A stretch of 64,000 nucleotides of DNA, taken from the NCBI GenBank assembly GCA_951812655.1, contig OX638319.1, positions 1,217,620-1,281,619 on the forward strand. Direction: 5' to 3'. Below are positions 1 through 64,000 of this stretch, piece after piece. Under the pieces are notes generated by a model. It saw only the letters and a program-made list of their open reading frames with translations. It made no database searches and was not told the DNA's origin. Position 1 is the first letter of the stretch, and each line of letters starts with the position of its first letter. A program made the position numbers and the translations under genes. The DNA comes from an uncultured Candidatus Nitrosopumilus sp. Lineage in GTDB: Archaea > Thermoproteota > Nitrososphaeria > Nitrososphaerales > Nitrosopumilaceae.

Positions 1-246
1 TACGAAAATATCACTGGACACAAGATTTAGCTCTGATAATTTTTACGTACTCATGTATGTGGAGTTTTGTAAATGACACGTAGTTTGAATCATCATTTTG
101 AATATTTTCTATCTGGATTTTTTTGTTTAATGCTTGTTGATATCCGCTCAACTCGATTTTGATTTTTGTGATGTCTTAAAATGCTGGCATGATGGCCATT
201 TTGGGACATTCTTTTTCTAATTTGCTTTTTTTTGTATTTTTTTACA
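1..246. other. AT-rich stretch without a recognisable gene
   Basis: No open frame with coding character, RNA gene or clear repeat was seen between the window edge and the tandem array. The sequence is T-rich on the plus strand towards its end, so it may hold the 3' end or terminator of a gene outside the window. This is a negative observation only. Confidence 0.5.
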
Positions 247-492
247 GTTACCAATTACATCATAACGGTATCAATGCCATTGAATGCGTTACCAATTACA
301 TCATAACGGTATCAATGCCATTGAATGCGTTACCAATTACATCATAACGGTATCAATGCCATTGAATGCGTTACCAATTACATCATAACGGTATCAATGC
401 CATTGAATGCGTTACCAATTACATCATAACGGTATCAATGCCATTGAATGCGTTACCAATTACATCATAACGGTATCAATGCCATTGAATGC
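247..492. repeat. Tandem array: six perfect 41-bp direct repeats
   Basis: Units run 247-287, 288-328, 329-369, 370-410, 411-451 and 452-492, with no mismatches and no spacers. Each unit contains two dyads: TACC-N14-GGTA near its start and TCAAT-GCC-ATTGA near its end. There are no unique spacers, so it is not a CRISPR array. It lies 135 bp upstream of the ArsR-type regulator starting at 628. Perfect identity suggests recent expansion or homogenisation. Possible roles are iteron-like protein binding sites, a regulator binding array, or a neutral variable-number tandem repeat; nothing here decides among them. Confidence 0.97.
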
Positions 493-627
493 AAAATCAT
501 GACACTTGTGTTGATTAAGTGATTATGGTGCCTACCTGACTTTGATAATAGTAAAGAAAAATTGATGCGATTAGACAAAAAAATATGATACGATGATCTT
601 TTAGATCGGATTGAAAGGTAATTTTGT

Positions 628-1131
628 ATGTCAACCCTGTTAGAAAAGCAAATCAAAGTTAGTCGTACCGTTACGACAAGTATCGTACAGGCACGTGCGA
701 TAGAAGATCCTGTACGTGCAAAAATTGTAGAAATTCTCTATCACCAGGCACTGTCAGCTGATCAGATTACTTCTGCTCTGAAAAAAACTGGTTACAAGAA
801 AGCTCTTACAACTGTTCGCCATCATCTGGAAATTCTAAAACAATCCGGACTGATTGAGATTGTTAAAATTGAGGAATCTAGAGGTTCAATTACAAAATTT
901 TATAGCACATCTACAAAGTTACTTGATTTTCAAACTCCTGCCGACTTTGACTCCACATACTCCAAAATCATCACAAACACGTCTACAAAAATTGAAAAAA
1001 TTCTAAAAAATCTGGCTCCAAAGACTAGCAAGTCTAAAGGCAAAAAATCTGAAGAATATTCACAGTATCTTGTAATGGAGATAATGAACAGAGCGATGAC
1101 AAATGTCCTCGAAAAATCCACAAAGAAATAA
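628..1131 (+). CDS. ArsR-type winged-helix transcriptional regulator
   Basis: The 167-residue product has a winged helix-turn-helix domain at about residues 22-100. The IEDPVRAKIVEIL helix, the recognition-helix segment TTVRHHLEILKQSGL and the following wing are the classic ArsR/HTH_20 layout. The C-terminal third (110-167) is Lys-rich and helical and could form a dimer. No metal-binding Cys cluster is visible, so metal sensing is not supported. It sits directly downstream of the 41-bp tandem array and could bind it, which is inference. The following gene starts 47 bp later on the same strand. The family is clear; the ligand and targets are unknown. Confidence 0.88.
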   Translation: MSTLLEKQIKVSRTVTTSIVQARAIEDPVRAKIVEILYHQALSADQITSALKKTGYKKALTTVRHHLEILKQSGLIEIVKIEESRGSITKFYSTSTKLLDFQTPADFDSTYSKIITNTSTKIEKILKNLAPKTSKSKGKKSEEYSQYLVMEIMNRAMTNVLEKSTKK

Positions 1132-1180
1132 CACATTATATGTCAAAACCATTATCAACTGCTTTGTATGTTGAACATTG

Positions 1181-1585
1181 ATGGATGACAAAGTCATTGA
1201 ACTGTTTTCGGGAAGAAACCTGGTTTACATTGCGACAATTATGAAAGACGGCGCACCTCAAGTTTCTCCTGTATGGGCAAACTATGATGGAGGGTATATT
1301 TTGGTAAATACTGCGGAGGGCAGGATAAAGCACAAAAATATTCTGCGTGATCCTCGTGTTGCCGTCTCCGTTGTTTCTAGAGACAATCCTCTAGACATGA
1401 CCACTATTCGTGGGATTGTGGATGAGTTGATTCCTGACTATGGCTATGAGCATGCAGACACGCTGACTCGACAGTATATGGGACGGGATCATTATCCGTT
1501 TAGGCGTGATGATGAAAAGCGGATTATTCTAAAGATCAAACCTGTTAAGATATTTGTTCTTCCTGAATTGAAGATGAATGACTGA
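1181..1585 (+). CDS. Pyridoxamine 5'-phosphate oxidase-fold (PPOX class) flavin/F420 protein
   Basis: About 134 residues form a split-barrel flavin-binding fold. The sequence shows the N-terminal strand-turn NLVYIATIMKDGAPQVSPVW, then NTAEGRIKHKNILRDPRVAVSV, both typical of PPOX-class F420- or FMN-dependent oxidoreductases. Length matches the small family members. A TTG three bases upstream (1178) is an alternative start; ATG at 1181 is preferred. The gene follows the ArsR regulator and ends 10 bp before a 26-bp palindrome that could be its 3' boundary. Whether it binds F420, FMN or haem, and its substrate, cannot be told from sequence. Confidence 0.85.
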   Translation: MDDKVIELFSGRNLVYIATIMKDGAPQVSPVWANYDGGYILVNTAEGRIKHKNILRDPRVAVSVVSRDNPLDMTTIRGIVDELIPDYGYEHADTLTRQYMGRDHYPFRRDDEKRIILKIKPVKIFVLPELKMND

Positions 1586-1595
1586 CAATTTTTGG

Positions 1596-1621
1596 TATTT
1601 CTAAATTCGAATTTAGAAATA
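1596..1621. repeat. 26-bp perfect palindrome, copy 1 of 3
   Basis: A perfect 26-bp inverted repeat centred on TTCGAA, with arms TATTTCTAAATTC and its complement. Identical copies lie at 4663-4688 and 5305-5330. This copy falls in the convergent gap between the PPOX gene and the membrane protein at 1686-2240. It could be a hairpin terminator or mRNA 3' element, or a symmetric protein-binding site. Sequence beyond the palindrome differs between copies and is not T-rich. Confidence 0.95.
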
Positions 1622-1685
1622 TTATTAATCTATATTTTTTCTCAATGACATCTGACAAAATTTATCCATGCTTCATAATCTAAAT

Positions 1686-2240
1686 TTAATCTGAAATCTG
1701 GCAATTTGTAATGCAAACAACTGCAGTATCCACTGTTGATTGCTCCTTTTGTGGCCTAATGATAATTTTGTATTGATTTTCCTCGTCAAATAGAACATCA
1801 AACTGTGTAGACTTCTCTACAGGTTCATTTGGTTCGAGCCATGCAAGAAGCAAATCCTTGGATGAAAATTCACCGTATACTGCCTTGTGTTTTTGATCTC
1901 TTTCATCAATAAAATAGAATTGACCTCCCGAAAGCAGGGTTTTTTCATCACCTGTATTTTTTGCAACAATTCCTATTTTTACAAACGTGTTTTCTGGAAC
2001 CACGTCCTTACTTCCTTCACTTGTTCCTTCAAATGTGATGACGTATTCAACTGGTCCAACAGTAACTGTTTCCCCAGCTACGGATTCGATGTAATTGGTT
2101 TGATATTGTGTATACATGAACATGGCTACAGACATTGATGCAATTATCCCTCCTATCACTATGACCAAGCCGAAGTTTGCCAATTTGCTAATTTTTATAA
2201 AATCAAGTATATAGACGACTCGATTGATTTGAAAAAACAC
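1686..2240 (-). CDS. Membrane-anchored DUF4352-like extracytoplasmic protein
   Basis: The 184-residue product has one membrane span at about residues 21-42 and then an extracytoplasmic beta-rich domain (about 50-175). The order of motifs (VGPVEYVITFEG, IGIVAKNTGDEK, FYFIDERDQKHK, then an acidic FDVLFDEENQY strand) resembles DUF4352 immunoglobulin-like domains attached to archaeal and bacterial cell surfaces. Two Cys near the C-terminus (CITNC) could form a disulfide. It is transcribed away from the ion-channel homologue at 2349. Function is unknown; a structural or ligand-binding surface role is inference. Confidence 0.72.
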   Translation of the reverse strand: MFFQINRVVYILDFIKISKLANFGLVIVIGGIIASMSVAMFMYTQYQTNYIESVAGETVTVGPVEYVITFEGTSEGSKDVVPENTFVKIGIVAKNTGDEKTLLSGGQFYFIDERDQKHKAVYGEFSSKDLLLAWLEPNEPVEKSTQFDVLFDEENQYKIIIRPQKEQSTVDTAVVCITNCQISD

Positions 2241-2348
2241 ACCTAACTTTCATTTTTAATGAAAAATACTCCGTTTTTTTGATTATATCTCTCTTTTTAA
2301 GCTAGTATCTATACAAATTCTTAATTATGTCCAAAATAACAATTCCTA

Positions 2349-3359
2349 GTGGCAAAATTCCATTCTGTTTCCATTTTTGTCTTATTTGCAATAATTTCCA
2401 TGTCAATGGTATCTGGTATCTTTTCTAATCAAAACAATGTTGCATTTGCACAGGAAATGGAATTAAAAAAAATTGACGTATTTACTGGGGAATGGTGTCA
2501 TCCTGATGGATTAGAAACCCCGAAAACAATCCATGTTGGGATTTTACTGAACAATATTGGCAAAATAGACATGAAAGCAGGTGAATATGAGGCTGATTTT
2601 TGGTATGTGATCTGGTCTGATGATGTTAATTTTATAGAGGATGGACTCCCTCCTGTAGGATTCCCAAATGGATTTGTAAAACAAATATCTTCTGAGTATA
2701 TTGAAGAACACTATTACGAAGTGAGGATGATAGGTATGTTTTTTGCAAATATGGACTTGAGTTTGTTCCCATTTGAGACTATCCCATTAACTATAGAGGT
2801 AGAGCCTGATACTCCATGTTATACTGATTCCATAGTTTTTGAATATGATGCTGATACCAGTGGTGTGGATTCTAGAGCTTACGTTCCTGGATGGAATATA
2901 GGTGATGTCTCTTTTGAAGCCATGGAGCATTACTATGAAGGATATGACTTGACATATGCCAGATTTGTTGCCCAGTTTGATATTGAAAGACCCCTTACTT
3001 CCTCAGTCATGAACATTTTATTCCCGGTATTCATGATTACTGCACTTTCAGTCATGGTATTTTGGATACCTGAAAACTATACGCCTAGAATCTACCTTTC
3101 TGCACCTCTTTTGTTGGCTTTGGTGTATCTTCATACGGGAGCCATGAAGGATTTACCGCCATTAGCTTATCTTACGATATACGATAAGGTAATGTTCATT
3201 AATTTTGCACTGTTTGCAAATACAATTCTCTCACTGGCATTGCAAATGAGATTCCATGTTAATGGACAGGAATTGTTGATTAAAAAAGTCAATAGTATTC
3301 AGAGGTACTTGATACCAGTAATTGCACTTGTCCTTGGATTAATTCTCTGGAATCTGTGA
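2349..3359 (+). CDS. Pentameric ligand-gated ion channel (Cys-loop superfamily) homologue
   Basis: This 336-residue protein (GTG start) has a signal peptide (1-34, cut after AFA), a beta-rich extracellular domain (about 38-215) and four membrane helices at about 219-240, 247-266, 279-300 and 318-334. Hallmarks are VGILLNNIGKIDMKAGEYEADFW followed by IWSDD in the first strands when read in two parts, FPFETIPLTIE, and the M2-M3 run RIYLSAPLLLAL then LPPLAYLTIYDKVMFIN. As in prokaryotic members, the eukaryotic Cys-loop is absent, although C50 and C157 could pair. Family membership is well supported; ligand and ion selectivity are unknown. It is monocistronic and divergent from the gene at 1686-2240. 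Confidence 0.85.
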   Translation: MAKFHSVSIFVLFAIISMSMVSGIFSNQNNVAFAQEMELKKIDVFTGEWCHPDGLETPKTIHVGILLNNIGKIDMKAGEYEADFWYVIWSDDVNFIEDGLPPVGFPNGFVKQISSEYIEEHYYEVRMIGMFFANMDLSLFPFETIPLTIEVEPDTPCYTDSIVFEYDADTSGVDSRAYVPGWNIGDVSFEAMEHYYEGYDLTYARFVAQFDIERPLTSSVMNILFPVFMITALSVMVFWIPENYTPRIYLSAPLLLALVYLHTGAMKDLPPLAYLTIYDKVMFINFALFANTILSLALQMRFHVNGQELLIKKVNSIQRYLIPVIALVLGLILWNL

Positions 3360-3489
3360 TTATCTGATAAAGAAAAACCCAAACACATTGAACATCAATA
3401 GTTTCAATGGTTTTAGGGCATTTCAATATGAAATTCTTTAATCTTTGATTCAAAAATCATGGATTTTTGCCAATTTTGTTTCCAATGTT

Positions 3490-3676
3490 GGGGGTTTAGC
3501 TTTTGTGCCTAGCTTTGAGTCCATGATCATGTTGTGATGGTCTACCTTGGTGAAATTGTCCTTGGATTCTCCATGTAGGCACAAGTGTCCAACCCCCCCT
3601 CAAAATGACTATTTTTGAAATTATGGCATTATGCCTAAACCTGTTATTTTTCATGGGGGGTTTAACACCTAGGCTC
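3490..3676. repeat. Imperfect G-rich repeats in inverted and direct orientation
   Basis: A G-run followed by a TTGTGCCTA-like block occurs at about 3490-3511. Its inverted counterpart (AGGCACAAG then a C-run) is at about 3577-3599, and a third related direct copy (GGGGGG then CCTAGGC) is at about 3655-3674. The first two could pair into a long imperfect stem of about 110 nt. No convincing protein is encoded here. The rest of 3360-3855 shows nothing recognisable. A structured RNA or the remnant of a small inverted-repeat element is possible. Confidence 0.5.
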
Positions 3677-3855
3677 AATTTCGTTAAATTACAAATTTTA
3701 ATAATTTTCTAAAAATTTGATTTTTTCGTAATTGTCGTTTACTCATCTAGTCCAATTGGGACAATTCCGTAAAACATGAAATTATTATTTATCCTGTTGA
3801 CGTTGCTTTTTTTAAAATCTACATTTTTCGGACAAAATGACTAACATTCTATACT

Positions 3856-4160
3856 TTATACATTCTCTGATTTGTGCATGTCTAATGTATTGTTGTAAAA
3901 ATACCCCCCAATTGCGGCCAATTCATTTGCAGTGATATTAAATTTCCACAAGTTAATTTTAAGTTCAAAATTTCTATCTTTTGATTGGATATTTGAATAA
4001 TCTCTTTTAATGACTCAGTATCTTTGTAGTGGAATTTGGATGATGAATAAAAAAAATCATGTGTTTCTTTGTACTGTTCTGTATCCTTTCCATTATGTGA
4101 AATTCTTCTGGGTTGCTGGTAGAAATCCTTCTCTTGCTCAACTGCTTTTTTAAAATGTTT
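3856..4160 (-). pseudogene. Decayed protein gene with at least two frameshifts
   Basis: On the minus strand three adjoining frames look coding one after another. The first contains VEQEKDFYQQPRRISHNGKD, the second KFHYKDTESLKEIIQISN and the third LWKFNITANELAAIGGYFY, ending at a stop at 3856-3858. The switch from the first to the second falls on a run of eight T. No start codon is present in the first frame, so the 5' end is missing or merged with the gene at 4150-4599. I do not recognise the family. A broken lineage-specific gene is the simplest reading; a sequencing error in the homopolymer would remove only one of the shifts. Confidence 0.5.
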
Positions 4161-4599
4161 TTAGAAGAAACCTGGATGTTTGATCGTATTTCTCTGAAAC
4201 ACTATCTATGGCATCTAGCATGGTTTGCTGGTTGATATTTTCTTTATCGTCTAAAACAACGTAAACTCCAATTTTTTGTTTTCCGTCTTCTGTGATGATT
4301 TTATTTATTGCTTGGATTGAATAGCAAAAATCTGCAACTTTTTTCTCAAATTTCTCTTTTTCTACGAGGTTAAATCCTAGATATCTTGAAATCTGACTAT
4401 TTTTCATAACCACCTTGGCTCCGATTACCAGTATTCCTGGCTGTCCTTTTGGCTCAAATACCTCTACAGGAATCCCATACTGTCCTGCATGTTTTATCAT
4501 GATCTGAAATGAATTATCTGGATTTTTTACTTCTTCAAATGAAAGACCTTCATGGATTAACCATCTTTCAACGTTGTCTCTCATTCTAGATATGCCCAT
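4150..4599 (-). CDS. Conserved hypothetical protein, possibly DUF2299-like
   Basis: This 149-residue soluble protein has alternating strands and helices: an N-terminal helix (RDNVERWLIHEG), strands around FQIMIKHAG and GILVIGAKVVM, a helix, and a C-terminal strand GVYVVLDD followed by a helix. The pattern recalls archaeal DUF2299 proteins, but I am not certain. It has no signal peptide and no obvious catalytic motif. A 26-bp palindrome lies 64 bp upstream of its start. The decayed gene at 3856-4160 directly follows on the same strand. Confidence 0.65.
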   Translation of the reverse strand: MGISRMRDNVERWLIHEGLSFEEVKNPDNSFQIMIKHAGQYGIPVEVFEPKGQPGILVIGAKVVMKNSQISRYLGFNLVEKEKFEKKVADFCYSIQAINKIITEDGKQKIGVYVVLDDKENINQQTMLDAIDSVSEKYDQTSRFLLKTF

Positions 4600-4662
4600 T
4601 GCACATACAATGAATCAGTTCTATATGATTCTAAATTCAAACAACACGCACTAAATTAAGGA

Positions 4663-4688
4663 TATTTCTAAATTCGAATTTAGAAATA
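4663..4688. repeat. 26-bp perfect palindrome, copy 2 of 3
   Basis: Identical over all 26 bases to the copies at 1596-1621 and 5305-5330. It lies 35 bp past the stop of the small membrane gene at 4724-4951 and 63 bp upstream of the start of the gene at 4150-4599, so it could act on either. Confidence 0.95.
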
Positions 4689-4723
4689 ATGTATTTTCAT
4701 GTGTCAATTCATATTGTATGTGA

Positions 4724-4951
4724 CTAGATGTTGACATTGAAGCCTGAATCTAAATCTGGAATGGTTGACGCTACTACAATATTGAAAATGATTCCAATTA
4801 ACATGAACACAATCCCTAGATATAGGCAGTTCCTAGCTTTGGCCGGATCATCCTGACGTAACACAAAGAAAGCAATTATTCCACCTATAATTCCAAAAAA
4901 TATCGGTAACAGAAACCACGCGTTACTTCTAGTCTTTTCCATGTTTGCCAT
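4724..4951 (-). CDS. Small two-span membrane protein
   Basis: The 75-residue product has two hydrophobic helices (about 11-31 and 42-62) separated by a charged turn with the motif VLRQDDPAKARNCLYLG. This motif arrangement is familiar from small thaumarchaeal membrane proteins of unknown function. The C-terminus is predicted outside, with an acidic tail. It starts 9 bp after the stop of the zinc-ribbon gene at 4961-5215 and is probably in one transcript with it. No function can be assigned. Confidence 0.75.
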   Translation of the reverse strand: MANMEKTRSNAWFLLPIFFGIIGGIIAFFVLRQDDPAKARNCLYLGIVFMLIGIIFNIVVASTIPDLDSGFNVNI

Positions 4952-4960
4952 TGATGTTCC

Positions 4961-5215
4961 CTACGTCTTTTTGATAACTAATGCTTTTTTATGAATCTGT
5001 GTAATCTCGACTTCGACTGTTTCTAGCGGATCTTCTACCTGGTTACGTTTTATGGAGAACATTTTTGGTTTTTCAAAGTCCTCTGTACAATCTGGACATG
5101 CGTAGACGAGTACTCTGTGTTCGTTTGGAGCTTTTGGATTTGATAATCTTGGATAATACACAAGCCTTGCTCCGCAATCTACGCAATATCTGTTGGCCCT
5201 TCTAGTTCTGACCAA
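4961..5215 (-). CDS. Small zinc-ribbon protein
   Basis: The 84-residue protein carries two CxxC knuckles, C11/C14 (CVDCG) and C40/C43 (CPDC), the four ligands of one zinc ribbon. A basic N-terminus (MVRTRRANR) and a beta-rich C-terminus follow. Such proteins often bind nucleic acid or sit in transcription or translation complexes, but this one has no assigned partner. It heads a two-gene minus-strand unit with the membrane protein at 4724. An 8-bp dyad lies 37 bp upstream of its start. Confidence 0.75.
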   Translation of the reverse strand: MVRTRRANRYCVDCGARLVYYPRLSNPKAPNEHRVLVYACPDCTEDFEKPKMFSIKRNQVEDPLETVEVEITQIHKKALVIKKT

Positions 5216-5251
5216 TGTAAACCTCCTGCATTATTCTAGATATGCGATCAT

Positions 5252-5276
5252 CTATTAGATCTATTTTGTCTAATAG
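5252..5276. promoter_or_regulatory. 8-bp dyad upstream of the zinc-ribbon gene
   Basis: CTATTAGA and its exact complement TCTAATAG are separated by nine bases, 37-61 bp upstream of the start at 5215. The position suits a regulator site near an archaeal promoter, but no regulator is known and an 8-bp AT-rich dyad can arise by chance. Confidence 0.35.
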
Positions 5277-5304
5277 AGTAAACTAATTACTGTTAACCTT
5301 CTTG

Positions 5305-5330
5305 TATTTCTAAATTCGAATTTAGAAATA
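5305..5330. repeat. 26-bp perfect palindrome, copy 3 of 3
   Basis: Identical to copies 1 and 2. It lies 57 bp past the 3' end of tRNA-Asn and 89 bp upstream of the zinc-ribbon gene. All three copies are 35-65 bp downstream of a minus-strand gene end, which favours a 3'-end or terminator role over a promoter role. Confidence 0.95.
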
Positions 5331-5387
5331 TTGAACTGTGTTATTCTATATGATGTGAATTTTTTTAAAATATGAGTAACAATTAAG

Positions 5388-5461
5388 CGCCTCCCACCAG
5401 ACTTGAACTGGTGACCATCCGATTAACAGTCGGATGCTCTACCACGCTGAGCTAGGGAGGC
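5388..5461 (-). tRNA. tRNA-Asn (anticodon GTT)
   Basis: A full cloverleaf can be folded on the minus strand: acceptor GCCTCCC with GGGAGGC, D-arm with GCTCAGC and AGAGC, anticodon stem TCCGA/TCGGA holding loop CTGTTAA with anticodon GTT, and T-arm with loop TTCAAGT. No intron is seen, and CCA is not encoded (CTT follows the discriminator). It precedes the zinc-ribbon unit and follows the end of the ribosomal operon. Confidence 0.97.
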
Positions 5462-5530
5462 ACAAGTTTGTACCTTGGTAAAAGTGATTTAATCTTTGCG
5501 ACGGTAAGATAACGTGAAACTTTTGAACAT

Positions 5531-5818
5531 TTAGTTAAACTTGGCAAAAAAATCTTTGATATCTTGGGAGTGATTTTCAACTAATTCTATGATTTCTAAA
5601 TGTTCTTCTGCAGAAGGTTCTCTTTGATGAACAACTTGAAATGCACTAAGTGCTGAACCTACCATTTCGCCCACAAAGAAACCGCATAAAAAATCACCAA
5701 TGCTTGAGCAGTTCCATATCTCTCCCACTCGTGGAGAAGCTCCTGATTTTTTATAGAGTTCTAAAGTCTGAACTATCAATTCAGTTGTCTGCTTTGAAAA
5801 TTCTGGATCGAGAGTCAT
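5531..5818 (-). CDS. Conserved thaumarchaeal hypothetical protein after the ribosomal operon
   Basis: This 95-residue, mostly helical protein has a mid-region SSIGDFLCGFFVGEMVGSALSAF, rich in Gly and small residues, that could be a packed helix pair rather than a true membrane span. It starts 15 bp after the stop of rpl6 and probably shares that transcript. It occupies the place where archaea normally have L32e. I do not recognise a family. Confidence 0.65.
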   Translation of the reverse strand: MTLDPEFSKQTTELIVQTLELYKKSGASPRVGEIWNCSSIGDFLCGFFVGEMVGSALSAFQVVHQREPSAEEHLEIIELVENHSQDIKDFFAKFN

Positions 5819-5833
5819 TGAGAAAAACTGAAT

Positions 5834-6391
5834 CTACTTTTCTAGACCTTTCTTCTTCTCGAATACATATATTCCATCCAAGAAAACTCTGTGATCTTTG
5901 TTTTTGACTTTGGTTCTTAACTCAATGTTTGCTGCTGTCTGGGTTATGTCAGTCCAAACTTCACCTGTAAGAATTACATCCTCGCCCTTGGGTACTACTT
6001 TTGTATTTCCTACAATGTGTGTGGATCTTGGTGCACGTTCACCTTGGAAATTTTCTATCAGAATTTTTTTACCATCTACTTTGACTGTGATTGGAAAGTG
6101 TGCATAAACTACTTTCATTTTGATAGTATACCCGACGATTAAGCCTTCGCAGATATTTCTGATTATAGATCTTGCTGTGTGTAAAATCGCATAATCTCTT
6201 TTTTTTGTGTATATTGTTTTCAGCATGACTTTGTTGTCTGTAATTGTAATTTTTACTGGAATGCTTCTAAAGCTTTTGTGAGTTTTACCCAGAGGCCCTA
6301 CAAATGAAAGCATGTGTTTTTTTAATGTGACTGTGACTCCTTCTGGGATGTCGACTTGATCTTCGAATTTGCTTAGCTGCTCAGTAGACAT
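5834..6391 (-). CDS. rpl6: Large ribosomal subunit protein L6 (uL6)
   Basis: The 185-residue protein has the two repeated beta-alpha L6 domains. VDIPEGVTVTLKKHMLSFVGPLGK opens the first when read as one stretch, and FPITVKVDGKKILIENF the second. L6 packs at the base of the L7/L12 stalk near the sarcin-ricin loop. Its start overlaps the end of rps8 by 11 bp, so the two are translationally coupled. It is the last ribosomal gene of the operon here, although archaeal clusters normally continue with L32e, L19e, L18, S5, L30 and L15. Confidence 0.97.
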   Translation of the reverse strand: MSTEQLSKFEDQVDIPEGVTVTLKKHMLSFVGPLGKTHKSFRSIPVKITITDNKVMLKTIYTKKRDYAILHTARSIIRNICEGLIVGYTIKMKVVYAHFPITVKVDGKKILIENFQGERAPRSTHIVGNTKVVPKGEDVILTGEVWTDITQTAANIELRTKVKNKDHRVFLDGIYVFEKKKGLEK

Positions 6392-6773
6392 ATCCTATTA
6401 AAAATCCCCCAATTCCTTTTTGTAATGCCTCATGATGTGACATTACTCCTTGATTTGTTGTTACTAAAAGCATGCCTCTATCATAAGCCGGTAGATATTG
6501 CTGTTCCCAGCTGTTGTATTCGTCAGTCTTTACTTTGAATCTTGGAGATATTGCTCCGCACTTTGTTATTTTTGCTAATAGTTTGATTTTGAATTTGCCT
6601 CCCCTCTTGTCGTCAATGTGTTCAAATTCGCCTATGTATCCGTCTTTCTGAAGTGTCTTTAGAACTTCTATTCCCAATTTAGAAGTTGGAAGAATAACGC
6701 AGTCACTTTTTCTTCTTGTTTCATTGTTGGTAAGAGTGACGAATAGGTTTGCTAAGATGTTGGTTGCTGGCAT
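6381..6773 (-). CDS. rps8: Small ribosomal subunit protein S8 (uS8)
   Basis: At 130 residues it has the archaeal S8 length. It begins MPATNILANLFVTLTNNE and ends with the conserved GIGGFLIGYVY-type tail, which binds helix 21 of 16S rRNA. It lies between rps14 and rpl6, the standard archaeal order, six bases after rps14 and overlapping rpl6. Confidence 0.97.
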   Translation of the reverse strand: MPATNILANLFVTLTNNETRRKSDCVILPTSKLGIEVLKTLQKDGYIGEFEHIDDKRGGKFKIKLLAKITKCGAISPRFKVKTDEYNSWEQQYLPAYDRGMLLVTTNQGVMSHHEALQKGIGGFLIGYVY

Positions 6774-6779
6774 GGTATC

Positions 6780-6959
6780 TCACTTGTTTTTCCTGAACCC
6801 TAAAGATGTTGCGACTTCTCTAAAGCATCGTCTGCATAGCATTAAGTCATACTTTTGAATGACAGCTGTATAATCACCACATCTCTTGCACCACTTTGAA
6901 CCTCTTCCAAAATCGTGCTTCTTTCTTCCAGTGGTCTCATATGATCTGTCTTTAGGCAT
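6780..6959 (-). CDS. rps14: Small ribosomal subunit protein S14 (uS14), zinc-binding form
   Basis: This 59-residue ORF reads MPKDRSYETTGRKKHDFGRG at its start and has the four zinc ligands C24, C27, C42 and C45 (CKRC and CRRC). That identifies the zinc-containing archaeal S14 of the 30S head. Its ATG shares one base with the TAA of rpl5 (TAATG), giving tight translational coupling. It is easily missed because of its length. Confidence 0.96.
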   Translation of the reverse strand: MPKDRSYETTGRKKHDFGRGSKWCKRCGDYTAVIQKYDLMLCRRCFREVATSLGFRKNK

Positions 6960-7480
6960 TATGTTACAGTGACTCCAAACTCTTTAACAAAATAATCCTT
7001 TGCTTCTTGGTTTTTGATTATGTGATCTTTTCCCACTCTTGCCTTGTGCTTGCTTCTAGTTCTGATTCCGTATCCTGGTCTAGTTAGGGTGATCGAAACT
7101 CCCAATCCTAAAATTCCTATCTGTGGATCATATTTGACACCTGGAATGTCTATGTGTTCTCTGATTCCAAATGAAAAATTACCAAAATTATCAAATGATT
7201 TACCATTGATTACGTTGCCTTTCGATTCTAATAGTCGCTTCACCAATGCAACTGCATCATTTCCTCTGACTGTGACGGCTGCACCTATTGGCTCACCTTT
7301 TCTGACTCCCCAATCTCTTTGCTGCGATTTTGCATTTCTGGAAGATGATTTTTTACCTGAGATTTCATCTAGTGCTTTTCTGGCAATATTGATGATGTCT
7401 CCTGACTTACCAATACCCATGTTCAAAACCACCTTCTCTAAGGATATTTTTTTCATTGGAGCTTCTGTTGTTTCTGACAT
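6959..7480 (-). CDS. rpl5: Large ribosomal subunit protein L5 (uL5)
   Basis: The 173-residue protein shows the L5 signature near the N-terminus (KKISLEKVVLNMGIGKSGD) and the conserved middle segment FDNFGNFSFGIREHIDIPG. L5 binds 5S rRNA in the central protuberance. It follows rps4e by four bases and overlaps rps14 by one base. Confidence 0.97.
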   Translation of the reverse strand: MSETTEAPMKKISLEKVVLNMGIGKSGDIINIARKALDEISGKKSSSRNAKSQQRDWGVRKGEPIGAAVTVRGNDAVALVKRLLESKGNVINGKSFDNFGNFSFGIREHIDIPGVKYDPQIGILGLGVSITLTRPGYGIRTRSKHKARVGKDHIIKNQEAKDYFVKEFGVTVT

Positions 7481-7484
7481 ATTA

Positions 7485-8201
7485 TCACTTTAATTGAATT
7501 ACTGGTTCTCCTTTTCCAACTGGCATGATGATGTCTGCGGGTATTTCGATTTTTCTACCTTCTAGTGTAAGGATGACTCTTTTTGGAAGAATGAATGTGC
7601 CTTCTTCCACTGTCTCAATGCTGCCTACCTGTCCCACGTTATTTCCTCGTGTGACTAGTCCTTGAGAACCGACTTCTAATTTTATAACTTCTATAATTTT
7701 GACTTCTGGAATTTGTATCAAGCATGTATCTCCAACACTGACTTTTGTATCAGATATTATTGAACGCCCATCACTGAATCCTATTTGCATTTTTCCTTTG
7801 TTAACTGTGGTCTTACTTTTTACAGAAACTAGTTTTTTCGATTTTTCAGATTCATTAATTTTGATCGGCTTTAACATTTTATCTTCTGTGGGAACCATGC
7901 GATAGACGTCTTTGACGTTTTCAAGCTCTATCACATCCATTAATCCTATTCCGTGATGCAATGACTTTCTAACCATGCCGTCAATTTTCACCTTTCCTGA
8001 ATAGATTACTGTTTTTGCTTCCCTTAGACTGGTTACGATTTTTAGCGTATCTCTGAGAAATACGGCTGTAGGAATTGCTTGATTTTTTTTATGTGGTCCT
8101 GGTCTGACCGTAACCACAAATCTCTTGTCTTTTCTTGCTATTCCCCAGAACTGAGGTGCCATTTGACGTTTGAGTTTTTTACTACCTGAAATACTGACCA
8201 T
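7485..8201 (-). CDS. rps4e: Small ribosomal subunit protein S4e (eS4)
   Basis: The 238-residue archaeal/eukaryotic-type protein has an S4-like RNA-binding segment (about 40-100, including VFLRDTLKIVTSLREAKTV), a central domain, and a KOW-like element near VTRGNNVGQVGSI. S4e between L24 and L5 is diagnostic of Archaea. It overlaps rpl24 by one base. Confidence 0.96.
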   Translation of the reverse strand: MVSISGSKKLKRQMAPQFWGIARKDKRFVVTVRPGPHKKNQAIPTAVFLRDTLKIVTSLREAKTVIYSGKVKIDGMVRKSLHHGIGLMDVIELENVKDVYRMVPTEDKMLKPIKINESEKSKKLVSVKSKTTVNKGKMQIGFSDGRSIISDTKVSVGDTCLIQIPEVKIIEVIKLEVGSQGLVTRGNNVGQVGSIETVEEGTFILPKRVILTLEGRKIEIPADIIMPVGKGEPVIQLK

Positions 8202-8605
8202 TAACTTTCATCTTCCTTTACTTTGGTTTTATCTGCTACTTTTGTTTCTTTAGGAGACTGTTTGCTCTCTAGTTTTTTAATTCTCCACTTGTCTTCTGTA
8301 TTTAATGATGTAACTAGCAGATTTGATGTGTGAATGTAAACGTCGAATTTGTCTCCCTTTGTCTTTTCTTTCTTGACTCCTTCTATCGCAACGCTGTTCT
8401 TTGACGTGTCGACATTTGCAACTTTGCCATCAACGCCTTTGAATTCTCCCCTTAGAATTGTAACGCTGTCACCTTCAACAACTCTGACGCTTCTCTTGCC
8501 ATATTTTTTATGCAGATCTTTCGATAGTGCACTTCCAAGTTGCTTACTTTTTGTTTGGTAAGTTGCTTGGTAAATCATTTTGTTACGCATCTTTGTTGGC
8601 TTCAT
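8201..8605 (-). CDS. rpl24: Large ribosomal subunit protein L24 (uL24)
   Basis: A 134-residue protein with a KOW motif ([20 protein letters not shown]) and a charged Lys/Glu-rich C-terminal tail of about 30 residues. L24 is an assembly initiator protein near the exit tunnel. The first ATG is used here; an internal ATG at residue 6 is an alternative. It starts four bases after rpl14. Confidence 0.96.
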
Positions 8606-8609
8606 TTTG

Positions 8610-9032
8610 TCATACCACCGTTGATGCCAAGTTTGCGACTCTTGGCCATTTTTCTGATGCTTCTACAGCCACTGGTCCCTTGATGTCTGTACCTTTTGTT
8701 TCGCCTTCTGGGGTAATCAAAACTGCTGCATTATCTTCAAAACATACTCTAACTCCGTTTAGTCTGCGAACTGCGTATTTTTGCCTGACGATTACTGCGC
8801 CGTATACCTGTTTTCTTAGTTCAGCTGGACCTTTCTTTACGACGACATTGCAGAAGTCTCCTACTGATGCTGAAGGAAGTCTTGATGCTCTTGTTTTATG
8901 TCTTGGAACGTTGATTATCTCTAATATCTTGGCGCCTGAATTATCCGCACAAACTATGTTTGCGCCAACTGGCAATACCTTGGTTACATATGGTCTGAAT
9001 TCCTCTACTCCTTTACCTGCTTGTTTTGCCAT
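8610..9032 (-). CDS. rpl14: Large ribosomal subunit protein L14 (uL14)
   Basis: At 140 residues it contains the conserved L14 core ([18 protein letters not shown], then [13 protein letters not shown]). L14 lies at the subunit interface next to L19e or L3. Its start overlaps the stop of rps17 by one base. Confidence 0.97.
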
Positions 9033-9355
9033 TATTCTTTAACCTCCACTACCACGTATGAGACTGATTTTGAAAGTGGTCTGCACTCCGCAGCTATCAC
9101 ACGATCTCCAATTTCTACATCAATGCAATCGGGAACGTGTGCATGAATTGTACTTGTACCTCTTGCATATCTCTTAAACTTGCTAAAGTAGATTGGTGCA
9201 TCCTTTTGTAGTGTAATCGTTTGTTTGGCTTTGTTTCCTGTAACTTTCCCCTCGAAAAGCTTACCTCTAATTGATAAATTCCCACAAAATGGACAGTGTT
9301 TACCTGCACATTCTTTTGCAGGTGCTTTTACATCAAGTCCTATATTTCGTGTCAA
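9032..9355 (-). CDS. rps17: Small ribosomal subunit protein S17 (uS17)
   Basis: The 107-residue OB-fold protein has the archaeal CPFCGNLSIRGKLFEG opening and the S17 signature around VPDCIDVEIGDRVIAAECRPLSK. It binds the 5' domain of 16S rRNA. It overlaps the upstream rnp1 by four bases (ATGA type). Confidence 0.96.
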   Translation of the reverse strand: MTRNIGLDVKAPAKECAGKHCPFCGNLSIRGKLFEGKVTGNKAKQTITLQKDAPIYFSKFKRYARGTSTIHAHVPDCIDVEIGDRVIAAECRPLSKSVSYVVVEVKE

Positions 9356-9618
9356 ATTTTTCCTCCTATTCTGTCGAAGGGTCTTTTTGAAATTTCATTT
9401 CCATGTATTACGATGTTTTTATTTTGAATTGAAAATTTCCAATCGCTTGTATTCTTTGGAACTGATCTTGTTCCATTTTCTGTGTTGATCGTAAACATGG
9501 ATTTTGTTTCATTTATGACTCTTCCATTTAATCCTATGACTTGGGGATTGGTTGATCTGACGATCTTAGTTTCCAATCCTATGAATTCATGTGATCTTAT
9601 GTTCTCTGAGGTGATCAT
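9352..9618 (-). CDS. rnp1: Ribonuclease P protein component 1 (Rpp29/Pop4 homologue)
   Basis: This 88-residue protein has the Rpp29 Sm-like barrel: HEFIGLETKIVRS, then GLNGRVINETKSMF and VPKNTSDWKFSI. It is one of the archaeal RNase P proteins and helps the catalytic RNA mature tRNA 5' ends. Its place between L29 and S17 is the usual archaeal one. The SUI1 gene often found nearby is absent. It overlaps both neighbours by four bases. Confidence 0.94.
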   Translation of the reverse strand: MITSENIRSHEFIGLETKIVRSTNPQVIGLNGRVINETKSMFTINTENGTRSVPKNTSDWKFSIQNKNIVIHGNEISKRPFDRIGGKI

Positions 9619-9821
9619 TTCTTTTTCTTAATCTCCGTCATCTGTGTCATCATTCTTGCAATGTCATGACGCAACGGTCTGAGTTTGCCGCTTTCTTTCC
9701 TCAATGTGCCTTTAGATCCATCTACCTTGAGCTTTGCAAGCTCACTTTTAGTCTCTTGAATTTTACTGTGAAGATCTTTTTCGTTAAGATTTCTGATTGT
9801 CTTCATGCTTAATCTGGTCAT
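9615..9821 (-). CDS. rpl29: Large ribosomal subunit protein L29 (uL29)
   Basis: A 68-residue helical hairpin with the L29 signature [20 protein letters not shown]. It lies at the tunnel exit and contributes to the SRP docking site. It overlaps rps3 by four bases. Confidence 0.95.
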
Positions 9822-10624
9822 TTCAACACTGCCTCTTCTTCTTCTAGTGTCTCAATTTTTTCCATTTTCTTTTCTTCTAGTGCTATGACCTCTGATTCTG
9901 ATTTGGCCTCTTCTTTCTTTCCTTCAACTTTGACGACCTCTATTTTTTCATCACCAACTACTACCTCTTCAACCTTGACCTTCTTTGGTTCGTCTGCTTT
10001 CCCATTCTTGCTTTGTTTGACCTTCTTTTGGGTTTCTTGCTTCATTTCAAATTCTGGTACAAGTTTTTCTTTCTTGGCAATTCTTATTCTGATTCCAATT
10101 AATCCCATTGCGGTCTTTACATGTGCAATGTCTTCTGCTACAATCAACTCTGCGTGATGTCCTGCTCTTGGTAAGATGCCCTGTGTGTGTTTTTCAAATG
10201 CTGAACGATCACCTCTTAGTTTACCTGATATTGTAATTTGAACTCCCATTGCTCCGCCTTCCATGATTTGCTTTAATGTCCACATTGTTGCTCTTCTAAA
10301 CGCCGTTCCTCTTTCGAGATGTGATGCCATTCTGTTGCACATTACACTTGGTGCCAATTCCGGCTTTTCAATCTCAACTACTGAGATCTGGGGGTTTTTT
10401 AATCCGAAGTCTGTTGCAAGTTTTTCTGTTAGTGCTCGTATACCTGTACCTTTTCTACCTATGACGATACCTGGTCTTGTTACGTGTAATGCAACTCTGG
10501 TTCCGACGGGGGTTTTGGAAATTTCTGCGTGTGAGAATCCTGCATCTTTGATTGCATCTCTGAGATAATCTTTGAGTAGCATCATGTTGTAGTTGTCTTT
10601 GATTACGTTTTTCACTGCTGACAT
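9818..10624 (-). CDS. rps3: Small ribosomal subunit protein S3 (uS3) with long charged tail
   Basis: The 268-residue protein has an N-terminal type II KH domain (about 15-95, with [16 protein letters not shown]) and the S3 C-domain ([19 protein letters not shown]). From about residue 195 a Lys/Glu-rich low-complexity tail of about 70 residues follows, as in some archaeal S3 proteins. S3 lines the mRNA entry tunnel. It starts two bases after rpl22. Confidence 0.97.
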
Positions 10625-10626
10625 AT

Positions 10627-11094
10627 CTAAATCTCCTTTGCCACCAGCTCGACATGTGTTAAAACGTTATTTTTGGGAGTTGCTCTTCCCATCGCTCTTG
10701 GGGTGAATCTTTTTACAAGTACGCCTTTGTGAACTGTCGCATTTACAATTTTCAATCTGTCCAAATCCATTCCTTTGTATTCTGCATTTGATTCCAGATT
10801 GTCCAAAACCTTGATGAATTCTTTTGCTGTTTTTTGAGGGTATCGTCCTGCCATCATTCCTGGATCCGGTCGATGTCCTACTTGATTTTTGTATCGTCTA
10901 AATGCAACTGCCCTTTTCTTGTTAATCACATCCTGCAAATAGTCTCTGGCTTTTTCAATTGAAAGTCCCTTGATTGATACTGCGACCTCGCGGGCATGCT
11001 TGTGTGATATGTCTTTTTCTCTTAGTGATGAACGTACGTGTCTTGTTGCATCATAATTTTGGAAAGCATAATCGAATCTACCCATAATAATCAC
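10627..11094 (-). CDS. rpl22: Large ribosomal subunit protein L22 (uL22)
   Basis: The 155-residue archaeal L22 has the conserved [20 protein letters not shown] and the C-terminal signature with [10 protein letters not shown]. It lines the peptide exit tunnel. The chosen start is the first of two ATGs four codons apart (residue 4 is Met). It overlaps rps19 by four bases. Confidence 0.96.
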
Positions 11095-11486
11095 TTCAAT
11101 GGCACGTAAAGGCTGGATCTTGATGCGCCTACACCTGGAGCACCGTGTGAAACCTTTCTGTTTGTTATTGCATATTCTCCAAGATAATGTCCAATCATCT
11201 CTGTCGTGATTGTACGTGGGATGAATTCCTTTCCTGCGAAAATATTTACTGTAACGTCTACCATGTATGGCAGAATAATCAAGTCTCTAACATGTGTCTT
11301 GATGGGATTTTTTAGCTTGCCCGCTTTTGCAGCTTTAATCTCTTCGATTAGCTTCCTCTTCCCATCGGTAATTCCTCTTGTAAGTGATCTTCTTTGTCTG
11401 GAATTAAATAACAAAAATAATTTTTCTAGTGACAACTTATCAAGCTCTTCTTTTGGAATGCCTCTGTATGAAAATTCTTTAACCAT
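11091..11486 (-). CDS. rps19: Small ribosomal subunit protein S19 (uS19)
   Basis: At 131 residues, it carries the S19 core IKTHVRDLIILPYMVDVTVN, then GKEFIPRTITTEMIGHYLGEY. It sits in the 30S head beside S13. In archaeal operons rpl2 lies between rpl23 and rps19, but only 44 bases separate them here, so rpl2 has been lost from this position. Confidence 0.97.
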   Translation of the reverse strand: MVKEFSYRGIPKEELDKLSLEKLFLLFNSRQRRSLTRGITDGKRKLIEEIKAAKAGKLKNPIKTHVRDLIILPYMVDVTVNIFAGKEFIPRTITTEMIGHYLGEYAITNRKVSHGAPGVGASRSSLYVPLK

Positions 11487-11530
11487 CTCTATTCTCCTCT
11501 GTTAGTGTACTTCGAGTTCTATGGTCCATA

Positions 11531-11797
11531 TTATAGCATTCCTATCTTCGTTGCAAGATCCCTGGCTTTTTCTGTACTTTCAAACTGAACGAATGCCTTT
11601 TTACCGTAAATTGTTCTTGCGGTGTTTACTTTCTTTACATCTTCTTTGTAAAGTGCTTTAATCGCTTCCGCAATCTGTGGCTTGCTTGCAGATATCTCTA
11701 CGATGAAGCAGATCTTGCTTTCATTTTCGATCATTGCAAACGTCTTTTCGGTAATGTAAGGTTTGACAATTACTTTCATTGCTTGATCTACGTTCAT
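11531..11797 (-). CDS. rpl23: Large ribosomal subunit protein L23 (uL23)
   Basis: An 88-residue protein with the L23 motifs VIVKPYITEKTFAMIE and YKEDVKKVNTARTIYGKKAFV. It is the SRP and translocon docking site at the tunnel exit. It overlaps rpl4 by four bases. Confidence 0.96.
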   Translation of the reverse strand: MNVDQAMKVIVKPYITEKTFAMIENESKICFIVEISASKPQIAEAIKALYKEDVKKVNTARTIYGKKAFVQFESTEKARDLATKIGML

Positions 11798-12609
11798 TTT
11801 CTATTCACCATTAGTTCTAGATGTGTTGATTTAATTTTTCCAATTTCTTCAATTGCCGCTTTGGAATATACTGTTAATCTGATTGGTTCTGAACCTGGTG
11901 CCAAATCTAGCACGCTAAGTTCTTTTGCGTTTCTAACTTCGACTCCCGGGAATGCTCCTACTGCCTTCGAGAGGTTGGATGAGTTTGATGTAACGAACAA
12001 AACGCTCTTTCCAACTTTCTTGGTTCTTCCTCTGAGTCTTGATTGTCCGGAACGTGGTCTTCTTGATTCGAGTCTGTCAATGTCTTGTGAAAGTTTCAAT
12101 GATTCTAGAACTTTGGATATCTCACCTGCTTTTGAAATTGATTCGATATCATCAGATACTATGATTGGAAAAGATTCTATGCCTTCAATTTTGTGACCTC
12201 TTGCTTCCACGAGTTCTTTTGATGCGGTAGCTGCAATTGCTGAGCAAAGAGCAAGCTTATTCTCCTTCTTGTTTAGTTTTTTGTAGATTACCCTTTCGAC
12301 AATTGGCGGATGTGCTTGTCTTCCGCCTCTGGTGGATGCTACTTCAGCTCCTTGACCCTGCCTTCCTCCGCCGCCGCCTTGCATTCTTGCAACACGAGAA
12401 ACGCCTTGACCTGTTGGAGGATCATTGGAATCTGCTACGACATCCATTCCTGCATTTGGTTTTCTTCCCTGCCTTTGGAATTTATGTGATGTAAGGTTAG
12501 TGAAAGCTTTGTGAATTAACTCTCTTCTAAATGGGGTTGAGAATATTGGCGGAAGTTCAATTTCTGCGTCCTTTGTTCCGGAAGTTGAGTATGTTGCTCT
12601 TTTTGTCAT
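11794..12609 (-). CDS. rpl4: Large ribosomal subunit protein L4 (uL4)
   Basis: The 271-residue archaeal L4 has the Gly-rich extended loop around residues 75-100 (RMQGGGGGRQGQGAEVASTR) that reaches the exit tunnel, and a Rossmann-like C-terminal half. It overlaps rpl3 and rpl23 by four bases each. Confidence 0.97.
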   Translation of the reverse strand: MTKRATYSTSGTKDAEIELPPIFSTPFRRELIHKAFTNLTSHKFQRQGRKPNAGMDVVADSNDPPTGQGVSRVARMQGGGGGRQGQGAEVASTRGGRQAHPPIVERVIYKKLNKKENKLALCSAIAATASKELVEARGHKIEGIESFPIIVSDDIESISKAGEISKVLESLKLSQDIDRLESRRPRSGQSRLRGRTKKVGKSVLFVTSNSSNLSKAVGAFPGVEVRNAKELSVLDLAPGSEPIRLTVYSKAAIEEIGKIKSTHLELMVNRK

Positions 12610-13601
12610 ATCACTACCTCCAAGATGTTGGGTTTGGTGACTTTTACCGGGGCGTTTCTGATTTGACTTCTTAGCTTGATCAATCTCTTGTATGTTCCAG
12701 GAACTGAACCTTTCAAAATAATGAAGTCTCCTTTAACTAAGCCAAAGTGCTTGTATCCTCCATCGGGATTTATTTTGATTTCATCTGCATCGGTATTTCC
12801 CATTATCATAATTCTTTTGTCATATTCTACTCTCTGGTGGAATCCTGTCTGTCCTGCTCTAGGAACCGTATACATGACACTCTGGGGCGAGATTGGACCT
12901 AATGAACCGACCTCTCTTACTGTTTTTCTAGACTTGTGCTGTTTCTTTTTTACATTCCATCTTTTCATCACTCCTTGCCATCCGTGTCCTTTGGAAATAG
13001 CTGCAACATCTACTGATGCGCCCGTTTCAAAAATCTGATCAATCTTAATCTCTTTACCGAGTGACTCCTTTACGTGGGCAAATTGTTTTGCAATGTCTCC
13101 TCCACTTACAGATGCCTCAAAAATATACGGCTTTTTTTGCTCCAGACCTGCCGCTCTTGGAGACACCGCAACAATTGCAAAAATCTCCTTGATCTTCTTT
13201 AGTCTCTTTTCTGCATTTTCTAATGATCCCTCAATGTTTTTTATTGTAATTTCCTTTGCAATATTTTTTGGAATGTCTTCTGCATAGACATCAAATTCTG
13301 CATGTCTCCCATAGTTGTCCTTTGAATATCCCCTGATGCCCAAAACTAAAACTGGCGGTGTTACAAGCACTGTTCCGAGACTCACAAGCTGCTTTCCTGC
13401 GTTTGGTACCTTGTCTCTATCGTCAATGCTGACAATCTGAACGCATCCTGCTTTGAAACCGCAATGTGCTAAAATTTTTGGCTCTGCTGTTGCGTCTAGC
13501 TTTGGCCATGCTCTGATTCTGGCCTCCATAGTCTTTGCGCGTACTCTGCGTGAGTATGCTAGACTTCCTCTTCTTGGCGAGTGACGTTTTCGAGCTCCCA
13601 T
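12606..13601 (-). CDS. rpl3: Large ribosomal subunit protein L3 (uL3), first gene of the operon
   Basis: The 331-residue archaeal L3 begins with HSPRRGSLAYSRRVRAK and has the signature loop with GHGWQGVMKRW and VPRAGQTGFHQRVEYDKR. L3 reaches toward the peptidyl transferase centre. A TATA-like element (about 13632-13640) and an inverted repeat (13649-13678) lie just upstream, consistent with a promoter for the whole ribosomal operon down to rpl6. The upstream small gene ends at 13693. Confidence 0.97.
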   Translation of the reverse strand: MGARKRHSPRRGSLAYSRRVRAKTMEARIRAWPKLDATAEPKILAHCGFKAGCVQIVSIDDRDKVPNAGKQLVSLGTVLVTPPVLVLGIRGYSKDNYGRHAEFDVYAEDIPKNIAKEITIKNIEGSLENAEKRLKKIKEIFAIVAVSPRAAGLEQKKPYIFEASVSGGDIAKQFAHVKESLGKEIKIDQIFETGASVDVAAISKGHGWQGVMKRWNVKKKQHKSRKTVREVGSLGPISPQSVMYTVPRAGQTGFHQRVEYDKRIMIMGNTDADEIKINPDGGYKHFGLVKGDFIILKGSVPGTYKRLIKLRSQIRNAPVKVTKPNILEVVI

Positions 13602-13648
13602 GGTTAAACCGTATCCGCAAATTCCCTCTATTAAACCATGTGTAACAT

Positions 13649-13678
13649 CGTTAACCTGTTGATTTTTTGTGGTTAACG
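13649..13678. promoter_or_regulatory. Inverted repeat CGTTAACC-N14-GGTTAACG upstream of rpl3
   Basis: A perfect 8-bp inverted repeat with a 14-base spacer lies 48-77 bp upstream of the rpl3 start and about 9-13 bp upstream of a TATA-like GGTTTAATAG. The half-site and spacing match the dyad upstream of bioB (31540-31568) and resemble the published BirA operator pattern (TTGTAAACC-N14/15-GGTTTACAA). A shared regulator is an inference; why a biotin-type site should lie before ribosomal genes is unexplained. Confidence 0.55.
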
Positions 13679-13692
13679 ATCTATTGTGTTTT

Positions 13693-13803
13693 TCACGATT
13701 GCAGTATCTCTGATGCTGTATTCCATATTGTTATTGCACCGATGATGATCCCTACTATGCCCAAACCCACTGCCATAAGGTGGAAGTTCTTTTTTTCAGC
13801 CAT
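13693..13803 (-). CDS. 36-residue single-span membrane protein
   Basis: The ORF begins MAEKKNFHLMAVGLGIVGII and has one hydrophobic helix (about residues 9-27), with charged residues only at the N-terminus. Its ATG lies within the last codons of the SPOUT methyltransferase gene (8-base overlap), which strongly suggests translational coupling and therefore a real gene. It ends 91 bp before rpl3. No family is recognised. Short single-span proteins next to ribosomal and translocation genes can be SecG/Sec61-beta-like, but no such motif is visible. Confidence 0.7.
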   Translation of the reverse strand: MAEKKNFHLMAVGLGIVGIIIGAITIWNTASEILQS

Positions 13804-14617
13804 TTCTTTGTGTGTCTTGCATGTTGAGAATCGACAGCGTTCCGATCATTGCCTCCTCCAAACGTACTGTCTCTGTTGCTTGATTTGGAAAAAAGTTCAA
13901 TGATTTTGCATTTTGTACCTTGTTCATCTTTCCTCCGATGATCTCGTGTATTCCTTTTTCTGGAGATCCAAACACCACCAGTACCGGTTCGTCTATTTTG
14001 GTATACTTGGAAAGATGTTCTGCTGTTGCCGTCTTACCTTTTCTTGAGGTCATGATGATGTTTCCTTTCCACTCTGACAGTACAGAATACAGGTTTGCTC
14101 TTTCTTTCACCGAATAGCCCCAGTATCCCTGGACTTCACTCTTGTTGATTTCTTTTACCGATAGTCTTGGATGGCCTTCTTTGAATTGAACTGTAATTCT
14201 TTTTCCTACCTGCGTATTGCCGTAGTATTGAATGAGCTGGTTAATTCCGACGTCTACAAACCTTTTCCCTTTCACGCTGACTACTATCCCTTCTCTGATG
14301 TCTCCTCTGACGATCTTTTTTGAGTTTGACGGCGTCACATGACTTGCAATTCTCAGTGGCTGCAAAACCCCTGCAAACTTTAGATCATTCATTTTTGGAA
14401 ATAGCCTTCTTCTCAAAAACTGCGGTGTTTCAAGATATTTCAATATCATCACCATGAGGGCCCCGTCGTTTCTGCTTTTCCCTTCTTGGTAGACGTAGAT
14501 GGTATCGATTTTAAAAATTGCACATGCTCTGGCCAGAACGGAAATCTTTCTTGTCTTGTCTATCTTCAGTGATTCATCAGATAATGCGGATTCGGGAATG
14601 GCAACAGATAGTTTCAA
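13796..14617 (-). CDS. SPOUT-superfamily RNA methyltransferase (archaeal DUF171/COG2106 family)
   Basis: The 273-residue protein matches the archaeal family usually found next to rpl3. It has an N-terminal alpha/beta half (ISVLARACAIFKIDTIYVYQEG), an inserted OB-like domain (about 85-165) and a C-terminal knotted SPOUT half with VLVVFGSPEKGIHEI and the SAM-binding loop near NFFPNQATETVRLEEA. It probably methylates rRNA with SAM; the exact target base is not visible. It lies 29 bp after psmA and overlaps the small membrane gene at 13693. Confidence 0.88.
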   Translation of the reverse strand: MKLSVAIPESALSDESLKIDKTRKISVLARACAIFKIDTIYVYQEGKSRNDGALMVMILKYLETPQFLRRRLFPKMNDLKFAGVLQPLRIASHVTPSNSKKIVRGDIREGIVVSVKGKRFVDVGINQLIQYYGNTQVGKRITVQFKEGHPRLSVKEINKSEVQGYWGYSVKERANLYSVLSEWKGNIIMTSRKGKTATAEHLSKYTKIDEPVLVVFGSPEKGIHEIIGGKMNKVQNAKSLNFFPNQATETVRLEEAMIGTLSILNMQDTQRNG

Positions 14618-14646
14618 CGTTACTTATCTCTCATCCACTGAAATAT

Positions 14647-15393
14647 CTATTTTGGATCGTGTGGATATTTTTCTTTAGCAGAACTTGCATATTTTGTAAT
14701 TTGCTCGTCAGAAACAATATCGTATAACCCTGTCTCTTTCTTTATGCATGCCATTCTAATGTGGCTTGTTCCTTCCTTGTCTTCACTTGAAAGATAAATT
14801 CCTGCAGTGGCCAATGTTGCTGCATCATCTAATGTAAGATCATTTTTGTAAGTCTTTTCTAAAAAGTCTGTAACCTGCTCAGAACCTGAACCTATTGCAA
14901 TTGCATCATAAGAAATGTAGGTTCCGCTTGGATCAGTCAAGTACAATTCAGGCTTGTTGTTGACCACACCACCAAGAATAAGTGCTACACCGTAAGGTCT
15001 CACACCGGCATACTGGGTGTACTGTTGGCATTGATCTGCAAGATGCTTTGCAATTGTTTCAACTTCAACAGGTTCGTCATAGATCATCTTGTTGCTTTGA
15101 GAAAAGAATCTGGCATTGTCTACCTGGCTTCTTGCATCTGGAATGTATCCTGCTGCTGCAACTCCTACATGATCGTCAATCTGAAATATTTTTTGAGCCG
15201 TATTTGAAATCTGTAACTTTCTTGGTTTTTCTTCAACTGCGATTACGATTCCATCCTTGCACTTTACCCCGATAGCAATGGTTCCTCTTCGAACTGTCTC
15301 AATGGCATATTCGACTTGGTATAGTCTGCCATCTGGAGAAAACACTGTAATTGCTCTATCATAGCCTTGTTGTGCAGGAAGCATTTGATTCAA
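14647..15393 (-). CDS. psmA: 20S proteasome alpha subunit
   Basis: The 248-residue protein has the alpha-subunit N-terminal gate helix (GYDRAITVFSPDGRLYQVEYA), the alpha signature, and no N-terminal catalytic Thr. It forms the outer heptameric rings that gate entry to the protease and dock AAA unfoldases. Start is MNQMLP; the second Met, three residues later, is an alternative and nearer to other archaeal PsmA starts. Only 37 bp separate it from the divergent DUF371 gene, with a symmetric TATA-containing promoter between. Confidence 0.97.
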   Translation of the reverse strand: MNQMLPAQQGYDRAITVFSPDGRLYQVEYAIETVRRGTIAIGVKCKDGIVIAVEEKPRKLQISNTAQKIFQIDDHVGVAAAGYIPDARSQVDNARFFSQSNKMIYDEPVEVETIAKHLADQCQQYTQYAGVRPYGVALILGGVVNNKPELYLTDPSGTYISYDAIAIGSGSEQVTDFLEKTYKNDLTLDDAATLATAGIYLSSEDKEGTSHIRMACIKKETGLYDIVSDEQITKYASSAKEKYPHDPK

Positions 15394-15403
15394 TTGCTAA
15401 GAA

Positions 15404-15423
15404 TGTACAATTTAAACTGTACA
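15404..15423. promoter_or_regulatory. Symmetric bidirectional promoter between psmA and the DUF371 gene
   Basis: Two TGTACA palindromes (15404-15409 and 15418-15423) flank an AT core with TTTAAA, itself symmetric. In 37 bp this must serve both divergent genes. A symmetric TATA box could recruit TBP in either direction. Distances to the annotated starts are short for archaeal promoters, so one or both genes may start at their next in-frame ATG. Confidence 0.45.
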
Positions 15424-15430
15424 CACAATC

Positions 15431-15916
15431 ATGCCTGATCACTTCGATGATCGGAGCCTGAGAAACAAGCTTAATTTTAAACTGGGCGATTTTGAATTCA
15501 TGGAATTTGCAATAGAGTTTTCAGGCCATGAAAACATCAGATCAAATCATAAAAGTACGATTGAGATTACAAAGGAATCTCATCTTACGCCACGGGGTGA
15601 TTGCATCGTGGGAGTAAATGCAAATTCTAGCTGCAACGATCTACCTGATGAACTAAAAGAGAAGCTAAGAGATTCTGATGCCAAAGTGTCTGTCACGATT
15701 ACTGTGGGCGTTCATGTTTTTTCCATGCAAGGACGTGGTCATCCAGATCTGACACTTACGCATGAGGACGACATTGTGATTAGAAAGAGCGATTTTGTAT
15801 GTCCTAGAACCTTGATCGTCAGATGTGACAAGGCATCTGATCTGTTGCCTAGAAAAATGGTTTCGTTGCTGCAGAATCCAAAATCCAAAGGTGTTCTTAG
15901 AATTGCAGTCGACTGA
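15431..15916 (+). CDS. DUF371 domain protein
   Basis: The 161-residue product contains the archaeal DUF371 domain from about residue 24: EFAIEFSGHENIRSNHKSTI, ITKESHLTPRGDCIVGVNA, then VHVFSMQGRGHPDLTL. The domain is widespread in Archaea, but its biochemical role is not known to me. An ATG at 15500 would remove a 23-residue N-terminal extension and give the usual family length; it also fits the promoter spacing better. It is divergent from psmA. Confidence 0.85.
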   Translation: MPDHFDDRSLRNKLNFKLGDFEFMEFAIEFSGHENIRSNHKSTIEITKESHLTPRGDCIVGVNANSSCNDLPDELKEKLRDSDAKVSVTITVGVHVFSMQGRGHPDLTLTHEDDIVIRKSDFVCPRTLIVRCDKASDLLPRKMVSLLQNPKSKGVLRIAVD

Positions 15917-15955
15917 CAATGTGACAATTTTATACCCATGTGTCAGGTGTCGATC

Positions 15956-16075
15956 ATGGGTCTTAAAACCAAAATTTTCCTCTTGATTCCTCTGAGTGCT
16001 TTTGCAGCACTGATTTTGGGAGCTGGCATGTATCTTACTTTGTGCAAAAACTCCATGGTTCCTCTTGGATGCTAG
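15956..16075 (+). CDS. 39-residue membrane micro-ORF, probably the 5' part of a frameshifted gene
   Basis: The ORF starts MGLKTKIFLLIPLSAFAALI and holds one membrane span (about 7-28). It ends in an unconvincing tail. The -1 frame at the same place continues as YFVQKLHGSSWMLADL and then runs on to 16212. A single -1 shift, for example at the CAAAAAC run near 16044, would fuse a membrane anchor to that soluble segment. So this is either a real micro-gene, a gene with an indel, or a programmed frameshift. Confidence 0.45.
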   Translation: MGLKTKIFLLIPLSAFAALILGAGMYLTLCKNSMVPLGC

Positions 16076-16212
16076 CTGATTTACAGCCAAAAACACATTC
16101 CGACAATGTGCGTTCTGATGATCTGCAGATGAGTTTCATGATTAGTTTTGATGAAATGCGAGAAGTTTATCGTAATGGTTTAGCTAATAATGATTCAGCA
16201 AGATTTTCTTAA
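16069..16212 (+). CDS. 47-codon ORF continuing the frameshifted membrane gene
   Basis: This frame opens with ATG at 16069, overlapping the TAG of the preceding ORF (ATGCTAG). The product is polar (LQPKTHSDNVRSDDLQMSF) and looks like the outer or cytosolic part of a small anchored protein. Read upstream past the ATG it stays open and coding-like back to about 16036. Whether it is translated separately by re-initiation or by frameshift cannot be told. Confidence 0.4.
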   Translation: MLADLQPKTHSDNVRSDDLQMSFMISFDEMREVYRNGLANNDSARFS

Positions 16213-16225
16213 GGTACTGTTTTTG

Positions 16226-16576
16226 ATGAACGTCATGGTGAAGTCCAGAATAGAACTGTCAGTACCAAAGAAACCTACGGCTGATGAACTGTTACAAATC
16301 CAAAAATACTTTGATGAAATGCCCGTTTCAGAAATTCTTACCGGACTGAAATTTGCAAAGAGCAGGTGGATTGCAAAGGATGCCGGAACGCTGAAGGTTG
16401 GCAGAAAGAGTATCATCCAAAAAGAAGTGCATTCTGTAACTGTAGAGCAGGCCCAATGGAGATTAAAGAACTGGAAGATGATGATTGCAAACTACAGAAG
16501 ACGAGGGTACAGCTATCCTACAATTTCTCGAATAAAGAAAATTCTGGCTGAAAAAAGTGAAGCACAACAAGCGTGA
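16226..16576 (+). CDS. Conserved hypothetical basic protein
   Basis: About 116 residues from the ATG at 16226; the longer frame begins at 16190 but overlaps the previous ORF. It is helical and basic, with the segment EQAQWRLKNWKMMIANYRRR near the C-terminus and no membrane span. The Arg/Lys-rich character and aromatic residues could suit nucleic-acid binding, which is speculation. I recognise no family. Confidence 0.6.
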   Translation: MNVMVKSRIELSVPKKPTADELLQIQKYFDEMPVSEILTGLKFAKSRWIAKDAGTLKVGRKSIIQKEVHSVTVEQAQWRLKNWKMMIANYRRRGYSYPTISRIKKILAEKSEAQQA

Positions 16577-16765
16577 TGGGTAAAACAAAATTAAACTCTG
16601 GTTTCTTTCACGAATGCGAGTTGAAAGACGTTCACTGTGTCTGACGCTGTGTCTCCTTATCATTGTAAAATTAAATCATCATCATTCTGCATTACAAAAA
16701 ATTTTGATAGAAAACTATGTGTTACAAAAACAATATGTAATGCATCTGCAAAAACACCAATCTAA

Positions 16766-16975
16766 TTATTCTACGTGAAGCGTAACGACAATCTCTGTTT
16801 GGTCTTTATTCAGATCATCATCCAGGGCAATTTTTTTGTCAAGAAGTTTGAATTCCTCTATGAGGGAGCCGTCTTCGTTGAAGGTTCTGACCATCTTGCT
16901 TTTTGGCAGGACCGACACGTCGCTTGAATCATGATACACCTTAATCGAATCTCCCTTCTCTATTATTATCTTCAA
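16766..16975 (-). CDS. Small conserved hypothetical protein
   Basis: A 69-residue, beta-rich acidic protein (MKIIIEKGDSIKVYHDS at the start, TEIVVTLHVE at the end) with no Cys and no signal peptide. It is isolated between unrelated genes. Clean start and coding-like composition support it; function is unknown. Confidence 0.6.
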   Translation of the reverse strand: MKIIIEKGDSIKVYHDSSDVSVLPKSKMVRTFNEDGSLIEEFKLLDKKIALDDDLNKDQTEIVVTLHVE

Positions 16976-17238
16976 TCTGCTGACATGTGACGTTGTGATA
17001 ATAAAAATTAAGATTATGTTCTCTGGTGATGGTGCGTGCCTCCCACTGAATTGGATTGGCTGACTTTCATGCCTGTGCCGTCAGAAAAAAATCAGTATTT
17101 CTGATTATCTGAGTCCATTTGCATTTCGTCATGATTTTCGGTGACGTGTATCTTGGCATTTGAAATCTGTTTTTTGTTTCAGTTATCAATTTTGTTTTCT
17201 TTTATAGTATGTTTCAGTACTCATCATGATTTAGAATT

Positions 17239-17400
17239 ATGAGCAATGTGTCATGTCCCAACTGTAGCATGGTTTTTTTCGATAGTGTGCGGTTGGACCG
17301 ACACGTAAAAAAAGCTCATCCTGCAAAACGTAGAACTGAGTCAAGACCGTCAACGAGTTTTAATCATTCTGACATCAACTATACGCACTTTTCGATGTAA
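17239..17400 (+). CDS. 53-residue C2H2 zinc-finger mini-protein
   Basis: The ORF contains one classical C2H2 finger, C6-x2-C9-x12-H22-x4-H27, in CPNCSMVFFDSVRLDRHVKK, followed by a basic, Ser-rich tail. Spacing and the hydrophobic core positions (F14, L20) fit a folded finger. A single finger with a basic tail could bind DNA, RNA or protein. Related single-finger micro-genes lie at 34586 and 50062. Confidence 0.75.
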   Translation: MSNVSCPNCSMVFFDSVRLDRHVKKAHPAKRRTESRPSTSFNHSDINYTHFSM

Positions 17401-17538
17401 TGGCGTGTGTATGATGGCTGTAGATGACAACAATCATGTTGTCTGTTTTGCAGTTTACTTCTGATCCTTGCAAATAAAATCACTGAATCCTGAATTTGTT
17501 TTCCAATTCCTTGTCGTACTGTATGATGCATATCATGA

Positions 17539-18111
17539 TCAAGCATTGACTTGTAGCCAGTCTAAAATTTCAAAAATGTGTTTGTCAGGTGGAAATATCG
17601 GATAAAATACCTTCACTATCTTGGAATTTTTTATTATGAGTGTAAGTCTCTTGTACATCACTGTGTTCTCTACTTGAAACACAGGAATGTTCAGTTCCTG
17701 TTTCAGTTTCAAATCGCTATCGGATAAAACGTGTTGAGATAGATGTCTTGTCAAAGATATCTTCGACAAATCACGAATTGACTGGGTCGAAATCCCGATG
17801 GGAATGGCTCCATGTCTTGACAATTCATCTAGATGTTCGTTGATTGCGATGTTTTGGGGAGTGCAGCCACGTGCACCTGGAATTTTGTCCCATTCTTCAG
17901 AAATGCTTCCTTCTGAAACGGCCATCATCGGAAAAAAATACAGAACTACAAAATTTGCTTCAATCCTGCCGATATCGACCATGTTTCCTTTTGTGGATGG
18001 AAGAATTATGGCTGGCATCTCTGTTTCTGAAAGGTGATCACATTCCCCGTTATCATCTGGACGTGGCAAATTCTTGGGCAGTTCTGTAAAATTCATACTC
18101 GTTTGGTCCAT
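17539..18111 (-). CDS. Peroxiredoxin (AhpC/TSA-like)
   Basis: The 190-residue thioredoxin-fold protein has strands ANFVVLYFFP before the active-site loop and C83 in PGARGCTPQNIA, matching the peroxidatic Cys of PrxQ/BCP-like enzymes (GCTPQ). It would reduce hydrogen peroxide or organic peroxides using a thioredoxin-like donor. The C24 in NGECDH is too far forward to be a usual resolving Cys, so a 1-Cys mechanism is possible. Start is MDQTSMNF; residue 6 is an alternative Met. Confidence 0.85.
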   Translation of the reverse strand: MDQTSMNFTELPKNLPRPDDNGECDHLSETEMPAIILPSTKGNMVDIGRIEANFVVLYFFPMMAVSEGSISEEWDKIPGARGCTPQNIAINEHLDELSRHGAIPIGISTQSIRDLSKISLTRHLSQHVLSDSDLKLKQELNIPVFQVENTVMYKRLTLIIKNSKIVKVFYPIFPPDKHIFEILDWLQVNA

Positions 18112-18257
18112 GAGATCTGTATTTTATATGTAGAATTATTTCTTGTAATCTTTCACGTTTGACGTGATCATGATCACTTGTGTGACGTGGGATTATACGC
18201 GTTGGCAGAAATTCATGGTGATTGTTTTAGTTAGTTTTCATATACAAAAATGGGAGT

Positions 18258-18551
18258 TTACTCATCTACAATATTGTAGACTTGTAGATTTGGATGTTCT
18301 GATAGCATTGGCATGAGTTTTTCCAACGAACCGTTCTCTATTCTCCATTCCATGTATTTTTTCTGCGCCTCTTCGGAAGTCCATTTAGAATGGATGGTCA
18401 TCTTTGTTGGCGATTCTTTGCTCTCATACAGCTGAACCCCCTGGCATCCCTCAAAAGATCGCGTGTCTGGAAGAATTTCTTTGAAGTATTTCTTCAGTTC
18501 CTCGGCGGAATCTTCTTTCACATCAAGACTGACAGTCACAATGACACTCAT
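18258..18551 (-). CDS. Antibiotic biosynthesis monooxygenase (ABM) domain protein
   Basis: The 97-residue ferredoxin-like protein has the ABM pattern: strand VIVTVSLDVKEDS, helix ELKKYFKEILPDTRSFEGC, strand VQLYESKESPTKMTIHSKW, then helix AQKKYMEWR. Family members act as small cofactor-free monooxygenases or haem-degrading enzymes; the substrate here is unknown. A decayed second copy of its centre seems to lie about 200 bp upstream. Confidence 0.85.
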   Translation of the reverse strand: MSVIVTVSLDVKEDSAEELKKYFKEILPDTRSFEGCQGVQLYESKESPTKMTIHSKWTSEEAQKKYMEWRIENGSLEKLMPMLSEHPNLQVYNIVDE

Positions 18552-18608
18552 TGCTTTTAACCAAAGTCTCTTGAATTTAAGTAGTTACACAAAGACAAAA
18601 AATATTTT

Positions 18609-18700
18609 TTAAAATCTCATGCATATGGCACCATCTTGATGATGAACCTGGCATCCCTCAAAAGAATCGCGTGGCGCTCTGACTTGATTCGCTAGCCGCA
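18609..18700 (-). pseudogene. Fragment of a second ABM gene
   Basis: Bases 18647-18673 repeat 18440-18465 of the ABM gene almost exactly (one inserted A). In the matching frame the fragment reads DSFEGCQVHH and soon ends at a TAA at 18609-18611. Upstream similarity to the ABM protein is weak. This looks like the remnant of a local duplication. Confidence 0.4.
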
Positions 18701-18774
18701 AACTGTTGAAAAACGTCCTTGTTTGTTTTTCAATCTTTGTGGATTGGTGACGTCTTCACATCTGCTACATTATA

Positions 18775-18790
18775 TGGGAATCATTTCCCA
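18775..18790. promoter_or_regulatory. Dyad TGGGAA-N4-TTCCCA upstream of glutamine synthetase
   Basis: A perfect 6-bp inverted repeat lies 51-66 bp upstream of the glnA ATG and just upstream of a TATA-like GATATATT (about 18803-18810). Its core GGAA...TTCC recalls the methanogen NrpR operator (GGAA-N6-TTCC), but the spacer is 4 rather than 6 and NrpR is not known in Thaumarchaeota. A nitrogen-responsive site is an inference. Confidence 0.4.
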
Positions 18791-18840
18791 ATGAATGTTC
18801 AAACGATATATTCAACTTGATGTAATAGCATGTGAAAGAC

Positions 18841-20211
18841 ATGACTTCCGCCAAAACAGTTCTAGACAAAATAAAAAAATCAAAAATAAAATGGATTAGG
18901 CTGCAGTTTTGCAATCCTTTCGGACTGATGCACCAGCTTAGCATCGCTTCACATGAAATCACCAAAGAATCATTCCTGCATGGATTTCCTCTGGATGGAA
19001 GCTCAATTACCGGATTTACCGACATCGAAAAATCCGACATTATACTGGTTCCAGATTCAGATACATTTGAGATTCTGCCCGACTTTTTTGACACTGATGA
19101 CACTGAGATGGCATATGTCTCTAGGGCTGCCCGTATGTTTGCATCCGCACGGTACGGTTACGAACAAAAAGAATTCTCTCGTGACTCTAGGTCCATAGCC
19201 AAAAAAGCAGAAGGCTTTGCAAAAAAAAGTGGTTTTGACAGAACCTATTGGTCTGCAGAGCTGGAGTTCTTTGTATTTGACAAAACGTTCCAACATCAAA
19301 ACAACAATGCACATATAATTTCAAAAGAGGCTCCCTGGGTATGCAATACTGAGGATCGAATCGATTTCAAAAGGGGATACTACAGGGATTCCCCATCTGA
19401 CGCACTGGTAAATTTCCGAGACGAGGTATGCGACATTTTGCTTGAGAACTTTAAGATAAGAACAATTGCACATCATCACGAGGTTGCTACGGCAGGACAA
19501 AGCGAGATAGTACTGTCTCACGCCGGTCTGGTGGATATGGCTGACAGCTTTGTCACCGGGGTAAAGACAATTCGCGAGGTGGCATCAAGGAGGGGAAAAA
19601 ATGCAGTTTTCAATCCAAAGCCCATGCCTGAGGACAACGGTTCTGCAGTACACATCAACCAGAGCCTTTGGAAACGCAGCAAGGAAAAGGAATCCAACGC
19701 GTTCTATGACGCTTCTGACAAGTATGCAGAACTGAGCCAGACTGCCCACTACTACATAGGTGGATTGCTGACCCATGCAAGGGCACTTTGTGCAATTACC
19801 AATCCAACTTCACAATCATACAAGAGGCTGGTTCCAGGATACGAGGCACCCACAAACATTGCATGGGGAAAGATGAATCGCACCGTCAGCGTCAGAGTCC
19901 CTGCACACAACAAAGCCCGGCCTGAGACCAAGAGAATAGAATACAGGCCACCCGATCCCACGTCCAACGTCTACCTTGTAGAATCTGCACTGCTGCTTGC
20001 AGGTCTTGACGGAATCAAAAAGAAAATTCAGCCTCCCGACCCTGTGGACGTAAACACCTACAAGTTTTCGCCACGCGAAATGAAAAAGTTTTCAGTTGAA
20101 AAGCTTCCCACCTCCCTGAAAGAATCATCCGATGCTTTTGGTTCAGACAATGACTTTCTAAAGCCTGTGTTTGAGGATGATTTCCTTGACATGTATCTGA
20201 AGAACCTGTAA
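18841..20211 (+). CDS. glnA: Glutamine synthetase
   Basis: About 456 residues of the GSI type. Visible motifs include LDGSSITGF near the N-terminus, the metal-binding EHHHEV-like region (IAHHHEVATAGQSEI), the glutamate/ATP loop NPKPMPEDNGSAVHIN, and the C-terminal RIEYRPPDPTSNVYL. It makes glutamine from glutamate, ammonia and ATP and is the main entry of ammonia into biomass in ammonia oxidisers. The adenylylation Tyr motif of GSI-beta enzymes is not visible. A GTG at 18832 in the same frame is an alternative start. The transcript probably ends at the T-run at about 20223-20230. Confidence 0.96.
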   Translation: MTSAKTVLDKIKKSKIKWIRLQFCNPFGLMHQLSIASHEITKESFLHGFPLDGSSITGFTDIEKSDIILVPDSDTFEILPDFFDTDDTEMAYVSRAARMFASARYGYEQKEFSRDSRSIAKKAEGFAKKSGFDRTYWSAELEFFVFDKTFQHQNNNAHIISKEAPWVCNTEDRIDFKRGYYRDSPSDALVNFRDEVCDILLENFKIRTIAHHHEVATAGQSEIVLSHAGLVDMADSFVTGVKTIREVASRRGKNAVFNPKPMPEDNGSAVHINQSLWKRSKEKESNAFYDASDKYAELSQTAHYYIGGLLTHARALCAITNPTSQSYKRLVPGYEAPTNIAWGKMNRTVSVRVPAHNKARPETKRIEYRPPDPTSNVYLVESALLLAGLDGIKKKIQPPDPVDVNTYKFSPREMKKFSVEKLPTSLKESSDAFGSDNDFLKPVFEDDFLDMYLKNL

Positions 20212-20741
20212 TCAAAGCCGCCTGTTTTTTAATTGTCCGAAAACTGAACACGCTTTTGAAATTTGTTTTTCGTCTGCTTGCATGAGTTTAATGAGATCTC
20301 GTTTTTGAAATTACCAGTTCGATAAAAGATGATCAATGATTCAGACAACTGTGCTAACACCGAGAATGCCGTTGCTAGGAAAATTCCGTGCTCTGCAAAT
20401 GACCTGACGGGGAAAACGGAGTTTTGTCAGAAAGGAATATCTTGTAAAGCGTATCTAGTCTTGCGAACGTTTTCTCTAAACTCGTTGAAATGCTTCATAT
20501 CGTTGTATGATTCAGGTGCTCATTTGTTAATATTTACAGAACATTCCAGTTCTAAAATACTTCAAATGCTTTACCTTCACGTTCAGCTAAGATCCAAGTC
20601 TGTCCGCTGGCAATCTCGCAACTTGGCTCGTCTCAGATCTCCGGAACTCATGTCAAACTAGCTGACTTTGGCTGTCTCGCCACTAACATTGGTCAACTGC
20701 GCGACAAGATCCTGTATCACCTTCAACTGCTCAAGCGTTAT
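20212..20741. other. 530-bp gap without a convincing gene
   Basis: A plus-strand frame of 110 codons is open from 20329 to 20661, but its composition (Leu/Ser-rich, no folded pattern, no recognisable motif) does not convince. A short T-run follows glnA. No RNA gene was seen. A lineage-specific gene or decayed gene remains possible. Confidence 0.4.
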
Positions 20742-20999
20742 CTAGATCATCATCTGGAGCTGCCTTTGCAGGTCGTTGTTTCGTTCCTGCAATTCTGCGT
20801 TCTCTGCTCTGAGAACGTTGATCTCCTGTTCTGGTGTAAGTTCTCCTATGACGAATTCTGAATTGCCCTCTGCATCCGTCACCCAATGACCGCCACCACC
20901 CCACGCATTGGGAACAATCGCCTGATACAGTCCAAGCGCGACAAACGCGATACCTGCCACCATTATCAGGATTGCCTTGGGTCGTGGTGCGAGATGCAT
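20742..20999 (-). CDS. Single-span membrane protein with C-terminal coiled coil
   Basis: An 85-residue protein with a basic N-terminus, a membrane helix at about 8-28, a short Gly-rich outer loop (NAWGGGGHW), and a C-terminal coiled coil (about 53-85) with heptad leucines and many Glu/Gln. The overlapping longer frame at 20731-21021 is Arg-rich and not credible. The coiled coil suggests oligomerisation or a partner protein; function is unknown. Confidence 0.7.
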   Translation of the reverse strand: MHLAPRPKAILIMVAGIAFVALGLYQAIVPNAWGGGGHWVTDAEGNSEFVIGELTPEQEINVLRAENAELQERNNDLQRQLQMMI

Positions 21000-21177
21000 G
21001 ATCTGAACTTCCTATTCCCATAGTTAAGTTTCACGATTCATGAAAATCCCTAACGGTGTATTTGGAACAGTGCTTGCAATTCTGTTTTTACATCTGGTAT
21101 TAGTGTGGTCTTGCCTATTTTCTTTTGAGCCGTTATGAAAACAATGCTTAAAAGTAAATTCTGAGAGCATATTGGAA

Positions 21178-21306
21178 ATGAAAATCAGCTTCAAAATTCA
21201 AGTGGTGATTTTTGTCGCAGTTGTCGTCGCAGTGATGATTGGAATGTATGCAGATTGTGGGAGCCTTCTGAAGGTGAAATGTCACAAGGTGATTCTGCAA
21301 AGATGA
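21178..21306 (+). CDS. 42-residue membrane micro-ORF, possibly frameshifted
   Basis: The ORF starts MKISFKIQVVIFVAVVVAVM, a single membrane span, then loses protein-like character. Another frame across the same bases reads EPSEGEMSQGDSAKM, a typical acidic linker after a membrane anchor, and continues to a stop near 21380. As with the ORF at 15956, a one-base indel after the membrane helix may have broken a small anchored protein. Confidence 0.45.
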   Translation: MKISFKIQVVIFVAVVVAVMIGMYADCGSLLKVKCHKVILQR

Positions 21307-21417
21307 CAACTAACTCACCACGTCATTGTGATGTCTGCCTGCGACTGTTCATCCATAGTTTTTCCGTGGTGATTAAATGAAGAAGAAAGATAAGACGTTG
21401 TAAATTACTACTCACAA

Positions 21418-21942
21418 ATGAGGAGGATCATTCTCAACATAGTGTGTAGTCTTGATGGATACATTGCAAGAAAAGACGGAAGTGTTGATTGGCTGCCCAC
21501 TGGAGACGATGACTTCGGAATGGGGAAATTCATGGAATCTGTGGATACTGTACTGTTGGGCAGGACCACATACGAGCAAATCCTGTCATTTGATTGCGAT
21601 TATCCATATGCAGATAAGAAAACCTATGTGTTTTCAAGAAATTCAAACTTGACAAACACAGAAAACGTAGAATTCATCTCAGAATTGGTGGATTTTTCCA
21701 AAGAGATGGCCAAATCATCTGGAAAAGACATCTGGCTGGTGGGTGGGGCAGAGATAATTTCCGTTTTCCTAAAAGAGGGTTTAATTGATGAGGTTGTCCT
21801 GTCCATGGTGCCAGTTACGATAGGCAGCGGTATTTCTTTGTTTAAGGATGTGAACAAGGACATTAAATTTAAAATTCTTGAAACAGTTGAACACTCTGGT
21901 TTGACACAATTGTGTCTTAGTGTATGTTCTCAAAGCAAATGA
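21418..21942 (+). CDS. Dihydrofolate reductase-family protein (RibD C-terminal domain type)
   Basis: The 174-residue protein shows the RibD_C/DHFR-like layout: ILNIVCSLDGYIARKDGSVD with the family DGYIA motif, LLGRTTYEQI for NADPH phosphate binding, IWLVGGAEIISVFL for the GG-containing nucleotide loop, and DEVVLSMVPVTIGSGISLF. It is an NADPH-dependent reductase; stand-alone members of this family act on unknown substrates. It is monocistronic. Confidence 0.88.
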   Translation: MRRIILNIVCSLDGYIARKDGSVDWLPTGDDDFGMGKFMESVDTVLLGRTTYEQILSFDCDYPYADKKTYVFSRNSNLTNTENVEFISELVDFSKEMAKSSGKDIWLVGGAEIISVFLKEGLIDEVVLSMVPVTIGSGISLFKDVNKDIKFKILETVEHSGLTQLCLSVCSQSK

Positions 21943-22244
21943 CAGTTTCTTACAATTGGAAAAACGAAATAGTGGATTGGAGAATGAACCTGCAGATGGA
22001 AGAGAATTCTACAATGACCGTGTTAATGAATACGATATCCAAATGCTCTCATTTCCTGATTTCATTATTGCAAAAATGATGGGTTGCACTCAACCAGAAA
22101 CCATGCCAAAGTAGACGAATCTGACAAAAAAGACGTAAAGATAGAATTCTAATCATATTTCATGATCTTCCTTGGGGTTGTGAAAAAACTATGTGTATTC
22201 TATTTGTTAAAAAACCAAATATGAAAAATCAAGAATTTCGTAAA
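21943..22244. other. Intergenic stretch with a motif shared with 24410-24438
   Basis: No clear gene is present; a plus-strand frame to 22114 overlaps the end of the reductase and is not convincing. Bases 22161-22188 (CATGATCTTCCTTGGGG then TTGTGAAAAAA) match 24410-24438 at about 24 of 29 positions. The last 60 bases are A-rich. Confidence 0.4.
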
Positions 22245-22280
22245 TTAAAAAAAATAAAAAAGTCCCAACCGTGGTTGGAG
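22245..22280 (-). terminator. Intrinsic-type terminator of the spondin-domain gene
   Basis: On the minus strand, directly after the TAG of the gene, CCAACC-AC-GGTTGG forms a 6-bp GC-rich stem followed by GACTTTTTTATTTTTTTTAA. A hairpin plus U-tract this close to the stop is the clearest terminator in the window. Confidence 0.7.
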
Positions 22281-22281
22281 A

Positions 22282-23019
22282 CTATCTCATTCGCACAATG
22301 TCTATTTTGACTACCGGACCATCCCATCCGTGAGCTCTCTGCGATAGATCGTCATCGCCAAAGATTCCTGGATGTGGAATGATTACTCCGTCTTCGGCAA
22401 TTGCGGCATTGGTGGCTCCTGTTCCTTTGTCACTGGAACTCACTCCGGACTCAGCAGCGCATGGGGGAACCAAGTCCGCAAGGTCCTCGGTATTCATCTC
22501 CGTTCTAACGTCAAATGCTTTTGCATAGACTGTCTTTTCGTTGTAGTATGGAAGCCTTACTGAATCAATTCCGGCGATTCCGTCGTTTGTACAAACCAGC
22601 ATGCTTGCAAAGGAGAGGTATCTAGTTTTTGCATCAGCTGAAACCGTAAAGGTCTCAGAATATTGCAAGTCCGTATCTCCTGGATCATTTGCCGGAACCA
22701 AGTGCCCAACTGAACCCTTGACAACGTCCATGACTCCCGACTTGCCTTCTAGCTTCTCAATTAGGAGGCTGGCATTTCCATTCTCAGCTAGTTGTTGGAG
22801 CTCATCAGAGGCTTTCTCTCCGACAGTGAACAGGCTGACATCTTTTGAATGCGTTACCAGAAGCGGAGGAGTAATTGGCTGGCCTGGAGTGATGTTGGTC
22901 ACAGTCACCTCGTACATCTGCTGCTTTGCTGCATTAGACTCTGGAATTCCCGCAACCCCTACCGCTAGCATCGCTATTAGCGCAGTCATTGCAAAAATTC
23001 CTGTCTTTTTTGTTTTCAT
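22282..23019 (-). CDS. Secreted spondin-domain protein
   Basis: The mature protein of about 215 residues follows a signal peptide (MKTKKTGIFAMTALIAML then a cut near SNAAK). The body matches Spondin_N: YEVTVTNITPGQPITPPLLV, then SLFTVGEKASDELQQLAENG, and ASMLVCTNDGIAGIDSVRLP. Secreted or surface-bound and probably metal-binding via acidic residues, as known for spondin domains. The start at the second Met gives a cleaner signal peptide than the Met five codons upstream (23034). Its role in archaea is unknown; adhesion is a guess. Confidence 0.85.
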   Translation of the reverse strand: MKTKKTGIFAMTALIAMLAVGVAGIPESNAAKQQMYEVTVTNITPGQPITPPLLVTHSKDVSLFTVGEKASDELQQLAENGNASLLIEKLEGKSGVMDVVKGSVGHLVPANDPGDTDLQYSETFTVSADAKTRYLSFASMLVCTNDGIAGIDSVRLPYYNEKTVYAKAFDVRTEMNTEDLADLVPPCAAESGVSSSDKGTGATNAAIAEDGVIIPHPGIFGDDDLSQRAHGWDGPVVKIDIVRMR

Positions 23020-23034
23020 TAACCAAGAAATCAA

Positions 23035-23364
23035 AAAAAATCACAATAAGCATTTGTCCAAGTTAGGCCCCAATCTATGTTCAAAAAACCAAAAACCATC
23101 AAAACTACGTAATCCTGGTATAGATTACGCAACAATCTGGGAATGATTGTATGATCTATTTCTCAAAATTATGATGATCTTTTTCCACGATTAATCTATG
23201 CCTAGATTTTAAACTGTCTATAGTTTTGAATATTATGATGTTATGTCAAATCAAATATAATTGAAATGTCATAATGGGTTCTCCATATTTTATATGACTT
23301 TTAAAAAATTCTGTGTTTCCATAATCACATAAGCTACCATGATTGTTTCTTAGTGAAAATTGCA
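23035..23364. other. 330-bp AT-rich gap with one 7-bp dyad
   Basis: No gene seen. CGTAATC and GATTACG (23108-23114 and 23123-23129) are an exact inverted repeat with an 8-base spacer, about 90 bp upstream of the spondin-domain start and possibly a regulator site. Confidence 0.35.
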
Positions 23365-23658
23365 CTAAAAACATGCACTAAAATTGATCATTTGTAAATA
23401 TGGTCTATAAAAATAAGTCATTATTGGAAGCAATGCCAGCATTTTTACCATTTTACCATCTCTAAACAAAATCAGATTTATTCCTATTTCATAAATTATT
23501 GTTAATGTAATTATGAAAATAACTAAGTATGTTATTTCAAAAATATTAAACCAACCAAAAATTAAACCAACAGCAATTTTGCCTGCAATTTCAGAGTCTA
23601 CAGAAATGTATCCATTTTCAAACAATTCCACGAAATATGGCATTTTTATGGTCTTCAT
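23365..23658 (-). CDS. Small membrane protein, DoxX-like in length but unassigned
   Basis: About 97 residues from the ATG at 23658, with an amphipathic N-terminus, then hydrophobic helices at about 30-50 (AGKIAVGLIFGWF), 50-72 (YLVIFIITLTIIYEIG) and a weaker third. The very AT-rich sequence makes the frame less certain, but the helix pattern is coherent. It stands alone, with long gaps on both sides. I assign no function. Confidence 0.5.
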   Translation of the reverse strand: MKTIKMPYFVELFENGYISVDSEIAGKIAVGLIFGWFNIFEITYLVIFIITLTIIYEIGINLILFRDGKMVKMLALLPIMTYFYRPYLQMINFSACF

Positions 23659-23828
23659 GATTGTTGAAGAAAAGATCATGTTAGTTCTTAAGATCAGAAA
23701 CTGGCAAGTATTCTTATGACAGTTCTGACACTTGCTTTGAATATGTGAGAATTGTATTTAGGAGATGCTGATGGTTTGCATGTACAAATGATTAGTGCTG
23801 GTTATATTCATTATGAGATTACATAGAT

Positions 23829-23995
23829 ATGCAATGGTGCGACAACAATACCTGTTTACCTTTTAATCGGCCATAACCATGAACGGAAATTAATTCGTCG
23901 ATATACGACCTAATCTTCATTGGCACCATTGCATTTTTCACAAACTGCATCAACCTTCTAAACGAGATCTAAGAAGATCAATGCACCATAGCATT
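23829..23995. repeat. Inverted and direct repeats around GCACCATTGCAT
   Basis: ATGCAATGGTGC at 23829-23840 is the exact complement of GCACCATTGCAT at 23923-23934, and a degenerate direct copy (GCACCATAGCATTT) follows at about 23983-23996. Between them CGTCG-ATATA-CGAC adds a smaller dyad. No protein is encoded in 23680-24148. A folded RNA of about 110 nt or a small mobile-element remnant would explain it. Confidence 0.5.
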
Positions 23996-24148
23996 TACTT
24001 CACGTAAAATCATTGACATTGATTCATGTTGGCTAAGATATGTGATGATGATTATAATGTGTGGTTTGGAACATGGAGAGGATAGCATGAAAGTAACTGA
24101 TGGAACAATGACAAAAAATAAAGATTGCAAATTATGTAGAAATGTTAA

Positions 24149-24361
24149 ATGGATAACGCCGGAAAAATTCAGAGATCTAAGATTGAAAAGATTGTCATAA
24201 TCGCAGTCATGATCGTTGTTTTGTTAGGTGTTGCATACATGGCCTATGATTACATGACAACCATGGAACAATTGGAAAATCTAAACAAGGAGATAACTGG
24301 CAATTCGTCATTGACAAACGATCCAAACATTAATCCTGACTCGGATGATATGGACACATGA
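24149..24361 (+). CDS. Small single-span membrane protein
   Basis: A 70-residue protein with a basic N-terminus (KIQRSKIEK), a membrane helix at about 14-33 (IVIIAVMIVVLLGVAYMAYD), and an acidic, Asn/Asp-rich exterior tail. The topology (inside-positive) is clear; function is unknown. It may be transcribed with the secreted protein downstream, 172 bp away. Confidence 0.65.
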   Translation: MDNAGKIQRSKIEKIVIIAVMIVVLLGVAYMAYDYMTTMEQLENLNKEITGNSSLTNDPNINPDSDDMDT

Positions 24362-24533
24362 CAAAAGAACAGAAACGTTATTTCCATGATGATTTGGAAA
24401 TCACTCTCTCATAATCTTCCTTAGGATTACGAAAAAATGTTTTTTAAAATTGTAATGACATTCATGACGCATGATCATACGATCACCATGTTGGGATAAT
24501 AGTATAAATTCCGTTCATAGTTTGTACCAGTTA

Positions 24534-25166
24534 ATGACTAGAACAATACAAGCTATAACAATTGCTGCAATTCTTACCGTTTCAGCATTCGCATTTCCAC
24601 TAGGAATAGCAGATGCAATGGGAAGTTTTCTTGACGTGAAAAAGGCAAAAGTAGGTACTGATAGTTCAGAGTTTGAAAAAGCAGAGTTCAAAACTAAGGC
24701 AAAAATACCTACTGATGGTTCAGGAGGTGCATTTGGATTTGGAATTATATCCGGAGCAGGATTGGAAGCCATTGCTGTGACTACGACCCACTCTGGTGTA
24801 CTAGACAGTGAAGCACAATCAGATGTTAACGATCCGGTATTTCACAACCACTATGTCGCACTTCAAGACTCTCAAGCAGACGGTTCAGGATTATGTCCAG
24901 GACTAGAAGTACGCGACATCACATTCCAAGAACCTGGAGATGTAGACGTTGAGAATAAGAAAGCCATAATGGAGGATGTTCCATATTACTTTGCAGGCAC
25001 ACATAGTCTGACTGGTGATAACATCAATTTCTTGGCTGATGAAAATGTAGGTGCGGCAGTATCATTTACAATTGATCCTGTTCCTAGTGCAAGCAACATT
25101 CAAGCCGTTTGCATTAATGACGTAGCAGCTACAAACAACCTAAAAGTGAAAAGCGTGAACGATTAA
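24534..25166 (+). CDS. Secreted thaumarchaeal protein of unknown function
   Basis: From the ATG at 24534 it has 210 residues: signal peptide (MTRTIQAITIAAILTVSAFA, cut near ADA) and a beta-rich secreted domain. Two Cys (in GLCPGLE and AVCIND) could pair. The text FHNHYVALQDSQADGSGLCP and the DVENKKAIMEDVPYYF region show no known catalytic motif. The open frame extends upstream to 24471, but the added residues spoil the signal peptide. A T-rich terminator follows. Confidence 0.75.
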   Translation: MTRTIQAITIAAILTVSAFAFPLGIADAMGSFLDVKKAKVGTDSSEFEKAEFKTKAKIPTDGSGGAFGFGIISGAGLEAIAVTTTHSGVLDSEAQSDVNDPVFHNHYVALQDSQADGSGLCPGLEVRDITFQEPGDVDVENKKAIMEDVPYYFAGTHSLTGDNINFLADENVGAAVSFTIDPVPSASNIQAVCINDVAATNNLKVKSVND

Positions 25167-25177
25167 TCGTCACCCTT

Positions 25178-25197
25178 TATCTTTTTTTATAATTTTG
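25178..25197 (+). terminator. T-rich terminator after the secreted protein gene
   Basis: Twelve bases after the TAA, the plus strand reads TATCTTTTTTTATAATTTTG. Archaeal RNA polymerase terminates at such T-tracts without needing a hairpin. Confidence 0.5.
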
Positions 25198-25270
25198 TAG
25201 GGCTACAAAATATCCATGATGAGTTATTATACTGTAAACAAAAAAAGGAAAAGAACAGACTACATGTATG

Positions 25271-25387
25271 CTAGTTACTTGCCATGGTGAATATCATATT
25301 TGCAGTCGTGCTGACATCCTGCTCGGATGAGAATATCGAAGCTCTCGTTGAAACACTCTCAACGTATGTAATGTCGAACATGTGCAT
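25271..25387 (-). CDS. Doubtful 38-codon ORF
   Basis: The minus-strand frame MHMFDITYVESVSTRASIFS has a protein-like Ser/Thr/Val pattern and a higher GC than its surroundings. It could be a fragment of a surface protein. The opposite strand is also open, so this is weak. The rest of 25167-25650 shows nothing recognisable. Confidence 0.22.
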   Translation of the reverse strand: MHMFDITYVESVSTRASIFSSEQDVSTTANMIFTMASN

Positions 25388-25650
25388 TGGAGGTCGGGGG
25401 TGTTCTACATTCCTATGGGGAAACAGTCTTTGTTACCGTGATTGAATAGGGGGAGATTTCAGTGTATTTTTGGATTTGGTCATTACATTCAGTATTGCAT
25501 TTGCAATCCATTCATTCTGGCTCTCCCATATTTTCAGGAGAAAGTGAAAATGATTCGTTGCCCGCTTGTTTGTACGGGATTATATGTGCAACAACTTTTG
25601 GAGAAAATGAGAAAAGAAAATAGTATTATGAACAGTCGTCCTGTTGGATT

Positions 25651-25773
25651 CTAATCGAATGTCTCAGGATGTCCCTTTCCACGGAGTGCAAAACACACTA
25701 TTGCAAGTGCAATTGCGACACCTGCAGTTGCACCGAAAGCGGCCATACTTGCTTCTGCCATATTTTTTGGCAT
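25651..25773 (-). CDS. 40-residue single-span membrane protein
   Basis: The ORF (MPKNMAEASMAAFGATAGVA at the start) has one Ala/Gly-rich membrane helix (about 11-31) and a short charged tail (RGKGHPETFD). A second in-frame ATG at 25761 is an alternative start. Small Ala/Gly-rich helices like this often pack into larger membrane complexes; no partner is visible nearby. Family unknown. Confidence 0.6.
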   Translation of the reverse strand: MPKNMAEASMAAFGATAGVAIALAIVCFALRGKGHPETFD

Positions 25774-25889
25774 TTTCTAAATATATTTAAAATTTTTGTA
25801 TTTTATCGTGTAAGTGTAATGACGTCTCAGGTGACTCCCATGAAAGGAATCAGGCATGTTTATCTTTAACAAGATCCCATTACTGCCTC

Positions 25890-26045
25890 ATGAAAAACAA
25901 TGAACAACATGGTGAACTTCGTGAGATTACGTTGCATGGTTCCAAAACTCATGAACTGATTCACATTGAGCAATATGGACTATTATGGTATGTACGTGCA
26001 CAAAATGGTTCTCTATGTAAAGGGGAAGAGTTGGATGTGGATTGA
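25890..26045 (+). CDS. 51-residue hypothetical soluble protein
   Basis: The ORF begins MKNNEQHGELREITLHGSKT and is polar, with a strand-rich middle (IEQYGLLWYVRAQ). It is followed after six bases by another micro-gene, suggesting a small operon with 26051 and 26172. No family recognised. Confidence 0.5.
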   Translation: MKNNEQHGELREITLHGSKTHELIHIEQYGLLWYVRAQNGSLCKGEELDVD

Positions 26046-26050
26046 GAAAA

Positions 26051-26140
26051 ATGAGTAAAAAATTGATGGTCTCTCTAGCTACCTTCATGTCGGTTTACTC
26101 TGCCTTGTTTGTATCTGGCTATGTGGGGTTAATCGGCTGA
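26051..26140 (+). CDS. 29-residue hydrophobic micro-protein
   Basis: MSKKLMVSLATFMSVYSALF begins a peptide that is essentially one membrane helix with a Lys-rich cytosolic end. The start lies six bases after the previous stop. Too short for confident calling, but its position between two coding ORFs on the same strand supports it. Confidence 0.45.
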   Translation: MSKKLMVSLATFMSVYSALFVSGYVGLIG

Positions 26141-26171
26141 TGACGAGAAAAAATAGAACTGGGAAGTCCAA

Positions 26172-26375
26172 ATGAATCCAAAATCATATGGTAAGAAATG
26201 CAAATGCGGACACTTTGAGAGTGATCATGTCAACCTCAACAAGAACTTCTATGAGCCAAATGCAATTCCCGAGATGGGGTATTTTTTGTCTCCTCCGCCC
26301 ACGATTGACAATCCTAAAACCATCAAGTGTCGTGGATGTCCATGTGACAAGTTCAATCCAGTAAAGAAGAGATGA
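26172..26375 (+). CDS. Cys/His-rich metal-binding mini-protein
   Basis: A 67-residue protein with ligands C10, C12, H14, H19, C53, C56 and C58 (KCKCGHFESDH and CRGCPCDKF). The arrangement suggests one or two zinc sites in a knuckle-like fold. It is not a classical C2H2 finger. A clean ATG start and strong residue pattern make it a real gene; partner and role are unknown. Confidence 0.72.
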   Translation: MNPKSYGKKCKCGHFESDHVNLNKNFYEPNAIPEMGYFLSPPPTIDNPKTIKCRGCPCDKFNPVKKR

Positions 26376-26448
26376 GTGTTTTGGAAATCATCGTCAGATA
26401 ATCGTGTAAATTTGCTAAATGTTGATTGTTAATGTATAAGAAATCTGA

Positions 26449-26574
26449 ATGACAAAAACTCGGCATTCATTCAAAATCTTGCTTGTTTTAGTAATTGCAG
26501 TAATGGTAATTACAAATGCCTTTTTCGTTATCTCGCTTGGCGTTATGATGTATCGTGAGTTGCTGATTTTGTGA
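26449..26574 (+). CDS. 41-residue single-span membrane protein
   Basis: MTKTRHSFKILLVLVIAVMV starts a basic N-terminus followed by a long hydrophobic helix (about 9-33) and a short tail (MMYRELLIL). It ends 15 bp before the convergent CdvB paralogue. Function unknown. Confidence 0.55.
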   Translation: MTKTRHSFKILLVLVIAVMVITNAFFVISLGVMMYRELLIL

Positions 26575-26589
26575 AATTCATAGTTTGTT

Positions 26590-27240
26590 CTAGATAAATA
26601 CGTCTGAATCCCTTTGTACTATCTGACGCTTTAGGTTGTCTGGCACATCTGGGATTGCTGTCTGTGTCTGACCCGCAATGACGCTGTGGGCTTCCTCGAG
26701 GATTGCCAGTGTATCTGCGCTTGCGACAGTATTGACATTCATGTTGTCCGCATCGCCTACTGATGATCCGGCCATGACGTCTCCGAGTATTTCTGACAAG
26801 TCCTGCATCGATGCGTTTGCCTCTGGCATGATTCCGCTCAGTGACGGACTCAGTCCCTTGATAATGGACATGCATGGGCTGAGTGTGACTACCACGTCTC
26901 CGAGTTCTGATACGGTATCCAGACGAAGCTTTACCTGTTCCATTGAAAGCTTTGCGCCACCTACCATGTTCTTCATCTTTCTGACCTGAGTGAGTTCCCC
27001 CGCGTATGCCTGCGCATAGCTTGGCTTGTTGTTTCGTTGAGCGTTGACAATCTTTTCAAAAATTGCGTCATGCTTTTTTTGTAATTTTTCGTTGATATTT
27101 TCCAGTTTTGAAATTTGGAATTGTAACTTTTTCTGAGCATAATCTATCTTGTTCTTGATTGGTTCCTCGGGCTTTACCTTCCCCATTACCTTTTGAGATA
27201 TTGATTCTCCTTCTGTTTTGTTCCAAGAGTTGCTAATCAT
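26590..27240 (-). CDS. CdvB/ESCRT-III (Snf7-family) paralogue
   Basis: The 216-residue helical protein has the Snf7 core: a long coiled-coil hairpin (about 27-115, with LQFQISKLENINEKLQKKHD and LTQVRKMKNMVGGAKLSMEQ) and following helices (LSPCMSIIKGLSPSLSGIMP, then a second acidic helix). In Thaumarchaeota Cdv proteins build the division ring, and several CdvB paralogues exist per genome. No C-terminal winged helix or clear MIM motif is seen, so this is a paralogue rather than the main CdvB. A TATA box and direct repeats lie upstream. Confidence 0.85.
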   Translation of the reverse strand: MISNSWNKTEGESISQKVMGKVKPEEPIKNKIDYAQKKLQFQISKLENINEKLQKKHDAIFEKIVNAQRNNKPSYAQAYAGELTQVRKMKNMVGGAKLSMEQVKLRLDTVSELGDVVVTLSPCMSIIKGLSPSLSGIMPEANASMQDLSEILGDVMAGSSVGDADNMNVNTVASADTLAILEEAHSVIAGQTQTAIPDVPDNLKRQIVQRDSDVFI

Positions 27241-27272
27241 GCTTTGATTTCCTATAGTAACTTGATTTTTTT

Positions 27273-27334
27273 GTTTTAAAGAGAGTTGTCACCGTAGGTA
27301 CTGTAACTGGGGTTACACTGATCAGCGGTTACAC
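27273..27334 (-). promoter_or_regulatory. Promoter of the cdvB paralogue with two GTGTAACC repeats
   Basis: Reading the minus strand toward the gene, two direct GTGTAACC boxes (27311-27318 and 27327-27334 on the plus strand as GGTTACAC) spaced 16 bp apart are followed 30 bp later by the TATA-like CTTTAAAA (about 27274-27281). The boxes sit where archaeal activators bind. The pair also forms a partial dyad with GTTAC further in. Confidence 0.45.
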
Positions 27335-27340
27335 CCACTT

Positions 27341-28447
27341 TTATCCGAACGTGAAAGTGAATATCTGGAATCCCTTTCCTTCGACGTTGATTTCCATTAC
27401 GTGTGATGAGCTGTTTTCGTTGGTGACTATGTTGTACAGTCCTGCTTCGGTCACTTGCAATGTGTTTCCTGCAGCGATGTCGGTGCCGGAATATTCTGAT
27501 GACAGGGGACTGCCGTCAATCAGTATCTCCAAGTTGGCATCGTTGTCGGTAACTATGTTTACCTCCTTTGCGTTGTACAGGAGCTTGATGCTTCCTGTTT
27601 CAGAAACAAGCTCCATGCTGTCTTCGTAGTTTTTCCAGTCTCCAGTAAGGTAGAACTTGTGAAGGTCTATCTTTTCCGGCTCTGAATACGAAATGGTTTT
27701 TCCTGGCTGGAATCCCTCGTCGCTTCCAAGCTGGTTTCTGTTCTGTGCAAACTTGTAGCCAAAGTAAAGCTCAGGTGTTCTGAACATCGAATGCTCAAAC
27801 TCCTCAATGTCTACAAGAGACACGTTTGACTTCATTTCGATTCCTGCAGATTCTGCCCTTTCTTTTAGTAGCTGTTGAATCACCTGTTCTGTTTTTTGAT
27901 AGTCTCCCTCGCCAATGTGATCATATCTGATGTGTCCCTCGTGGTCTGCAATGTATTTTCTTGGCCAGTAGTTGTTTTCAAATGCCTTCCATGTCTTCAT
28001 GTCGTTGTCCATGACCACCGGATAGTTGATGCCGTGCTTGCTGACTGCCATCTTTACGTTTTCAATGTCTTTTTCAAATTCGAATTCTGGAGAATGAATT
28101 CCTATGATGAGTAGTCCGTGTTCTGCGTATTTGTCATCCCATGCAGTGATGTATGGCAGTGTTCTGATGCAGTTGATGCAGCTGTATGTCCATATGTCGT
28201 ACAGAACCACCTTGCCTTCGATCTCCACTTCCAGTTCTTCGGGCGTGGTGTTCAGATGATGTGCGATTCCTACCAGATCAGGTGCCTTTTTGAAACCCGA
28301 CTTGTCAATCTTTGAAAGTGAATCAAACTGTGTTAGCGAATCAGACGGGTTGACCTCGTCAAGGGATGCAAACACAGCTCCCAAAATTCCCACCCCTATG
28401 GCAATCACGATGCCAAAAACTAACCCTGTTTTAATTTCTGACTTCAT
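27341..28447 (-). CDS. Membrane-anchored TlpA/DipZ-type thioredoxin-fold protein
   Basis: The 368-residue product has an N-terminal membrane anchor (about 7-28), a thioredoxin-like domain (about 60-195) with redox motif C90-I-N-C93 in WTYSCINCIRTLPYI, and a C-terminal beta-sandwich (about 215-368) like that of DipZ. It would reduce or exchange disulfides outside the membrane, receiving electrons from the adjacent CcdA protein. It starts four bases after ccdA. The pair is a split form of fused bacterial DipZ. Confidence 0.9.
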   Translation of the reverse strand: MKSEIKTGLVFGIVIAIGVGILGAVFASLDEVNPSDSLTQFDSLSKIDKSGFKKAPDLVGIAHHLNTTPEELEVEIEGKVVLYDIWTYSCINCIRTLPYITAWDDKYAEHGLLIIGIHSPEFEFEKDIENVKMAVSKHGINYPVVMDNDMKTWKAFENNYWPRKYIADHEGHIRYDHIGEGDYQKTEQVIQQLLKERAESAGIEMKSNVSLVDIEEFEHSMFRTPELYFGYKFAQNRNQLGSDEGFQPGKTISYSEPEKIDLHKFYLTGDWKNYEDSMELVSETGSIKLLYNAKEVNIVTDNDANLEILIDGSPLSSEYSGTDIAAGNTLQVTEAGLYNIVTNENSSSHVMEINVEGKGFQIFTFTFG

Positions 28448-28451
28448 GCAA

Positions 28452-29207
28452 TCACCCTAGCAGCACCAATTCATTTAGAAGCGGAAAGTTTGCAATATAA
28501 GCAAGCTGATTTGTAAATACCAGAATTCCCAGCAGTATGATGAATCCTCCGAGTATCACGTTATAGTATTTCAGATGTTTGGACATCGAGCGAATGATTC
28601 TGGTGGCCCTTGAGAAGAACACCCCCATCAATACGAATGGTATCCCGAGTCCTAGTGAGTATGCAAGCAGCAGGCTAAATGATACGGAGGGTGTTGTTGC
28701 AGCCAGGGTAAGTATTGTTCCGAGTATGGGTCCGACGCAAGGTGTCCAACCTACTGCAAACGCGAGTCCGAATACAAACGACATCGGATAGCTTGACTTT
28801 GACTTTTTTGGAAAGAATTTCTTCTCTACATTTAGTGAGCGAATCTTAGTTGACAGCAGTAAAAATATTCCAAACGCAACGATGATTGTTCCGCCCACGA
28901 AGTTGAGACTGTCTGTGATCTCGCCCGTCGCGTTTGACAAAACGCTGTTTATCAAAACTCCCAAAACCGAAAATATCACTGAGAAGCCAAGAACGAAAAA
29001 TACCGTATTTAGAATAATGTTGAGTCTGTTGACTGGCAAAACTGAACTGGAAGTGGTTGTCCCGTTGTCATTCTTTTTGGAGCCAAGTTCTGTAACTGTG
29101 GTTCCGGAAATGTATGCAAGAAAGGCAGGAATCATTGGCAGTATGCAGGGAGCTATGAACGAGCTGAGGCCTGCAAGAAGTGCTACGAGGATTGTAACGT
29201 CTGCCAT
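28452..29207 (-). CDS. ccdA: CcdA/DsbD-beta-type electron-transfer membrane protein
   Basis: A 251-residue protein with six membrane helices. The conserved first-helix Cys is in FIAPCILPMIPAFLAYISG and the second in VGWTPCVGPILGTIL. It carries reducing equivalents from cytosolic thioredoxin across the membrane to extracytoplasmic thiol proteins, here most likely the TlpA-like protein four bases downstream. Needed for cytochrome or cupredoxin thiol maintenance in many organisms. Confidence 0.93.
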   Translation of the reverse strand: MADVTILVALLAGLSSFIAPCILPMIPAFLAYISGTTVTELGSKKNDNGTTTSSSVLPVNRLNIILNTVFFVLGFSVIFSVLGVLINSVLSNATGEITDSLNFVGGTIIVAFGIFLLLSTKIRSLNVEKKFFPKKSKSSYPMSFVFGLAFAVGWTPCVGPILGTILTLAATTPSVSFSLLLAYSLGLGIPFVLMGVFFSRATRIIRSMSKHLKYYNVILGGFIILLGILVFTNQLAYIANFPLLNELVLLG

Positions 29208-29302
29208 GAAATCAATTTCTAATTTTTCCTTTAAAACATTCTTCCATATCTGTACCCAATCTCACGCAATCAATTTTTAACTGGGTTGTAATCTGTCCTG
29301 AT

Positions 29303-29407
29303 ATGAACAAGCGGTTTATCTTGGTCGGAGTTGTTTTGGGCATTGTAGTAATAATGTCTGTGATAATTGGTTCACCTGCTCTTGGCGGTTTTGATGCTAT
29401 GCGTTAA
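29303..29407 (+). CDS. 34-residue single-span membrane micro-protein
   Basis: MNKRFILVGVVLGIVVIMSV begins a peptide that is one membrane helix with a basic start and short Gly-rich tail. It overlaps the convergent end of bioF by 11 bases. Similar in style to the other micro-ORFs of the window; function unknown. Confidence 0.45.
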   Translation: MNKRFILVGVVLGIVVIMSVIIGSPALGGFDAMR

Positions 29408-30536
29408 TCACAAATTTTCTGTATGCCTTCTCAAATACCTCAAGTGATCTTTCGATATCTCTGTTTGACAGCCATGCTGTAATTGAAAGTCTTAGTCTGG
29501 CCTTGTTGATTGGAACCGTAGGATATCTTATTGGCTGGGCAAACACTCCGTTATCAAACAAAAACTTTCCAACGGTCATCGCCAACTTCGATTCACCTAT
29601 GATGATGGGAATTATGTGGGTATTGGATCTTATCTCGAATCCGATTTGTTTTAGTTCCTTTGAAATGTGGTTGACGTTTCTTTCTAGCTTCTTTCTTTGT
29701 TTTTCTCTGTCTGATTCAAATCGCTTCATGGAATGTTCTATCAAAACAGAGGGAAGTGCAGATGTGTAGATGAATGATTTTGACTTGTTCACGCACATGT
29801 CAATTACGTTGTTTTGTGATGAGACATATCCTCCAAAGGATCCTAGTCCTTTGCTAAGGCTGCTGATGTACAGATCTATCTTTTTTGCAACGCCGAGATG
29901 ATTTGGGGTTCCTTTCCCGTCATTTCCTTTCACAAAATCTCCATGTGCATCATCTACTATTGTTATGGCCTCGGATTTTTCCGATATTTCCGTAATCTGT
30001 TTTAGCGATGACATGTCGCCGTCCATGCTGAAAATTCCTTCTGTGATTACGAACTTGTTTTTTGCAGTTTGTTTGAGCTTCTTTTTCAGATCTTCCATAT
30101 CGTTGTGCTTGTAGATTGAGATCTTTGCATCCGATAGCCTGCAGGCCTCTATTATGCTGGCATGATTCAGCTCATCGCTAAGAATCACGTCTCCTTTTTT
30201 TGCGATTGCCGAAATGGAGCCAAGATTTGCCATGTATCCTGTGGGGTATATGAGGCTGTTCTGATGCGACTTGTGCTTTGCAAGCTTGCTCTCAAACTTC
30301 CTATACGACTCATCATTGCCTGAAACTAGTCTTGAGCTTGACTGCAGTTGTCTTAGTCTGAACTTTCCAGTAGGTATGCCCAGATAGTCATTGGAGCACA
30401 AGTTGATGAGTTCTTTGCTGTTGATGGTGATCATTGAACCGGAGACTGTGCCGTATCGTAATTCCCTGTAGAGGTTTTTTTGTTTTAGATTCTGTAGTTC
30501 TAAATCGATAAATCTTAGTTTATGCTTGGAGGCCAA
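29397..30536 (-). CDS. bioF: 8-amino-7-oxononanoate synthase
   Basis: The 379-residue PLP enzyme joins pimeloyl thioester and alanine, the first ring-building step of biotin synthesis. The PLP-binding Lys is K229 in YISSLSKGLGSFGGYV, the cofactor Asp lies in IVDDAHGDF, and NLCSNDYLGIP near the N-terminus is the family signature. It overlaps bioB by 17 bases, so the two are coupled. Closely related glycine C-acetyltransferases are excluded mainly by the bio neighbourhood. Confidence 0.93.
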   Translation of the reverse strand: MASKHKLRFIDLELQNLKQKNLYRELRYGTVSGSMITINSKELINLCSNDYLGIPTGKFRLRQLQSSSRLVSGNDESYRKFESKLAKHKSHQNSLIYPTGYMANLGSISAIAKKGDVILSDELNHASIIEACRLSDAKISIYKHNDMEDLKKKLKQTAKNKFVITEGIFSMDGDMSSLKQITEISEKSEAITIVDDAHGDFVKGNDGKGTPNHLGVAKKIDLYISSLSKGLGSFGGYVSSQNNVIDMCVNKSKSFIYTSALPSVLIEHSMKRFESDREKQRKKLERNVNHISKELKQIGFEIRSNTHIIPIIIGESKLAMTVGKFLFDNGVFAQPIRYPTVPINKARLRLSITAWLSNRDIERSLEVFEKAYRKFVINA

Positions 30537-31497
30537 TTTTCTCTATCAGCTCTTGATCCTTGCTGGCTTCGTTACCTCCCATTGTCAGATACCCTTCTGT
30601 GATTATTCCATTTGCTCCGCTCTGCAAGAGCTCTTCTCCTGCATCGTCAAGTTTGGATTCTCTTCCTCCTGAAATCTTGATTACCGATTCTGGCAAAAGG
30701 AATCTGATTACCGAGAAGATCCTCACTATCTCTGAATTTGGAAGGTCCGTTTGCAGTTCTAATGGAGTGCCGGGCATCGCCACGAGGATGTTGATGGTTA
30801 CTTCTTCCGGATACAGTCTGCCGAGCTCAATTGCCATTTCCAGTCTCTGGTCTCTGGTTTCACCCAATCCTATTATGCCTCCTGTGCAAAGCTCCAAACC
30901 TGCATCTCTGGCTATGCCGAGAGTCTTCAGCCTGTCTTCATAAGTGTGAGTGGTGCAGATTTCTGGAAACTTTGACTTCGCAGTTTCCAAATTATGGTTG
31001 TATCTTTTGACTTTGAGTTCCTTTAGCTTTTTTGCCTGTTCTGGCGTGAGAAATCCCAAGCTGCATTCTACACTTATTCCAACCTTGTCGTTAATCTGAT
31101 TTATGATGTTGCAAACTTTTTCAAAATCCTTTGTCGATGGCTCTCTCCAAGCCGCAACGAGACAATATGATTCTGCTCCCTCGTCTTTCGCTTTTTGCGC
31201 CTTGATTACTACTTCTTCAGGTGATGGTAATTGGTATGTCTCAATGCCTGTGTCAAAAAATGCCGACTGACCACAAAACGTGCAATCCTCGCTGCAGGCA
31301 TTTTTCTTTATGTTGTTTAGCTGCTCAACGTCTACTTTCTTACCGTTAAAGTCACGGGTTATTTCATTTGCAAATTTTGCTAGATCTTTTAGGTTTTCTT
31401 CGGGCGTGTTCAGCAGATTTCTCGCGTCATCTGAAGATATGCCTATCCCCGAAAATACTTTCTCCTGGCATTCCTTGATGAATTCAAGAGTGTTCAT
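30520..31497 (-). CDS. bioB: Biotin synthase
   Basis: The 325-residue radical-SAM enzyme has the 4Fe-4S motif C68-x3-C72-x2-C75 (NACSEDCTFCGQ) and the conserved YNHNLETAKSKFPEIC and GIIGLGET segments. It inserts sulfur into dethiobiotin. A TATA-like TTTATAAA about 25 bp upstream of the ATG suggests a leaderless transcript, with the inverted repeat 31540-31568 just before it. Confidence 0.96.
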   Translation of the reverse strand: MNTLEFIKECQEKVFSGIGISSDDARNLLNTPEENLKDLAKFANEITRDFNGKKVDVEQLNNIKKNACSEDCTFCGQSAFFDTGIETYQLPSPEEVVIKAQKAKDEGAESYCLVAAWREPSTKDFEKVCNIINQINDKVGISVECSLGFLTPEQAKKLKELKVKRYNHNLETAKSKFPEICTTHTYEDRLKTLGIARDAGLELCTGGIIGLGETRDQRLEMAIELGRLYPEEVTINILVAMPGTPLELQTDLPNSEIVRIFSVIRFLLPESVIKISGGRESKLDDAGEELLQSGANGIITEGYLTMGGNEASKDQELIEKIGLQA

Positions 31498-31539
31498 GAA
31501 TGTATTGACTGGTATTCCATTTATAAAAATAATGAATTG

Positions 31540-31568
31540 GTTAACCTCTCTTGCGGCAGGGGGTTAAC
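31540..31568. promoter_or_regulatory. BirA-like inverted repeat GTTAACC-N15-GGTTAAC upstream of bioB
   Basis: An exact 7-bp inverted repeat with 15-base spacer lies 43-71 bp upstream of bioB and immediately after the bioA stop. Half-site and spacing fit the biotin-repressor pattern known from bacteria and predicted in some archaea (TTGTAAACC-N14/15-GGTTTACAA). It lies just upstream of the TATA box (about 31519-31528). A degenerate half-site (TTAACC at 32918) also abuts the bioA promoter. The regulator gene is not in this window. Confidence 0.65.
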
Positions 31569-31570
31569 GG

Positions 31571-32887
31571 TCAGATGATCTCTGATCTTGCAGATTTGAT
31601 TGTCTTGATTGTCTTATGCAGCATCAGCCTGAGCTCCCTGTCGGTAATTGCCAAAGGTGGTACGAGCATCACTATGTTTCCCAGGGTTCGCAAGTAGATT
31701 CCGTGTCTTTTGCCTTCTTCGAAGAAAATCTTGTTGATCGATTTTTTCGGATGGATTGGAATTTTTCTCTTTCTGTCTTTTACCAATTCAATTCCCATGA
31801 GCATTCCTTTGTGTCTGATGTTTCCTACGACGTCAATTTTGTATATCTCGTCATAGAATTCCTCGAAAACACTTGCAGTTTTTCCTATCTTCCTGATCAA
31901 GTTATTTTTCTTATACATGGCAAGGTTTTCGTTTGCCACGGCTGCAGCCATGGGATTCCCAGTATACGTGTGACCGTGGAACAGATGTACCCAGTCGTTA
32001 AATTCTCCTAAGAACGAATCATAAATTTTCTTGTTGGCCAGCGTTGCGGCCATCGTAAGGTATCCTCCTGTAAGCATCTTTCCATATGCTACGATGTCGG
32101 GAATACTCTTTTGTTCGTCGTACTGCACCATTGATCCAAGTCTTCCAAAACCTGTTGCAATTTCATCCAGGACAAAAAGCACATCGTGCTTTTTGCACAG
32201 TCTGCTTATCTTGGACTGGAATCCTTTTGGATAAATCATCACTCCTCCTGCCATCTGTGCTCCACTTTCCATGACAAATGCCGCGATGTTGTCATTTTTA
32301 GAAAACCTGCTTTCGATTTTTTCTAGACAGTGTTCCTGATAGTCTGAAAAAGTATGGCCTTTTGGAACTCTGTATTCGTTGGGGACTGGAAACTGCACGG
32401 TGGTAAACAGCTGCTTTTTGAACTTGCCAAAAAATTCCGGAACATATCCTACAGACATTGCCCCGAACGTGTCCCCGTGATAACCGTTTTCTAGCGTTGC
32501 AATCTCTGTCTTTTTCTTGTCTCCTATGTTTTTCCAGTACTGCAGAGCCATCTTGATTGCTATCTCCATTGCAGATGATCCATTGTCAGAATAGAACACC
32601 TTGTGCATTTTTGGCGACATCTTCACTAGTGTATCTGCAAGCTTTTCTACTGGTTCGTTTGTCAGGTTAAACAGTGAAGAATGTTGAATCTTCTTGCTCT
32701 GCTTTGCAATGGCTTTGACAATCTGCGGGTTTGAATGCCCCCATACGTTGCACCACATGGATGCGACTGCATCCATCATCTTGTCGCCCTTGGAATCAAT
32801 CAACCACACTCCCTTGCCCTTGGAAATTCTATCAAAAGATTCCCATTCTTTCATCTGCGTATTTGGATGCCATACGGAACTTTTCAA
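31571..32887 (-). CDS. bioA: Adenosylmethionine-8-amino-7-oxononanoate aminotransferase
   Basis: The 438-residue class III aminotransferase converts 7-keto-8-aminopelargonate to the diamino compound using SAM as amino donor. K270 in IVAYGKMLTGGYL binds PLP, and DEIATGFGRLG holds the cofactor Asp. The opening WHPNTQMKEWESF is typical of BioA. The start is TTG at 32887, just after a TATA-like TCTTAATAAT region, so the message may be leaderless. Confidence 0.95.
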   Translation of the reverse strand: MKSSVWHPNTQMKEWESFDRISKGKGVWLIDSKGDKMMDAVASMWCNVWGHSNPQIVKAIAKQSKKIQHSSLFNLTNEPVEKLADTLVKMSPKMHKVFYSDNGSSAMEIAIKMALQYWKNIGDKKKTEIATLENGYHGDTFGAMSVGYVPEFFGKFKKQLFTTVQFPVPNEYRVPKGHTFSDYQEHCLEKIESRFSKNDNIAAFVMESGAQMAGGVMIYPKGFQSKISRLCKKHDVLFVLDEIATGFGRLGSMVQYDEQKSIPDIVAYGKMLTGGYLTMAATLANKKIYDSFLGEFNDWVHLFHGHTYTGNPMAAAVANENLAMYKKNNLIRKIGKTASVFEEFYDEIYKIDVVGNIRHKGMLMGIELVKDRKRKIPIHPKKSINKIFFEEGKRHGIYLRTLGNIVMLVPPLAITDRELRLMLHKTIKTIKSARSEII

Positions 32888-32991
32888 CGGATTTGGTAAT
32901 GTTTCAGATCTTAATAATTAACCGATTGACTTTGAGATTTTTTACAGTTTCTAAAGATTAATCAAACGACAACTGTTCAACATGAGCATTC

Positions 32992-33872
<881 letters not shown>

Positions 33873-33876
33873 TGGA

Positions 33877-34431
33877 TTAGATTCGCAGAATTTTGAATTT
33901 ATTTGAACCACCTACGTTGCTAAACTTTGCAATCTCAAAGATGATTTTTGAAAACGTGTTATCTTCTTTTGAAAGCACAAATGATTTTTTTTCCACGGGG
34001 ATGCTTCTGGATAACACCAGCCATATGTTCTCTTTTTCAGGCTGGACTTTCTCCAACTTTGCAATCTTTTCATTGATGATGTCGATGTCTGAGGACTTTG
34101 GGATGCATATCAGCAATGTCTTTTTTGGATCTTTCTCCAATGTCTTGATGTCTGGAATCACTATGTCAATTTCAATTCCTTCGTGCTCTATTTTTCTTTG
34201 ACTTGTGATGAGGGCGTTGGTTAGCAAATAATGTAGCAGTCCAGTGGCTAGGATGCCAACAGCCTCTTCTTCATCATCCATCAAAATAATTTTGTCATAG
34301 CATCTGCTAACGATATCTTCAATGATTAAGTCAAACTGCTTCTTGACAATGTGTGATGGAATCGTCTCTGATTTTTCAATTTGTTCAAACAAGTAATCTT
34401 TGATCGGATTTGCTTCTTCGTCAGGACTCAT
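33877..34431 (-). CDS. Conserved hypothetical protein converging on bioD
   Basis: A 184-residue mixed alpha/beta acidic protein. The helix LATGLLHYLLTNALIT and strands HEGIEIDIVIPDIK and KTLLICIPKS suggest a globular fold, perhaps with a nuclease-like core, but no catalytic motif can be pinned down. Lineage-specific as far as I can see. Confidence 0.6.
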   Translation of the reverse strand: MSPDEEANPIKDYLFEQIEKSETIPSHIVKKQFDLIIEDIVSRCYDKIILMDDEEEAVGILATGLLHYLLTNALITSQRKIEHEGIEIDIVIPDIKTLEKDPKKTLLICIPKSSDIDIINEKIAKLEKVQPEKENIWLVLSRSIPVEKKSFVLSKEDNTFSKIIFEIAKFSNVGGSNKFKILRI

Positions 34432-34585
34432 ATTTTTCCATTCTCAAAACCACATTTATATGAAAATCCCGTGGGACAGACATTCAATTCCAATACGTGT
34501 GATTTGCTTGTTAATTTCTTAAATTCTGGCGTATATATGTGCCAAAAAGTTAATTGCTGATGCAGGATGGTGTCACTGATAGAAT

Positions 34586-34822
34586 TTGAAATGCAAACAT
34601 TGCGATGAGACGTTTGTTGATGACGAGAATGTGATTGTCCACTATGTAGCGCATCAAAAATCACATCATAAAGACAAGATGACAGTTGAAGAAAAAATAT
34701 TTGAGAATTTTAGGAAAAAAATGATCAAGCAAAAAGATGAATATGAAAAGTCAAAGGAAGAAATGGGTGATTCGGATCTTATATTCAATACAAAAGAAAG
34801 GGATTTGCATAATCGGAACTGA
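34586..34822 (+). CDS. C2H2 zinc-finger protein with charged helical tail
   Basis: The 78-residue product (TTG start) has one finger, C3-x2-C6-x12-H19-x3-H23 (CKHCDETFVDDENVIVHYVA then H), followed by His/Lys-rich linker and a long Lys/Glu helix (about 33-65). Single-finger archaeal proteins of this type may regulate transcription or bind RNA. It heads a run of unknown plus-strand genes. Confidence 0.75.
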   Translation: MKCKHCDETFVDDENVIVHYVAHQKSHHKDKMTVEEKIFENFRKKMIKQKDEYEKSKEEMGDSDLIFNTKERDLHNRN

Positions 34823-34921
34823 TTTCATCATTTACATACTCTTAAGTTCGCAATTATCGTAGGTTATTTCTGACCACTCATAAAAGTCGAAAAATCATAA
34901 AGGATTTTTTTGACAAAGCGG

Positions 34922-35506
34922 ATGCAAAAAACCTCAGTGTACAAAGACATTTCAAAATTTCCAGAGATTACAAAACAGATCATTAAAAATCGCAAGGAAG
35001 AAACGCAAACATTCGATGACTTCAACAACGTTTTCCAAGATCCTAAAAAACTCATCACCATGACCGGCTTTGTCTTAAAGAAATTCAACATAGATGAAAT
35101 TTCAACTTCTAGAATGATGTCCAAATTTTTTATTTTTCATGGACTGAATCGTCTTGAAACTTGTGCATGTGTTTTAAGAGAATTTGTTAATCCCTCCAAA
35201 AAAATTGGCAAGAAAAGGATTAAGGTGACACAAAATACTCCTCTGCGTCAGTTGGTTCTTGGAGTTTCGCAGGAATTGGGAATGGCCGAATTTGAAGTGT
35301 TGTTTCCCTTGCAATTGCACGCGATAGCACAAAGTGGTACGTGGTATTTTAAAAATGACGGGATATCTTTCATTGATGAAGATGGAAACGGAAATTCCAT
35401 TACTCAGAAGGACTTCACAGAACTGATTGGCAAATTCGATTCAAATTTTTCTGAGATCATTGAAGAATGGAAAAGACGAAATGCAAAACAAGAAAATTTG
35501 ATTTAA
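34922..35506 (+). CDS. Conserved thaumarchaeal hypothetical protein
   Basis: About 194 residues from the ATG at 34922 (a TTG at 34910 is alternative). It is mainly helical, with segments TRMMSKFFIFHGLNRLETCA-like Cys-containing helix, then PLRQLVLGVSQELGMAEFEV, and an acidic strand-turn DGISFIDEDGNGNSITQ. No signal peptide or known domain. Confidence 0.6.
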   Translation: MQKTSVYKDISKFPEITKQIIKNRKEETQTFDDFNNVFQDPKKLITMTGFVLKKFNIDEISTSRMMSKFFIFHGLNRLETCACVLREFVNPSKKIGKKRIKVTQNTPLRQLVLGVSQELGMAEFEVLFPLQLHAIAQSGTWYFKNDGISFIDEDGNGNSITQKDFTELIGKFDSNFSEIIEEWKRRNAKQENLI

Positions 35507-35620
35507 TTACAACTTGAAATAATATCTGCATCCCGGTTCCTCAGGTCTGACAAGTCAGGTTTGACATGTGCCAACATGCGTCAACCCATACGCTTAAGTC
35601 TGTAGAGTAAAAAAATAAGT

Positions 35621-35938
35621 ATGACAAAATCTTTGGGGGATTTCAACATTGAAAGATCATCGTCATCTGATTCAAAAAACATTACGTGGTCACAAAAAAC
35701 GCCTACCGAAGAAAAAAAATCAAGAAAGAAAGATTCTCACAAGACGTCAAAAAGCACATCTGCGACAAATATCATATATGCTGAATTAGAAGAAGAACCT
35801 TTCTCAGAAAAACTATTCGTTATTGAGCATGCTGTAGGTGCTGACAAGACCAAAAAGAAAAACCTTGAACGAAAATTTGAAAATTCCTCGGCATCGAATT
35901 GTAATATTCAGCAGGGGTTCAAGAGACCTTCTAGATGA
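35621..35938 (+). CDS. Lys/Ser-rich low-complexity protein
   Basis: The 105-residue frame has a disordered Lys/Ser-rich half (about 10-48) and a shorter structured-looking segment (TNIIYAELEEEPFSEKLFVI). The four-base overlap with the next gene (ATGA at 35935) supports translation. Function unknown. Confidence 0.5.
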   Translation: MTKSLGDFNIERSSSSDSKNITWSQKTPTEEKKSRKKDSHKTSKSTSATNIIYAELEEEPFSEKLFVIEHAVGADKTKKKNLERKFENSSASNCNIQQGFKRPSR

Positions 35939-36186
35939 TAGTCAATCCTAAAAATTGTGATGGTTTTGATGTTTGCAGATTAGATTATAATGTATGGGAC
36001 ACGTTGAGAAATGAAATGGCCGAGAATGCAGAAATTCCCTCCAAAGAAGAAATTCTCAAAAACATGGCAAGGCACCTTCAAACAAACATGCAAGATGGCG
36101 AGGAAGTGTTACTAAGAACGTATGAACTGGCTTTCATCAAGGGAAAGATGGCGGGTCTTGCTGAGGCCCGGAGCAAAAGATCCTAA
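35935..36186 (+). CDS. Small hypothetical helical protein
   Basis: An 83-residue acidic helical protein (CDGFDVCRLDYNVWDTLRNE, then EEILKNMARHLQTNMQDGEE). It overlaps the stop of the previous gene by four bases and precedes the gene at 36208 by 21 bases, so the three probably form one transcript. Confidence 0.6.
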   Translation: MIVNPKNCDGFDVCRLDYNVWDTLRNEMAENAEIPSKEEILKNMARHLQTNMQDGEEVLLRTYELAFIKGKMAGLAEARSKRS

Positions 36187-36207
36187 TAATTTGGCTGTGT
36201 GTAACTG

Positions 36208-36369
36208 ATGGCGGACAAAAAATCTTTGGTTTATTTCATTTTGACCGATAACATGATTCACGTGGTAAAAGACGGAGTCAGAATTTGCACAGGCAAGTCT
36301 GACTCAAATGTGCGATATGATCCTAGCGCAAATCTGTTTGCTATGTACTGTCCTAAATGTCAAGGTTGA
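36208..36369 (+). CDS. 53-residue hypothetical protein with C-terminal CxxC
   Basis: The ORF starts MADKKSLVYFILTDNMIHVV and ends in YCPKCQG. C27, C49 and C52 are present, so a partial metal site is possible. It is the last gene of a small plus-strand cluster and is convergent with the HMG-CoA synthase gene. Confidence 0.5.
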   Translation: MADKKSLVYFILTDNMIHVVKDGVRICTGKSDSNVRYDPSANLFAMYCPKCQG

Positions 36370-36433
36370 AAACTCTCTTGATTGCATATGAAAATTGCTA
36401 GATGACTCTGATTGTGTTTGCTTTCATGCCTGA

Positions 36434-37828
36434 TCATTCGTTGAACACGTAACGCCTTTCTCCTCTGTTCTCTTTTTCGGTTTGAACATCCACCAAAACA
36501 AATTCTTTGTTCGTGTGCACCATGGATTCTTCTGGAGATAGTTTGTTTTCATGCAATTCTTCGTACTCTTCCCATGTGAGTTTTCTTCGGTTTCCAATCT
36601 CTGCCTCCAAATCCATCCGACCCACTATGTCTTTGAAGTTCGGTTGAACTATTCCGCTGAACACCATCGCGCTACTTCCGCTTCCGTACGATCCAAATCC
36701 TATCCTTTTTCCCTCAAGGTCTATTCCCTTTTTGTGTTCAAATTCTAGACTGCTTCTGAATCCCAGATACAGTGATGCAGTATACAGGTTGCCAATCATA
36801 GAAGATGCGATAAGAGAGCTAGAAAGCTTTGATTCGTAGATCTCCTGATATTCTGGAGTCTTGGTAAACATTTTGGTAAACTCATGATCCTTTGCCATGA
36901 ACTCGTTATCTCCGAGAACCGACTCTATGGTTCCGCGTGGATCTTTTGGTATTGGCTCGTTCATCTCTATGTCGCTCAGTATTTTTTTCCATCTCGGTAG
37001 CTGTCTCCACTCATGTCTCACTAGGTATGCCAATGCCTTCTTTCCCATGTTACTGTAAGGCAAGTGCATGTTGATGTAGTCCATGTGATCCAATATGGTC
37101 TCGTCGTCTCCCATTTTGATCAAACCCGTAGATAGCACTTTCTTCTTGTATGCTTCGAGTGCCTTTCTGACTTGAATCATGTAAAGCAAATTAGAATATT
37201 GTCCGTGTACAATTGGTGTCTCTTTTCCGAATGGTCTGTAAAAGTCATATTCGTCTTTGATTGACGTGGATGTGACTTTGGGGTCAAATGCCAACAGTCT
37301 TGGATTGTCATTCAGGAGCATCACCACTGCACCCGCACCCTGCGTCATTTCTCCGCTGGAGCCCATGTCATATTTTGCAATATCTGAAACCACGACCAGT
37401 GCATACTTTCCTTCTGCCTCGCCTGCTCTGATCCAGTTGGTATTATCATAAAGTGCATAAGATCCGCTTACGCATGCAAATTTTGTCTCCACTCCCCCAC
37501 AGTGCTCAAATGCACCTTGACCATAAACTTGCTCAAGCATTCCCACGACATACGAGTTCATTGCCTTTGATTCATCAAAAGCTGATTCAGTTGAAATGTA
37601 TAATCTTCCTATGTCTTCTGGTGAGAGCTTGTTCTTTTGCATGATTTGTAAACATGCGTTTGCAGCTAGACATGCAGGATCTTGATTTGCATCTACTATT
37701 GCCATCTGAGAAACACCCAAACCTTTTTGCAGTTTTACCGGATCCAATCCTCGGTTAACTGCAAAGTCTGATGCATCAATATACAATCGTGGAATGTATA
37801 TCGCTATGTCGTCAATCCCTGCTGCCAT
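36434..37828 (-). CDS. Hydroxymethylglutaryl-CoA synthase
   Basis: The 464-residue thiolase-fold enzyme makes HMG-CoA from acetyl-CoA and acetoacetyl-CoA for the mevalonate route to archaeal lipids. The catalytic triad can be read: E81 in YISTESAFDESKA, C119 in TKFACVSGSYAL, and H255 in INMHLPYSNMGKKA. This is closer to the bacterial/eukaryotic MvaS type than to the short archaeal HMGS that works with a DUF35 partner. It is monocistronic. Confidence 0.92.
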   Translation of the reverse strand: MAAGIDDIAIYIPRLYIDASDFAVNRGLDPVKLQKGLGVSQMAIVDANQDPACLAANACLQIMQKNKLSPEDIGRLYISTESAFDESKAMNSYVVGMLEQVYGQGAFEHCGGVETKFACVSGSYALYDNTNWIRAGEAEGKYALVVVSDIAKYDMGSSGEMTQGAGAVVMLLNDNPRLLAFDPKVTSTSIKDEYDFYRPFGKETPIVHGQYSNLLYMIQVRKALEAYKKKVLSTGLIKMGDDETILDHMDYINMHLPYSNMGKKALAYLVRHEWRQLPRWKKILSDIEMNEPIPKDPRGTIESVLGDNEFMAKDHEFTKMFTKTPEYQEIYESKLSSSLIASSMIGNLYTASLYLGFRSSLEFEHKKGIDLEGKRIGFGSYGSGSSAMVFSGIVQPNFKDIVGRMDLEAEIGNRRKLTWEEYEELHENKLSPEESMVHTNKEFVLVDVQTEKENRGERRYVFNE

Positions 37829-37939
37829 AAGCTAGCTCCCGGAAATTCATTAATAAGGATATTGGGTAAATTCTAGATGACTGGGAAGGAAATTTTTGTT
37901 TTTCCTACGGATGAGTCTCTACTTTTCTGATCGGTTGGA

Positions 37940-38644
37940 TTATTTCTTGAGTTCCTCTTCAAATATTCTCTCAAACACTTCCAGAGGTTGAGCTCCGAAA
38001 AGTTTGGTAGTCTTTCCATCTGGACCGATCACAAAAAATGCAGGAGTGCCTGTTAATCCCAATTTCCCTGCATCCTCGTTGCTTGCAAGTATTATTTTGG
38101 AATGCTGCCCATCTGACATGCATTTGGACCATCTATCCATTTCCAACCCTATCTCCTGTGCAAACATGGTCAGATTGCTAGATGATGCCCAGCCGTTGTT
38201 TTCGCCGTTCCAGTTGGAGTATAGAATGTCGTGATATTCCCAGAACATTCCCTGATCGTTTGCACAATGAGAACCATGTGACGCATTGATTGAGTCTGGA
38301 CCTATGATGTTATAGTCCTTGAAAATCATCTTCACTTTTCCTGTCTTTACATACTTTTCTACAATGTCGTGCTCAGTAGACTTAAAAAAAACATTGCAAA
38401 AGTGACACTGATAGTCCCCAAACTCAACAAGCGTGATTGGCGCATCAGCATTTCCCAGTACTGGGGAACCGTTTGCCAGGAAGGTATTCATTGTGATTTT
38501 GGGGGGTCCAGTTTGTTGAACGCTTGGGGGATCTTCAATTGAAAGCTCTGCTGGTTCTGAAATACCATTAAACGAAATAAATGCGATAATGATTGCCGCT
38601 GATGCAATCCCTGCACCAATTGCCAGAGAAGGTCCATGAATCAA
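37940..38644 (-). CDS. Membrane-anchored DsbA-family thiol-disulfide protein
   Basis: The 234-residue protein has an N-terminal membrane anchor (about 5-25), then a DsbA-like thioredoxin fold with C80-H-F-C83 in LVEFGDYQCHFCNVFF and the cis-Pro loop GLTGTPAFFVIG. It probably forms or shuffles disulfides outside the cell. Thaumarchaea carry several such proteins. It complements the CcdA/TlpA pair at 27.3-29.2 kb. Confidence 0.9.
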   Translation of the reverse strand: MIHGPSLAIGAGIASAAIIIAFISFNGISEPAELSIEDPPSVQQTGPPKITMNTFLANGSPVLGNADAPITLVEFGDYQCHFCNVFFKSTEHDIVEKYVKTGKVKMIFKDYNIIGPDSINASHGSHCANDQGMFWEYHDILYSNWNGENNGWASSSNLTMFAQEIGLEMDRWSKCMSDGQHSKIILASNEDAGKLGLTGTPAFFVIGPDGKTTKLFGAQPLEVFERIFEEELKK

Positions 38645-38870
38645 TGACGTTTATTTTTTTTTAACACATTTAGTCCTTTGTGATTTGTCGGTATTTTTGA
38701 ATGCAGTGTATTAATTGTGGTTGTCTCTGCAATGTTTTTTGAAATATGTTTTCTTGGACTGCCCATCAACTTTGTTTTTTAATTTGAAAATGCATATGAA
38801 GTAAAAATTGTTCATAATGAGCTATCATATATTTAGAAAAGATTATCTGTATGTCCATACATAGATGTAT

Positions 38871-39164
38871 TCACTTTTCATAGTATTCTACGGGATGTGT
38901 AAATTGTCTGTTGTAGTCAACTTCGTTCCAGAATTTTTCCTCGTCAATGTCTCTTCCTTCATCAATCCAAACAGTTAGAACTTTCTGCATAAACATTTGT
39001 GTGCTCTGATCAATTTGAGGCCTGCTTCCCGTCTCTCGCTCGATTCTATCTCGCTCCTCCTTGAATTTTTTTAAAAGTTTTTTGATATGTTTACCATTCA
39101 TCTGTGCTGCCTTTTCTCTCTTGGCAGATTCAATATCCCTCTTAAAATTTGACAAAAATCCCAT
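38871..39164 (-). CDS. Hypothetical charged helical protein
   Basis: The 97-residue protein is Lys/Arg/Glu-rich at the start (FKRDIESAKREKAAQMNGKH) with a coiled-coil-like helix (about 8-45), and more globular toward the C-terminus (VWIDEGRDIDEEKFWNEVDY). No known domain. Confidence 0.6.
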   Translation of the reverse strand: MGFLSNFKRDIESAKREKAAQMNGKHIKKLLKKFKEERDRIERETGSRPQIDQSTQMFMQKVLTVWIDEGRDIDEEKFWNEVDYNRQFTHPVEYYEK

Positions 39165-39408
39165 ATGTTGAGTTTAAAATTATTGAATTTAAAGAATTGA
39201 TGATTTTTTGATTTTTTATTGTCATGCACATGTGATTTTTTCTGATCGTATTTCTTGATGTTCTAGTTTTGTTTAAAGATTTTTTGTTGAATATTCTTGT
39301 TGTTAGTTTTGACGGATGTGGAAAAAATTGGAATTGTCTTCCGTATTTTCTGCTCACTTGTCAGGAATACCTTAAAAACTAAATAAATGGGTCAATTATA
39401 GCAAAATT

Positions 39409-40461
39409 ATGAAGAAGATTTTTGTTAATGGTTATGGTTCAATTGGTAGCAGAATTGTCTCTTTTTTAAAAGATGATCCTGAAATTCAAGTGATTGGTGT
39501 TGGGAAATATTCTCCTGATTCAAAGGTTGAGGAAGCAATCTCAAAAGGCCTGGGAGTATATGTTCCTGAAAAAAAGATGGATGACTTTTCAGATTTTAAA
39601 ATTTCAGGAACCCTTGAATCTGCATTAGACGAATGTGATTTGGTTATTGATGCAGCGCCTGGAGGTCATGGATATAAAAATAAGAAAAATCTCTATGAGC
39701 CAAAAAATATTCCCGTAATCTATCAGGGTGGTGAATCCACTACAGGCGACTCTGCTGTTTCAGACCTGTTGTTTAACTCTAGGGCCAATTATGATCAGGC
39801 ATTGGGAAAACATCATGTCATGCAAGGTAGCTGCAATGTTACTGGCATGGGACGTATCCTTGAACCTTTGAGAGACAAATTTGGGGACCAATTGATAAGA
39901 TTTGATGTTACACTTGTAAGGAGATGGGCAGACATAGAACAGACTGAAAAGAAGTTATCTGATACTATTGAAATGACAGAGAAACCACACCACGGTGATG
40001 ATGTAAAGCTCTATTTTGGAAAAGATGCGCCTCTGTACGTTCGTGCCATTAAGATTCCTACAAGACAAATGCACTTACATATAATGGATGTACGATTCAA
40101 AGGCACTGCACCAAAACCCTCTGAAATTCATGAGTTGTTTACAAACGAATTCGGTGTTGCGACCTTGTGGACTGCAAAGGGAACAAAAGATGTAAGAGAC
40201 TATGCTCAAACCATGGGCTTCAACTTCACCGACACCAACATGATACACATTCACGCAAACATGACTGTCTCAATCGGAGATACTGTCCAAATGATGTACT
40301 CTGATGATCAAACTGGAATTGTAATTCCTGAAAACCATATGTTGATGCAGGCAATGCTGTTTGGAAAATCTTACCAAGATGCATTCAATCATACTGAGTC
40401 TATCTTCAACATGAGAGAGAAAAAGCAAAAGTTAGAAGCCCATTTTGCAAAAACAGATTAG
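39409..40461 (+). CDS. gap: Archaeal type II glyceraldehyde-3-phosphate dehydrogenase
   Basis: The 350-residue protein has the NAD(P)-binding Rossmann motif VNGYGSIGSRIV and catalytic C142 in QGSCNVTGMGRI, both in the archaeal type. It interconverts glyceraldehyde-3-phosphate and 1,3-bisphosphoglycerate, here mainly in gluconeogenesis. A TATA-like CTTAAAAAC about 34 bp upstream suggests a very short leader. Its stop overlaps the convergent CBS-protein stop by four bases. Confidence 0.95.
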   Translation: MKKIFVNGYGSIGSRIVSFLKDDPEIQVIGVGKYSPDSKVEEAISKGLGVYVPEKKMDDFSDFKISGTLESALDECDLVIDAAPGGHGYKNKKNLYEPKNIPVIYQGGESTTGDSAVSDLLFNSRANYDQALGKHHVMQGSCNVTGMGRILEPLRDKFGDQLIRFDVTLVRRWADIEQTEKKLSDTIEMTEKPHHGDDVKLYFGKDAPLYVRAIKIPTRQMHLHIMDVRFKGTAPKPSEIHELFTNEFGVATLWTAKGTKDVRDYAQTMGFNFTDTNMIHIHANMTVSIGDTVQMMYSDDQTGIVIPENHMLMQAMLFGKSYQDAFNHTESIFNMREKKQKLEAHFAKTD

Positions 40462-41711
40462 CCGTTTACTTTCTCAATTCTGATTTTCTTCGGAATGTTC
40501 TTTGATACTTTTTCTACCACTATTCTCAAATTGTCAATTTCCACCTTGTCCCCTTCTTGAGGTATGTCCTGCAGTCTTTCATGCAGTAAGCCGTTGAGTG
40601 ATGCGTAATCATCTCCTTCGGGAACTTTTGCATCGAATATTTCATTAATCGTGTCGATTTCTATGTCTCCGTTTGTGATGATTGTATCATGATCAACCCT
40701 TTCGTATTCTGCCTGTCTTGTCAGGTCTGTTTCGTCCTCAATTTCTCCCACTATCTCTTCTAGCAGATCCTCCAGCGTGACAAGGCCTTCGACCCCGCCA
40801 TGCTCGTCGACGACTATTGCCATGTGCGTCTTTCTCCCCTTCATTTCCTTTAACAGTGCACTGACCATTTTTTCCTGTGATGCAAAAACGGCATTTCTTG
40901 CTATTTGTTCTAGACTGACCATTTTGTTATCCATTTCCAGTTCTTTGAGAACATCTCTGACGTGAATAAATCCGACAATGTCATCACTGGAATCTCCGTA
41001 AATTGGTATTCTTGAATGCCCACTTTGATTGATTTGTGGCAATGCTTCAAAAAGCAACATCTTGGAATTTAACGAAAACATCTTCGTTCTCGGAGTCATT
41101 ACGGAACGAATTACCGTGTCATCGAACTTGAGAGCGCCGTGAACTAGTTCCATCTCGTCCTTCTCAATTGCTTTTTCTTCCAGGCCCTGGTCAATGACTC
41201 CTTTGATCTCCTCTTCTGTAATGGGGGGAGGCGTGTTGCTGCTTCCAGTCAATTTCACCACTCCTTTTGTAATAATCTCAAAAAATTTTACGACTGGATA
41301 AAACACGTAGCTGAATGCAAGCAGTACCGGTGCATATTTCAAAGCTACCTTGGTAGAGTTTGCGTTGCAGTATGTTTTTGGTGTGATTTCTCCAAAGACC
41401 AGGATCAAAAATGTCATGATTCCTACTGCAATTCCCAACCCTTCATTTCCAAATAGTCTGATTGCCAAACTTGTGGCCAGTGCTGAAGCCCCAACGTTTA
41501 CCAGATTGTTTCCAAGGTTCACACTGGACATCATCCAGCTTGGATTGGTCTTCAACTTGTAAAGTGCCTTGGAGCCTTTTCTCCCTTCGTTGAACAGCTG
41601 AATCACTTTGGATTTTCTAATTCCTACGAGGGCTACTTCCAACCCACTAAAAAAACCAGATAGGCCAATCAGCACAGTCAGCGCTGTTATTTCGACCCAC
41701 AAGTCTACCAT
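40458..41711 (-). CDS. CNNM/CorC-family membrane protein (DUF21, CBS pair, CorC_HlyC)
   Basis: About 417 residues from MVDLW; an upstream Met (41723) is alternative. An N-terminal DUF21 domain with four hydrophobic segments (about 5-150) is followed by two CBS domains (about 205-325, including VMTPRTKMFSLNSKM and VVDEHGGVEGLVTLEDLLEE) and a C-terminal CorC_HlyC domain (about 340-415). CNNM proteins export or sense magnesium; some archaeal homologues transport Mg2+. It is convergent with gap. Confidence 0.9.
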   Translation of the reverse strand: MVDLWVEITALTVLIGLSGFFSGLEVALVGIRKSKVIQLFNEGRKGSKALYKLKTNPSWMMSSVNLGNNLVNVGASALATSLAIRLFGNEGLGIAVGIMTFLILVFGEITPKTYCNANSTKVALKYAPVLLAFSYVFYPVVKFFEIITKGVVKLTGSSNTPPPITEEEIKGVIDQGLEEKAIEKDEMELVHGALKFDDTVIRSVMTPRTKMFSLNSKMLLFEALPQINQSGHSRIPIYGDSSDDIVGFIHVRDVLKELEMDNKMVSLEQIARNAVFASQEKMVSALLKEMKGRKTHMAIVVDEHGGVEGLVTLEDLLEEIVGEIEDETDLTRQAEYERVDHDTIITNGDIEIDTINEIFDAKVPEGDDYASLNGLLHERLQDIPQEGDKVEIDNLRIVVEKVSKNIPKKIRIEKVNG

Positions 41712-41853
41712 GATATGCTCCATGATATTTTTTCAATTCTTGATCTTTTGCTCATTTAGTTATTTTGCACCATCTTTTGGCTAAAACTCATTAACAAAAC
41801 ATCGATTTAAGGCTTAAGATAAGATGGCAGGCCTAACAACCAAAAAAACCACG

Positions 41854-43191
41854 TTAACTTTTTGGAGGAATTGCAAATTTGTTATTTGGGTCGTTGTGAT
41901 AATTCACAGGGAGCATTGCATCCTTTTGTCTGCCGGTAAGAATTCCGATAACGACGTCATCCTTTTTGATGATGTCTTCACTGATCAGCTTCCTAATTCC
42001 TACCACCGATGCACCTGATGCCATTTCACAATCAAACCCGTTGAGACCCACAACGGACATTCCATCAAGCATTTCCGAGTCTGTCACGGTAGTTACAACT
42101 CCCTTTGTATATTCCAATGCTCTCAGACCTTTCAAAATATTTGCAGGTCTGCCAATCTGAATCGCTGTTGCCTTGGTTTTTGGCTTTAACCCTTTGCTGT
42201 CTAAACTGTCATAATGCCTAGAAATCAATTCTGTATTTGGATTCCCTTTGTTCCACCTTAGCTCTTCTCCTTCAAATTTCCCATTATACAAATCAGAAAG
42301 AGTGCTGGCGCCTTCAGAATTGATGACTGCGATTCTTGGAATTTTTTTAATCCATCCCCATTCGTACAGCTCCATCAACGCTTTGCCACAGCTGGACGTG
42401 TTTCCTAACGCTCCTCCAGGATAGACAATCCAATCTGGAGATTCCCAATTCAAATACTCCAATGCTCTAAACGGAATTGTTTTTTGTCCCTCTATTCTGA
42501 ACGGATTGATGGAATTGACTGTGTATCCGTCATGGTTTTTCGCATCATCGAGCGACTCCTTAAGCGCGTCATCAAAATTTCCGTCAACTTCCACGATTTG
42601 AGCTCCGAATTGATATGCCTGACTCAATTTTCCTGGAGCTATTTGACCTGCTGGAATGTAAACGTCGCAATTAATTCCCTCATTGGCTGCAAACATGCCA
42701 GCTGATGCAGATGTGTTTCCGGTTGACGCACAAACGATTTTTTTTGCTCCGATCATCTTCGCATGTGTCACTGCCGTTACCATTCCGTTGTCTTTGAATG
42801 ATCCGCTTGGGTTGTAGCCTTCCGGTTGGAGCCATAAATTTTCATTCGAGGTGTTTATGAATTCTGCAGCCTTTGACATTCGGTATGGCTTTGATTGTCT
42901 TCCTTCTGCACCGTCTAGTGAAACAAGGTTCTTTGAACACTCTTCAAGATTTTCAGTATCTATTTGACAGAAATTTAATAATTCGCGAAATCTCCATACC
43001 CCGCTTTCGTTGAATATGCTCCCTTCGGAATTCCTTCTTTTGTAGAAAACTTCCTTCAGTTTTGTAGATGGCTTGTTTTTGTATTTCACATCTAGCATGT
43101 GACCATTTTCACATTGCACGTTGGTACTCTGAATCGGGTATTCTAATCCACATTGCGGTCCGATGCATTTGAGATATGCGTCACCTAGCAT
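41854..43191 (-). CDS. thrC: Threonine synthase
   Basis: The 445-residue PLP enzyme turns O-phosphohomoserine into threonine. An N-terminal zinc-ribbon-like region (C9, C14, C27, H31), typical of archaeal ThrC, precedes the fold type II core. K133 in YNPSGSFKDNGMV binds PLP and the phosphate-binding Ser/Gly loop lies near GGALGNTSSCGKAL. It complements ilvA at 53-54 kb in the threonine-isoleucine route. Confidence 0.93.
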   Translation of the reverse strand: MLGDAYLKCIGPQCGLEYPIQSTNVQCENGHMLDVKYKNKPSTKLKEVFYKRRNSEGSIFNESGVWRFRELLNFCQIDTENLEECSKNLVSLDGAEGRQSKPYRMSKAAEFINTSNENLWLQPEGYNPSGSFKDNGMVTAVTHAKMIGAKKIVCASTGNTSASAGMFAANEGINCDVYIPAGQIAPGKLSQAYQFGAQIVEVDGNFDDALKESLDDAKNHDGYTVNSINPFRIEGQKTIPFRALEYLNWESPDWIVYPGGALGNTSSCGKALMELYEWGWIKKIPRIAVINSEGASTLSDLYNGKFEGEELRWNKGNPNTELISRHYDSLDSKGLKPKTKATAIQIGRPANILKGLRALEYTKGVVTTVTDSEMLDGMSVVGLNGFDCEMASGASVVGIRKLISEDIIKKDDVVIGILTGRQKDAMLPVNYHNDPNNKFAIPPKS

Positions 43192-43342
43192 AGTAATTGT
43201 TGGAAATCAGTGATAATTTAAAGCAAATGTGTTAATTTCTGGCAAGAAATCTTGAAAACATGATCTTAAAGTGTAAGTTGTAAACGAAATGTTCTGAAAT
43301 TTCCTTTCCATGTGATTATTTCTTAACCTTTAGATTAGATGT

Positions 43343-43732
43343 ATGATGCAAACGATCATGGTTTCATATAATGAATATCTGAAAAAAATTCTTTCACAGA
43401 TACTTGATTCGTATCATATCCTTAGAGATATTCAGGATAAGCCTGGTGACCTAGAACGAATTCATAAAGAAATGCTCAAAATCAACGGATTCATCAAGGT
43501 GGTTGTTAACAATATAGATGAGATAAAGATCCCACAATCTGATTTCAAACCCTTGCAGATCAAGCTTGGACATTATTTGGAGAACTACTTTTTTGAAAAA
43601 GAAATTGAAACCATGGCTCCGTTGTATTCTAACGACATGCATCGGGTAAAAAACATGAGGTTGAAAATCATTGAAGCACTTGAGTACAATAGGACCATGG
43701 AGAGCTTGGAGGATCTGATTGATAAGATATGA
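43343..43732 (+). CDS. Hypothetical helical protein
   Basis: The 129-residue protein is helical throughout (YLKKILSQILDSYHILRDIQ; NYFFEKEIETMAPLYSNDMH) with no signal peptide. A Met at residue 6 (43358) is an alternative start. It overlaps the Cys-rich micro-gene at 43729 by four bases (ATGA), so the two are coupled. Confidence 0.6.
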   Translation: MMQTIMVSYNEYLKKILSQILDSYHILRDIQDKPGDLERIHKEMLKINGFIKVVVNNIDEIKIPQSDFKPLQIKLGHYLENYFFEKEIETMAPLYSNDMHRVKNMRLKIIEALEYNRTMESLEDLIDKI

Positions 43733-43836
43733 CCAAGGAAAAAAAATGTGTCTTGTGTGGTTGCAAGGATCATAGATTGCTGGGTTGTTCTAGACATGCG
43801 ATGAAAAAATGCAGCTGTTATGAAAATAAGAAATAA
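43729..43836 (+). CDS. 35-residue Cys/His-rich metal-binding micro-protein
   Basis: The peptide MTKEKKCVLCGCKDHRLLGC then SRHAMKKCSCYE has C7, C10, C12, H15, C20, H23, C28 and C30, enough for two zinc sites. Its ATG overlaps the upstream stop (ATGA). The Cys density and coupling make chance unlikely. Confidence 0.65.
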   Translation: MTKEKKCVLCGCKDHRLLGCSRHAMKKCSCYENKK

Positions 43837-43877
43837 TCTGTGAAAAATAACTATTTTAATTTAGAACCCGATCTTTC

Positions 43878-43964
43878 GTGAAAGTTCAAGCAACACTTGC
43901 ATTCTTTTTCCTTGCATTCGGCCTCTTCGTGGTGGCCGCATATGCCGCATTCACAGCTGTTTGA
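43878..43964 (+). CDS. 28-residue hydrophobic micro-protein
   Basis: A GTG-started peptide, MKVQATLAFFFLAFGLFVVA then AYAAFTAV, is a single membrane helix with one Lys at the inner end. It follows the Cys-rich micro-gene by 41 bp. It resembles tiny accessory subunits of membrane complexes, but no partner can be named. Confidence 0.45.
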   Translation: MKVQATLAFFFLAFGLFVVAAYAAFTAV

Positions 43965-44034
43965 CATGTATCACTTTAATTCATTTAGAATATAATTTAT
44001 CCCCTGATTCTCGTCAGTTTTATGCAAAATTTGG

Positions 44035-44358
44035 CTATTTCCTTGATTTTGATTTTTTTGCGGGCTTAGCCTCTAGCTCTTTCTTGATTTCATCAGCTTT
44101 GGCATCTACGGCCTTGATAATTTCTTGAATTATGCCGTCCAAATCACTGTCTTCTGCCTCTGGCTCTATCGTACTGGCAATTTCTTTAATCGTATCAGAA
44201 ATTTCAGAGCTCACGTCTTCGAAGCTTTCAGGATCTTCATATGCTGCATTATACAGGGATTTTAGGTTGTTGACATGGCCAATAACTTGTTCTGTAATCA
44301 CTATTTTGTAATCTGTACCGTTTACGTCAAACTCCTTTGAACTCATACTCGAATTCAA
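44035..44358 (-). CDS. Acidic hypothetical protein with Lys-rich end
   Basis: 107 residues (or 103 from the second Met at 44346), acidic and helical, with DTIKEIASTIEPEAEDSDLD and a short basic C-terminus (KPAKKSKSRK). The dipolar composition suggests binding to nucleic acid or a basic partner. It is downstream of the gene at 44416 on the same strand. Confidence 0.55.
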   Translation of the reverse strand: MNSSMSSKEFDVNGTDYKIVITEQVIGHVNNLKSLYNAAYEDPESFEDVSSEISDTIKEIASTIEPEAEDSDLDGIIQEIIKAVDAKADEIKKELEAKPAKKSKSRK

Positions 44359-44415
44359 TTTCTTTTGTTTATAATGTTTTTTAGATAAAAATTATGAACC
44401 TGTATTGACTCATCG

Positions 44416-44880
44416 TTAAAATATGATGTAATCAAGTGCAGAAGCATCGCTAATCAGTCTAGTATGCTTCGAACCTACAACATATCCGTTTTTTATGTCC
44501 TCTGCAGGAATCCATCGGTTGGTCGAAGAATAATGTCTTTTTTCAGCCAACTCCCGTTCAATTTCTTCAATGTCGAATTCGGCCTCTTCGACTTGTTGTG
44601 TCGTAAGATGCTTCACTGTAACGAGTATTTTTGTAACCTTTACCCTGTCTCCAAATTTCCATTTCAAAACAGGGTTCTCATCAGATACTTCCAACACCTT
44701 GATCTTCATCTGTTTCTTTCCAAATGCGTCATGGCTGATTAGTGCTCTTTCATCCGTAAATTCCTCAAAACTGACCCTTGAATTTACCTCTGCATCTGAA
44801 ACCGTCTCAAGAAGTGATTCAATATTATCACTCACGGATTCTGTTTTTGTATCTTCTTCTCCCATATCACCAATATGCAC
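44416..44880 (-). CDS. Conserved hypothetical protein beside a Hjc-like nuclease
   Basis: A 154-residue protein (149 from the Met at 44865) with an acidic N-terminus and a beta-rich core (MKIKVLEVSDENPVLKWKFG; VTKILVTVKHLTTQQVEEAE). It is 26 bp downstream of the Hjc-like gene and probably co-transcribed. An OB-like fold is possible but not demonstrated. Confidence 0.6.
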   Translation of the reverse strand: MHIGDMGEEDTKTESVSDNIESLLETVSDAEVNSRVSFEEFTDERALISHDAFGKKQMKIKVLEVSDENPVLKWKFGDRVKVTKILVTVKHLTTQQVEEAEFDIEEIERELAEKRHYSSTNRWIPAEDIKNGYVVGSKHTRLISDASALDYIIF

Positions 44881-44906
44881 CTTATACTTAAAAACGATTT
44901 GAAAGT

Positions 44907-45548
44907 CTACTTCAATTTGGCACTAGATCTCTGTTTTGTTTTAAACGGCATGACGCATTCTTTGAGATGCAGTTCCTCTCTGACTCCGTCTCTTTTCACA
45001 AAAACTTTTCCATCATACCTGCAAACGCAATCTGTGATGTACGACGCATCATCCCAAATCTTAAAGAATTCTCGCAATTCCCTGTTCTCATATTTTCCTA
45101 TCCCTATTCTTTTTTTTGACAGGAACTTGAATGCCAATATAACGTTTTTTTCCTTGTAGATGTCAAATGTTTTGATCCATGACATGCATCTCTCTATCTG
45201 ATCAGCAGGTACTGGAAGTGATGTACTAGTTCCGGACTTAGCCTCAATTGTGTAAATTGTACTCTCAGCATTGTTTACTGCTAGTACGTCGGGCAATGCA
45301 ATGCTTGGTGAGCCTAGTCTGAATGCCTTCCAGTTTGATGACTTGTTGAATCTTTTGACTAGGGTATCTTCCCATTGATAACCTCTTTGCCTACGGGTCT
45401 TTGCAGCTTTTTGATTGTTCTTTTTTGATTTTTTTCTTTTAGTTGTTGTCAATGTAGACGTTTTGCCACTCATTAATCTGATATTCCTATTGTCAAATAT
45501 ACTAAAGTAGGGTATAATACAATAACTTTTTTCGCTTCCTTTAGACAT
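44907..45548 (-). CDS. Holliday-junction resolvase-like PD-(D/E)xK nuclease (Hjc type)
   Basis: The 213-residue frame contains a Hjc-like core from about residue 53: RQRGYQWEDTLVKRF with E60, then LPDVLAV with D87 and YTIEAKSGTS with E102-x-K104. Those are the catalytic residues of archaeal Holliday-junction resolvases, which cut four-way junctions in recombination. The first 26 residues are unusual; a Met at 45470 gives a 187-residue protein with a basic N-terminus and is the more likely start. Confidence 0.8.
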   Translation of the reverse strand: MSKGSEKSYCIIPYFSIFDNRNIRLMSGKTSTLTTTKRKKSKKNNQKAAKTRRQRGYQWEDTLVKRFNKSSNWKAFRLGSPSIALPDVLAVNNAESTIYTIEAKSGTSTSLPVPADQIERCMSWIKTFDIYKEKNVILAFKFLSKKRIGIGKYENRELREFFKIWDDASYITDCVCRYDGKVFVKRDGVREELHLKECVMPFKTKQRSSAKLK

Positions 45549-45581
45549 TTTAAAATCACCCTTGATAGGAATTTCCCATAC

Positions 45582-45788
45582 ATGGTATCTACCGAAATCA
45601 TTCTTGAAAAGCTACTGGAAAAAAGAGATTGGCATCTAAACATGCTGAAAAACCTTGAATTTGAATTGGTACTGGAACCAACTGAAAAGGAAGTAGACGA
45701 AATCAAAAAACTAAAACTTGATGCCATAGAACAATTAAAAAAAATTGAGCAAGAAATTGCATTTCTCTCATCGCAAAATTTGACATAA
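45582..45788 (+). CDS. Small coiled-coil protein
   Basis: A 68-residue Lys/Glu/Leu-rich helical hairpin (EKLLEKRDWHLNMLKNLEFE; IKKLKLDAIEQLKKIEQEIA) with regular heptads. It is divergent from the Hjc-like gene and precedes the methyltransferase-like gene by 40 bp. Function unknown. Confidence 0.6.
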   Translation: MVSTEIILEKLLEKRDWHLNMLKNLEFELVLEPTEKEVDEIKKLKLDAIEQLKKIEQEIAFLSSQNLT

Positions 45789-45828
45789 CCTTCAATGAGT
45801 TTATCTGGCCCGTCTATTTACTGGAAAT

Positions 45829-46656
45829 ATGTTTGATGCTCTGGTGAAAAATCTGGTCAGGGTAAAACAGGATTTTGCAAAAAAATACACTGGAAGTGCA
45901 CACATTCAGGAAGTACTACCTACCAACGTTTCTGATGAATTTGATATAGACACTGTTCACTTAAAATCACTTCATGATTTTGCTCAGAAGAATCCCATTT
46001 ACTTTAACTCCTATGAGGATGAATTTTTCGGTGTCTCGTGTATTGTGTATGAAGGCGATATCAATGAGTATTGGCTAAACAGTATCAAACACGGTTCAAG
46101 CTGTCAACCATTTTATCCTACTTGGATAATGTCTGCATTCATTATGGCGCTTTTTGCGAAACAGTTTGGATATGCGGAATTAATAGATATAGGTTCAGGA
46201 GATGGGAGAATTGCGTATTGTGGAAACATCTTGGGATTGGCATCCTACAGCGTTGAAATAGATGAAGTGTTGGTAGATCTTCAAAAAACAATATCTGCGA
46301 ATACAAATCAAAATTTTAACCCCGTCTGCACTGATGCTTTGGAATATGATTACTCTTCGCTGAACCTAAAACACCCTGCTTTTTTTATCGGCGGCCTTGC
46401 ACAGATGGGGGGAGACATTCTGGCTACTGGAATAATAGAAAAAATAGATTCCATTCAAAACCTAAAAAACAACACTGGGCTGGTGTTCACTGGTACTGAT
46501 GCCAAGCGAAATCTTTCGGGAAATTTAGAAAACGGGGGATGGGGCACGTTGATTGAGAGGCATCATCTGGATGTGATGAAGACTGTGTCATTACCCACAA
46601 TTTGGACTTTTGATCAATTGGCTGAAACCCCCTACATCTATACGAAATTCAAATGA
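45829..46656 (+). CDS. Class I SAM-dependent methyltransferase-like protein
   Basis: The 275-residue protein has a Rossmann-fold motif I (AELIDIGSGDGRIAY), an acidic motif II (SYSVEIDEVLVDL) and motif for the adenine pocket (CTDALEYDYSS). The downstream part departs from common methyltransferases (FFIGGLAQMGGDILATGIIE, no NPPY), so the substrate and even activity are uncertain. The start is isolated by a short gap. Confidence 0.75.
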   Translation: MFDALVKNLVRVKQDFAKKYTGSAHIQEVLPTNVSDEFDIDTVHLKSLHDFAQKNPIYFNSYEDEFFGVSCIVYEGDINEYWLNSIKHGSSCQPFYPTWIMSAFIMALFAKQFGYAELIDIGSGDGRIAYCGNILGLASYSVEIDEVLVDLQKTISANTNQNFNPVCTDALEYDYSSLNLKHPAFFIGGLAQMGGDILATGIIEKIDSIQNLKNNTGLVFTGTDAKRNLSGNLENGGWGTLIERHHLDVMKTVSLPTIWTFDQLAETPYIYTKFK

Positions 46657-46957
46657 TCTGAAAAAAATGATCTCCGTTTTTTATCCCACACTTAGAAATT
46701 TTCACCGTCTGCCCTATTTTTGGAGTCTTTGAGATTTTTGCAATAATCCTAACTATCTCAAAAAATTCTACCATGCAGAAATAATGTTCTCCTTGCTTGG
46801 AGAATTCTATGATTTTTCCATCCCCTGTGATCTGTTTTAGAGAAATTGTTCCAAAGCAATGGCTGCAAAATTCTGCTGGTGGCCAGGTAATTTTTTTGCA
46901 CTTCTCACATTCGGGAATGCAGAATTTCCCATTTGACAATTCTGTTTCAAAATTCAT
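46649..46957 (-). CDS. OB-fold/zinc-ribbon acyl-CoA-associated protein (DUF35)
   Basis: The 102-residue protein has a rubredoxin-like zinc knuckle (C17-x2-C20, C31-x2-C34 in CEKCKKITWPPAEFCSHC) and an OB strand region (GDGKIIEFSKQGEHYFCMVEF). DUF35 proteins bind thiolase-family partners and channel CoA intermediates. It overlaps the thiolase gene by four bases, so it almost certainly pairs with it. Confidence 0.9.
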   Translation of the reverse strand: MNFETELSNGKFCIPECEKCKKITWPPAEFCSHCFGTISLKQITGDGKIIEFSKQGEHYFCMVEFFEIVRIIAKISKTPKIGQTVKISKCGIKNGDHFFQII

Positions 46958-48063
46958 TTTTCAAGTATTAGTACTGTGGAAGAAGTGGCAGCAGCTGACA
47001 TGTTGTGAACCAATCCGACGCTTGCACCATCTACCTGTCGTCTACCTGCCTCTGTTTGAAGCTGTTGTGATATTTCTATGGTTTGTGCAATGCCTGTGGC
47101 TCCTAGTGGATGTCCACATCCGATAAGACCTCCTCTGGGATTAATTTTAAAATCATCCGTACCGTTCATTTCGTTGATTGTTTTCATTCCTTCTCCTGCA
47201 TTAGAAAATCCCAGTGATTCCAACGCCATGGGTTCACAAACAGTAAACGCATCGTGAATTTCAGCTACGTCCACGTCTTGTATTTCCTTGTTCGCCATTT
47301 TTAATGCCGCTCTTCCTGCTAATTTGGTAGATTCCATTGAACTGAATGAAGAATTTTTTGTAAAACTTGCAGATGTGGTCATCTGCCCTATTCCTGTTAT
47401 CCATGTGGGGTTGGATGTGATTTTTTTTGTCATTTCTTCTGATGCCAAAATAATGGATGCCCCTCCCGTGCAGGGTCTTGAACAATCTAATAATCTGAGA
47501 TCATCTGTCAGTTTTTTAGATGTCATGACTTCCTGAATTGAATACGTTTTGTTTGATAATGCGTTGGGGTTTTCTTTAGCATGCTTGTGATTTTTTACTG
47601 AGACCGATGCAAGCTGTTCATCTGAAATCAAATATTTGCGCTTGTAAGATTTTGCAAAAATAGATGCCCAAAAAATGGGATGTTTGAACTCTCCCCTAGA
47701 ATTGTCCCACTGCAATATCTGACCCGGACTGTCATATCTTTCTGCTCCCGACACTAGTACCATATCAGCTAAACCCGATGCAATATACGAGTACGCTGAA
47801 ACGATTGAATTGGTGCCTGAATTGCAAAGACTTTCTATGGAATGTGCAATTTTCGGTTTGATTCCTGCTGATTCGGAAAGAATGGGTGAAAGATATTTTG
47901 ACTCATTGTTAGTTGAAACCAATACCGAGTCCACGTGCTCCTTGTCCAGTTCAGAATTATTTTCAAAGAGTTTTTTTACGGATTTCAACAAAACAGTTTC
48001 TATTTTTTCATCTGACCTGGAGAACTGTGTGATTCCATGCCCTACAATTCCAACTTTTTTCAT
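46954..48063 (-). CDS. Thiolase-family acetyl-CoA acetyltransferase
   Basis: The 369-residue thiolase has the nucleophile C80 in ESLCNSGTNSIVSAY, the HDAFTVCEPMALE segment and the base motif GCGHPLGATGIAQ. It belongs to the SCP-x-like group that pairs with DUF35 proteins. It may condense or cleave acetoacetyl-CoA, for example at the end of the 3-hydroxypropionate/4-hydroxybutyrate cycle or as supply for HMG-CoA synthase. It follows the LLM gene by three bases. Confidence 0.9.
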   Translation of the reverse strand: MKKVGIVGHGITQFSRSDEKIETVLLKSVKKLFENNSELDKEHVDSVLVSTNNESKYLSPILSESAGIKPKIAHSIESLCNSGTNSIVSAYSYIASGLADMVLVSGAERYDSPGQILQWDNSRGEFKHPIFWASIFAKSYKRKYLISDEQLASVSVKNHKHAKENPNALSNKTYSIQEVMTSKKLTDDLRLLDCSRPCTGGASIILASEEMTKKITSNPTWITGIGQMTTSASFTKNSSFSSMESTKLAGRAALKMANKEIQDVDVAEIHDAFTVCEPMALESLGFSNAGEGMKTINEMNGTDDFKINPRGGLIGCGHPLGATGIAQTIEISQQLQTEAGRRQVDGASVGLVHNMSAAATSSTVLILEK

Positions 48064-48066
48064 GAT

Positions 48067-49029
48067 TCAGTTCAGAAATGTCTCTTTGAATAATTTGAAT
48101 GATTCTGATACATCTCCTACAGGGTTGAACTGAAAAATAGGTTGAGTTATGCCTGTGCTTTCGAAGTTGCCCACATGCTTTTTGCATTCTTCCGGTGTGC
48201 CACATATTGCAAGAGACTTGAGCATGGAATCACTAACAAGTGAGTGATTGATTTTGAATCCTGATTTTTTAAACTCTTCAAAAATATTCTTCGTTTCTGA
48301 ATTGAAACCATTTTTTTCCAAAAATTCTCTGTATACCTTTCCAACTGAAATGTAGAATGCCACCGTTTTCTTTGCTCGCTCAATTGCAATTTCGGCATCA
48401 TCTGACACGCATGTGATGATCTGGCATGCCACGTCGATCTTTTTGATTGACTGCATTCGGGCAATGGTCTCTTTCATTTCGTTGATTGGCCTGAGATAAA
48501 AAATTACGCCATCTCCAATCTCCCACGCCAGTTTCACCATTTTCTTGTTTACCGCTGCAAGATATATCGGAATGGATTCTCTTTTTGGTTTGATCAGCAA
48601 TGTAAAGTTCTTTAAATCAAAAATCTCTCCGTTGTATGTGATTTGTTTTCCAGATAAAACAAGTCGAATTATTTCTACATACTCCTTCATCCTTTGAAGT
48701 GGTTTTTCAAACTTGTATCCATGAAACGTTTCAACTATTGGTGGACTGCTGGTACCTAGACCCAGTATTAGTCTTCCATCAGATAGTGTATCTACTGTAG
48801 CTGCACCCATGGCTATGGTTGATGGACTTCTTGAATAGATGTTGATGATTGACGAGCCTATTTTTTGATTGTATGTTTTGTTTGATATTGCACTAAGCAT
48901 TGAAAAATTCTCCATCCCCCAAGTTTCAGGTACCCACAATGTTTCAGTTTTTGTTTTTGAGATGATCTCTGAGCATCTTAACACCTCGTTAATTGATAGT
49001 AATGAGCCCAGGCTACACGCAATTTTCAT
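48067..49029 (-). CDS. LLM-class (luciferase-like) F420-dependent oxidoreductase
   Basis: The 320-residue TIM-barrel protein has the 5,10-methylene-tetrahydromethanopterin reductase pattern: TLWVPETWGMENFSMLSAIS, VDTLSDGRLILGLGTSSPP, then KPKRESIPIYLAAVNKKMV and IGDGVIFYLRPI. It likely transfers hydride with F420. Co-transcription with a thiolase and DUF35 protein is odd for a MER homologue and suggests a CoA- or lipid-linked substrate. Confidence 0.88.
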   Translation of the reverse strand: MKIACSLGSLLSINEVLRCSEIISKTKTETLWVPETWGMENFSMLSAISNKTYNQKIGSSIINIYSRSPSTIAMGAATVDTLSDGRLILGLGTSSPPIVETFHGYKFEKPLQRMKEYVEIIRLVLSGKQITYNGEIFDLKNFTLLIKPKRESIPIYLAAVNKKMVKLAWEIGDGVIFYLRPINEMKETIARMQSIKKIDVACQIITCVSDDAEIAIERAKKTVAFYISVGKVYREFLEKNGFNSETKNIFEEFKKSGFKINHSLVSDSMLKSLAICGTPEECKKHVGNFESTGITQPIFQFNPVGDVSESFKLFKETFLN

Positions 49030-49045
49030 AAAGATTGTATATTTC

Positions 49046-49276
49046 GTGAATATTCTAGTGTTCTGTTTTAGTAGTGGGTTAACTTTCGTTGAGCCTGAGT
49101 ATTATCAGATTGTTCATAAATCAACGGTATTGAATACCCAAACAATTCCTGAAAATGATTCTGAAGAGCCGACATTTTGGAACATTGCGACAAAGTATGC
49201 TTCAATTAGTCAGGATGTTCCATTTGTAGAAGAAGTTGCTTACATGATGGTCACCTTGCATAGAACAGGCGCATAA
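49046..49276 (+). CDS. Hypothetical 76-residue protein
   Basis: From a GTG at 49046, the product has a short hydrophobic start (NILVFCFSSGLTFVEPEYYQ) and a polar rest. The frame stays open upstream across the LLM gene on the opposite strand, so only this downstream part is plausible. Moderate coding character; function unknown. Confidence 0.4.
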   Translation: MNILVFCFSSGLTFVEPEYYQIVHKSTVLNTQTIPENDSEEPTFWNIATKYASISQDVPFVEEVAYMMVTLHRTGA

Positions 49277-49286
49277 GGTAGGAGAA

Positions 49287-49955
49287 TTACCTAATAATCT
49301 CTTTTATTTTCAATGAACACTCTTCAATGTCTTTGAATGAGTCGATGGAATACCATTTTGTGTTTTTGAATTTGACGATTCTAAGTTCTCCTTTTTTTGC
49401 ATAATGAGGAAAAACCGTTTTCTCTATATCTCCTTTGTCGGGCAGACTCTTTAGAATATTTTTATCAAGGAAATAGATGCCTGCGTTCATCCACAAGTTT
49501 GGGATCTCTTTTTTCTCCTTGAATTTGGTAACTCTGTCGTCATCCGTTTCCAAAATACCATACTTAGTTCTCAATTCCACTGATGCAATTGAATTCTGTT
49601 TTGTCTGAATTTTTTTAAGATCAATATCCGTAATGATGTCTCCGTTTATGACAAAAAATGAAGAATCTTTTATCATCTTTCCAGCTTTTTTGATTGCGCC
49701 GCCTGTACCCAACGGGGATTTTTCAACTGAGAATTTTACCCTCATTCCCAGTTCTTTCATACTCAGATAGTTTTCGATCATATCCTTCTTGTATCCAGTA
49801 CAAACTATCACTTCGGTAATTCCGTGTTTTTTAAGATATTTTATTTGCCATTCTATTATCGGTACGTTGTTAATCGGTACGAGAGGTTTTGGAACATAGT
49901 CGGTGATGGGCCTTAACCTTTTGCCTCTTCCTCCTGCCAGGATGATTGCTTTCAC
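49287..49955 (-). CDS. Sugar-phosphate nucleotidyltransferase
   Basis: From the GTG at 49955 the 222-residue protein begins MKAIILAGGRGKRLRPITDY, the nucleotide-binding signature GGxGxRLxP, followed by KPLVPINNVPIIEWQI and FFVINGDIITDIDL (the metal-binding GD). It makes NDP-sugars for glycan or S-layer glycosylation. The longer frame to 50015 adds residues that are not family-like. It lies alone. Confidence 0.9.
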   Translation of the reverse strand: MKAIILAGGRGKRLRPITDYVPKPLVPINNVPIIEWQIKYLKKHGITEVIVCTGYKKDMIENYLSMKELGMRVKFSVEKSPLGTGGAIKKAGKMIKDSSFFVINGDIITDIDLKKIQTKQNSIASVELRTKYGILETDDDRVTKFKEKKEIPNLWMNAGIYFLDKNILKSLPDKGDIEKTVFPHYAKKGELRIVKFKNTKWYSIDSFKDIEECSLKIKEIIR

Positions 49956-50061
49956 TAGTGCAACTTGGGTTCTAGAGTATATAATAACTAAAAACTGCCG
50001 ATTTAAAACCATCATCTAATTCAGAATGTCCAATTCCTGTTTTGATGCAAACTGATGAGAA

Positions 50062-50238
50062 TCACCTCAAAGTAAATCTCTTCAGCTTCTTTGGGGCTTT
50101 TTTCCTCTCATGTTCCACAATTTGTTGATTTACAGATTTCTCTATTTATCTATGAATACTCCATATGTGTTTCTGTAGTGCAGATGCATCATGAAATTCT
50201 TTTCCACATAACCTGCAGATATTTTCATTGAATCTCAT
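50062..50238 (-). CDS. Single C2H2 zinc-finger gene interrupted by an in-frame TAA
   Basis: Bases 50146-50238 encode 30 residues, MRFNENICRLCGKEFHDASA onward, with a perfect finger C8-x2-C11-x12-H24-x4-H29. A TAA follows right after the finger, yet the same frame continues for 27 more codons with a basic, protein-like tail (SVNQQIVEHERKKAPKKLKR) to a TGA at 50062. Other finger genes here have such a tail. Either the gene has a recent nonsense mutation, the finger alone is made, or the stop is read through. Confidence 0.6.
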
Positions 50239-50351
50239 TATCTCTGTACCTCAAACAAAGACTAGATTTCAATCTTGCATAATTCTGATTGCGTTTATGT
50301 CTGTAAATCATGTTGACTATGTTGCCATAGGTTAATTTCATTTCTAGACAA

Positions 50352-50591
50352 TTATTTTTTTTTGAGATCTTCTTTCTCGTCATCAGCTAGGTTGTCCATC
50401 TTCTTGGCAAATTCATTATAGATTTTTTCTAGCTCTTTTAAGGGCATTTCTATTCCGAGTATCTTCATAGTCTTGTTCCACGATTCGATATATTTTTCAT
50501 CATCTAATCCTTTTCCCAACGTCTCTGCGATAGAATGGATTCCTTCTGTTTTACCTAGCGCGTAAATTGCAATATCTTTGTCACTTAGCAT
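50352..50591 (-). CDS. Small hypothetical helical protein
   Basis: A 79-residue acidic helical protein (DIAIYALGKTEGIHSIAETL; MPLKELEKIYNEFAKKMDNL) with a Lys-rich end. It starts three bases after the stop of the Cys-rich gene at 50595, so they share a transcript. Confidence 0.6.
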   Translation of the reverse strand: MLSDKDIAIYALGKTEGIHSIAETLGKGLDDEKYIESWNKTMKILGIEMPLKELEKIYNEFAKKMDNLADDEKEDLKKK

Positions 50592-50594
50592 TGA

Positions 50595-50720
50595 TCATTC
50601 ACTTTCTGTTAGATAGTAATGTAATTCCGTATAGCATTCCACGCAATACTCTTCAAAATTGGTATGGTCGCAGTCGTAAACTTTATTCACATCGTTTTCG
50701 CATTTTGTGCAGGTTGGCAT
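50595..50720 (-). CDS. 41-residue Cys-rich metal-binding mini-protein
   Basis: The ORF MPTCTKCENDVNKVYDCDHT onward has C4, C7, C17, H19, C26 and C29, fitting a small zinc ribbon (CxxC ... CxxC). It sits between two same-strand genes with gaps of 3 and 10 bases. Clear residue pattern; role unknown. Confidence 0.68.
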   Translation of the reverse strand: MPTCTKCENDVNKVYDCDHTNFEEYCVECYTELHYYLTESE

Positions 50721-50730
50721 TTTTGTCCCT

Positions 50731-51144
50731 CTAGGATTTTTTAATTTTGATGGCGCCTAACCCTATCTGGATAAGTCCTGCGGCAAGCAATGGAACAGTT
50801 TCAGACAATACATTTCGACCTGATTCTTTTGCCTCCTCTGGGTCTGCATTGCCAATCACTACCACGCCTCCGATGATGATCAATATGCCCGCGACAATTA
50901 TCATAATGCCTAGGCCTTTTGATGAGTCTTTTCGTGCAATGAAAAATGCAATTATTGGAAGTATTAATGCAGGCAATCCTAATCCCATCCCTCTCGTTTT
51001 ATGATCTAGTGGGATGAATCCTTCTCCATTGTCACTGCTAAAGCTTACTGCAACATCTATTCCATAGATTGTCAACAATACTATGGCAATACCCGTAATG
51101 ATTAATGCGGGAATTAATGCCATGCTTGTTTTTTTATTCGTCAA
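50731..51144 (-). CDS. Four-span membrane protein of unknown function
   Basis: The 137-residue protein has hydrophobic helices at about 8-27, 52-70, 76-97 and 115-134. Gly-rich loops (GMGLGLPALILPIIAFFIAR) join them. The third loop holds DPEEAKESG. No transport signature is visible. It is nine bases before purK on the same strand in order purK, this gene, and the two small genes. Confidence 0.65.
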   Translation of the reverse strand: MTNKKTSMALIPALIITGIAIVLLTIYGIDVAVSFSSDNGEGFIPLDHKTRGMGLGLPALILPIIAFFIARKDSSKGLGIMIIVAGILIIIGGVVVIGNADPEEAKESGRNVLSETVPLLAAGLIQIGLGAIKIKKS

Positions 51145-51153
51145 TTAATAAAT

Positions 51154-52299
51154 CTAATCAGACGGTTGGATGGAAAGCTTTTCCCTTAAGGTCTGCAATC
51201 TGCTCAAAATGTCCTCTATTGATTCGCCATTTTCCCCCACAATATTTGCGTGCCCTAGCTTTCGTAAGGGCTTTGACACTTCTTTACCATACATTTTCAA
51301 ATAGACCCCATTTTCAGCAATTTCTGGTAATCTGTATTTTCCAGTGTAATCTGGTTCTCCCAAGATATTGTACATGACAGTATTGTGCTTCAATTCTGTT
51401 TCTCCCAACTCCAATCCCATAATTGCTCGTAGATGCTGTTCAAATTGGGACGTGGTGCTGGATTGCAGTGAATGATGTCCCGAATTGTGAACTCTGGGAG
51501 CTATCTCATTAATTATTAACTCTTCATCTTTAGTTACAAACATTTCAATCCCAAAAACCCCTGCACCTCTGAACACTGACATTGTTTTTTTTGCAACTTC
51601 TTCAGCTTTTTTTGCAACTGTCTCTGGAACTCTTGCTGGTGCGATTGTTTCGCGAAGAATATTTTTCTCATGGATGTTTTCAACTAATGGAAATGTCTTA
51701 ATTTGACCATGGGTATTGCGTGCGGCGATTACTGAGACTTCCATTGTGAATGGTACAAATCTTTCTAGTAGGAGTGGCTGTCCCTTGAAATAGTCATAAG
51801 CTTCTTGAATGTCCCCTTCGGAATCAATTTTAAAATTCCCCCTTCCGTCATAGGCATCTCGTCGGGCTTTGAGTAAAGCTGGAAATCCAAATTTTTTCAA
51901 TCCATCTTTGACATCTTCTATTCCTTCAATCTGTATGAATTCAGAAACCCGGATCTTGTTTTCTGACAGAAACGATTTCTGCAGAAATTTGTCTTGAATG
52001 ATTTTTAACGTTTCTGGAGATGGATTTACTTCTGTTTTATCTTCAACTGATTTCAAGACATCGCTGTCTCCTGATTCAATCTCATAGGTAATGATGTCTG
52101 CCTTATCTGCAAGTTGAATTATTGCATCTTTGTCTTTAAAATCAGCAATGATCTGGTCTGTACCTGCCTTGACGGCTGGACAGTTTTCAGTCGGATCCAG
52201 TACTATGATCTTTGATACTTCGTCAGGCATTTTTTTGGCAGCCTCTGCAATCATCATCCCTAACTGACCTCCGCCAATGATTCCGAGAATTTTAGCCAT
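51154..52299 (-). CDS. purK: N5-carboxyaminoimidazole ribonucleotide synthase
   Basis: The 381-residue ATP-grasp enzyme carboxylates AIR with bicarbonate and ATP in purine synthesis. It opens with ILGIIGGGQLGMMIAEAAKK and has the ATP-grasp loop with ARRDAYDGRGNF, then ERFVPFTMEVSVIAAR and NEIAPRVHNSGHHSLQSS. It is divergent from purE, which uses its product. Confidence 0.96.
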   Translation of the reverse strand: MAKILGIIGGGQLGMMIAEAAKKMPDEVSKIIVLDPTENCPAVKAGTDQIIADFKDKDAIIQLADKADIITYEIESGDSDVLKSVEDKTEVNPSPETLKIIQDKFLQKSFLSENKIRVSEFIQIEGIEDVKDGLKKFGFPALLKARRDAYDGRGNFKIDSEGDIQEAYDYFKGQPLLLERFVPFTMEVSVIAARNTHGQIKTFPLVENIHEKNILRETIAPARVPETVAKKAEEVAKKTMSVFRGAGVFGIEMFVTKDEELIINEIAPRVHNSGHHSLQSSTTSQFEQHLRAIMGLELGETELKHNTVMYNILGEPDYTGKYRLPEIAENGVYLKMYGKEVSKPLRKLGHANIVGENGESIEDILSRLQTLREKLSIQPSD

Positions 52300-52405
52300 A
52301 TCAAGAAATGATATCGTTGGATTAAAAATATCTAATGCTGTTTTTAATGGCTTTTTGATTTTGTATAATAGAATTATTAATTACTCTCTAGTTTTTTTTA
52401 CTATC

Positions 52406-52981
52406 ATGGTATTTTCAAAGAAACCTCTGATTGGGATCATTATGGGTTCCAGTTCTGACAGTAGGATAATGCAAGGTGCTTCAGAAATATTGGATGAGTT
52501 TGAAGTCAAACACGAGGATCAAATTGTATCTGCACATAGAACCCCCTCAAGATTGGTAGAATATGCTAAACATGCTGAAAAAATGGGATTTAAGTTAATA
52601 ATTGCTGGGGCCGGCGGTGCCGCTCATTTACCTGGGATGATTGCATCTCATACGGTGATTCCAGTAATTGGAGTGCCAATTTTGGTGTATAATGACAAAC
52701 ACGCAAAAAAATTGGATGCTGCCAAATTTTCAGCGTTTGGGGGGCTGGATTCCCTGTTGTCCATAACTGAAATGCCTTCTGGTTCACCTGTAGTTGCTGT
52801 AGGTGTTAACAAGGCGGGAAATGCTGGAATATATGCAATGAAAATGCTTGCAAATGAATTTCCTGATCTTAAGAAGAAACTTAAACAACACAAGTCAGAT
52901 CAACACAATTCTGTAGTAAAAGAATCAGATCAATTGAAAAAAGAAGGTTTGTCGAAGTTTGCGAAAAAGAAGTTTAAGTAA
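52406..52981 (+). CDS. purE: N5-carboxyaminoimidazole ribonucleotide mutase
   Basis: From the ATG at 52406 the product is 191 residues: IGIIMGSSSDSRIMQGASEI with the GSSSD substrate loop and VSAHRTPSRLVEYA holding the catalytic His. It moves the carboxylate from N5-CAIR to CAIR. The frame is open upstream to 52277, overlapping purK, but that extension is not family-like. About 35 Lys/Glu-rich residues extend the C-terminus. It converges on ilvA with an 8-bp overlap. Confidence 0.96.
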   Translation: MVFSKKPLIGIIMGSSSDSRIMQGASEILDEFEVKHEDQIVSAHRTPSRLVEYAKHAEKMGFKLIIAGAGGAAHLPGMIASHTVIPVIGVPILVYNDKHAKKLDAAKFSAFGGLDSLLSITEMPSGSPVVAVGVNKAGNAGIYAMKMLANEFPDLKKKLKQHKSDQHNSVVKESDQLKKEGLSKFAKKKFK

Positions 52982-54182
52982 GTAATGTGAACTGAATTTT
53001 TTTTGCCCTCAATGACTTAATCAGTGATTCCGCCTGATCTTTTCCCTGTGTTTCAAGGCTCAATGTAACGCCTGCTGAACCTGCATTTATTTCGGAGCTT
53101 AACCTATCATGCACCACCTCGACTATGTTGGCGTTTGCAAGGGTTATTTCGTCTACTATCTCTTTGAAGGCTCCCGGTCTGTCTGGAAGTAAAATCGAAA
53201 GTTTTAGCAGGCGTCCCATCGCTGCAAGACCTTTGTCTACAATTTGTCCTAATAGATACATGTCTACATTTCCTCCTGCCAACACTGCGACGATCTTCTT
53301 ATCTTTGATCTGTTTTTTTGAAATCAAATAGGCCAGACTCGCTGCACCTGCAGGCTCTACTACAAATTTCATTCGCTCCATTAACAAAAACATGGCCTTT
53401 GTAATCTGCACATCGTCCACAAGCACTATCTCATCAATCATTTCCTTGATTACTGCATATGTGAGTTGTCCGGGGGATTTTACAGATATTCCATCTGCGA
53501 TGGTTCTTTCTCCTCCTGTGGTGACTCGAGAGCCTTTTTTTACAGAATCATGCATTGACGGAAATGATTTTGATTGCACACCTACAATTTTGACGTTTGG
53601 GTTTTTCTCTTTGACTGCAATTAGAATCCCCGCAGTTAATCCTCCTCCGCCAATTGGAACGTAGATTTCATCCACATCTGGCAAGTCCTCCAATATCTCA
53701 AGGCCTATGACTCCTTGGGCAGCAATTATTTGCGGATCATCAAACGCGTGTATCATTGTGGCACCTGTTTCATCTGCAATTTCTTTTGCCTTGGAAGATG
53801 ATTCATCATAGTTCACTCCTTCCAAAATCACCTTGGCACCGTAGCCCCTTGTTGCAGCTACTTTAGCAGGAGATGCGTTTTTTGGCATGACAATGGTACA
53901 TGAAATTTTTTCTAATGATGATGCAAACGCAACTCCTTGAGCGTGATTTCCTGCAGACGCAGCTACAACGCCGTATTTTTTTTCTTCATCTGTTAGTGAT
54001 TTAATTTTAAAATATGCTCCACGAATTTTAAACGAACCTGTTTTTTGTCGAAATTCAGCTTTCAAATAAACCTCTGAACCTACCATTTTGCTAAATACCG
54101 GGGAATGGATTAGCGGTGTTTTCTTTATCTCGTTTCCTCGTAATGAATTTGCCTTTACTATTTCATTAAAACTGGGGTCCAT
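52974..54182 (-). CDS. ilvA: Threonine ammonia-lyase (threonine deaminase) with ACT domain
   Basis: The 402-residue PLP enzyme deaminates threonine to 2-oxobutanoate for isoleucine. K52 in QKTGSFKIRGAYFK binds PLP, and the Gly loop is in PIGGGGLTAGI. The C-terminal 75 residues form an ACT domain (LLKLSILLPDRPGAFKEIVD), suggesting feedback control by isoleucine or valine. Catabolic versus biosynthetic type cannot be settled from sequence. Confidence 0.92.
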   Translation of the reverse strand: MDPSFNEIVKANSLRGNEIKKTPLIHSPVFSKMVGSEVYLKAEFRQKTGSFKIRGAYFKIKSLTDEEKKYGVVAASAGNHAQGVAFASSLEKISCTIVMPKNASPAKVAATRGYGAKVILEGVNYDESSSKAKEIADETGATMIHAFDDPQIIAAQGVIGLEILEDLPDVDEIYVPIGGGGLTAGILIAVKEKNPNVKIVGVQSKSFPSMHDSVKKGSRVTTGGERTIADGISVKSPGQLTYAVIKEMIDEIVLVDDVQITKAMFLLMERMKFVVEPAGAASLAYLISKKQIKDKKIVAVLAGGNVDMYLLGQIVDKGLAAMGRLLKLSILLPDRPGAFKEIVDEITLANANIVEVVHDRLSSEINAGSAGVTLSLETQGKDQAESLIKSLRAKKIQFTLLT

Positions 54183-54305
54183 TGGAAATCATGCTATCGG
54201 TTTGGCGTATTTGTTTTCTTCTATTCGAAAGATATGCTTGTGATGGTTCGTGCGTAACATGCAAGGAATCCATAAATAGTTACACATTTTATTTAAAATC
54301 ATATC

Positions 54306-54339
54306 AAGGGATCGGATCTCCCCTTTGAGACTTGTCTCA
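54306..54339 (-). other. Tandem hairpins downstream of the 283-residue gene
   Basis: AAGGG-N10-CCCTT (54306-54325) and TGAGA-CTTG-TCTCA (54326-54339) directly abut in the gap between ilvA and the gene at 54361. On the minus strand they would form two adjacent hairpins, 22 bases after the stop of that gene, before an AT-rich stretch. A terminator or a small structured RNA are both possible. Confidence 0.4.
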
Positions 54340-54360
54340 TTTTCCGGTTCCTTGTTTAAT

Positions 54361-55212
54361 TTATGATTTGATTACTGATTCAAGCTCTTCAAGTCTTCTG
54401 ATGATGTTCTCTTTTACGGATCTTGACATTTTTCTTGGATCAAATAACCCTTCGCGATTGTTGTTTTTGACAAACTCCAAATCCAATGAAAGGAGGCATC
54501 CTTCTTCACCTGCAACTAGTCTTGGATCATCAATCAGTACTGCTGATGTCTGATATGTTTCTAGCAGAAGCGCATCAAGTTCTCCAAAAAGCTTTTCTTT
54601 TTTTTCCGTAAGCTGTTGAAAATTTGTTCCAGAGTCTTTTTGAATTTCTTCAAAGACTTTCTCCCTGAATTCATCGTTGTCATAAAACACTTCGAACAAA
54701 TTTTGATGATCAAAGTCTTTGTATCCCATTTCTTTTAATTTGTCTAAAACTAGTTGATCACTATTGTCAGATAATTCCTCTTGTTTGTTTTTTGTCATGT
54801 CTACTATCCTTGATAATTCTTTTTGTATTTCCATCACCTGCTGGTCTGGTTTGTAATACAGCAAAACATGAAATTGAAGTGATAAATGTCCTGACAGCAA
54901 ATAGTTTTCTTCTTTTATTTCAAATTTTGTAAAAATTCTTCTTACGTCCTGATTGTTTGTTATTGTCACGTCCTGTAATGACCATTCTTTTAGTGAATTG
55001 TTTATTTTTTGAAAATAATCCGTTACAAGCTTTGGATCAAATGTTTTTTGCTCTGTAACCGTGGAGTCCCCCATCATCACTTTGATGTCCGACATCTTGA
55101 TCAAATCAGTCATCTTTGCACGGTATGATTTTTGAGCTGATTCATTTTTTTGATTTAATTCCTTGATGAAATCGTTTGGAGATCGAGAGTCTAATCGCAC
55201 AAATGATTTCAA
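54361..55212 (-). CDS. Conserved hypothetical protein, largely helical
   Basis: A 283-residue soluble protein with long charged helices (ELNQKNESAQKSYRAKMTDL; MEIQKELSRIVDMTKNKQEE) and a central strand region (HLSLQFHVLLYYKPD). It has a basic/Ser C-terminus with RSVKENIIRRLEELES. No known domain seen. It is divergent from the cyclase gene at 55394. Confidence 0.65.
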   Translation of the reverse strand: MKSFVRLDSRSPNDFIKELNQKNESAQKSYRAKMTDLIKMSDIKVMMGDSTVTEQKTFDPKLVTDYFQKINNSLKEWSLQDVTITNNQDVRRIFTKFEIKEENYLLSGHLSLQFHVLLYYKPDQQVMEIQKELSRIVDMTKNKQEELSDNSDQLVLDKLKEMGYKDFDHQNLFEVFYDNDEFREKVFEEIQKDSGTNFQQLTEKKEKLFGELDALLLETYQTSAVLIDDPRLVAGEEGCLLSLDLEFVKNNNREGLFDPRKMSRSVKENIIRRLEELESVIKS

Positions 55213-55272
55213 ATAATTGCTCTCCTTAAACCTTCATCAAAATCTAAATACGTTAAACCCGTTTTTTCAACT

Positions 55273-55401
55273 ATGCCCAATTACGTTTTTCACTGCGGTT
55301 TAGATGTGTATGGGATTGGGGTTCTTTGTGACTATTTTGAGGCTAAACGCCTATGTTTTGACATGATTTTTTCTAGAGGGGGACATATTTCTGATGTCTG
55401 A
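55273..55401 (+). CDS. Possible 42-codon leader ORF overlapping the cyclase start
   Basis: The frame MPNYVFHCGLDVYGIGVLCD onward ends at a TGA that overlaps the cyclase ATG region by eight bases. Such an overlap could couple translation. Composition is only weakly protein-like, so it may be chance. Confidence 0.28.
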   Translation: MPNYVFHCGLDVYGIGVLCDYFEAKRLCFDMIFSRGGHISDV

Positions 55402-56197
55402 CAGTAAGGAAAAAGTTGCATCTGAACCAGATTCGGATGTCAAAAACAACAATGTTGTAGACATGCTTCTCAGTACAGATAAACAGCAAACATTAGATTC
55501 TGATACCATGATTTTAGAAACCCAAAAACGCGTTTGGGGTGCTCTCAAAAAAGGATATGAGTACTCGGGCATCATTGATGAGTCCGATCAGTTTTTGAGA
55601 AAAAACGTTTTTTCAAAATTGGATATGGTGGTTCTTTATGTGGATCTTGTTGGTTCCACCACTATGACATTGGAAATGCCTGAAGAAAAAATCGCGATTA
55701 TTATCAGTTCCTTTTCACAAGAGATGGCATCAGTGATTAGACAGCATAATGGATATGTTTTAAAATTTGTTGGTGACGCTGTAATCGGGTATTTTGTAGG
55801 AGAAAATAACGGGCTTCTGGCATCAGACAATGCAGTAAGTTGTGCAAAATCCATGATTTCGATCATTCAAAAAGGAATTAATCCGATCTTAAACCAGTAC
55901 GATTACCCTGATTTGATGGTCAAGATCGGAGTTGATTTTGGACAAAACATCATAGTGCGATATGGTGCTGACGTAAAAAATTCTCACGTAGATTTAATGG
56001 GACCTGCTATGAATATTGCATCAAAAATCCAAAACATGGCAAAACCAAATCAAATTCTAATTGGTGATGATGTGTATCAACGACTTCACCCTTCCACCCA
56101 AAAAGATTTTCTCCAGATTGTTTGGAACAAGGATGAATGGAAATACAGATCAAGGGTGACAGGTGCAATTTATTCCGTTTACGAGTTTAAGGGTTGA
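55394..56197 (+). CDS. Class III adenylate/guanylate cyclase-domain protein
   Basis: The 267-residue protein has a polar N-terminus (1-72) and one cyclase catalytic domain (about 75-260). Metal-binding D84 (LYVDLVGST) and D128 (VGDAVIGYF) are present. The adenine-selecting pair K124/D200 is present, as is N207 (GPAMNIASK). The transition-state Arg four residues after the Asn is a Lys (K211). Adenylate cyclase activity is likely but may be weak. The N-terminus has no recognised sensor domain. Confidence 0.88.
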   Translation: MSDSKEKVASEPDSDVKNNNVVDMLLSTDKQQTLDSDTMILETQKRVWGALKKGYEYSGIIDESDQFLRKNVFSKLDMVVLYVDLVGSTTMTLEMPEEKIAIIISSFSQEMASVIRQHNGYVLKFVGDAVIGYFVGENNGLLASDNAVSCAKSMISIIQKGINPILNQYDYPDLMVKIGVDFGQNIIVRYGADVKNSHVDLMGPAMNIASKIQNMAKPNQILIGDDVYQRLHPSTQKDFLQIVWNKDEWKYRSRVTGAIYSVYEFKG

Positions 56198-56214
56198 GGA
56201 GACACTTCTGTATC

Positions 56215-56361
56215 TCAAACAGTGAACCTGTCTGGACATTCCACATGTTCATAATGATGTTCAGTAAATTTTTTCTGAACCACGTATATTACAATTTTAT
56301 GAAGATCTTTTTCTTTAATCTCTTTTTTGCACCTCAGACATGATTTTTTCATTTCATCCAT
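56215..56361 (-). CDS. 48-residue zinc-binding mini-protein
   Basis: The ORF MDEMKKSCLRCKKEIKEKDL onward has C8, C11, H36, H37, H40 and C43, a plausible zinc site (CxxC ... H-x3-H-x2-C). It converges on the cyclase gene with 17 bp between the stops. The residue pattern supports a real gene; role unknown. Confidence 0.6.
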   Translation of the reverse strand: MDEMKKSCLRCKKEIKEKDLHKIVIYVVQKKFTEHHYEHVECPDRFTV

Positions 56362-56498
56362 GTGTATCTGCGATCAAAATTACGAATCTATAAGGATCTC
56401 CGATCAACTCTAGTTGAGCTAAAACGCCTCAAAGTTAGCTAAAGAGTTTATCAAATGACTAAAGTAAGCCACAAATATGGCAAATACTGGGAATTATT

Positions 56499-56867
56499 GT
56501 GGATAAATTAGCAATAAAACACCTTCAGGACCTCTATGGTTTGAATCCAAACATACCACATATGGCATTTCAGTTTCCACGACTTCCACCAGGACTGCCT
56601 AACTCCATGTTTAAAGTTCATGAAAATCCTATGAGGGAGCAGTTTTTGGGAGATGCAAATGCCATGAACCAAAAGTTGCAGGGGTTTCAGCATATGTATC
56701 AGCAATATGCTGCAGGGCTGTTGTCGATGAATTCCCGTGTAGTTCCACCCGGTCACCCTTTGTATTCTAGACAGAATTCTGTTGAAACTCTACAAACTGA
56801 AAATGACAAGCTTCTAAAAGAAAATCTTGAGTTGAAGAAAAAATTAGAAAAAGAAACCAGTCCATGA
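56499..56867 (+). CDS. Conserved thaumarchaeal protein with C-terminal coiled coil
   Basis: A 122-residue product (GTG start) with a Pro-rich middle (FQFPRLPPGLPNSMFKVHEN), a Met/Gln-rich stretch (MNQKLQGFQHMYQQYA) and a terminal coiled coil (VETLQTENDKLLKENLELKK). The leucine heptads suggest dimerisation. Function unknown. Confidence 0.65.
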   Translation: MDKLAIKHLQDLYGLNPNIPHMAFQFPRLPPGLPNSMFKVHENPMREQFLGDANAMNQKLQGFQHMYQQYAAGLLSMNSRVVPPGHPLYSRQNSVETLQTENDKLLKENLELKKKLEKETSP

Positions 56868-56935
56868 CCGATGTACTGGTTCTAAAATTCACGTTTGTTG
56901 AATATCCTTATTAATTTCAAAAGTTAATCTTTGTT

Positions 56936-57322
56936 ATGGTCAAAACCCCTGCAGACGTATGGAAAGATACTGTGAACAAGTACCGGAAACAATGTCAAAG
57001 CATTCTTGAGATATCCAACAACATTAGATATGCAGGGGTAGTCAATCAGTACGGGAGAACATTGACCGGGATCATTCAGCCCAGATTGAAACCTCTTTTA
57101 AAGTCAGGGAATATGAAAAATGAATTTTCTATTCTGTCAACGTTAATTGCCTTAAGAAGAAACAATGTTGATTCAATTGGTAACCTGGAACATGCAATAT
57201 TGAAACACCAAAAGGTGACAATTCTGATTCTTCAGAAAAAAGATGTGATTTATTATATTTCATTTAACAGAAAAGAAAAAAGCATAGATGGGATTATTCC
57301 TCATATTAAGAAAATAATCTAG
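56936..57322 (+). CDS. Conserved thaumarchaeal hypothetical, roadblock-like pattern
   Basis: The 128-residue protein has a helix (TVNKYRKQCQSILEISNNIR), strand-turn-strand YAGVVNQYGRTLTGII, a helix, and C-terminal strands KVTILILQKKDVIYYISFNR. This alpha-beta order recalls roadblock/LC7-like folds, but there is no firm match. Several paralogues of this type occur in thaumarchaeal genomes as far as I recall. It overlaps the VOC gene end by four bases. Confidence 0.6.
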   Translation: MVKTPADVWKDTVNKYRKQCQSILEISNNIRYAGVVNQYGRTLTGIIQPRLKPLLKSGNMKNEFSILSTLIALRRNNVDSIGNLEHAILKHQKVTILILQKKDVIYYISFNRKEKSIDGIIPHIKKII

Positions 57323-57732
57323 GCTGGTGTAAATCCTTGATATCCGCCAGTCTGCTGTTCTTTGTCTTCGAAGCTTGGTTCAAACAACGAGATTAGGTAG
57401 TCATCAGGATCCAAAATCACTGCATTTTTTCCTGCATCTTTTTCGACTATGTCTCGATGTATGGTGACGCCTTTTTCTTTCAGCTCGTCAACAGCAGATT
57501 TTACATCGCCGACAAGAAAGCCTATTGTAATTCCATTTTCTATGGAACTGCCAATATGCTGCGCAGTCAGTGATGCTGGATGCAAACTCAACAAAGCACC
57601 AGATGTTCCCAAATCGACCCAAGATCTTCTCTGGTTTCTTATGGGAAGACCTATGATCTCATGGTAGAATTGCAGGGATTTGTCAATGTCTGAAACAGCA
57701 AGAATGACATTTCCCACTTTTTTGATGTTCAC
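57319..57732 (-). CDS. VOC-superfamily (glyoxalase-like) protein
   Basis: The 137-residue protein shows two beta-alpha-beta-beta-beta repeats: KVGNVILAVSDIDKSLQFYH and WVDLGTSGALLSLHPAS, then ITIGFLVGDVKSAVDELKEK and NAVILDPDDYLISLFEPSF. VOC metalloenzymes include glyoxalases and dioxygenases; the metal ligands are likely the conserved Gln/His/Glu at strand ends but are not certain. Substrate unknown. Confidence 0.88.
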   Translation of the reverse strand: MNIKKVGNVILAVSDIDKSLQFYHEIIGLPIRNQRRSWVDLGTSGALLSLHPASLTAQHIGSSIENGITIGFLVGDVKSAVDELKEKGVTIHRDIVEKDAGKNAVILDPDDYLISLFEPSFEDKEQQTGGYQGFTPA

Positions 57733-57765
57733 AACCCCATTACGTTAAAGTCACTTAAATCAGTT

Positions 57766-57984
57766 CTATTGAACCTCGACCATGGTTTCGGTTCTTTCGA
57801 CTCCGCCAATTTTTTGAATTTTATTTGCAATTTCTTTGATTTTTACCAGCTCATCAACATCAACGATGACTACTGCATCAAACTGCCCGCTTGTGGGAAA
57901 TGAATCTGTTACTGACTGAATTTTTTTTAGTTTTACTGCAATCAACTTTTTTGGAGACTTGACCAAAATTATTGCCCTTACCAT
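57766..57984 (-). CDS. Stand-alone Lrp/AsnC ligand-binding (RAM) domain protein
   Basis: A 72-residue ferredoxin-like RAM domain (MVRAIILVKSPKKLIAVKLK; FDAVVIVDVDELVKIKEIAN) without a DNA-binding helix-turn-helix. Such proteins bind amino acids and form dimers or octamers, sometimes partnering full-length Lrp proteins. It overlaps the next RAM gene by seven bases. Confidence 0.85.
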   Translation of the reverse strand: MVRAIILVKSPKKLIAVKLKKIQSVTDSFPTSGQFDAVVIVDVDELVKIKEIANKIQKIGGVERTETMVEVQ

Positions 57985-58217
57985 CCCAGGTCAACCTCCA
58001 CTTCAATCAGAGTCTCAGTGGTGACTATGTCTTTGATTTTTTTAAAGTCGATTACCATTCCGTTTATTTCGTCGATATTTCCTTGCAAAAGAACGCTGAC
58101 ATCAGCTCTTCCAGCAACGATCATCACCTGTTTTACAATCTTGCGTTTTTTCTTTAAAATTTTGACCACTGCATCTGCCTTGCCGGGTTTAACCAAAATC
58201 AGACATAATGCACGCAT
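57978..58217 (-). CDS. Second stand-alone Lrp/AsnC ligand-binding (RAM) domain protein
   Basis: A 79-residue RAM domain (MRALCLILVKPGKADAVVKI; RADVSVLLQGNIDEINGMVI). It lies directly upstream of, and overlaps, the RAM protein at 57766. The two sequences have diverged strongly, so a heteromeric ligand sensor is an attractive idea. Confidence 0.85.
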   Translation of the reverse strand: MRALCLILVKPGKADAVVKILKKKRKIVKQVMIVAGRADVSVLLQGNIDEINGMVIDFKKIKDIVTTETLIEVEVDLGW

Positions 58218-58251
58218 GATTTGCTTACGTAACCGGATCGGATAAAGATTC

Positions 58252-58473
58252 CTAGTCTATTGCTTCTTGTGAACGTGCTTCTTCAAGATATGCACGTCTT
58301 TCTTCGTTAATTTTTTCCTGATCGATTTCGATATCATCGTCCACTATGACTATTCCGTCTCCTACTGGCTCATCCTTTATTTTCCTACTTTTTGCTTTAG
58401 ATTTTGTTTTGGTAGCAGATTTTTTTGTAGATGTTTTTTTGTTACTTTTCTTTGCAACTTTTTTTTCAGCCAT
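58252..58473 (-). CDS. Lys-rich small protein
   Basis: The 73-residue protein has a Lys/Thr/Ser-rich first half (VAKKSNKKTSTKKSATKTKS) and an acidic second half (IVIVDDDIEIDQEKINEERR). The basic part could bind DNA or RNA, as in histone-tail-like archaeal proteins. It starts the minus-strand unit with the two RAM genes, 34 bp apart. Family not recognised. Confidence 0.65.
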   Translation of the reverse strand: MAEKKVAKKSNKKTSTKKSATKTKSKAKSRKIKDEPVGDGIVIVDDDIEIDQEKINEERRAYLEEARSQEAID

Positions 58474-58695
58474 TAATATCGAATGTCTTGAGATGAGGTG
58501 GCTTTTAAAGATTATGCAGTACTTTCATGTGATTTCGCTAATTGAGGATATCGTCTAAAATAGCAAATGCGATGTTTTTCATTAATCTGACTCGAAATGC
58601 GTCATTTTGTTTTTAACAAAACTGCTAACTTGAAAAAAATTAGAATTCTGAAGATGGAATTTAACAAATTTGCATCTCATTACATGAACAAGCAA

Positions 58696-58772
58696 TGGTG
58701 CCGAGGGCATGATTTGAACAAGCGACAGCCCGGTCTTCAGCCGAGTGCTCTCCCAGGCTGAGCTACCTCGGC
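58696..58772 (-). tRNA. tRNA-Phe (anticodon GAA) with encoded CCA
   Basis: A full cloverleaf on the minus strand: acceptor GCCGAGG/CCTCGGC, D-arm with GCTCAGCCTGGGAGAGC, anticodon stem CTCGG/CCGGG with loop CTGAAGA (anticodon GAA), T-loop TTCAAAT. The discriminator A is followed by CCA in the DNA. No intron. Confidence 0.97.
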
Positions 58773-58941
58773 ACTTAAGAAAATAAATTCAGTAGAGGAA
58801 TTAAAGTTTGTCTTTGATCCTACATGCTTGAGGATCTGTTTTAAATGACATGAAACTAAGACTTCTTCAAATCAATATTCATGCAAAATATCCTATCTGA
58901 ATCCATTACTAGTAATCGTTATTGTTCACAGTTTTCAATTC

Positions 58942-59595
58942 TCACATTTTTCTTACTCTATATACAGAGTATTTCATGGTCTGTCTTGAGTTCCCGTCTT
59001 TTCTTATCTTGCTAAATTGAAAGTCCTGTGACGATTTGATGATCATGTGAAAATCGTCTCCTATGACCATCTCATTTGAATTTGCAAGTAAATTAATTTT
59101 TGAGCACATGTTTACCACGGGTCCAAATATGTCTTTAGCTGCAGAATCTGCAGAATATCCTACCATGACCTTTCCAAAATCTCCGCTCACCCGGTAATCG
59201 ATTGATGAGATTTCTGCTGCATTTAAGATCTCGTTGATCTGTTCTCTTCTTTCAATCAACTTTGTTCCGCATCTTAACGCATTTCTCATGTAATCATTGT
59301 CCGATTCGTCAAAATAAAACAAAACCGCGTCATCTATGCTTTTTACAATCGTTCCGTTGTACTCTGTCACGACATCAGACACGAGCTCAAGTAAAGTAGA
59401 ATAAAACAAATCTTTTTGGGATTCTGAAATCTTCGTCGTCAGTTTTGTAGTATTTACAACATCTACAAGAAACACTGCACAGTTTTGCGATTTTCCAAAA
59501 AACTCCAAAGCTTTGCTTTGTGATTTTTCTTTGTCCTGATGCTGCTTTGTGGGGTAATTGAAATCCTGTTTGAAATCATGGGTGTTTTTGGTCAT
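58942..59595 (-). CDS. Class III adenylate/guanylate cyclase-domain protein, response-regulator partner
   Basis: A 217-residue protein with a polar N-terminus and a cyclase domain (about 38-215). D45 (FLVDVVNTT) and D89 (KSIDDAVLFYF, with GD changed to DD) would bind metal; K85 and D155 are the adenine pair; N162 is present, but the Arg position is K166 (VNMCSK). The same Arg-to-Lys change occurs in the cyclase at 55394. Its ATG overlaps the stop of the receiver-domain gene (four bases), so the two are coupled as a two-component output. Confidence 0.85.
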   Translation of the reverse strand: MTKNTHDFKQDFNYPTKQHQDKEKSQSKALEFFGKSQNCAVFLVDVVNTTKLTTKISESQKDLFYSTLLELVSDVVTEYNGTIVKSIDDAVLFYFDESDNDYMRNALRCGTKLIERREQINEILNAAEISSIDYRVSGDFGKVMVGYSADSAAKDIFGPVVNMCSKINLLANSNEMVIGDDFHMIIKSSQDFQFSKIRKDGNSRQTMKYSVYRVRKM

Positions 59596-59957
59596 GCGAT
59601 CTTGGCCTCCATCACGTGTTCAAACAGTACGTTGAATTCCACGGGTTTTCTTAGGCATACTTTTACACCTTTTACAATCCATCCCTGTAATTCCGAATCA
59701 GGTATTGCAGCGGCAGTTAGAAACAGAACATTGCTGTCTTTTAGTTTTCCAACATTATCCAGATGCCTTACAATGTTTATTCCGCTAAACTCCAGCATCG
59801 TGATGTCTAGTATTACCATCTTGAATTCAGAATCAAGAATCATTGCTAATCCTTCTCTTCCTTTGGTTGAAGTAAACACCTCGTTGTCAGTTGCTTCCAA
59901 GATGTTTTTTATGACTTCTAAAATTTCGGGATTGTCATCTATTAGACAAATTTTCAT
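59592..59957 (-). CDS. Stand-alone response-regulator receiver domain
   Basis: This 121-residue CheY-like protein has all key residues: D7/D8 for Mg2+, phosphoacceptor D51 (VILDITM), T81 and K104 (LRKPV). There is no output domain; the output is probably the overlapping cyclase. No histidine kinase is seen in the window. It would switch the cyclase or interact with it after phosphorylation, which is inference. Confidence 0.92.
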   Translation of the reverse strand: MKICLIDDNPEILEVIKNILEATDNEVFTSTKGREGLAMILDSEFKMVILDITMLEFSGINIVRHLDNVGKLKDSNVLFLTAAAIPDSELQGWIVKGVKVCLRKPVEFNVLFEHVMEAKIA

Positions 59958-60114
59958 AATGATTCTATTTCTAGTGCCAAAATTAACTAATTTATTATTT
60001 TATCAAATTTGGATTTATTCAGCTTAACACTTTTCACACAGTCGATCCAATTATTTTTTAAAATCTCAAATTTTTTAGATGTATTGTAGTTCCTGTATGG
60101 AACGAGTGAAAAAT

Positions 60115-60651
60115 TTAATTTTTCCACGGTACATCGTCTTTATTTTTTCGTTTGTTAATCAATCGTCCCATTACAAAAAATAAATCTGATAATCTGTTTA
60201 GATATTTTATGCAGTTTGAATTGATTTCGTCCTTTTCGCTCAATTGCACAGTTTGAGTTTCAGCTCTTCTGACAACTGTTCTTACATGGTGCAGTTGTGC
60301 TGCCGCGATATCTCCTCCCGGCAAAATGAACTGTGTTAGTGGTGGGAGTTCAGATTCAAATTTATCTATGCTGTTTTCCAGCAATTCTACTGAATCCAGC
60401 GATACCCTGTTTTTCACATCGTTTAGGTTGGGATTTGATAGATCGGCGCCGACCACAAACAGGTCGTTTTGGATTTTCGTGAGCAGTGAATTGATATCCT
60501 CATCTAAAATATTGGTGAGCACAATTCCAAGTGCAGCGTTTGCCTCGTCTACTGTGCCATATGCCATAATTCTTGGATGTGATTTTGCTATCCTGTAGTT
60601 TCCTTGTAGGCCAGTATTTCCATCATCTCCTGTTTTCGTGTAAATTTTCAT
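60115..60651 (-). CDS. Cob(I)alamin adenosyltransferase (PduO type)
   Basis: The 178-residue five-helix-bundle enzyme transfers adenosyl from ATP to cob(I)alamin to make adenosylcobalamin. Motifs: N-terminal MKIYTKTGDDGNTGLQGNYR, VDEANAALGIVL, and HHVRTVVRRAETQTV with the ATP-binding Arg, then CIKYLNRLSDLFFVMGR. Adenosylcobalamin is needed by methylmalonyl-CoA mutase in the thaumarchaeal carbon-fixation cycle. Confidence 0.95.
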   Translation of the reverse strand: MKIYTKTGDDGNTGLQGNYRIAKSHPRIMAYGTVDEANAALGIVLTNILDEDINSLLTKIQNDLFVVGADLSNPNLNDVKNRVSLDSVELLENSIDKFESELPPLTQFILPGGDIAAAQLHHVRTVVRRAETQTVQLSEKDEINSNCIKYLNRLSDLFFVMGRLINKRKNKDDVPWKN

Positions 60652-60738
60652 GAATTGTTTGTTTTAAAATTACTATTATGTTGTTCGAAAAGGACAGTAT
60701 GAAAATTCATTAGTAGATATTTTGTATTACATGCACTT

Positions 60739-61272
60739 ATGATACACGATTTTTTTACTATGGCAGCAAATCTAAAGAATGTTTCAAGGCAGGGATGGAT
60801 TGATAAATTATCCATATCTGAACCCGAGTCTGTAGCAGATCATTCGTATTCTATGGCAATCATGTGCATGGTGATATCTGATTTGGAGGATTATGATTTC
60901 GAAAAAACACTCAGAATGACCCTTCTTCACGATCTGGCCGAATCGATAACAGGAGACATCACACCCGACAAAATATCCCAAGAGAAAAAGATGACTTTGG
61001 AAAATGATGCATTCGATGAAATAATGCAATACTTGCCAGCTGAACTCAAATCACAGTATTTGAAAATTTGGAATGAATATCAGCAAAATGATTCTCCAGA
61101 ATCCAAAATAGTGCATCAGATTGACAAATTAGAGATGGTGCTTCAAGCAAAACAATACGTGAAAGAGGGTCATTCAATAGACGAAATGAATCCATTTATT
61201 GAAACGGCTAGAAAGGAAATAACCCATCCAAAATTAAAAGAGTTGTTAGATCATGTATTGTTTGGCAAATAA
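60739..61272 (+). CDS. HD-domain hydrolase, YfbR/HDDC2-like 5'-deoxynucleotidase
   Basis: The 177-residue protein has the HD motif: H35 (SVADHSYSMAIM), H64-D65 (LLHDLAESITGDI) and a later IDKLEMVLQAKQY Asp. YfbR-type enzymes remove phosphate from deoxynucleoside monophosphates. The REGWIDKL-like start (RQGWIDKLSISEPESVADHS) is the family signature. Divergent from the cobalamin enzyme. Confidence 0.9.
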   Translation: MIHDFFTMAANLKNVSRQGWIDKLSISEPESVADHSYSMAIMCMVISDLEDYDFEKTLRMTLLHDLAESITGDITPDKISQEKKMTLENDAFDEIMQYLPAELKSQYLKIWNEYQQNDSPESKIVHQIDKLEMVLQAKQYVKEGHSIDEMNPFIETARKEITHPKLKELLDHVLFGK

Positions 61273-61412
61273 CTCGATGTGGAATTTTGTATGAATCAAA
61301 AACTCATGTTGGCAGTCTACTTGATTTGCGTAATTCCGCCTCGTTGTTTCACATATCATTTTCATATTGCAAGTAGGAATTTGTTTTTTATGGCAGTTCA
61401 AAAATCTTAAAA

Positions 61413-61622
61413 TTATGTTCTTCCCAACATATCTAACACGTCTCTCAGGTGCTTACACACGATGCCCTTCTTCTTCTTCCTGGAATAGTCCATGGTTCCC
61501 CATTCACATGTGCACGTTCTCTCCACAAAGTTTACGATATAATACGTGTCAGGTTTTGACTCCGACTGGACGTCTGCAACTTCTGCCGTTCTGAAAAGTA
61601 TTTTGTTATTTTTTTGATTCAA
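61413..61622 (-). CDS. SWIM zinc-finger protein
   Basis: The 69-residue protein is essentially one SWIM finger: C37-x-C39 (TCTCEWG) and C56-x-H58 (IVCKHLRDVLDML), preceded by two strands (YYIVNFVERT). SWIM fingers bind DNA or protein in recombination factors and elsewhere. A stand-alone finger is unusual. No operon partner. Confidence 0.82.
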   Translation of the reverse strand: MNQKNNKILFRTAEVADVQSESKPDTYYIVNFVERTCTCEWGTMDYSRKKKKGIVCKHLRDVLDMLGRT

Positions 61623-61828
61623 TTTATGCTAAATCTTTTTGTTGATATCATCATATTTGTTATCCTCTATCCTGCCACATTTACGATATCTTTAATCTGT
61701 AATATTGTTGTAGTATTAAGGCAGCTTTAAGCATGGTGATGTCTTGCGTCATTTAAAAAACAGATTCAAAAAACCTCACGATATTAAACAAATAAAGAAT
61801 TATTTACAAAGATTCCTTACAATGCCTA

Positions 61829-62059
61829 ATGTCCGAGTCTGAAAGCAGCAAGGATGAATTGATTGATGCTCAAAAGCAGGTGATCGGGATACTGTTTGAG
61901 GTCATAAAAAGATTGCAGGCTAACAATGACTTGGATGAGGAATACTTTCAAATAATTTCCAAGGGTCAGGACGGAAACACGCGCGTTGATGAGATCATTG
62001 GAGAAAGAACTGAGAATGCGAAGATTGTGGGAAGGCTGCTTGAGCAGTTGGAAACCTAG
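61829..62059 (+). CDS. Small acidic helical hypothetical protein
   Basis: A 76-residue acidic helical protein (DELIDAQKQVIGILFEVIKR; IIGERTENAKIVGRLLEQLE), probably dimeric. It converges on the gene at 62056 with four overlapping bases. Function unknown. Confidence 0.6.
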   Translation: MSESESSKDELIDAQKQVIGILFEVIKRLQANNDLDEEYFQIISKGQDGNTRVDEIIGERTENAKIVGRLLEQLET

Positions 62060-62355
62060 TTTCCGCAGCTGCAGTCATCGTCAGACAGAATTCTCAGGTG
62101 CGCTGTCTGCTGATATTTGTCTTGAACGTAATTTGCAAGATTGGTTATTCTTATTATTGGTGTTCTGGAAATCCAACTCCCTTCATTTTCAAACCAAAAT
62201 TCTATTTCATCCAGGTCATATCTCTCATCGTTTTCAACGAGTTTCCTGAAAATTTTCTTGATTTCTTCCACTTCTAATTCTGAAAGTTTGGTTTTGTCCT
62301 CTATCATGGTGGTGATTTCATTTAGCTTGATTATCACGTTGTTTGTTAAGGGCAT
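62056..62355 (-). CDS. Hypothetical protein
   Basis: The 99-residue protein has helices (LNEITTMIEDKTKLSELEVE; EVEEIKKIFRKLVENDERYD), strands (EFWFENEGSWISRTPIIRI) and a C-terminal CSCGN. No match that I recognise. Divergent from the gene at 62435. Confidence 0.6.
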   Translation of the reverse strand: MPLTNNVIIKLNEITTMIEDKTKLSELEVEEIKKIFRKLVENDERYDLDEIEFWFENEGSWISRTPIIRITNLANYVQDKYQQTAHLRILSDDDCSCGN

Positions 62356-62434
62356 AATTTTTTTTAAATTTGGATTTCTATAACAATCTTCTGAAGTGAC
62401 ATTGTTTTTATAATAACTGTACTTTCTGTGAATA

Positions 62435-62782
62435 ATGCAGTATTTTCAGGCGTTAAAGCTAGGTCAAAAGAGAGTTGCATCTGCAAGAGAATACCTCAAT
62501 ACCCTTACTGATGGAAAGGCAATGCCCGCACTAGCATTGGTAGAGAACAAGGCCAATGCATGGATTCCTGTAGGTGAGGAGAACCTCTATGCTTTTGTAG
62601 ACGAGTCGGCAGGTTTCATCCTTACCGACAAGAGTGGGTACATCCTAGCACTTGTGGACAAGACGGGTTCATCAAAAACAATAGTTCAGGGAGTTACAAA
62701 ATCCCAAAAAGAAATTCTTGAAAAGGCATTTGAACGCGACAACCTTCAAAGGTTTGAAGGCAAAGTAATCTTGCCTGTATGA
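62435..62782 (+). CDS. Hypothetical protein
   Basis: A 115-residue alpha/beta protein (ALKLGQKRVASAREYLNTLT; ALALVENKANAWIPVGEENL; GYILALVDKTGSSKTIVQGV). The strand repeat pattern is regular, suggesting a compact fold. It lies 49 bp ahead of the ornithine cyclodeaminase-like gene on the same strand. Confidence 0.6.
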   Translation: MQYFQALKLGQKRVASAREYLNTLTDGKAMPALALVENKANAWIPVGEENLYAFVDESAGFILTDKSGYILALVDKTGSSKTIVQGVTKSQKEILEKAFERDNLQRFEGKVILPV

Positions 62783-62831
62783 CCTTGAAGAAATCGTAAA
62801 GCTTTAGTTAGATTAGTCATATGAAAATAAA

Positions 62832-64000
62832 ATGAGTGAATTTTCTCAGGATATCGAGGTAAGTGGGCATATTATTGACTCTTCAATCCTTACGAAGATT
62901 TTTGACAAGATTATGGACCTTCAGGGAGAATTCCAGGTGGAGGAAATCCGAATCGGAAAAAAGAAAACCGATCAGTCTTTTGCAAGACTGTCTGTTGTTG
63001 GAAAAGACCAAAAGCATTTGGATGACATTTTAAAGACTGTTTATAGACTGGGAGCTGTATCAAAAATCCAGAATGAGATTGTGCTAAAGAAGTCCCCAAA
63101 GGACTTTGTGATGCCTGATAATTTTTACAGCACGACTAATAATCAGACTCACGTGTTCCACAAAGGTTCGTGGATCTTAGTGGAGAACATGATGATGGAT
63201 AAGTGCATAGTGATAAAGGGAAGCAAAGCGTACTGTGTTCCTTTCCGAGAAATAAAAAAAGGCGACCAGATAATCGTCGGAGAAAAGGGAATCAGAATCA
63301 CCCCTCCTGAGCGTCCAAGGGAAGGCATCAACGTTTTTGAATTCATGGGAAGCTCAAGCTCCAGCGAGAGACCAACTCAGCATATAGCAAAGCAGGTGGC
63401 AGATGACATTTACGATACCAAGAAAAACGGAGGAAAGATCGTCATCGTGGGAGGCCCTGCCATAGTGCATACGGGAGCTGATGATGCGGTATCCGAACTC
63501 ATCAGGCTTGGATACATTGGGGGAGTCTTGGCAGGGAACGCGTTGGCAGTACATGACATAGAATATGCCACACTGGGAACGTCTTTGGGGATGAACGTTC
63601 ATGACGCCACACTGGCATTTCACGGACATCGAAACCATATGGATACCATCAATGCCGTATTCAAGGCAGGTTCAATTGCAAACATGGTTAGATCCAAGAA
63701 ATTGACCAAGGGGATAATGTACGAATGCGTGAAAAACAAGGTTCCATTCGTCTTGGCAGGATCAATCAGGGATGACGGACCATTGCCTGACGTAATCACC
63801 GACGTTACTCAGGCACAAAGCAAGTACAAAAAAATTCTAAAGGATGCAGATATGGTCATAATGATCTCGACCATGCTTCACTCTATTGCAACAGGCAACA
63901 TGCTGCCAGCAAAAGTCAAGGTCATCGTAATTGACATTAGCCAACCTACGGTTACAAAACTTATGGATCGTGGAACTTGGCAGGCGATGGGAATAGTATC
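62832..64000 (+). CDS. Archaeal-type ornithine cyclodeaminase / LOR-SDH domain protein, 3' end outside the window
   Basis: The first 389 codons are present. An N-terminal LOR/SDH-like regulatory part (about 1-170, with EVSGHIIDSSILTKIFDKIM) is followed by a Rossmann-like half (KIVIVGGPAIVHTGADDAVS; GGVLAGNALAVHDIEYATLG; HGHRNHMDTINAVFKAGSIA). This is the TIGR00300-type protein, whose characterised archaeal member converts ornithine to proline. The match to that group is from memory. It would supply proline where ProC is missing. Confidence 0.82.
   Translation, partial: MSEFSQDIEVSGHIIDSSILTKIFDKIMDLQGEFQVEEIRIGKKKTDQSFARLSVVGKDQKHLDDILKTVYRLGAVSKIQNEIVLKKSPKDFVMPDNFYSTTNNQTHVFHKGSWILVENMMMDKCIVIKGSKAYCVPFREIKKGDQIIVGEKGIRITPPERPREGINVFEFMGSSSSSERPTQHIAKQVADDIYDTKKNGGKIVIVGGPAIVHTGADDAVSELIRLGYIGGVLAGNALAVHDIEYATLGTSLGMNVHDATLAFHGHRNHMDTINAVFKAGSIANMVRSKKLTKGIMYECVKNKVPFVLAGSIRDDGPLPDVITDVTQAQSKYKKILKDADMVIMISTMLHSIATGNMLPAKVKVIVIDISQPTVTKLMDRGTWQAMGIV

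Follow-up and report, generated by a model that had tools for sequence, protein, structure and literature searches.

The window, by which we mean the whole 64,000-nucleotide stretch from an uncultured Candidatus Nitrosopumilus sp. analysed here, carries a cluster of ribosomal-protein genes headed by rpl3 as well as genes for biotin synthesis. A similar inverted repeat stands upstream of rpl3 and of bioB, and the features relevant to these two promoters are as follows:

7485-12609, minus strand: genes for L4, L23, S19, L22, S3, RNase P p29, S17, L14, L24 and S4e (Pfam, ORFs)
12606-13601, minus strand: rpl3, which opens the cluster and encodes ribosomal protein L3 (Pfam Ribosomal_L3)
13629-13635, minus strand: TATA-like box TTTAATA of rpl3 (by reading; position kept in relatives)
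13650-13677, minus strand: dyad GTTAACC-N14-GGTTAAC upstream of rpl3, candidate BirA operator (pattern scan and conservation)
29397-30536: bioF, after bioB (ORF)
30520-31497, minus strand: bioB, biotin synthase (Radical_SAM and BATS)
31519-31528, minus strand: TATA-like stretch TTTTATAAAT of bioB (by reading)
31540-31568, minus strand: dyad GTTAACC-N15-GGTTAAC upstream of bioB, candidate BirA operator (pattern scan)
31571-32887, minus strand: bioA-like aminotransferase gene, whose end lies immediately before the bioB operator (ORF; named from gene context and cross-locus similarity by tblastn)

Ribosomal genes continue on the same strand past S4e to about position 5834, and from their orientation and spacing we assume that rpl3 through S4e and beyond form a single transcript. 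In many archaeal clusters rpl2 sits between L23 and S19; in the window these two genes (11531-11797 and 11091-11486, respectively) leave only 11486-11531 between them, into which rpl2 (L2) does not fit. In four relatives (L3 of G111, G129, G147 and G133; loci L164 and L167-L169) the matches to rpl3 break near residue 275 within a longer frame of 376-386 aa, which suggests an insertion in these L3 proteins.

On the plus strand, positions 13649-13678 read CGTTAACC-N14-GGTTAACG, so that the arms extend to 8 bp, exactly where the earlier note had placed the repeat. Read along the minus strand, the dyad is followed after 14 bp by the TTTAATA box (13635-13629) and, 27 bp further on, by the ATG at 13601. 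A scan of the window for GTTAACC-N13..17-GGTTAAC returned the copy at rpl3 and the N15 copy at 31540-31568 before bioB and nothing else, in agreement with the earlier note, in which no further pair of this kind was noticed, and 100 dinucleotide-preserving shuffles of the window yielded no such dyad. In the complete genome (G000, 1,672,661 bases in one contig) exact dyads with spacers of 13-16 occur solely at rpl3 and bioB, the reversed-pattern control with the same spacers has no match, and allowing two mismatches adds three sites, each within a coding ORF. The two dyads had also been said to occupy the same position relative to the TATA box, which holds approximately: the distance from arm to TTTA is 14 bp at rpl3 and 12 bp at bioB.

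Across relatives, the site before rpl3 is kept with one spacing and in one position. Counting up to two mismatches to the N14 dyad, it is found 73-78 bases ahead of the start codon in 76 of 80 named rpl3 loci (it is missing from L111, L113, L114 and L115), and it is present in 71 of the 75 genomes of the same genus. The check for conservation before rpl3 orthologues that the earlier note had proposed thus comes out in favour of its idea. Chance resemblance, conceivable for a dyad with just 14 fixed bases, is refuted by this conservation of arms and position and by the controls with shuffled sequence or reversed pattern, which give no or almost no matches, and retains practically no probability.

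When both promoters are considered, 60 of the 75 genomes of the genus, in a sample in which many assemblies are incomplete, have both sites, 11 the rpl3 site only, none the bioB site only and four neither. Nor is the motif scattered at random in these genomes, where 106 of 108 exact dyads lie at rpl3 or bioB; one of the other two belongs to a second, fragmentary bioB (G112) and the other is in G148. Across the family, 105 of 250 scanned genomes contain exact dyads, and all 32 dyad-bearing loci examined (the own genome included) have them before bioB or other bio genes or before rpl3. Outside the family, exact matches are about as rare as those of reversed-pattern controls (4 vs. 6, family f8). 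In six genomes from sister genera (G178, G179, G237, G214, G216 and G231) the site at bioB has the classic GTAAACC form, and the corresponding position before rpl3 is without a dyad. The rpl3 promoters of L151-L153, L156 and L158 (genera g14, g16 and g17) lack the upstream dyad and carry a lone GGTTAAC half-site after the TATA box (TATATAATGGGGTTAAC).

The substitution pattern of the site was derived from changes per column, counted along a tree comprising 76 rpl3 genes. Taken together, the 14 arm columns have 11 changes, 10 of them at the arms' innermost bases, compared with about 17 per column in the spacer and left flank, 11.5 at third codon positions and about 9 in the stretch to the TATA box; among 100000 draws of 14 spacer or flank columns none had fewer than 189 changes. 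The bases directly adjacent to the arms changed 16 times each, while the T and A two bases outside the arms (13679 and 13648), which are likewise conserved, changed once each. On this phylogenetic count, the rpl3 dyad is shown to be a putative operator under strong purifying selection, and the conserved TNGTTAACC-N14-GGTTAACNA has the pattern of a protein contact. An RNA hairpin or a terminator of the upstream gene, to which the self-complementary arms and the position of the dyad after a small ORF of the same orientation (its stop, by eye, near 13694) might point, is disfavoured because changes in the arms are uncompensated: among 98 distinct rpl3 sites, 22 carry a change confined to one arm, one is altered in both arms without a match between them, and not a single compensated pair occurs. 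Identical arms before bioB, beside different genes, and the conservation of the outer T and A beyond a free base further argue against this explanation, which we regard as very improbable.

The published signal of the biotin protein ligase and repressor BirA is TTGTAAACC-[N14/15]-GGTTTACAA (PMC545781). The rpl3 dyad matches it, except that each half differs at one position (A/T) and at the free base beside it. A motif of this kind before biotin genes is likewise found, at 31540-31568 before bioB in the window and before bioB in relatives. The sole BPL match in the genome is a 338-aa protein with HTH_11, BPL_LplA_LipB and BPL_C domains, that is, with the N-terminal HTH, ligase and C-terminal domains of a group II biotin protein ligase. 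Its best matches in the PDB are full-length HTH-bearing BirA proteins, the closest being S. aureus BirA-type entries. It shares these domains with other group II enzymes such as B. subtilis BirA (PMC4016012), and DNA binding and ligase activity of the archaeal protein are predicted.

Presence of the operator follows presence of the HTH. Six genomes from five genera (G041, G249, G019, G162, G244 and G245) encode a ligase without recognisable HTH and have the site at neither promoter, and a seventh HTH-poor genome (G005) agrees with this absence. The operator was found in 15 of 17 HTH-bearing and in none of six HTH-less genomes (Fisher's P = 2.8e-4, ignoring relatedness), in a small sample for which genomes were chosen partly for missing motifs; the two exceptions, G129 and G133, have kept the HTH and have the dyad at neither promoter. 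As seen at the BirA loci L215, L221-L223, L225 and L228, several lineages have lost the HTH or have none that can be recognised, and each of them lacks the bioB and rpl3 operators. In genomes with the rpl3 site only, the HTH is still more conserved than the catalytic part (e.g., 0.91 vs. 0.69 in G097). The proposal of a common regulator for bioB and rpl3 thus gains support from an encoded HTH-bearing biotin ligase and from the absence of the operators where the HTH is lost.

A different winged-helix regulator might instead recognise the dyad before rpl3, and perhaps also the one before bioB. This would be in line with the two genomes that have an HTH and no dyad and with flanking positions and spacers that differ between the promoters: unlike the rpl3 sites, the bioB sites of the genus show no conservation of the outer T and A, and their spacer can be either N14 or N15. 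However, the 7-bp arms are identical at both promoters, the arm variants GTTAACT and AGTTAAC are tolerated at both, the motif fits the BirA signal, and the site is lost together with the HTH of BirA, so that we consider another regulator unlikely. Because of the fit of the motif and its co-occurrence with the HTH, the rpl3 dyad is probably an operator to which the HTH-bearing BirA would bind, which would place the ribosomal-protein operon under the control of BirA and biotinyl-AMP.

In L026-L033 (genus g14), bioA and bioB point away from each other on either side of the dyad, so that one operator may serve both promoters; in the window both genes have the same orientation. The distance between rpl3 and bioB is often about 8-18 kb, as in the window (13650-31568) and in G012, G014, G045, G050, G084, G089 and G092. 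No site was detected in the region upstream of birA (best match with five mismatches) or in the gap between bioA and bioD (best match with three mismatches).

The system resembles the bacterial BirA regulon in its near-identical half-sites and spacing, in an operator before bioB and in an HTH-bearing biotin ligase, but differs from it in that a ribosomal-protein operon is an apparent target; the targets described in the cited reports are biotin genes and, in Desulfovibrionales, also fatty-acid genes (PMC545781; PMC5343134). A nutrient sensor that acts on the expression of ribosomal proteins has a parallel in Zur, although the control by Zur concerns single ribosomal paralogues and zinc rather than the head of a large ribosomal-protein cluster (PMC9825181).

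In B. subtilis, operator binding by BirA requires both biotin and ATP (PMC4016012). By analogy with the bacterial protein, a BirA dimer loaded with biotinyl-5'-AMP would bind the dyad when biotin is plentiful and the carrier protein of the carboxylase is already charged, and would leave it while occupied with charging the apo-carrier. Occupancy of the rpl3 promoter would in this analogy report the biotinyl-AMP left unconsumed by apo-carrier protein, and transcription of the ribosomal proteins would track the cofactor and the degree of charging of the carbon-fixing acyl-CoA carboxylase.

Such control could be of either sign. Bacterial BirA is a repressor of bio operons (PMC545781; PMC5343134), and the archaeal BirA might likewise bind and repress rpl3, with derepression at a high level of apo-carrier, i.e., during active production of the carboxylase. 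In some genera (G057, G006) the bioB operator and its TATA box are only a few bp apart, which would suit occlusion. Among archaeal TrmB-family regulators, on the other hand, activation is more often associated with a site upstream of BRE/TATA and repression with one past it (PMC4158304). With TATA boxes called by pattern matching, the distance from arm to TATA at rpl3 is 14 bp in 139 entries and 15 bp in 14 (some genomes being counted twice, in two collections), while at bioB it varies between a few bp and about 50, and the near-fixed distance at rpl3 suggests a stereospecific contact. Release of ribosome synthesis under biotin shortage would, moreover, make little sense. Repression of rpl3 by BirA is the leading alternative and a serious possibility that we do not favour. 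The rpl3 site directly precedes BRE/TATA with little variation in distance, as do the sites of the archaeal activators TrmBL1, Tgr, Ptr2 and TFB-RF1, whose protein families are unrelated to BirA (PMC4158304), and we therefore lean slightly towards activation by analogy.

Eleven genomes have kept the rpl3 operator and lost the one at bioB (G097, G098, G099, G102, G107, G108, G111, G125, G149, G151 and G154), and in nine genomes with a lost bioB operator no site was found within 1.5 kb of bioB. In the Nitrosopumilus/Nitrosarchaeum group the candidate BirA site is thus apparently more persistent before the ribosomal operon than before bioB. As the operator is kept at rpl3 where that at bioB is gone, rpl3 may be the main target of BirA, and it is conceivable, at close to even chances, that BirA in this group is chiefly a regulator of ribosome synthesis, through which the charging of the carboxylase would determine how many ribosomes are made, perhaps by activation.

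BirA signals in Archaea were reportedly described in a Genome Research paper in 2002. The type of regulator and the operator are known, and the ribosomal target is, as far as we searched, unreported: among the open-licence papers searched, mostly as titles and abstracts, we recognised none that describes a BirA site before ribosomal genes, and an earlier mention is possible. We know of no case in which BirA acts as an activator, and activation at rpl3, if true, would be a new mode for this protein. To our knowledge, little has been established on how archaea set their production of ribosomes. An operator shared by rpl3 and bioB at the head of the ribosomal cluster of ecologically important archaea implicates a regulator whose ligand is known, and growth control in ammonia-oxidizing archaea thereby becomes testable. 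It suggests that growth capacity is set by biotin or by the charging of the carboxylase, and that these cells tie the building of ribosomes to the cofactor of their carbon-fixing carboxylase.
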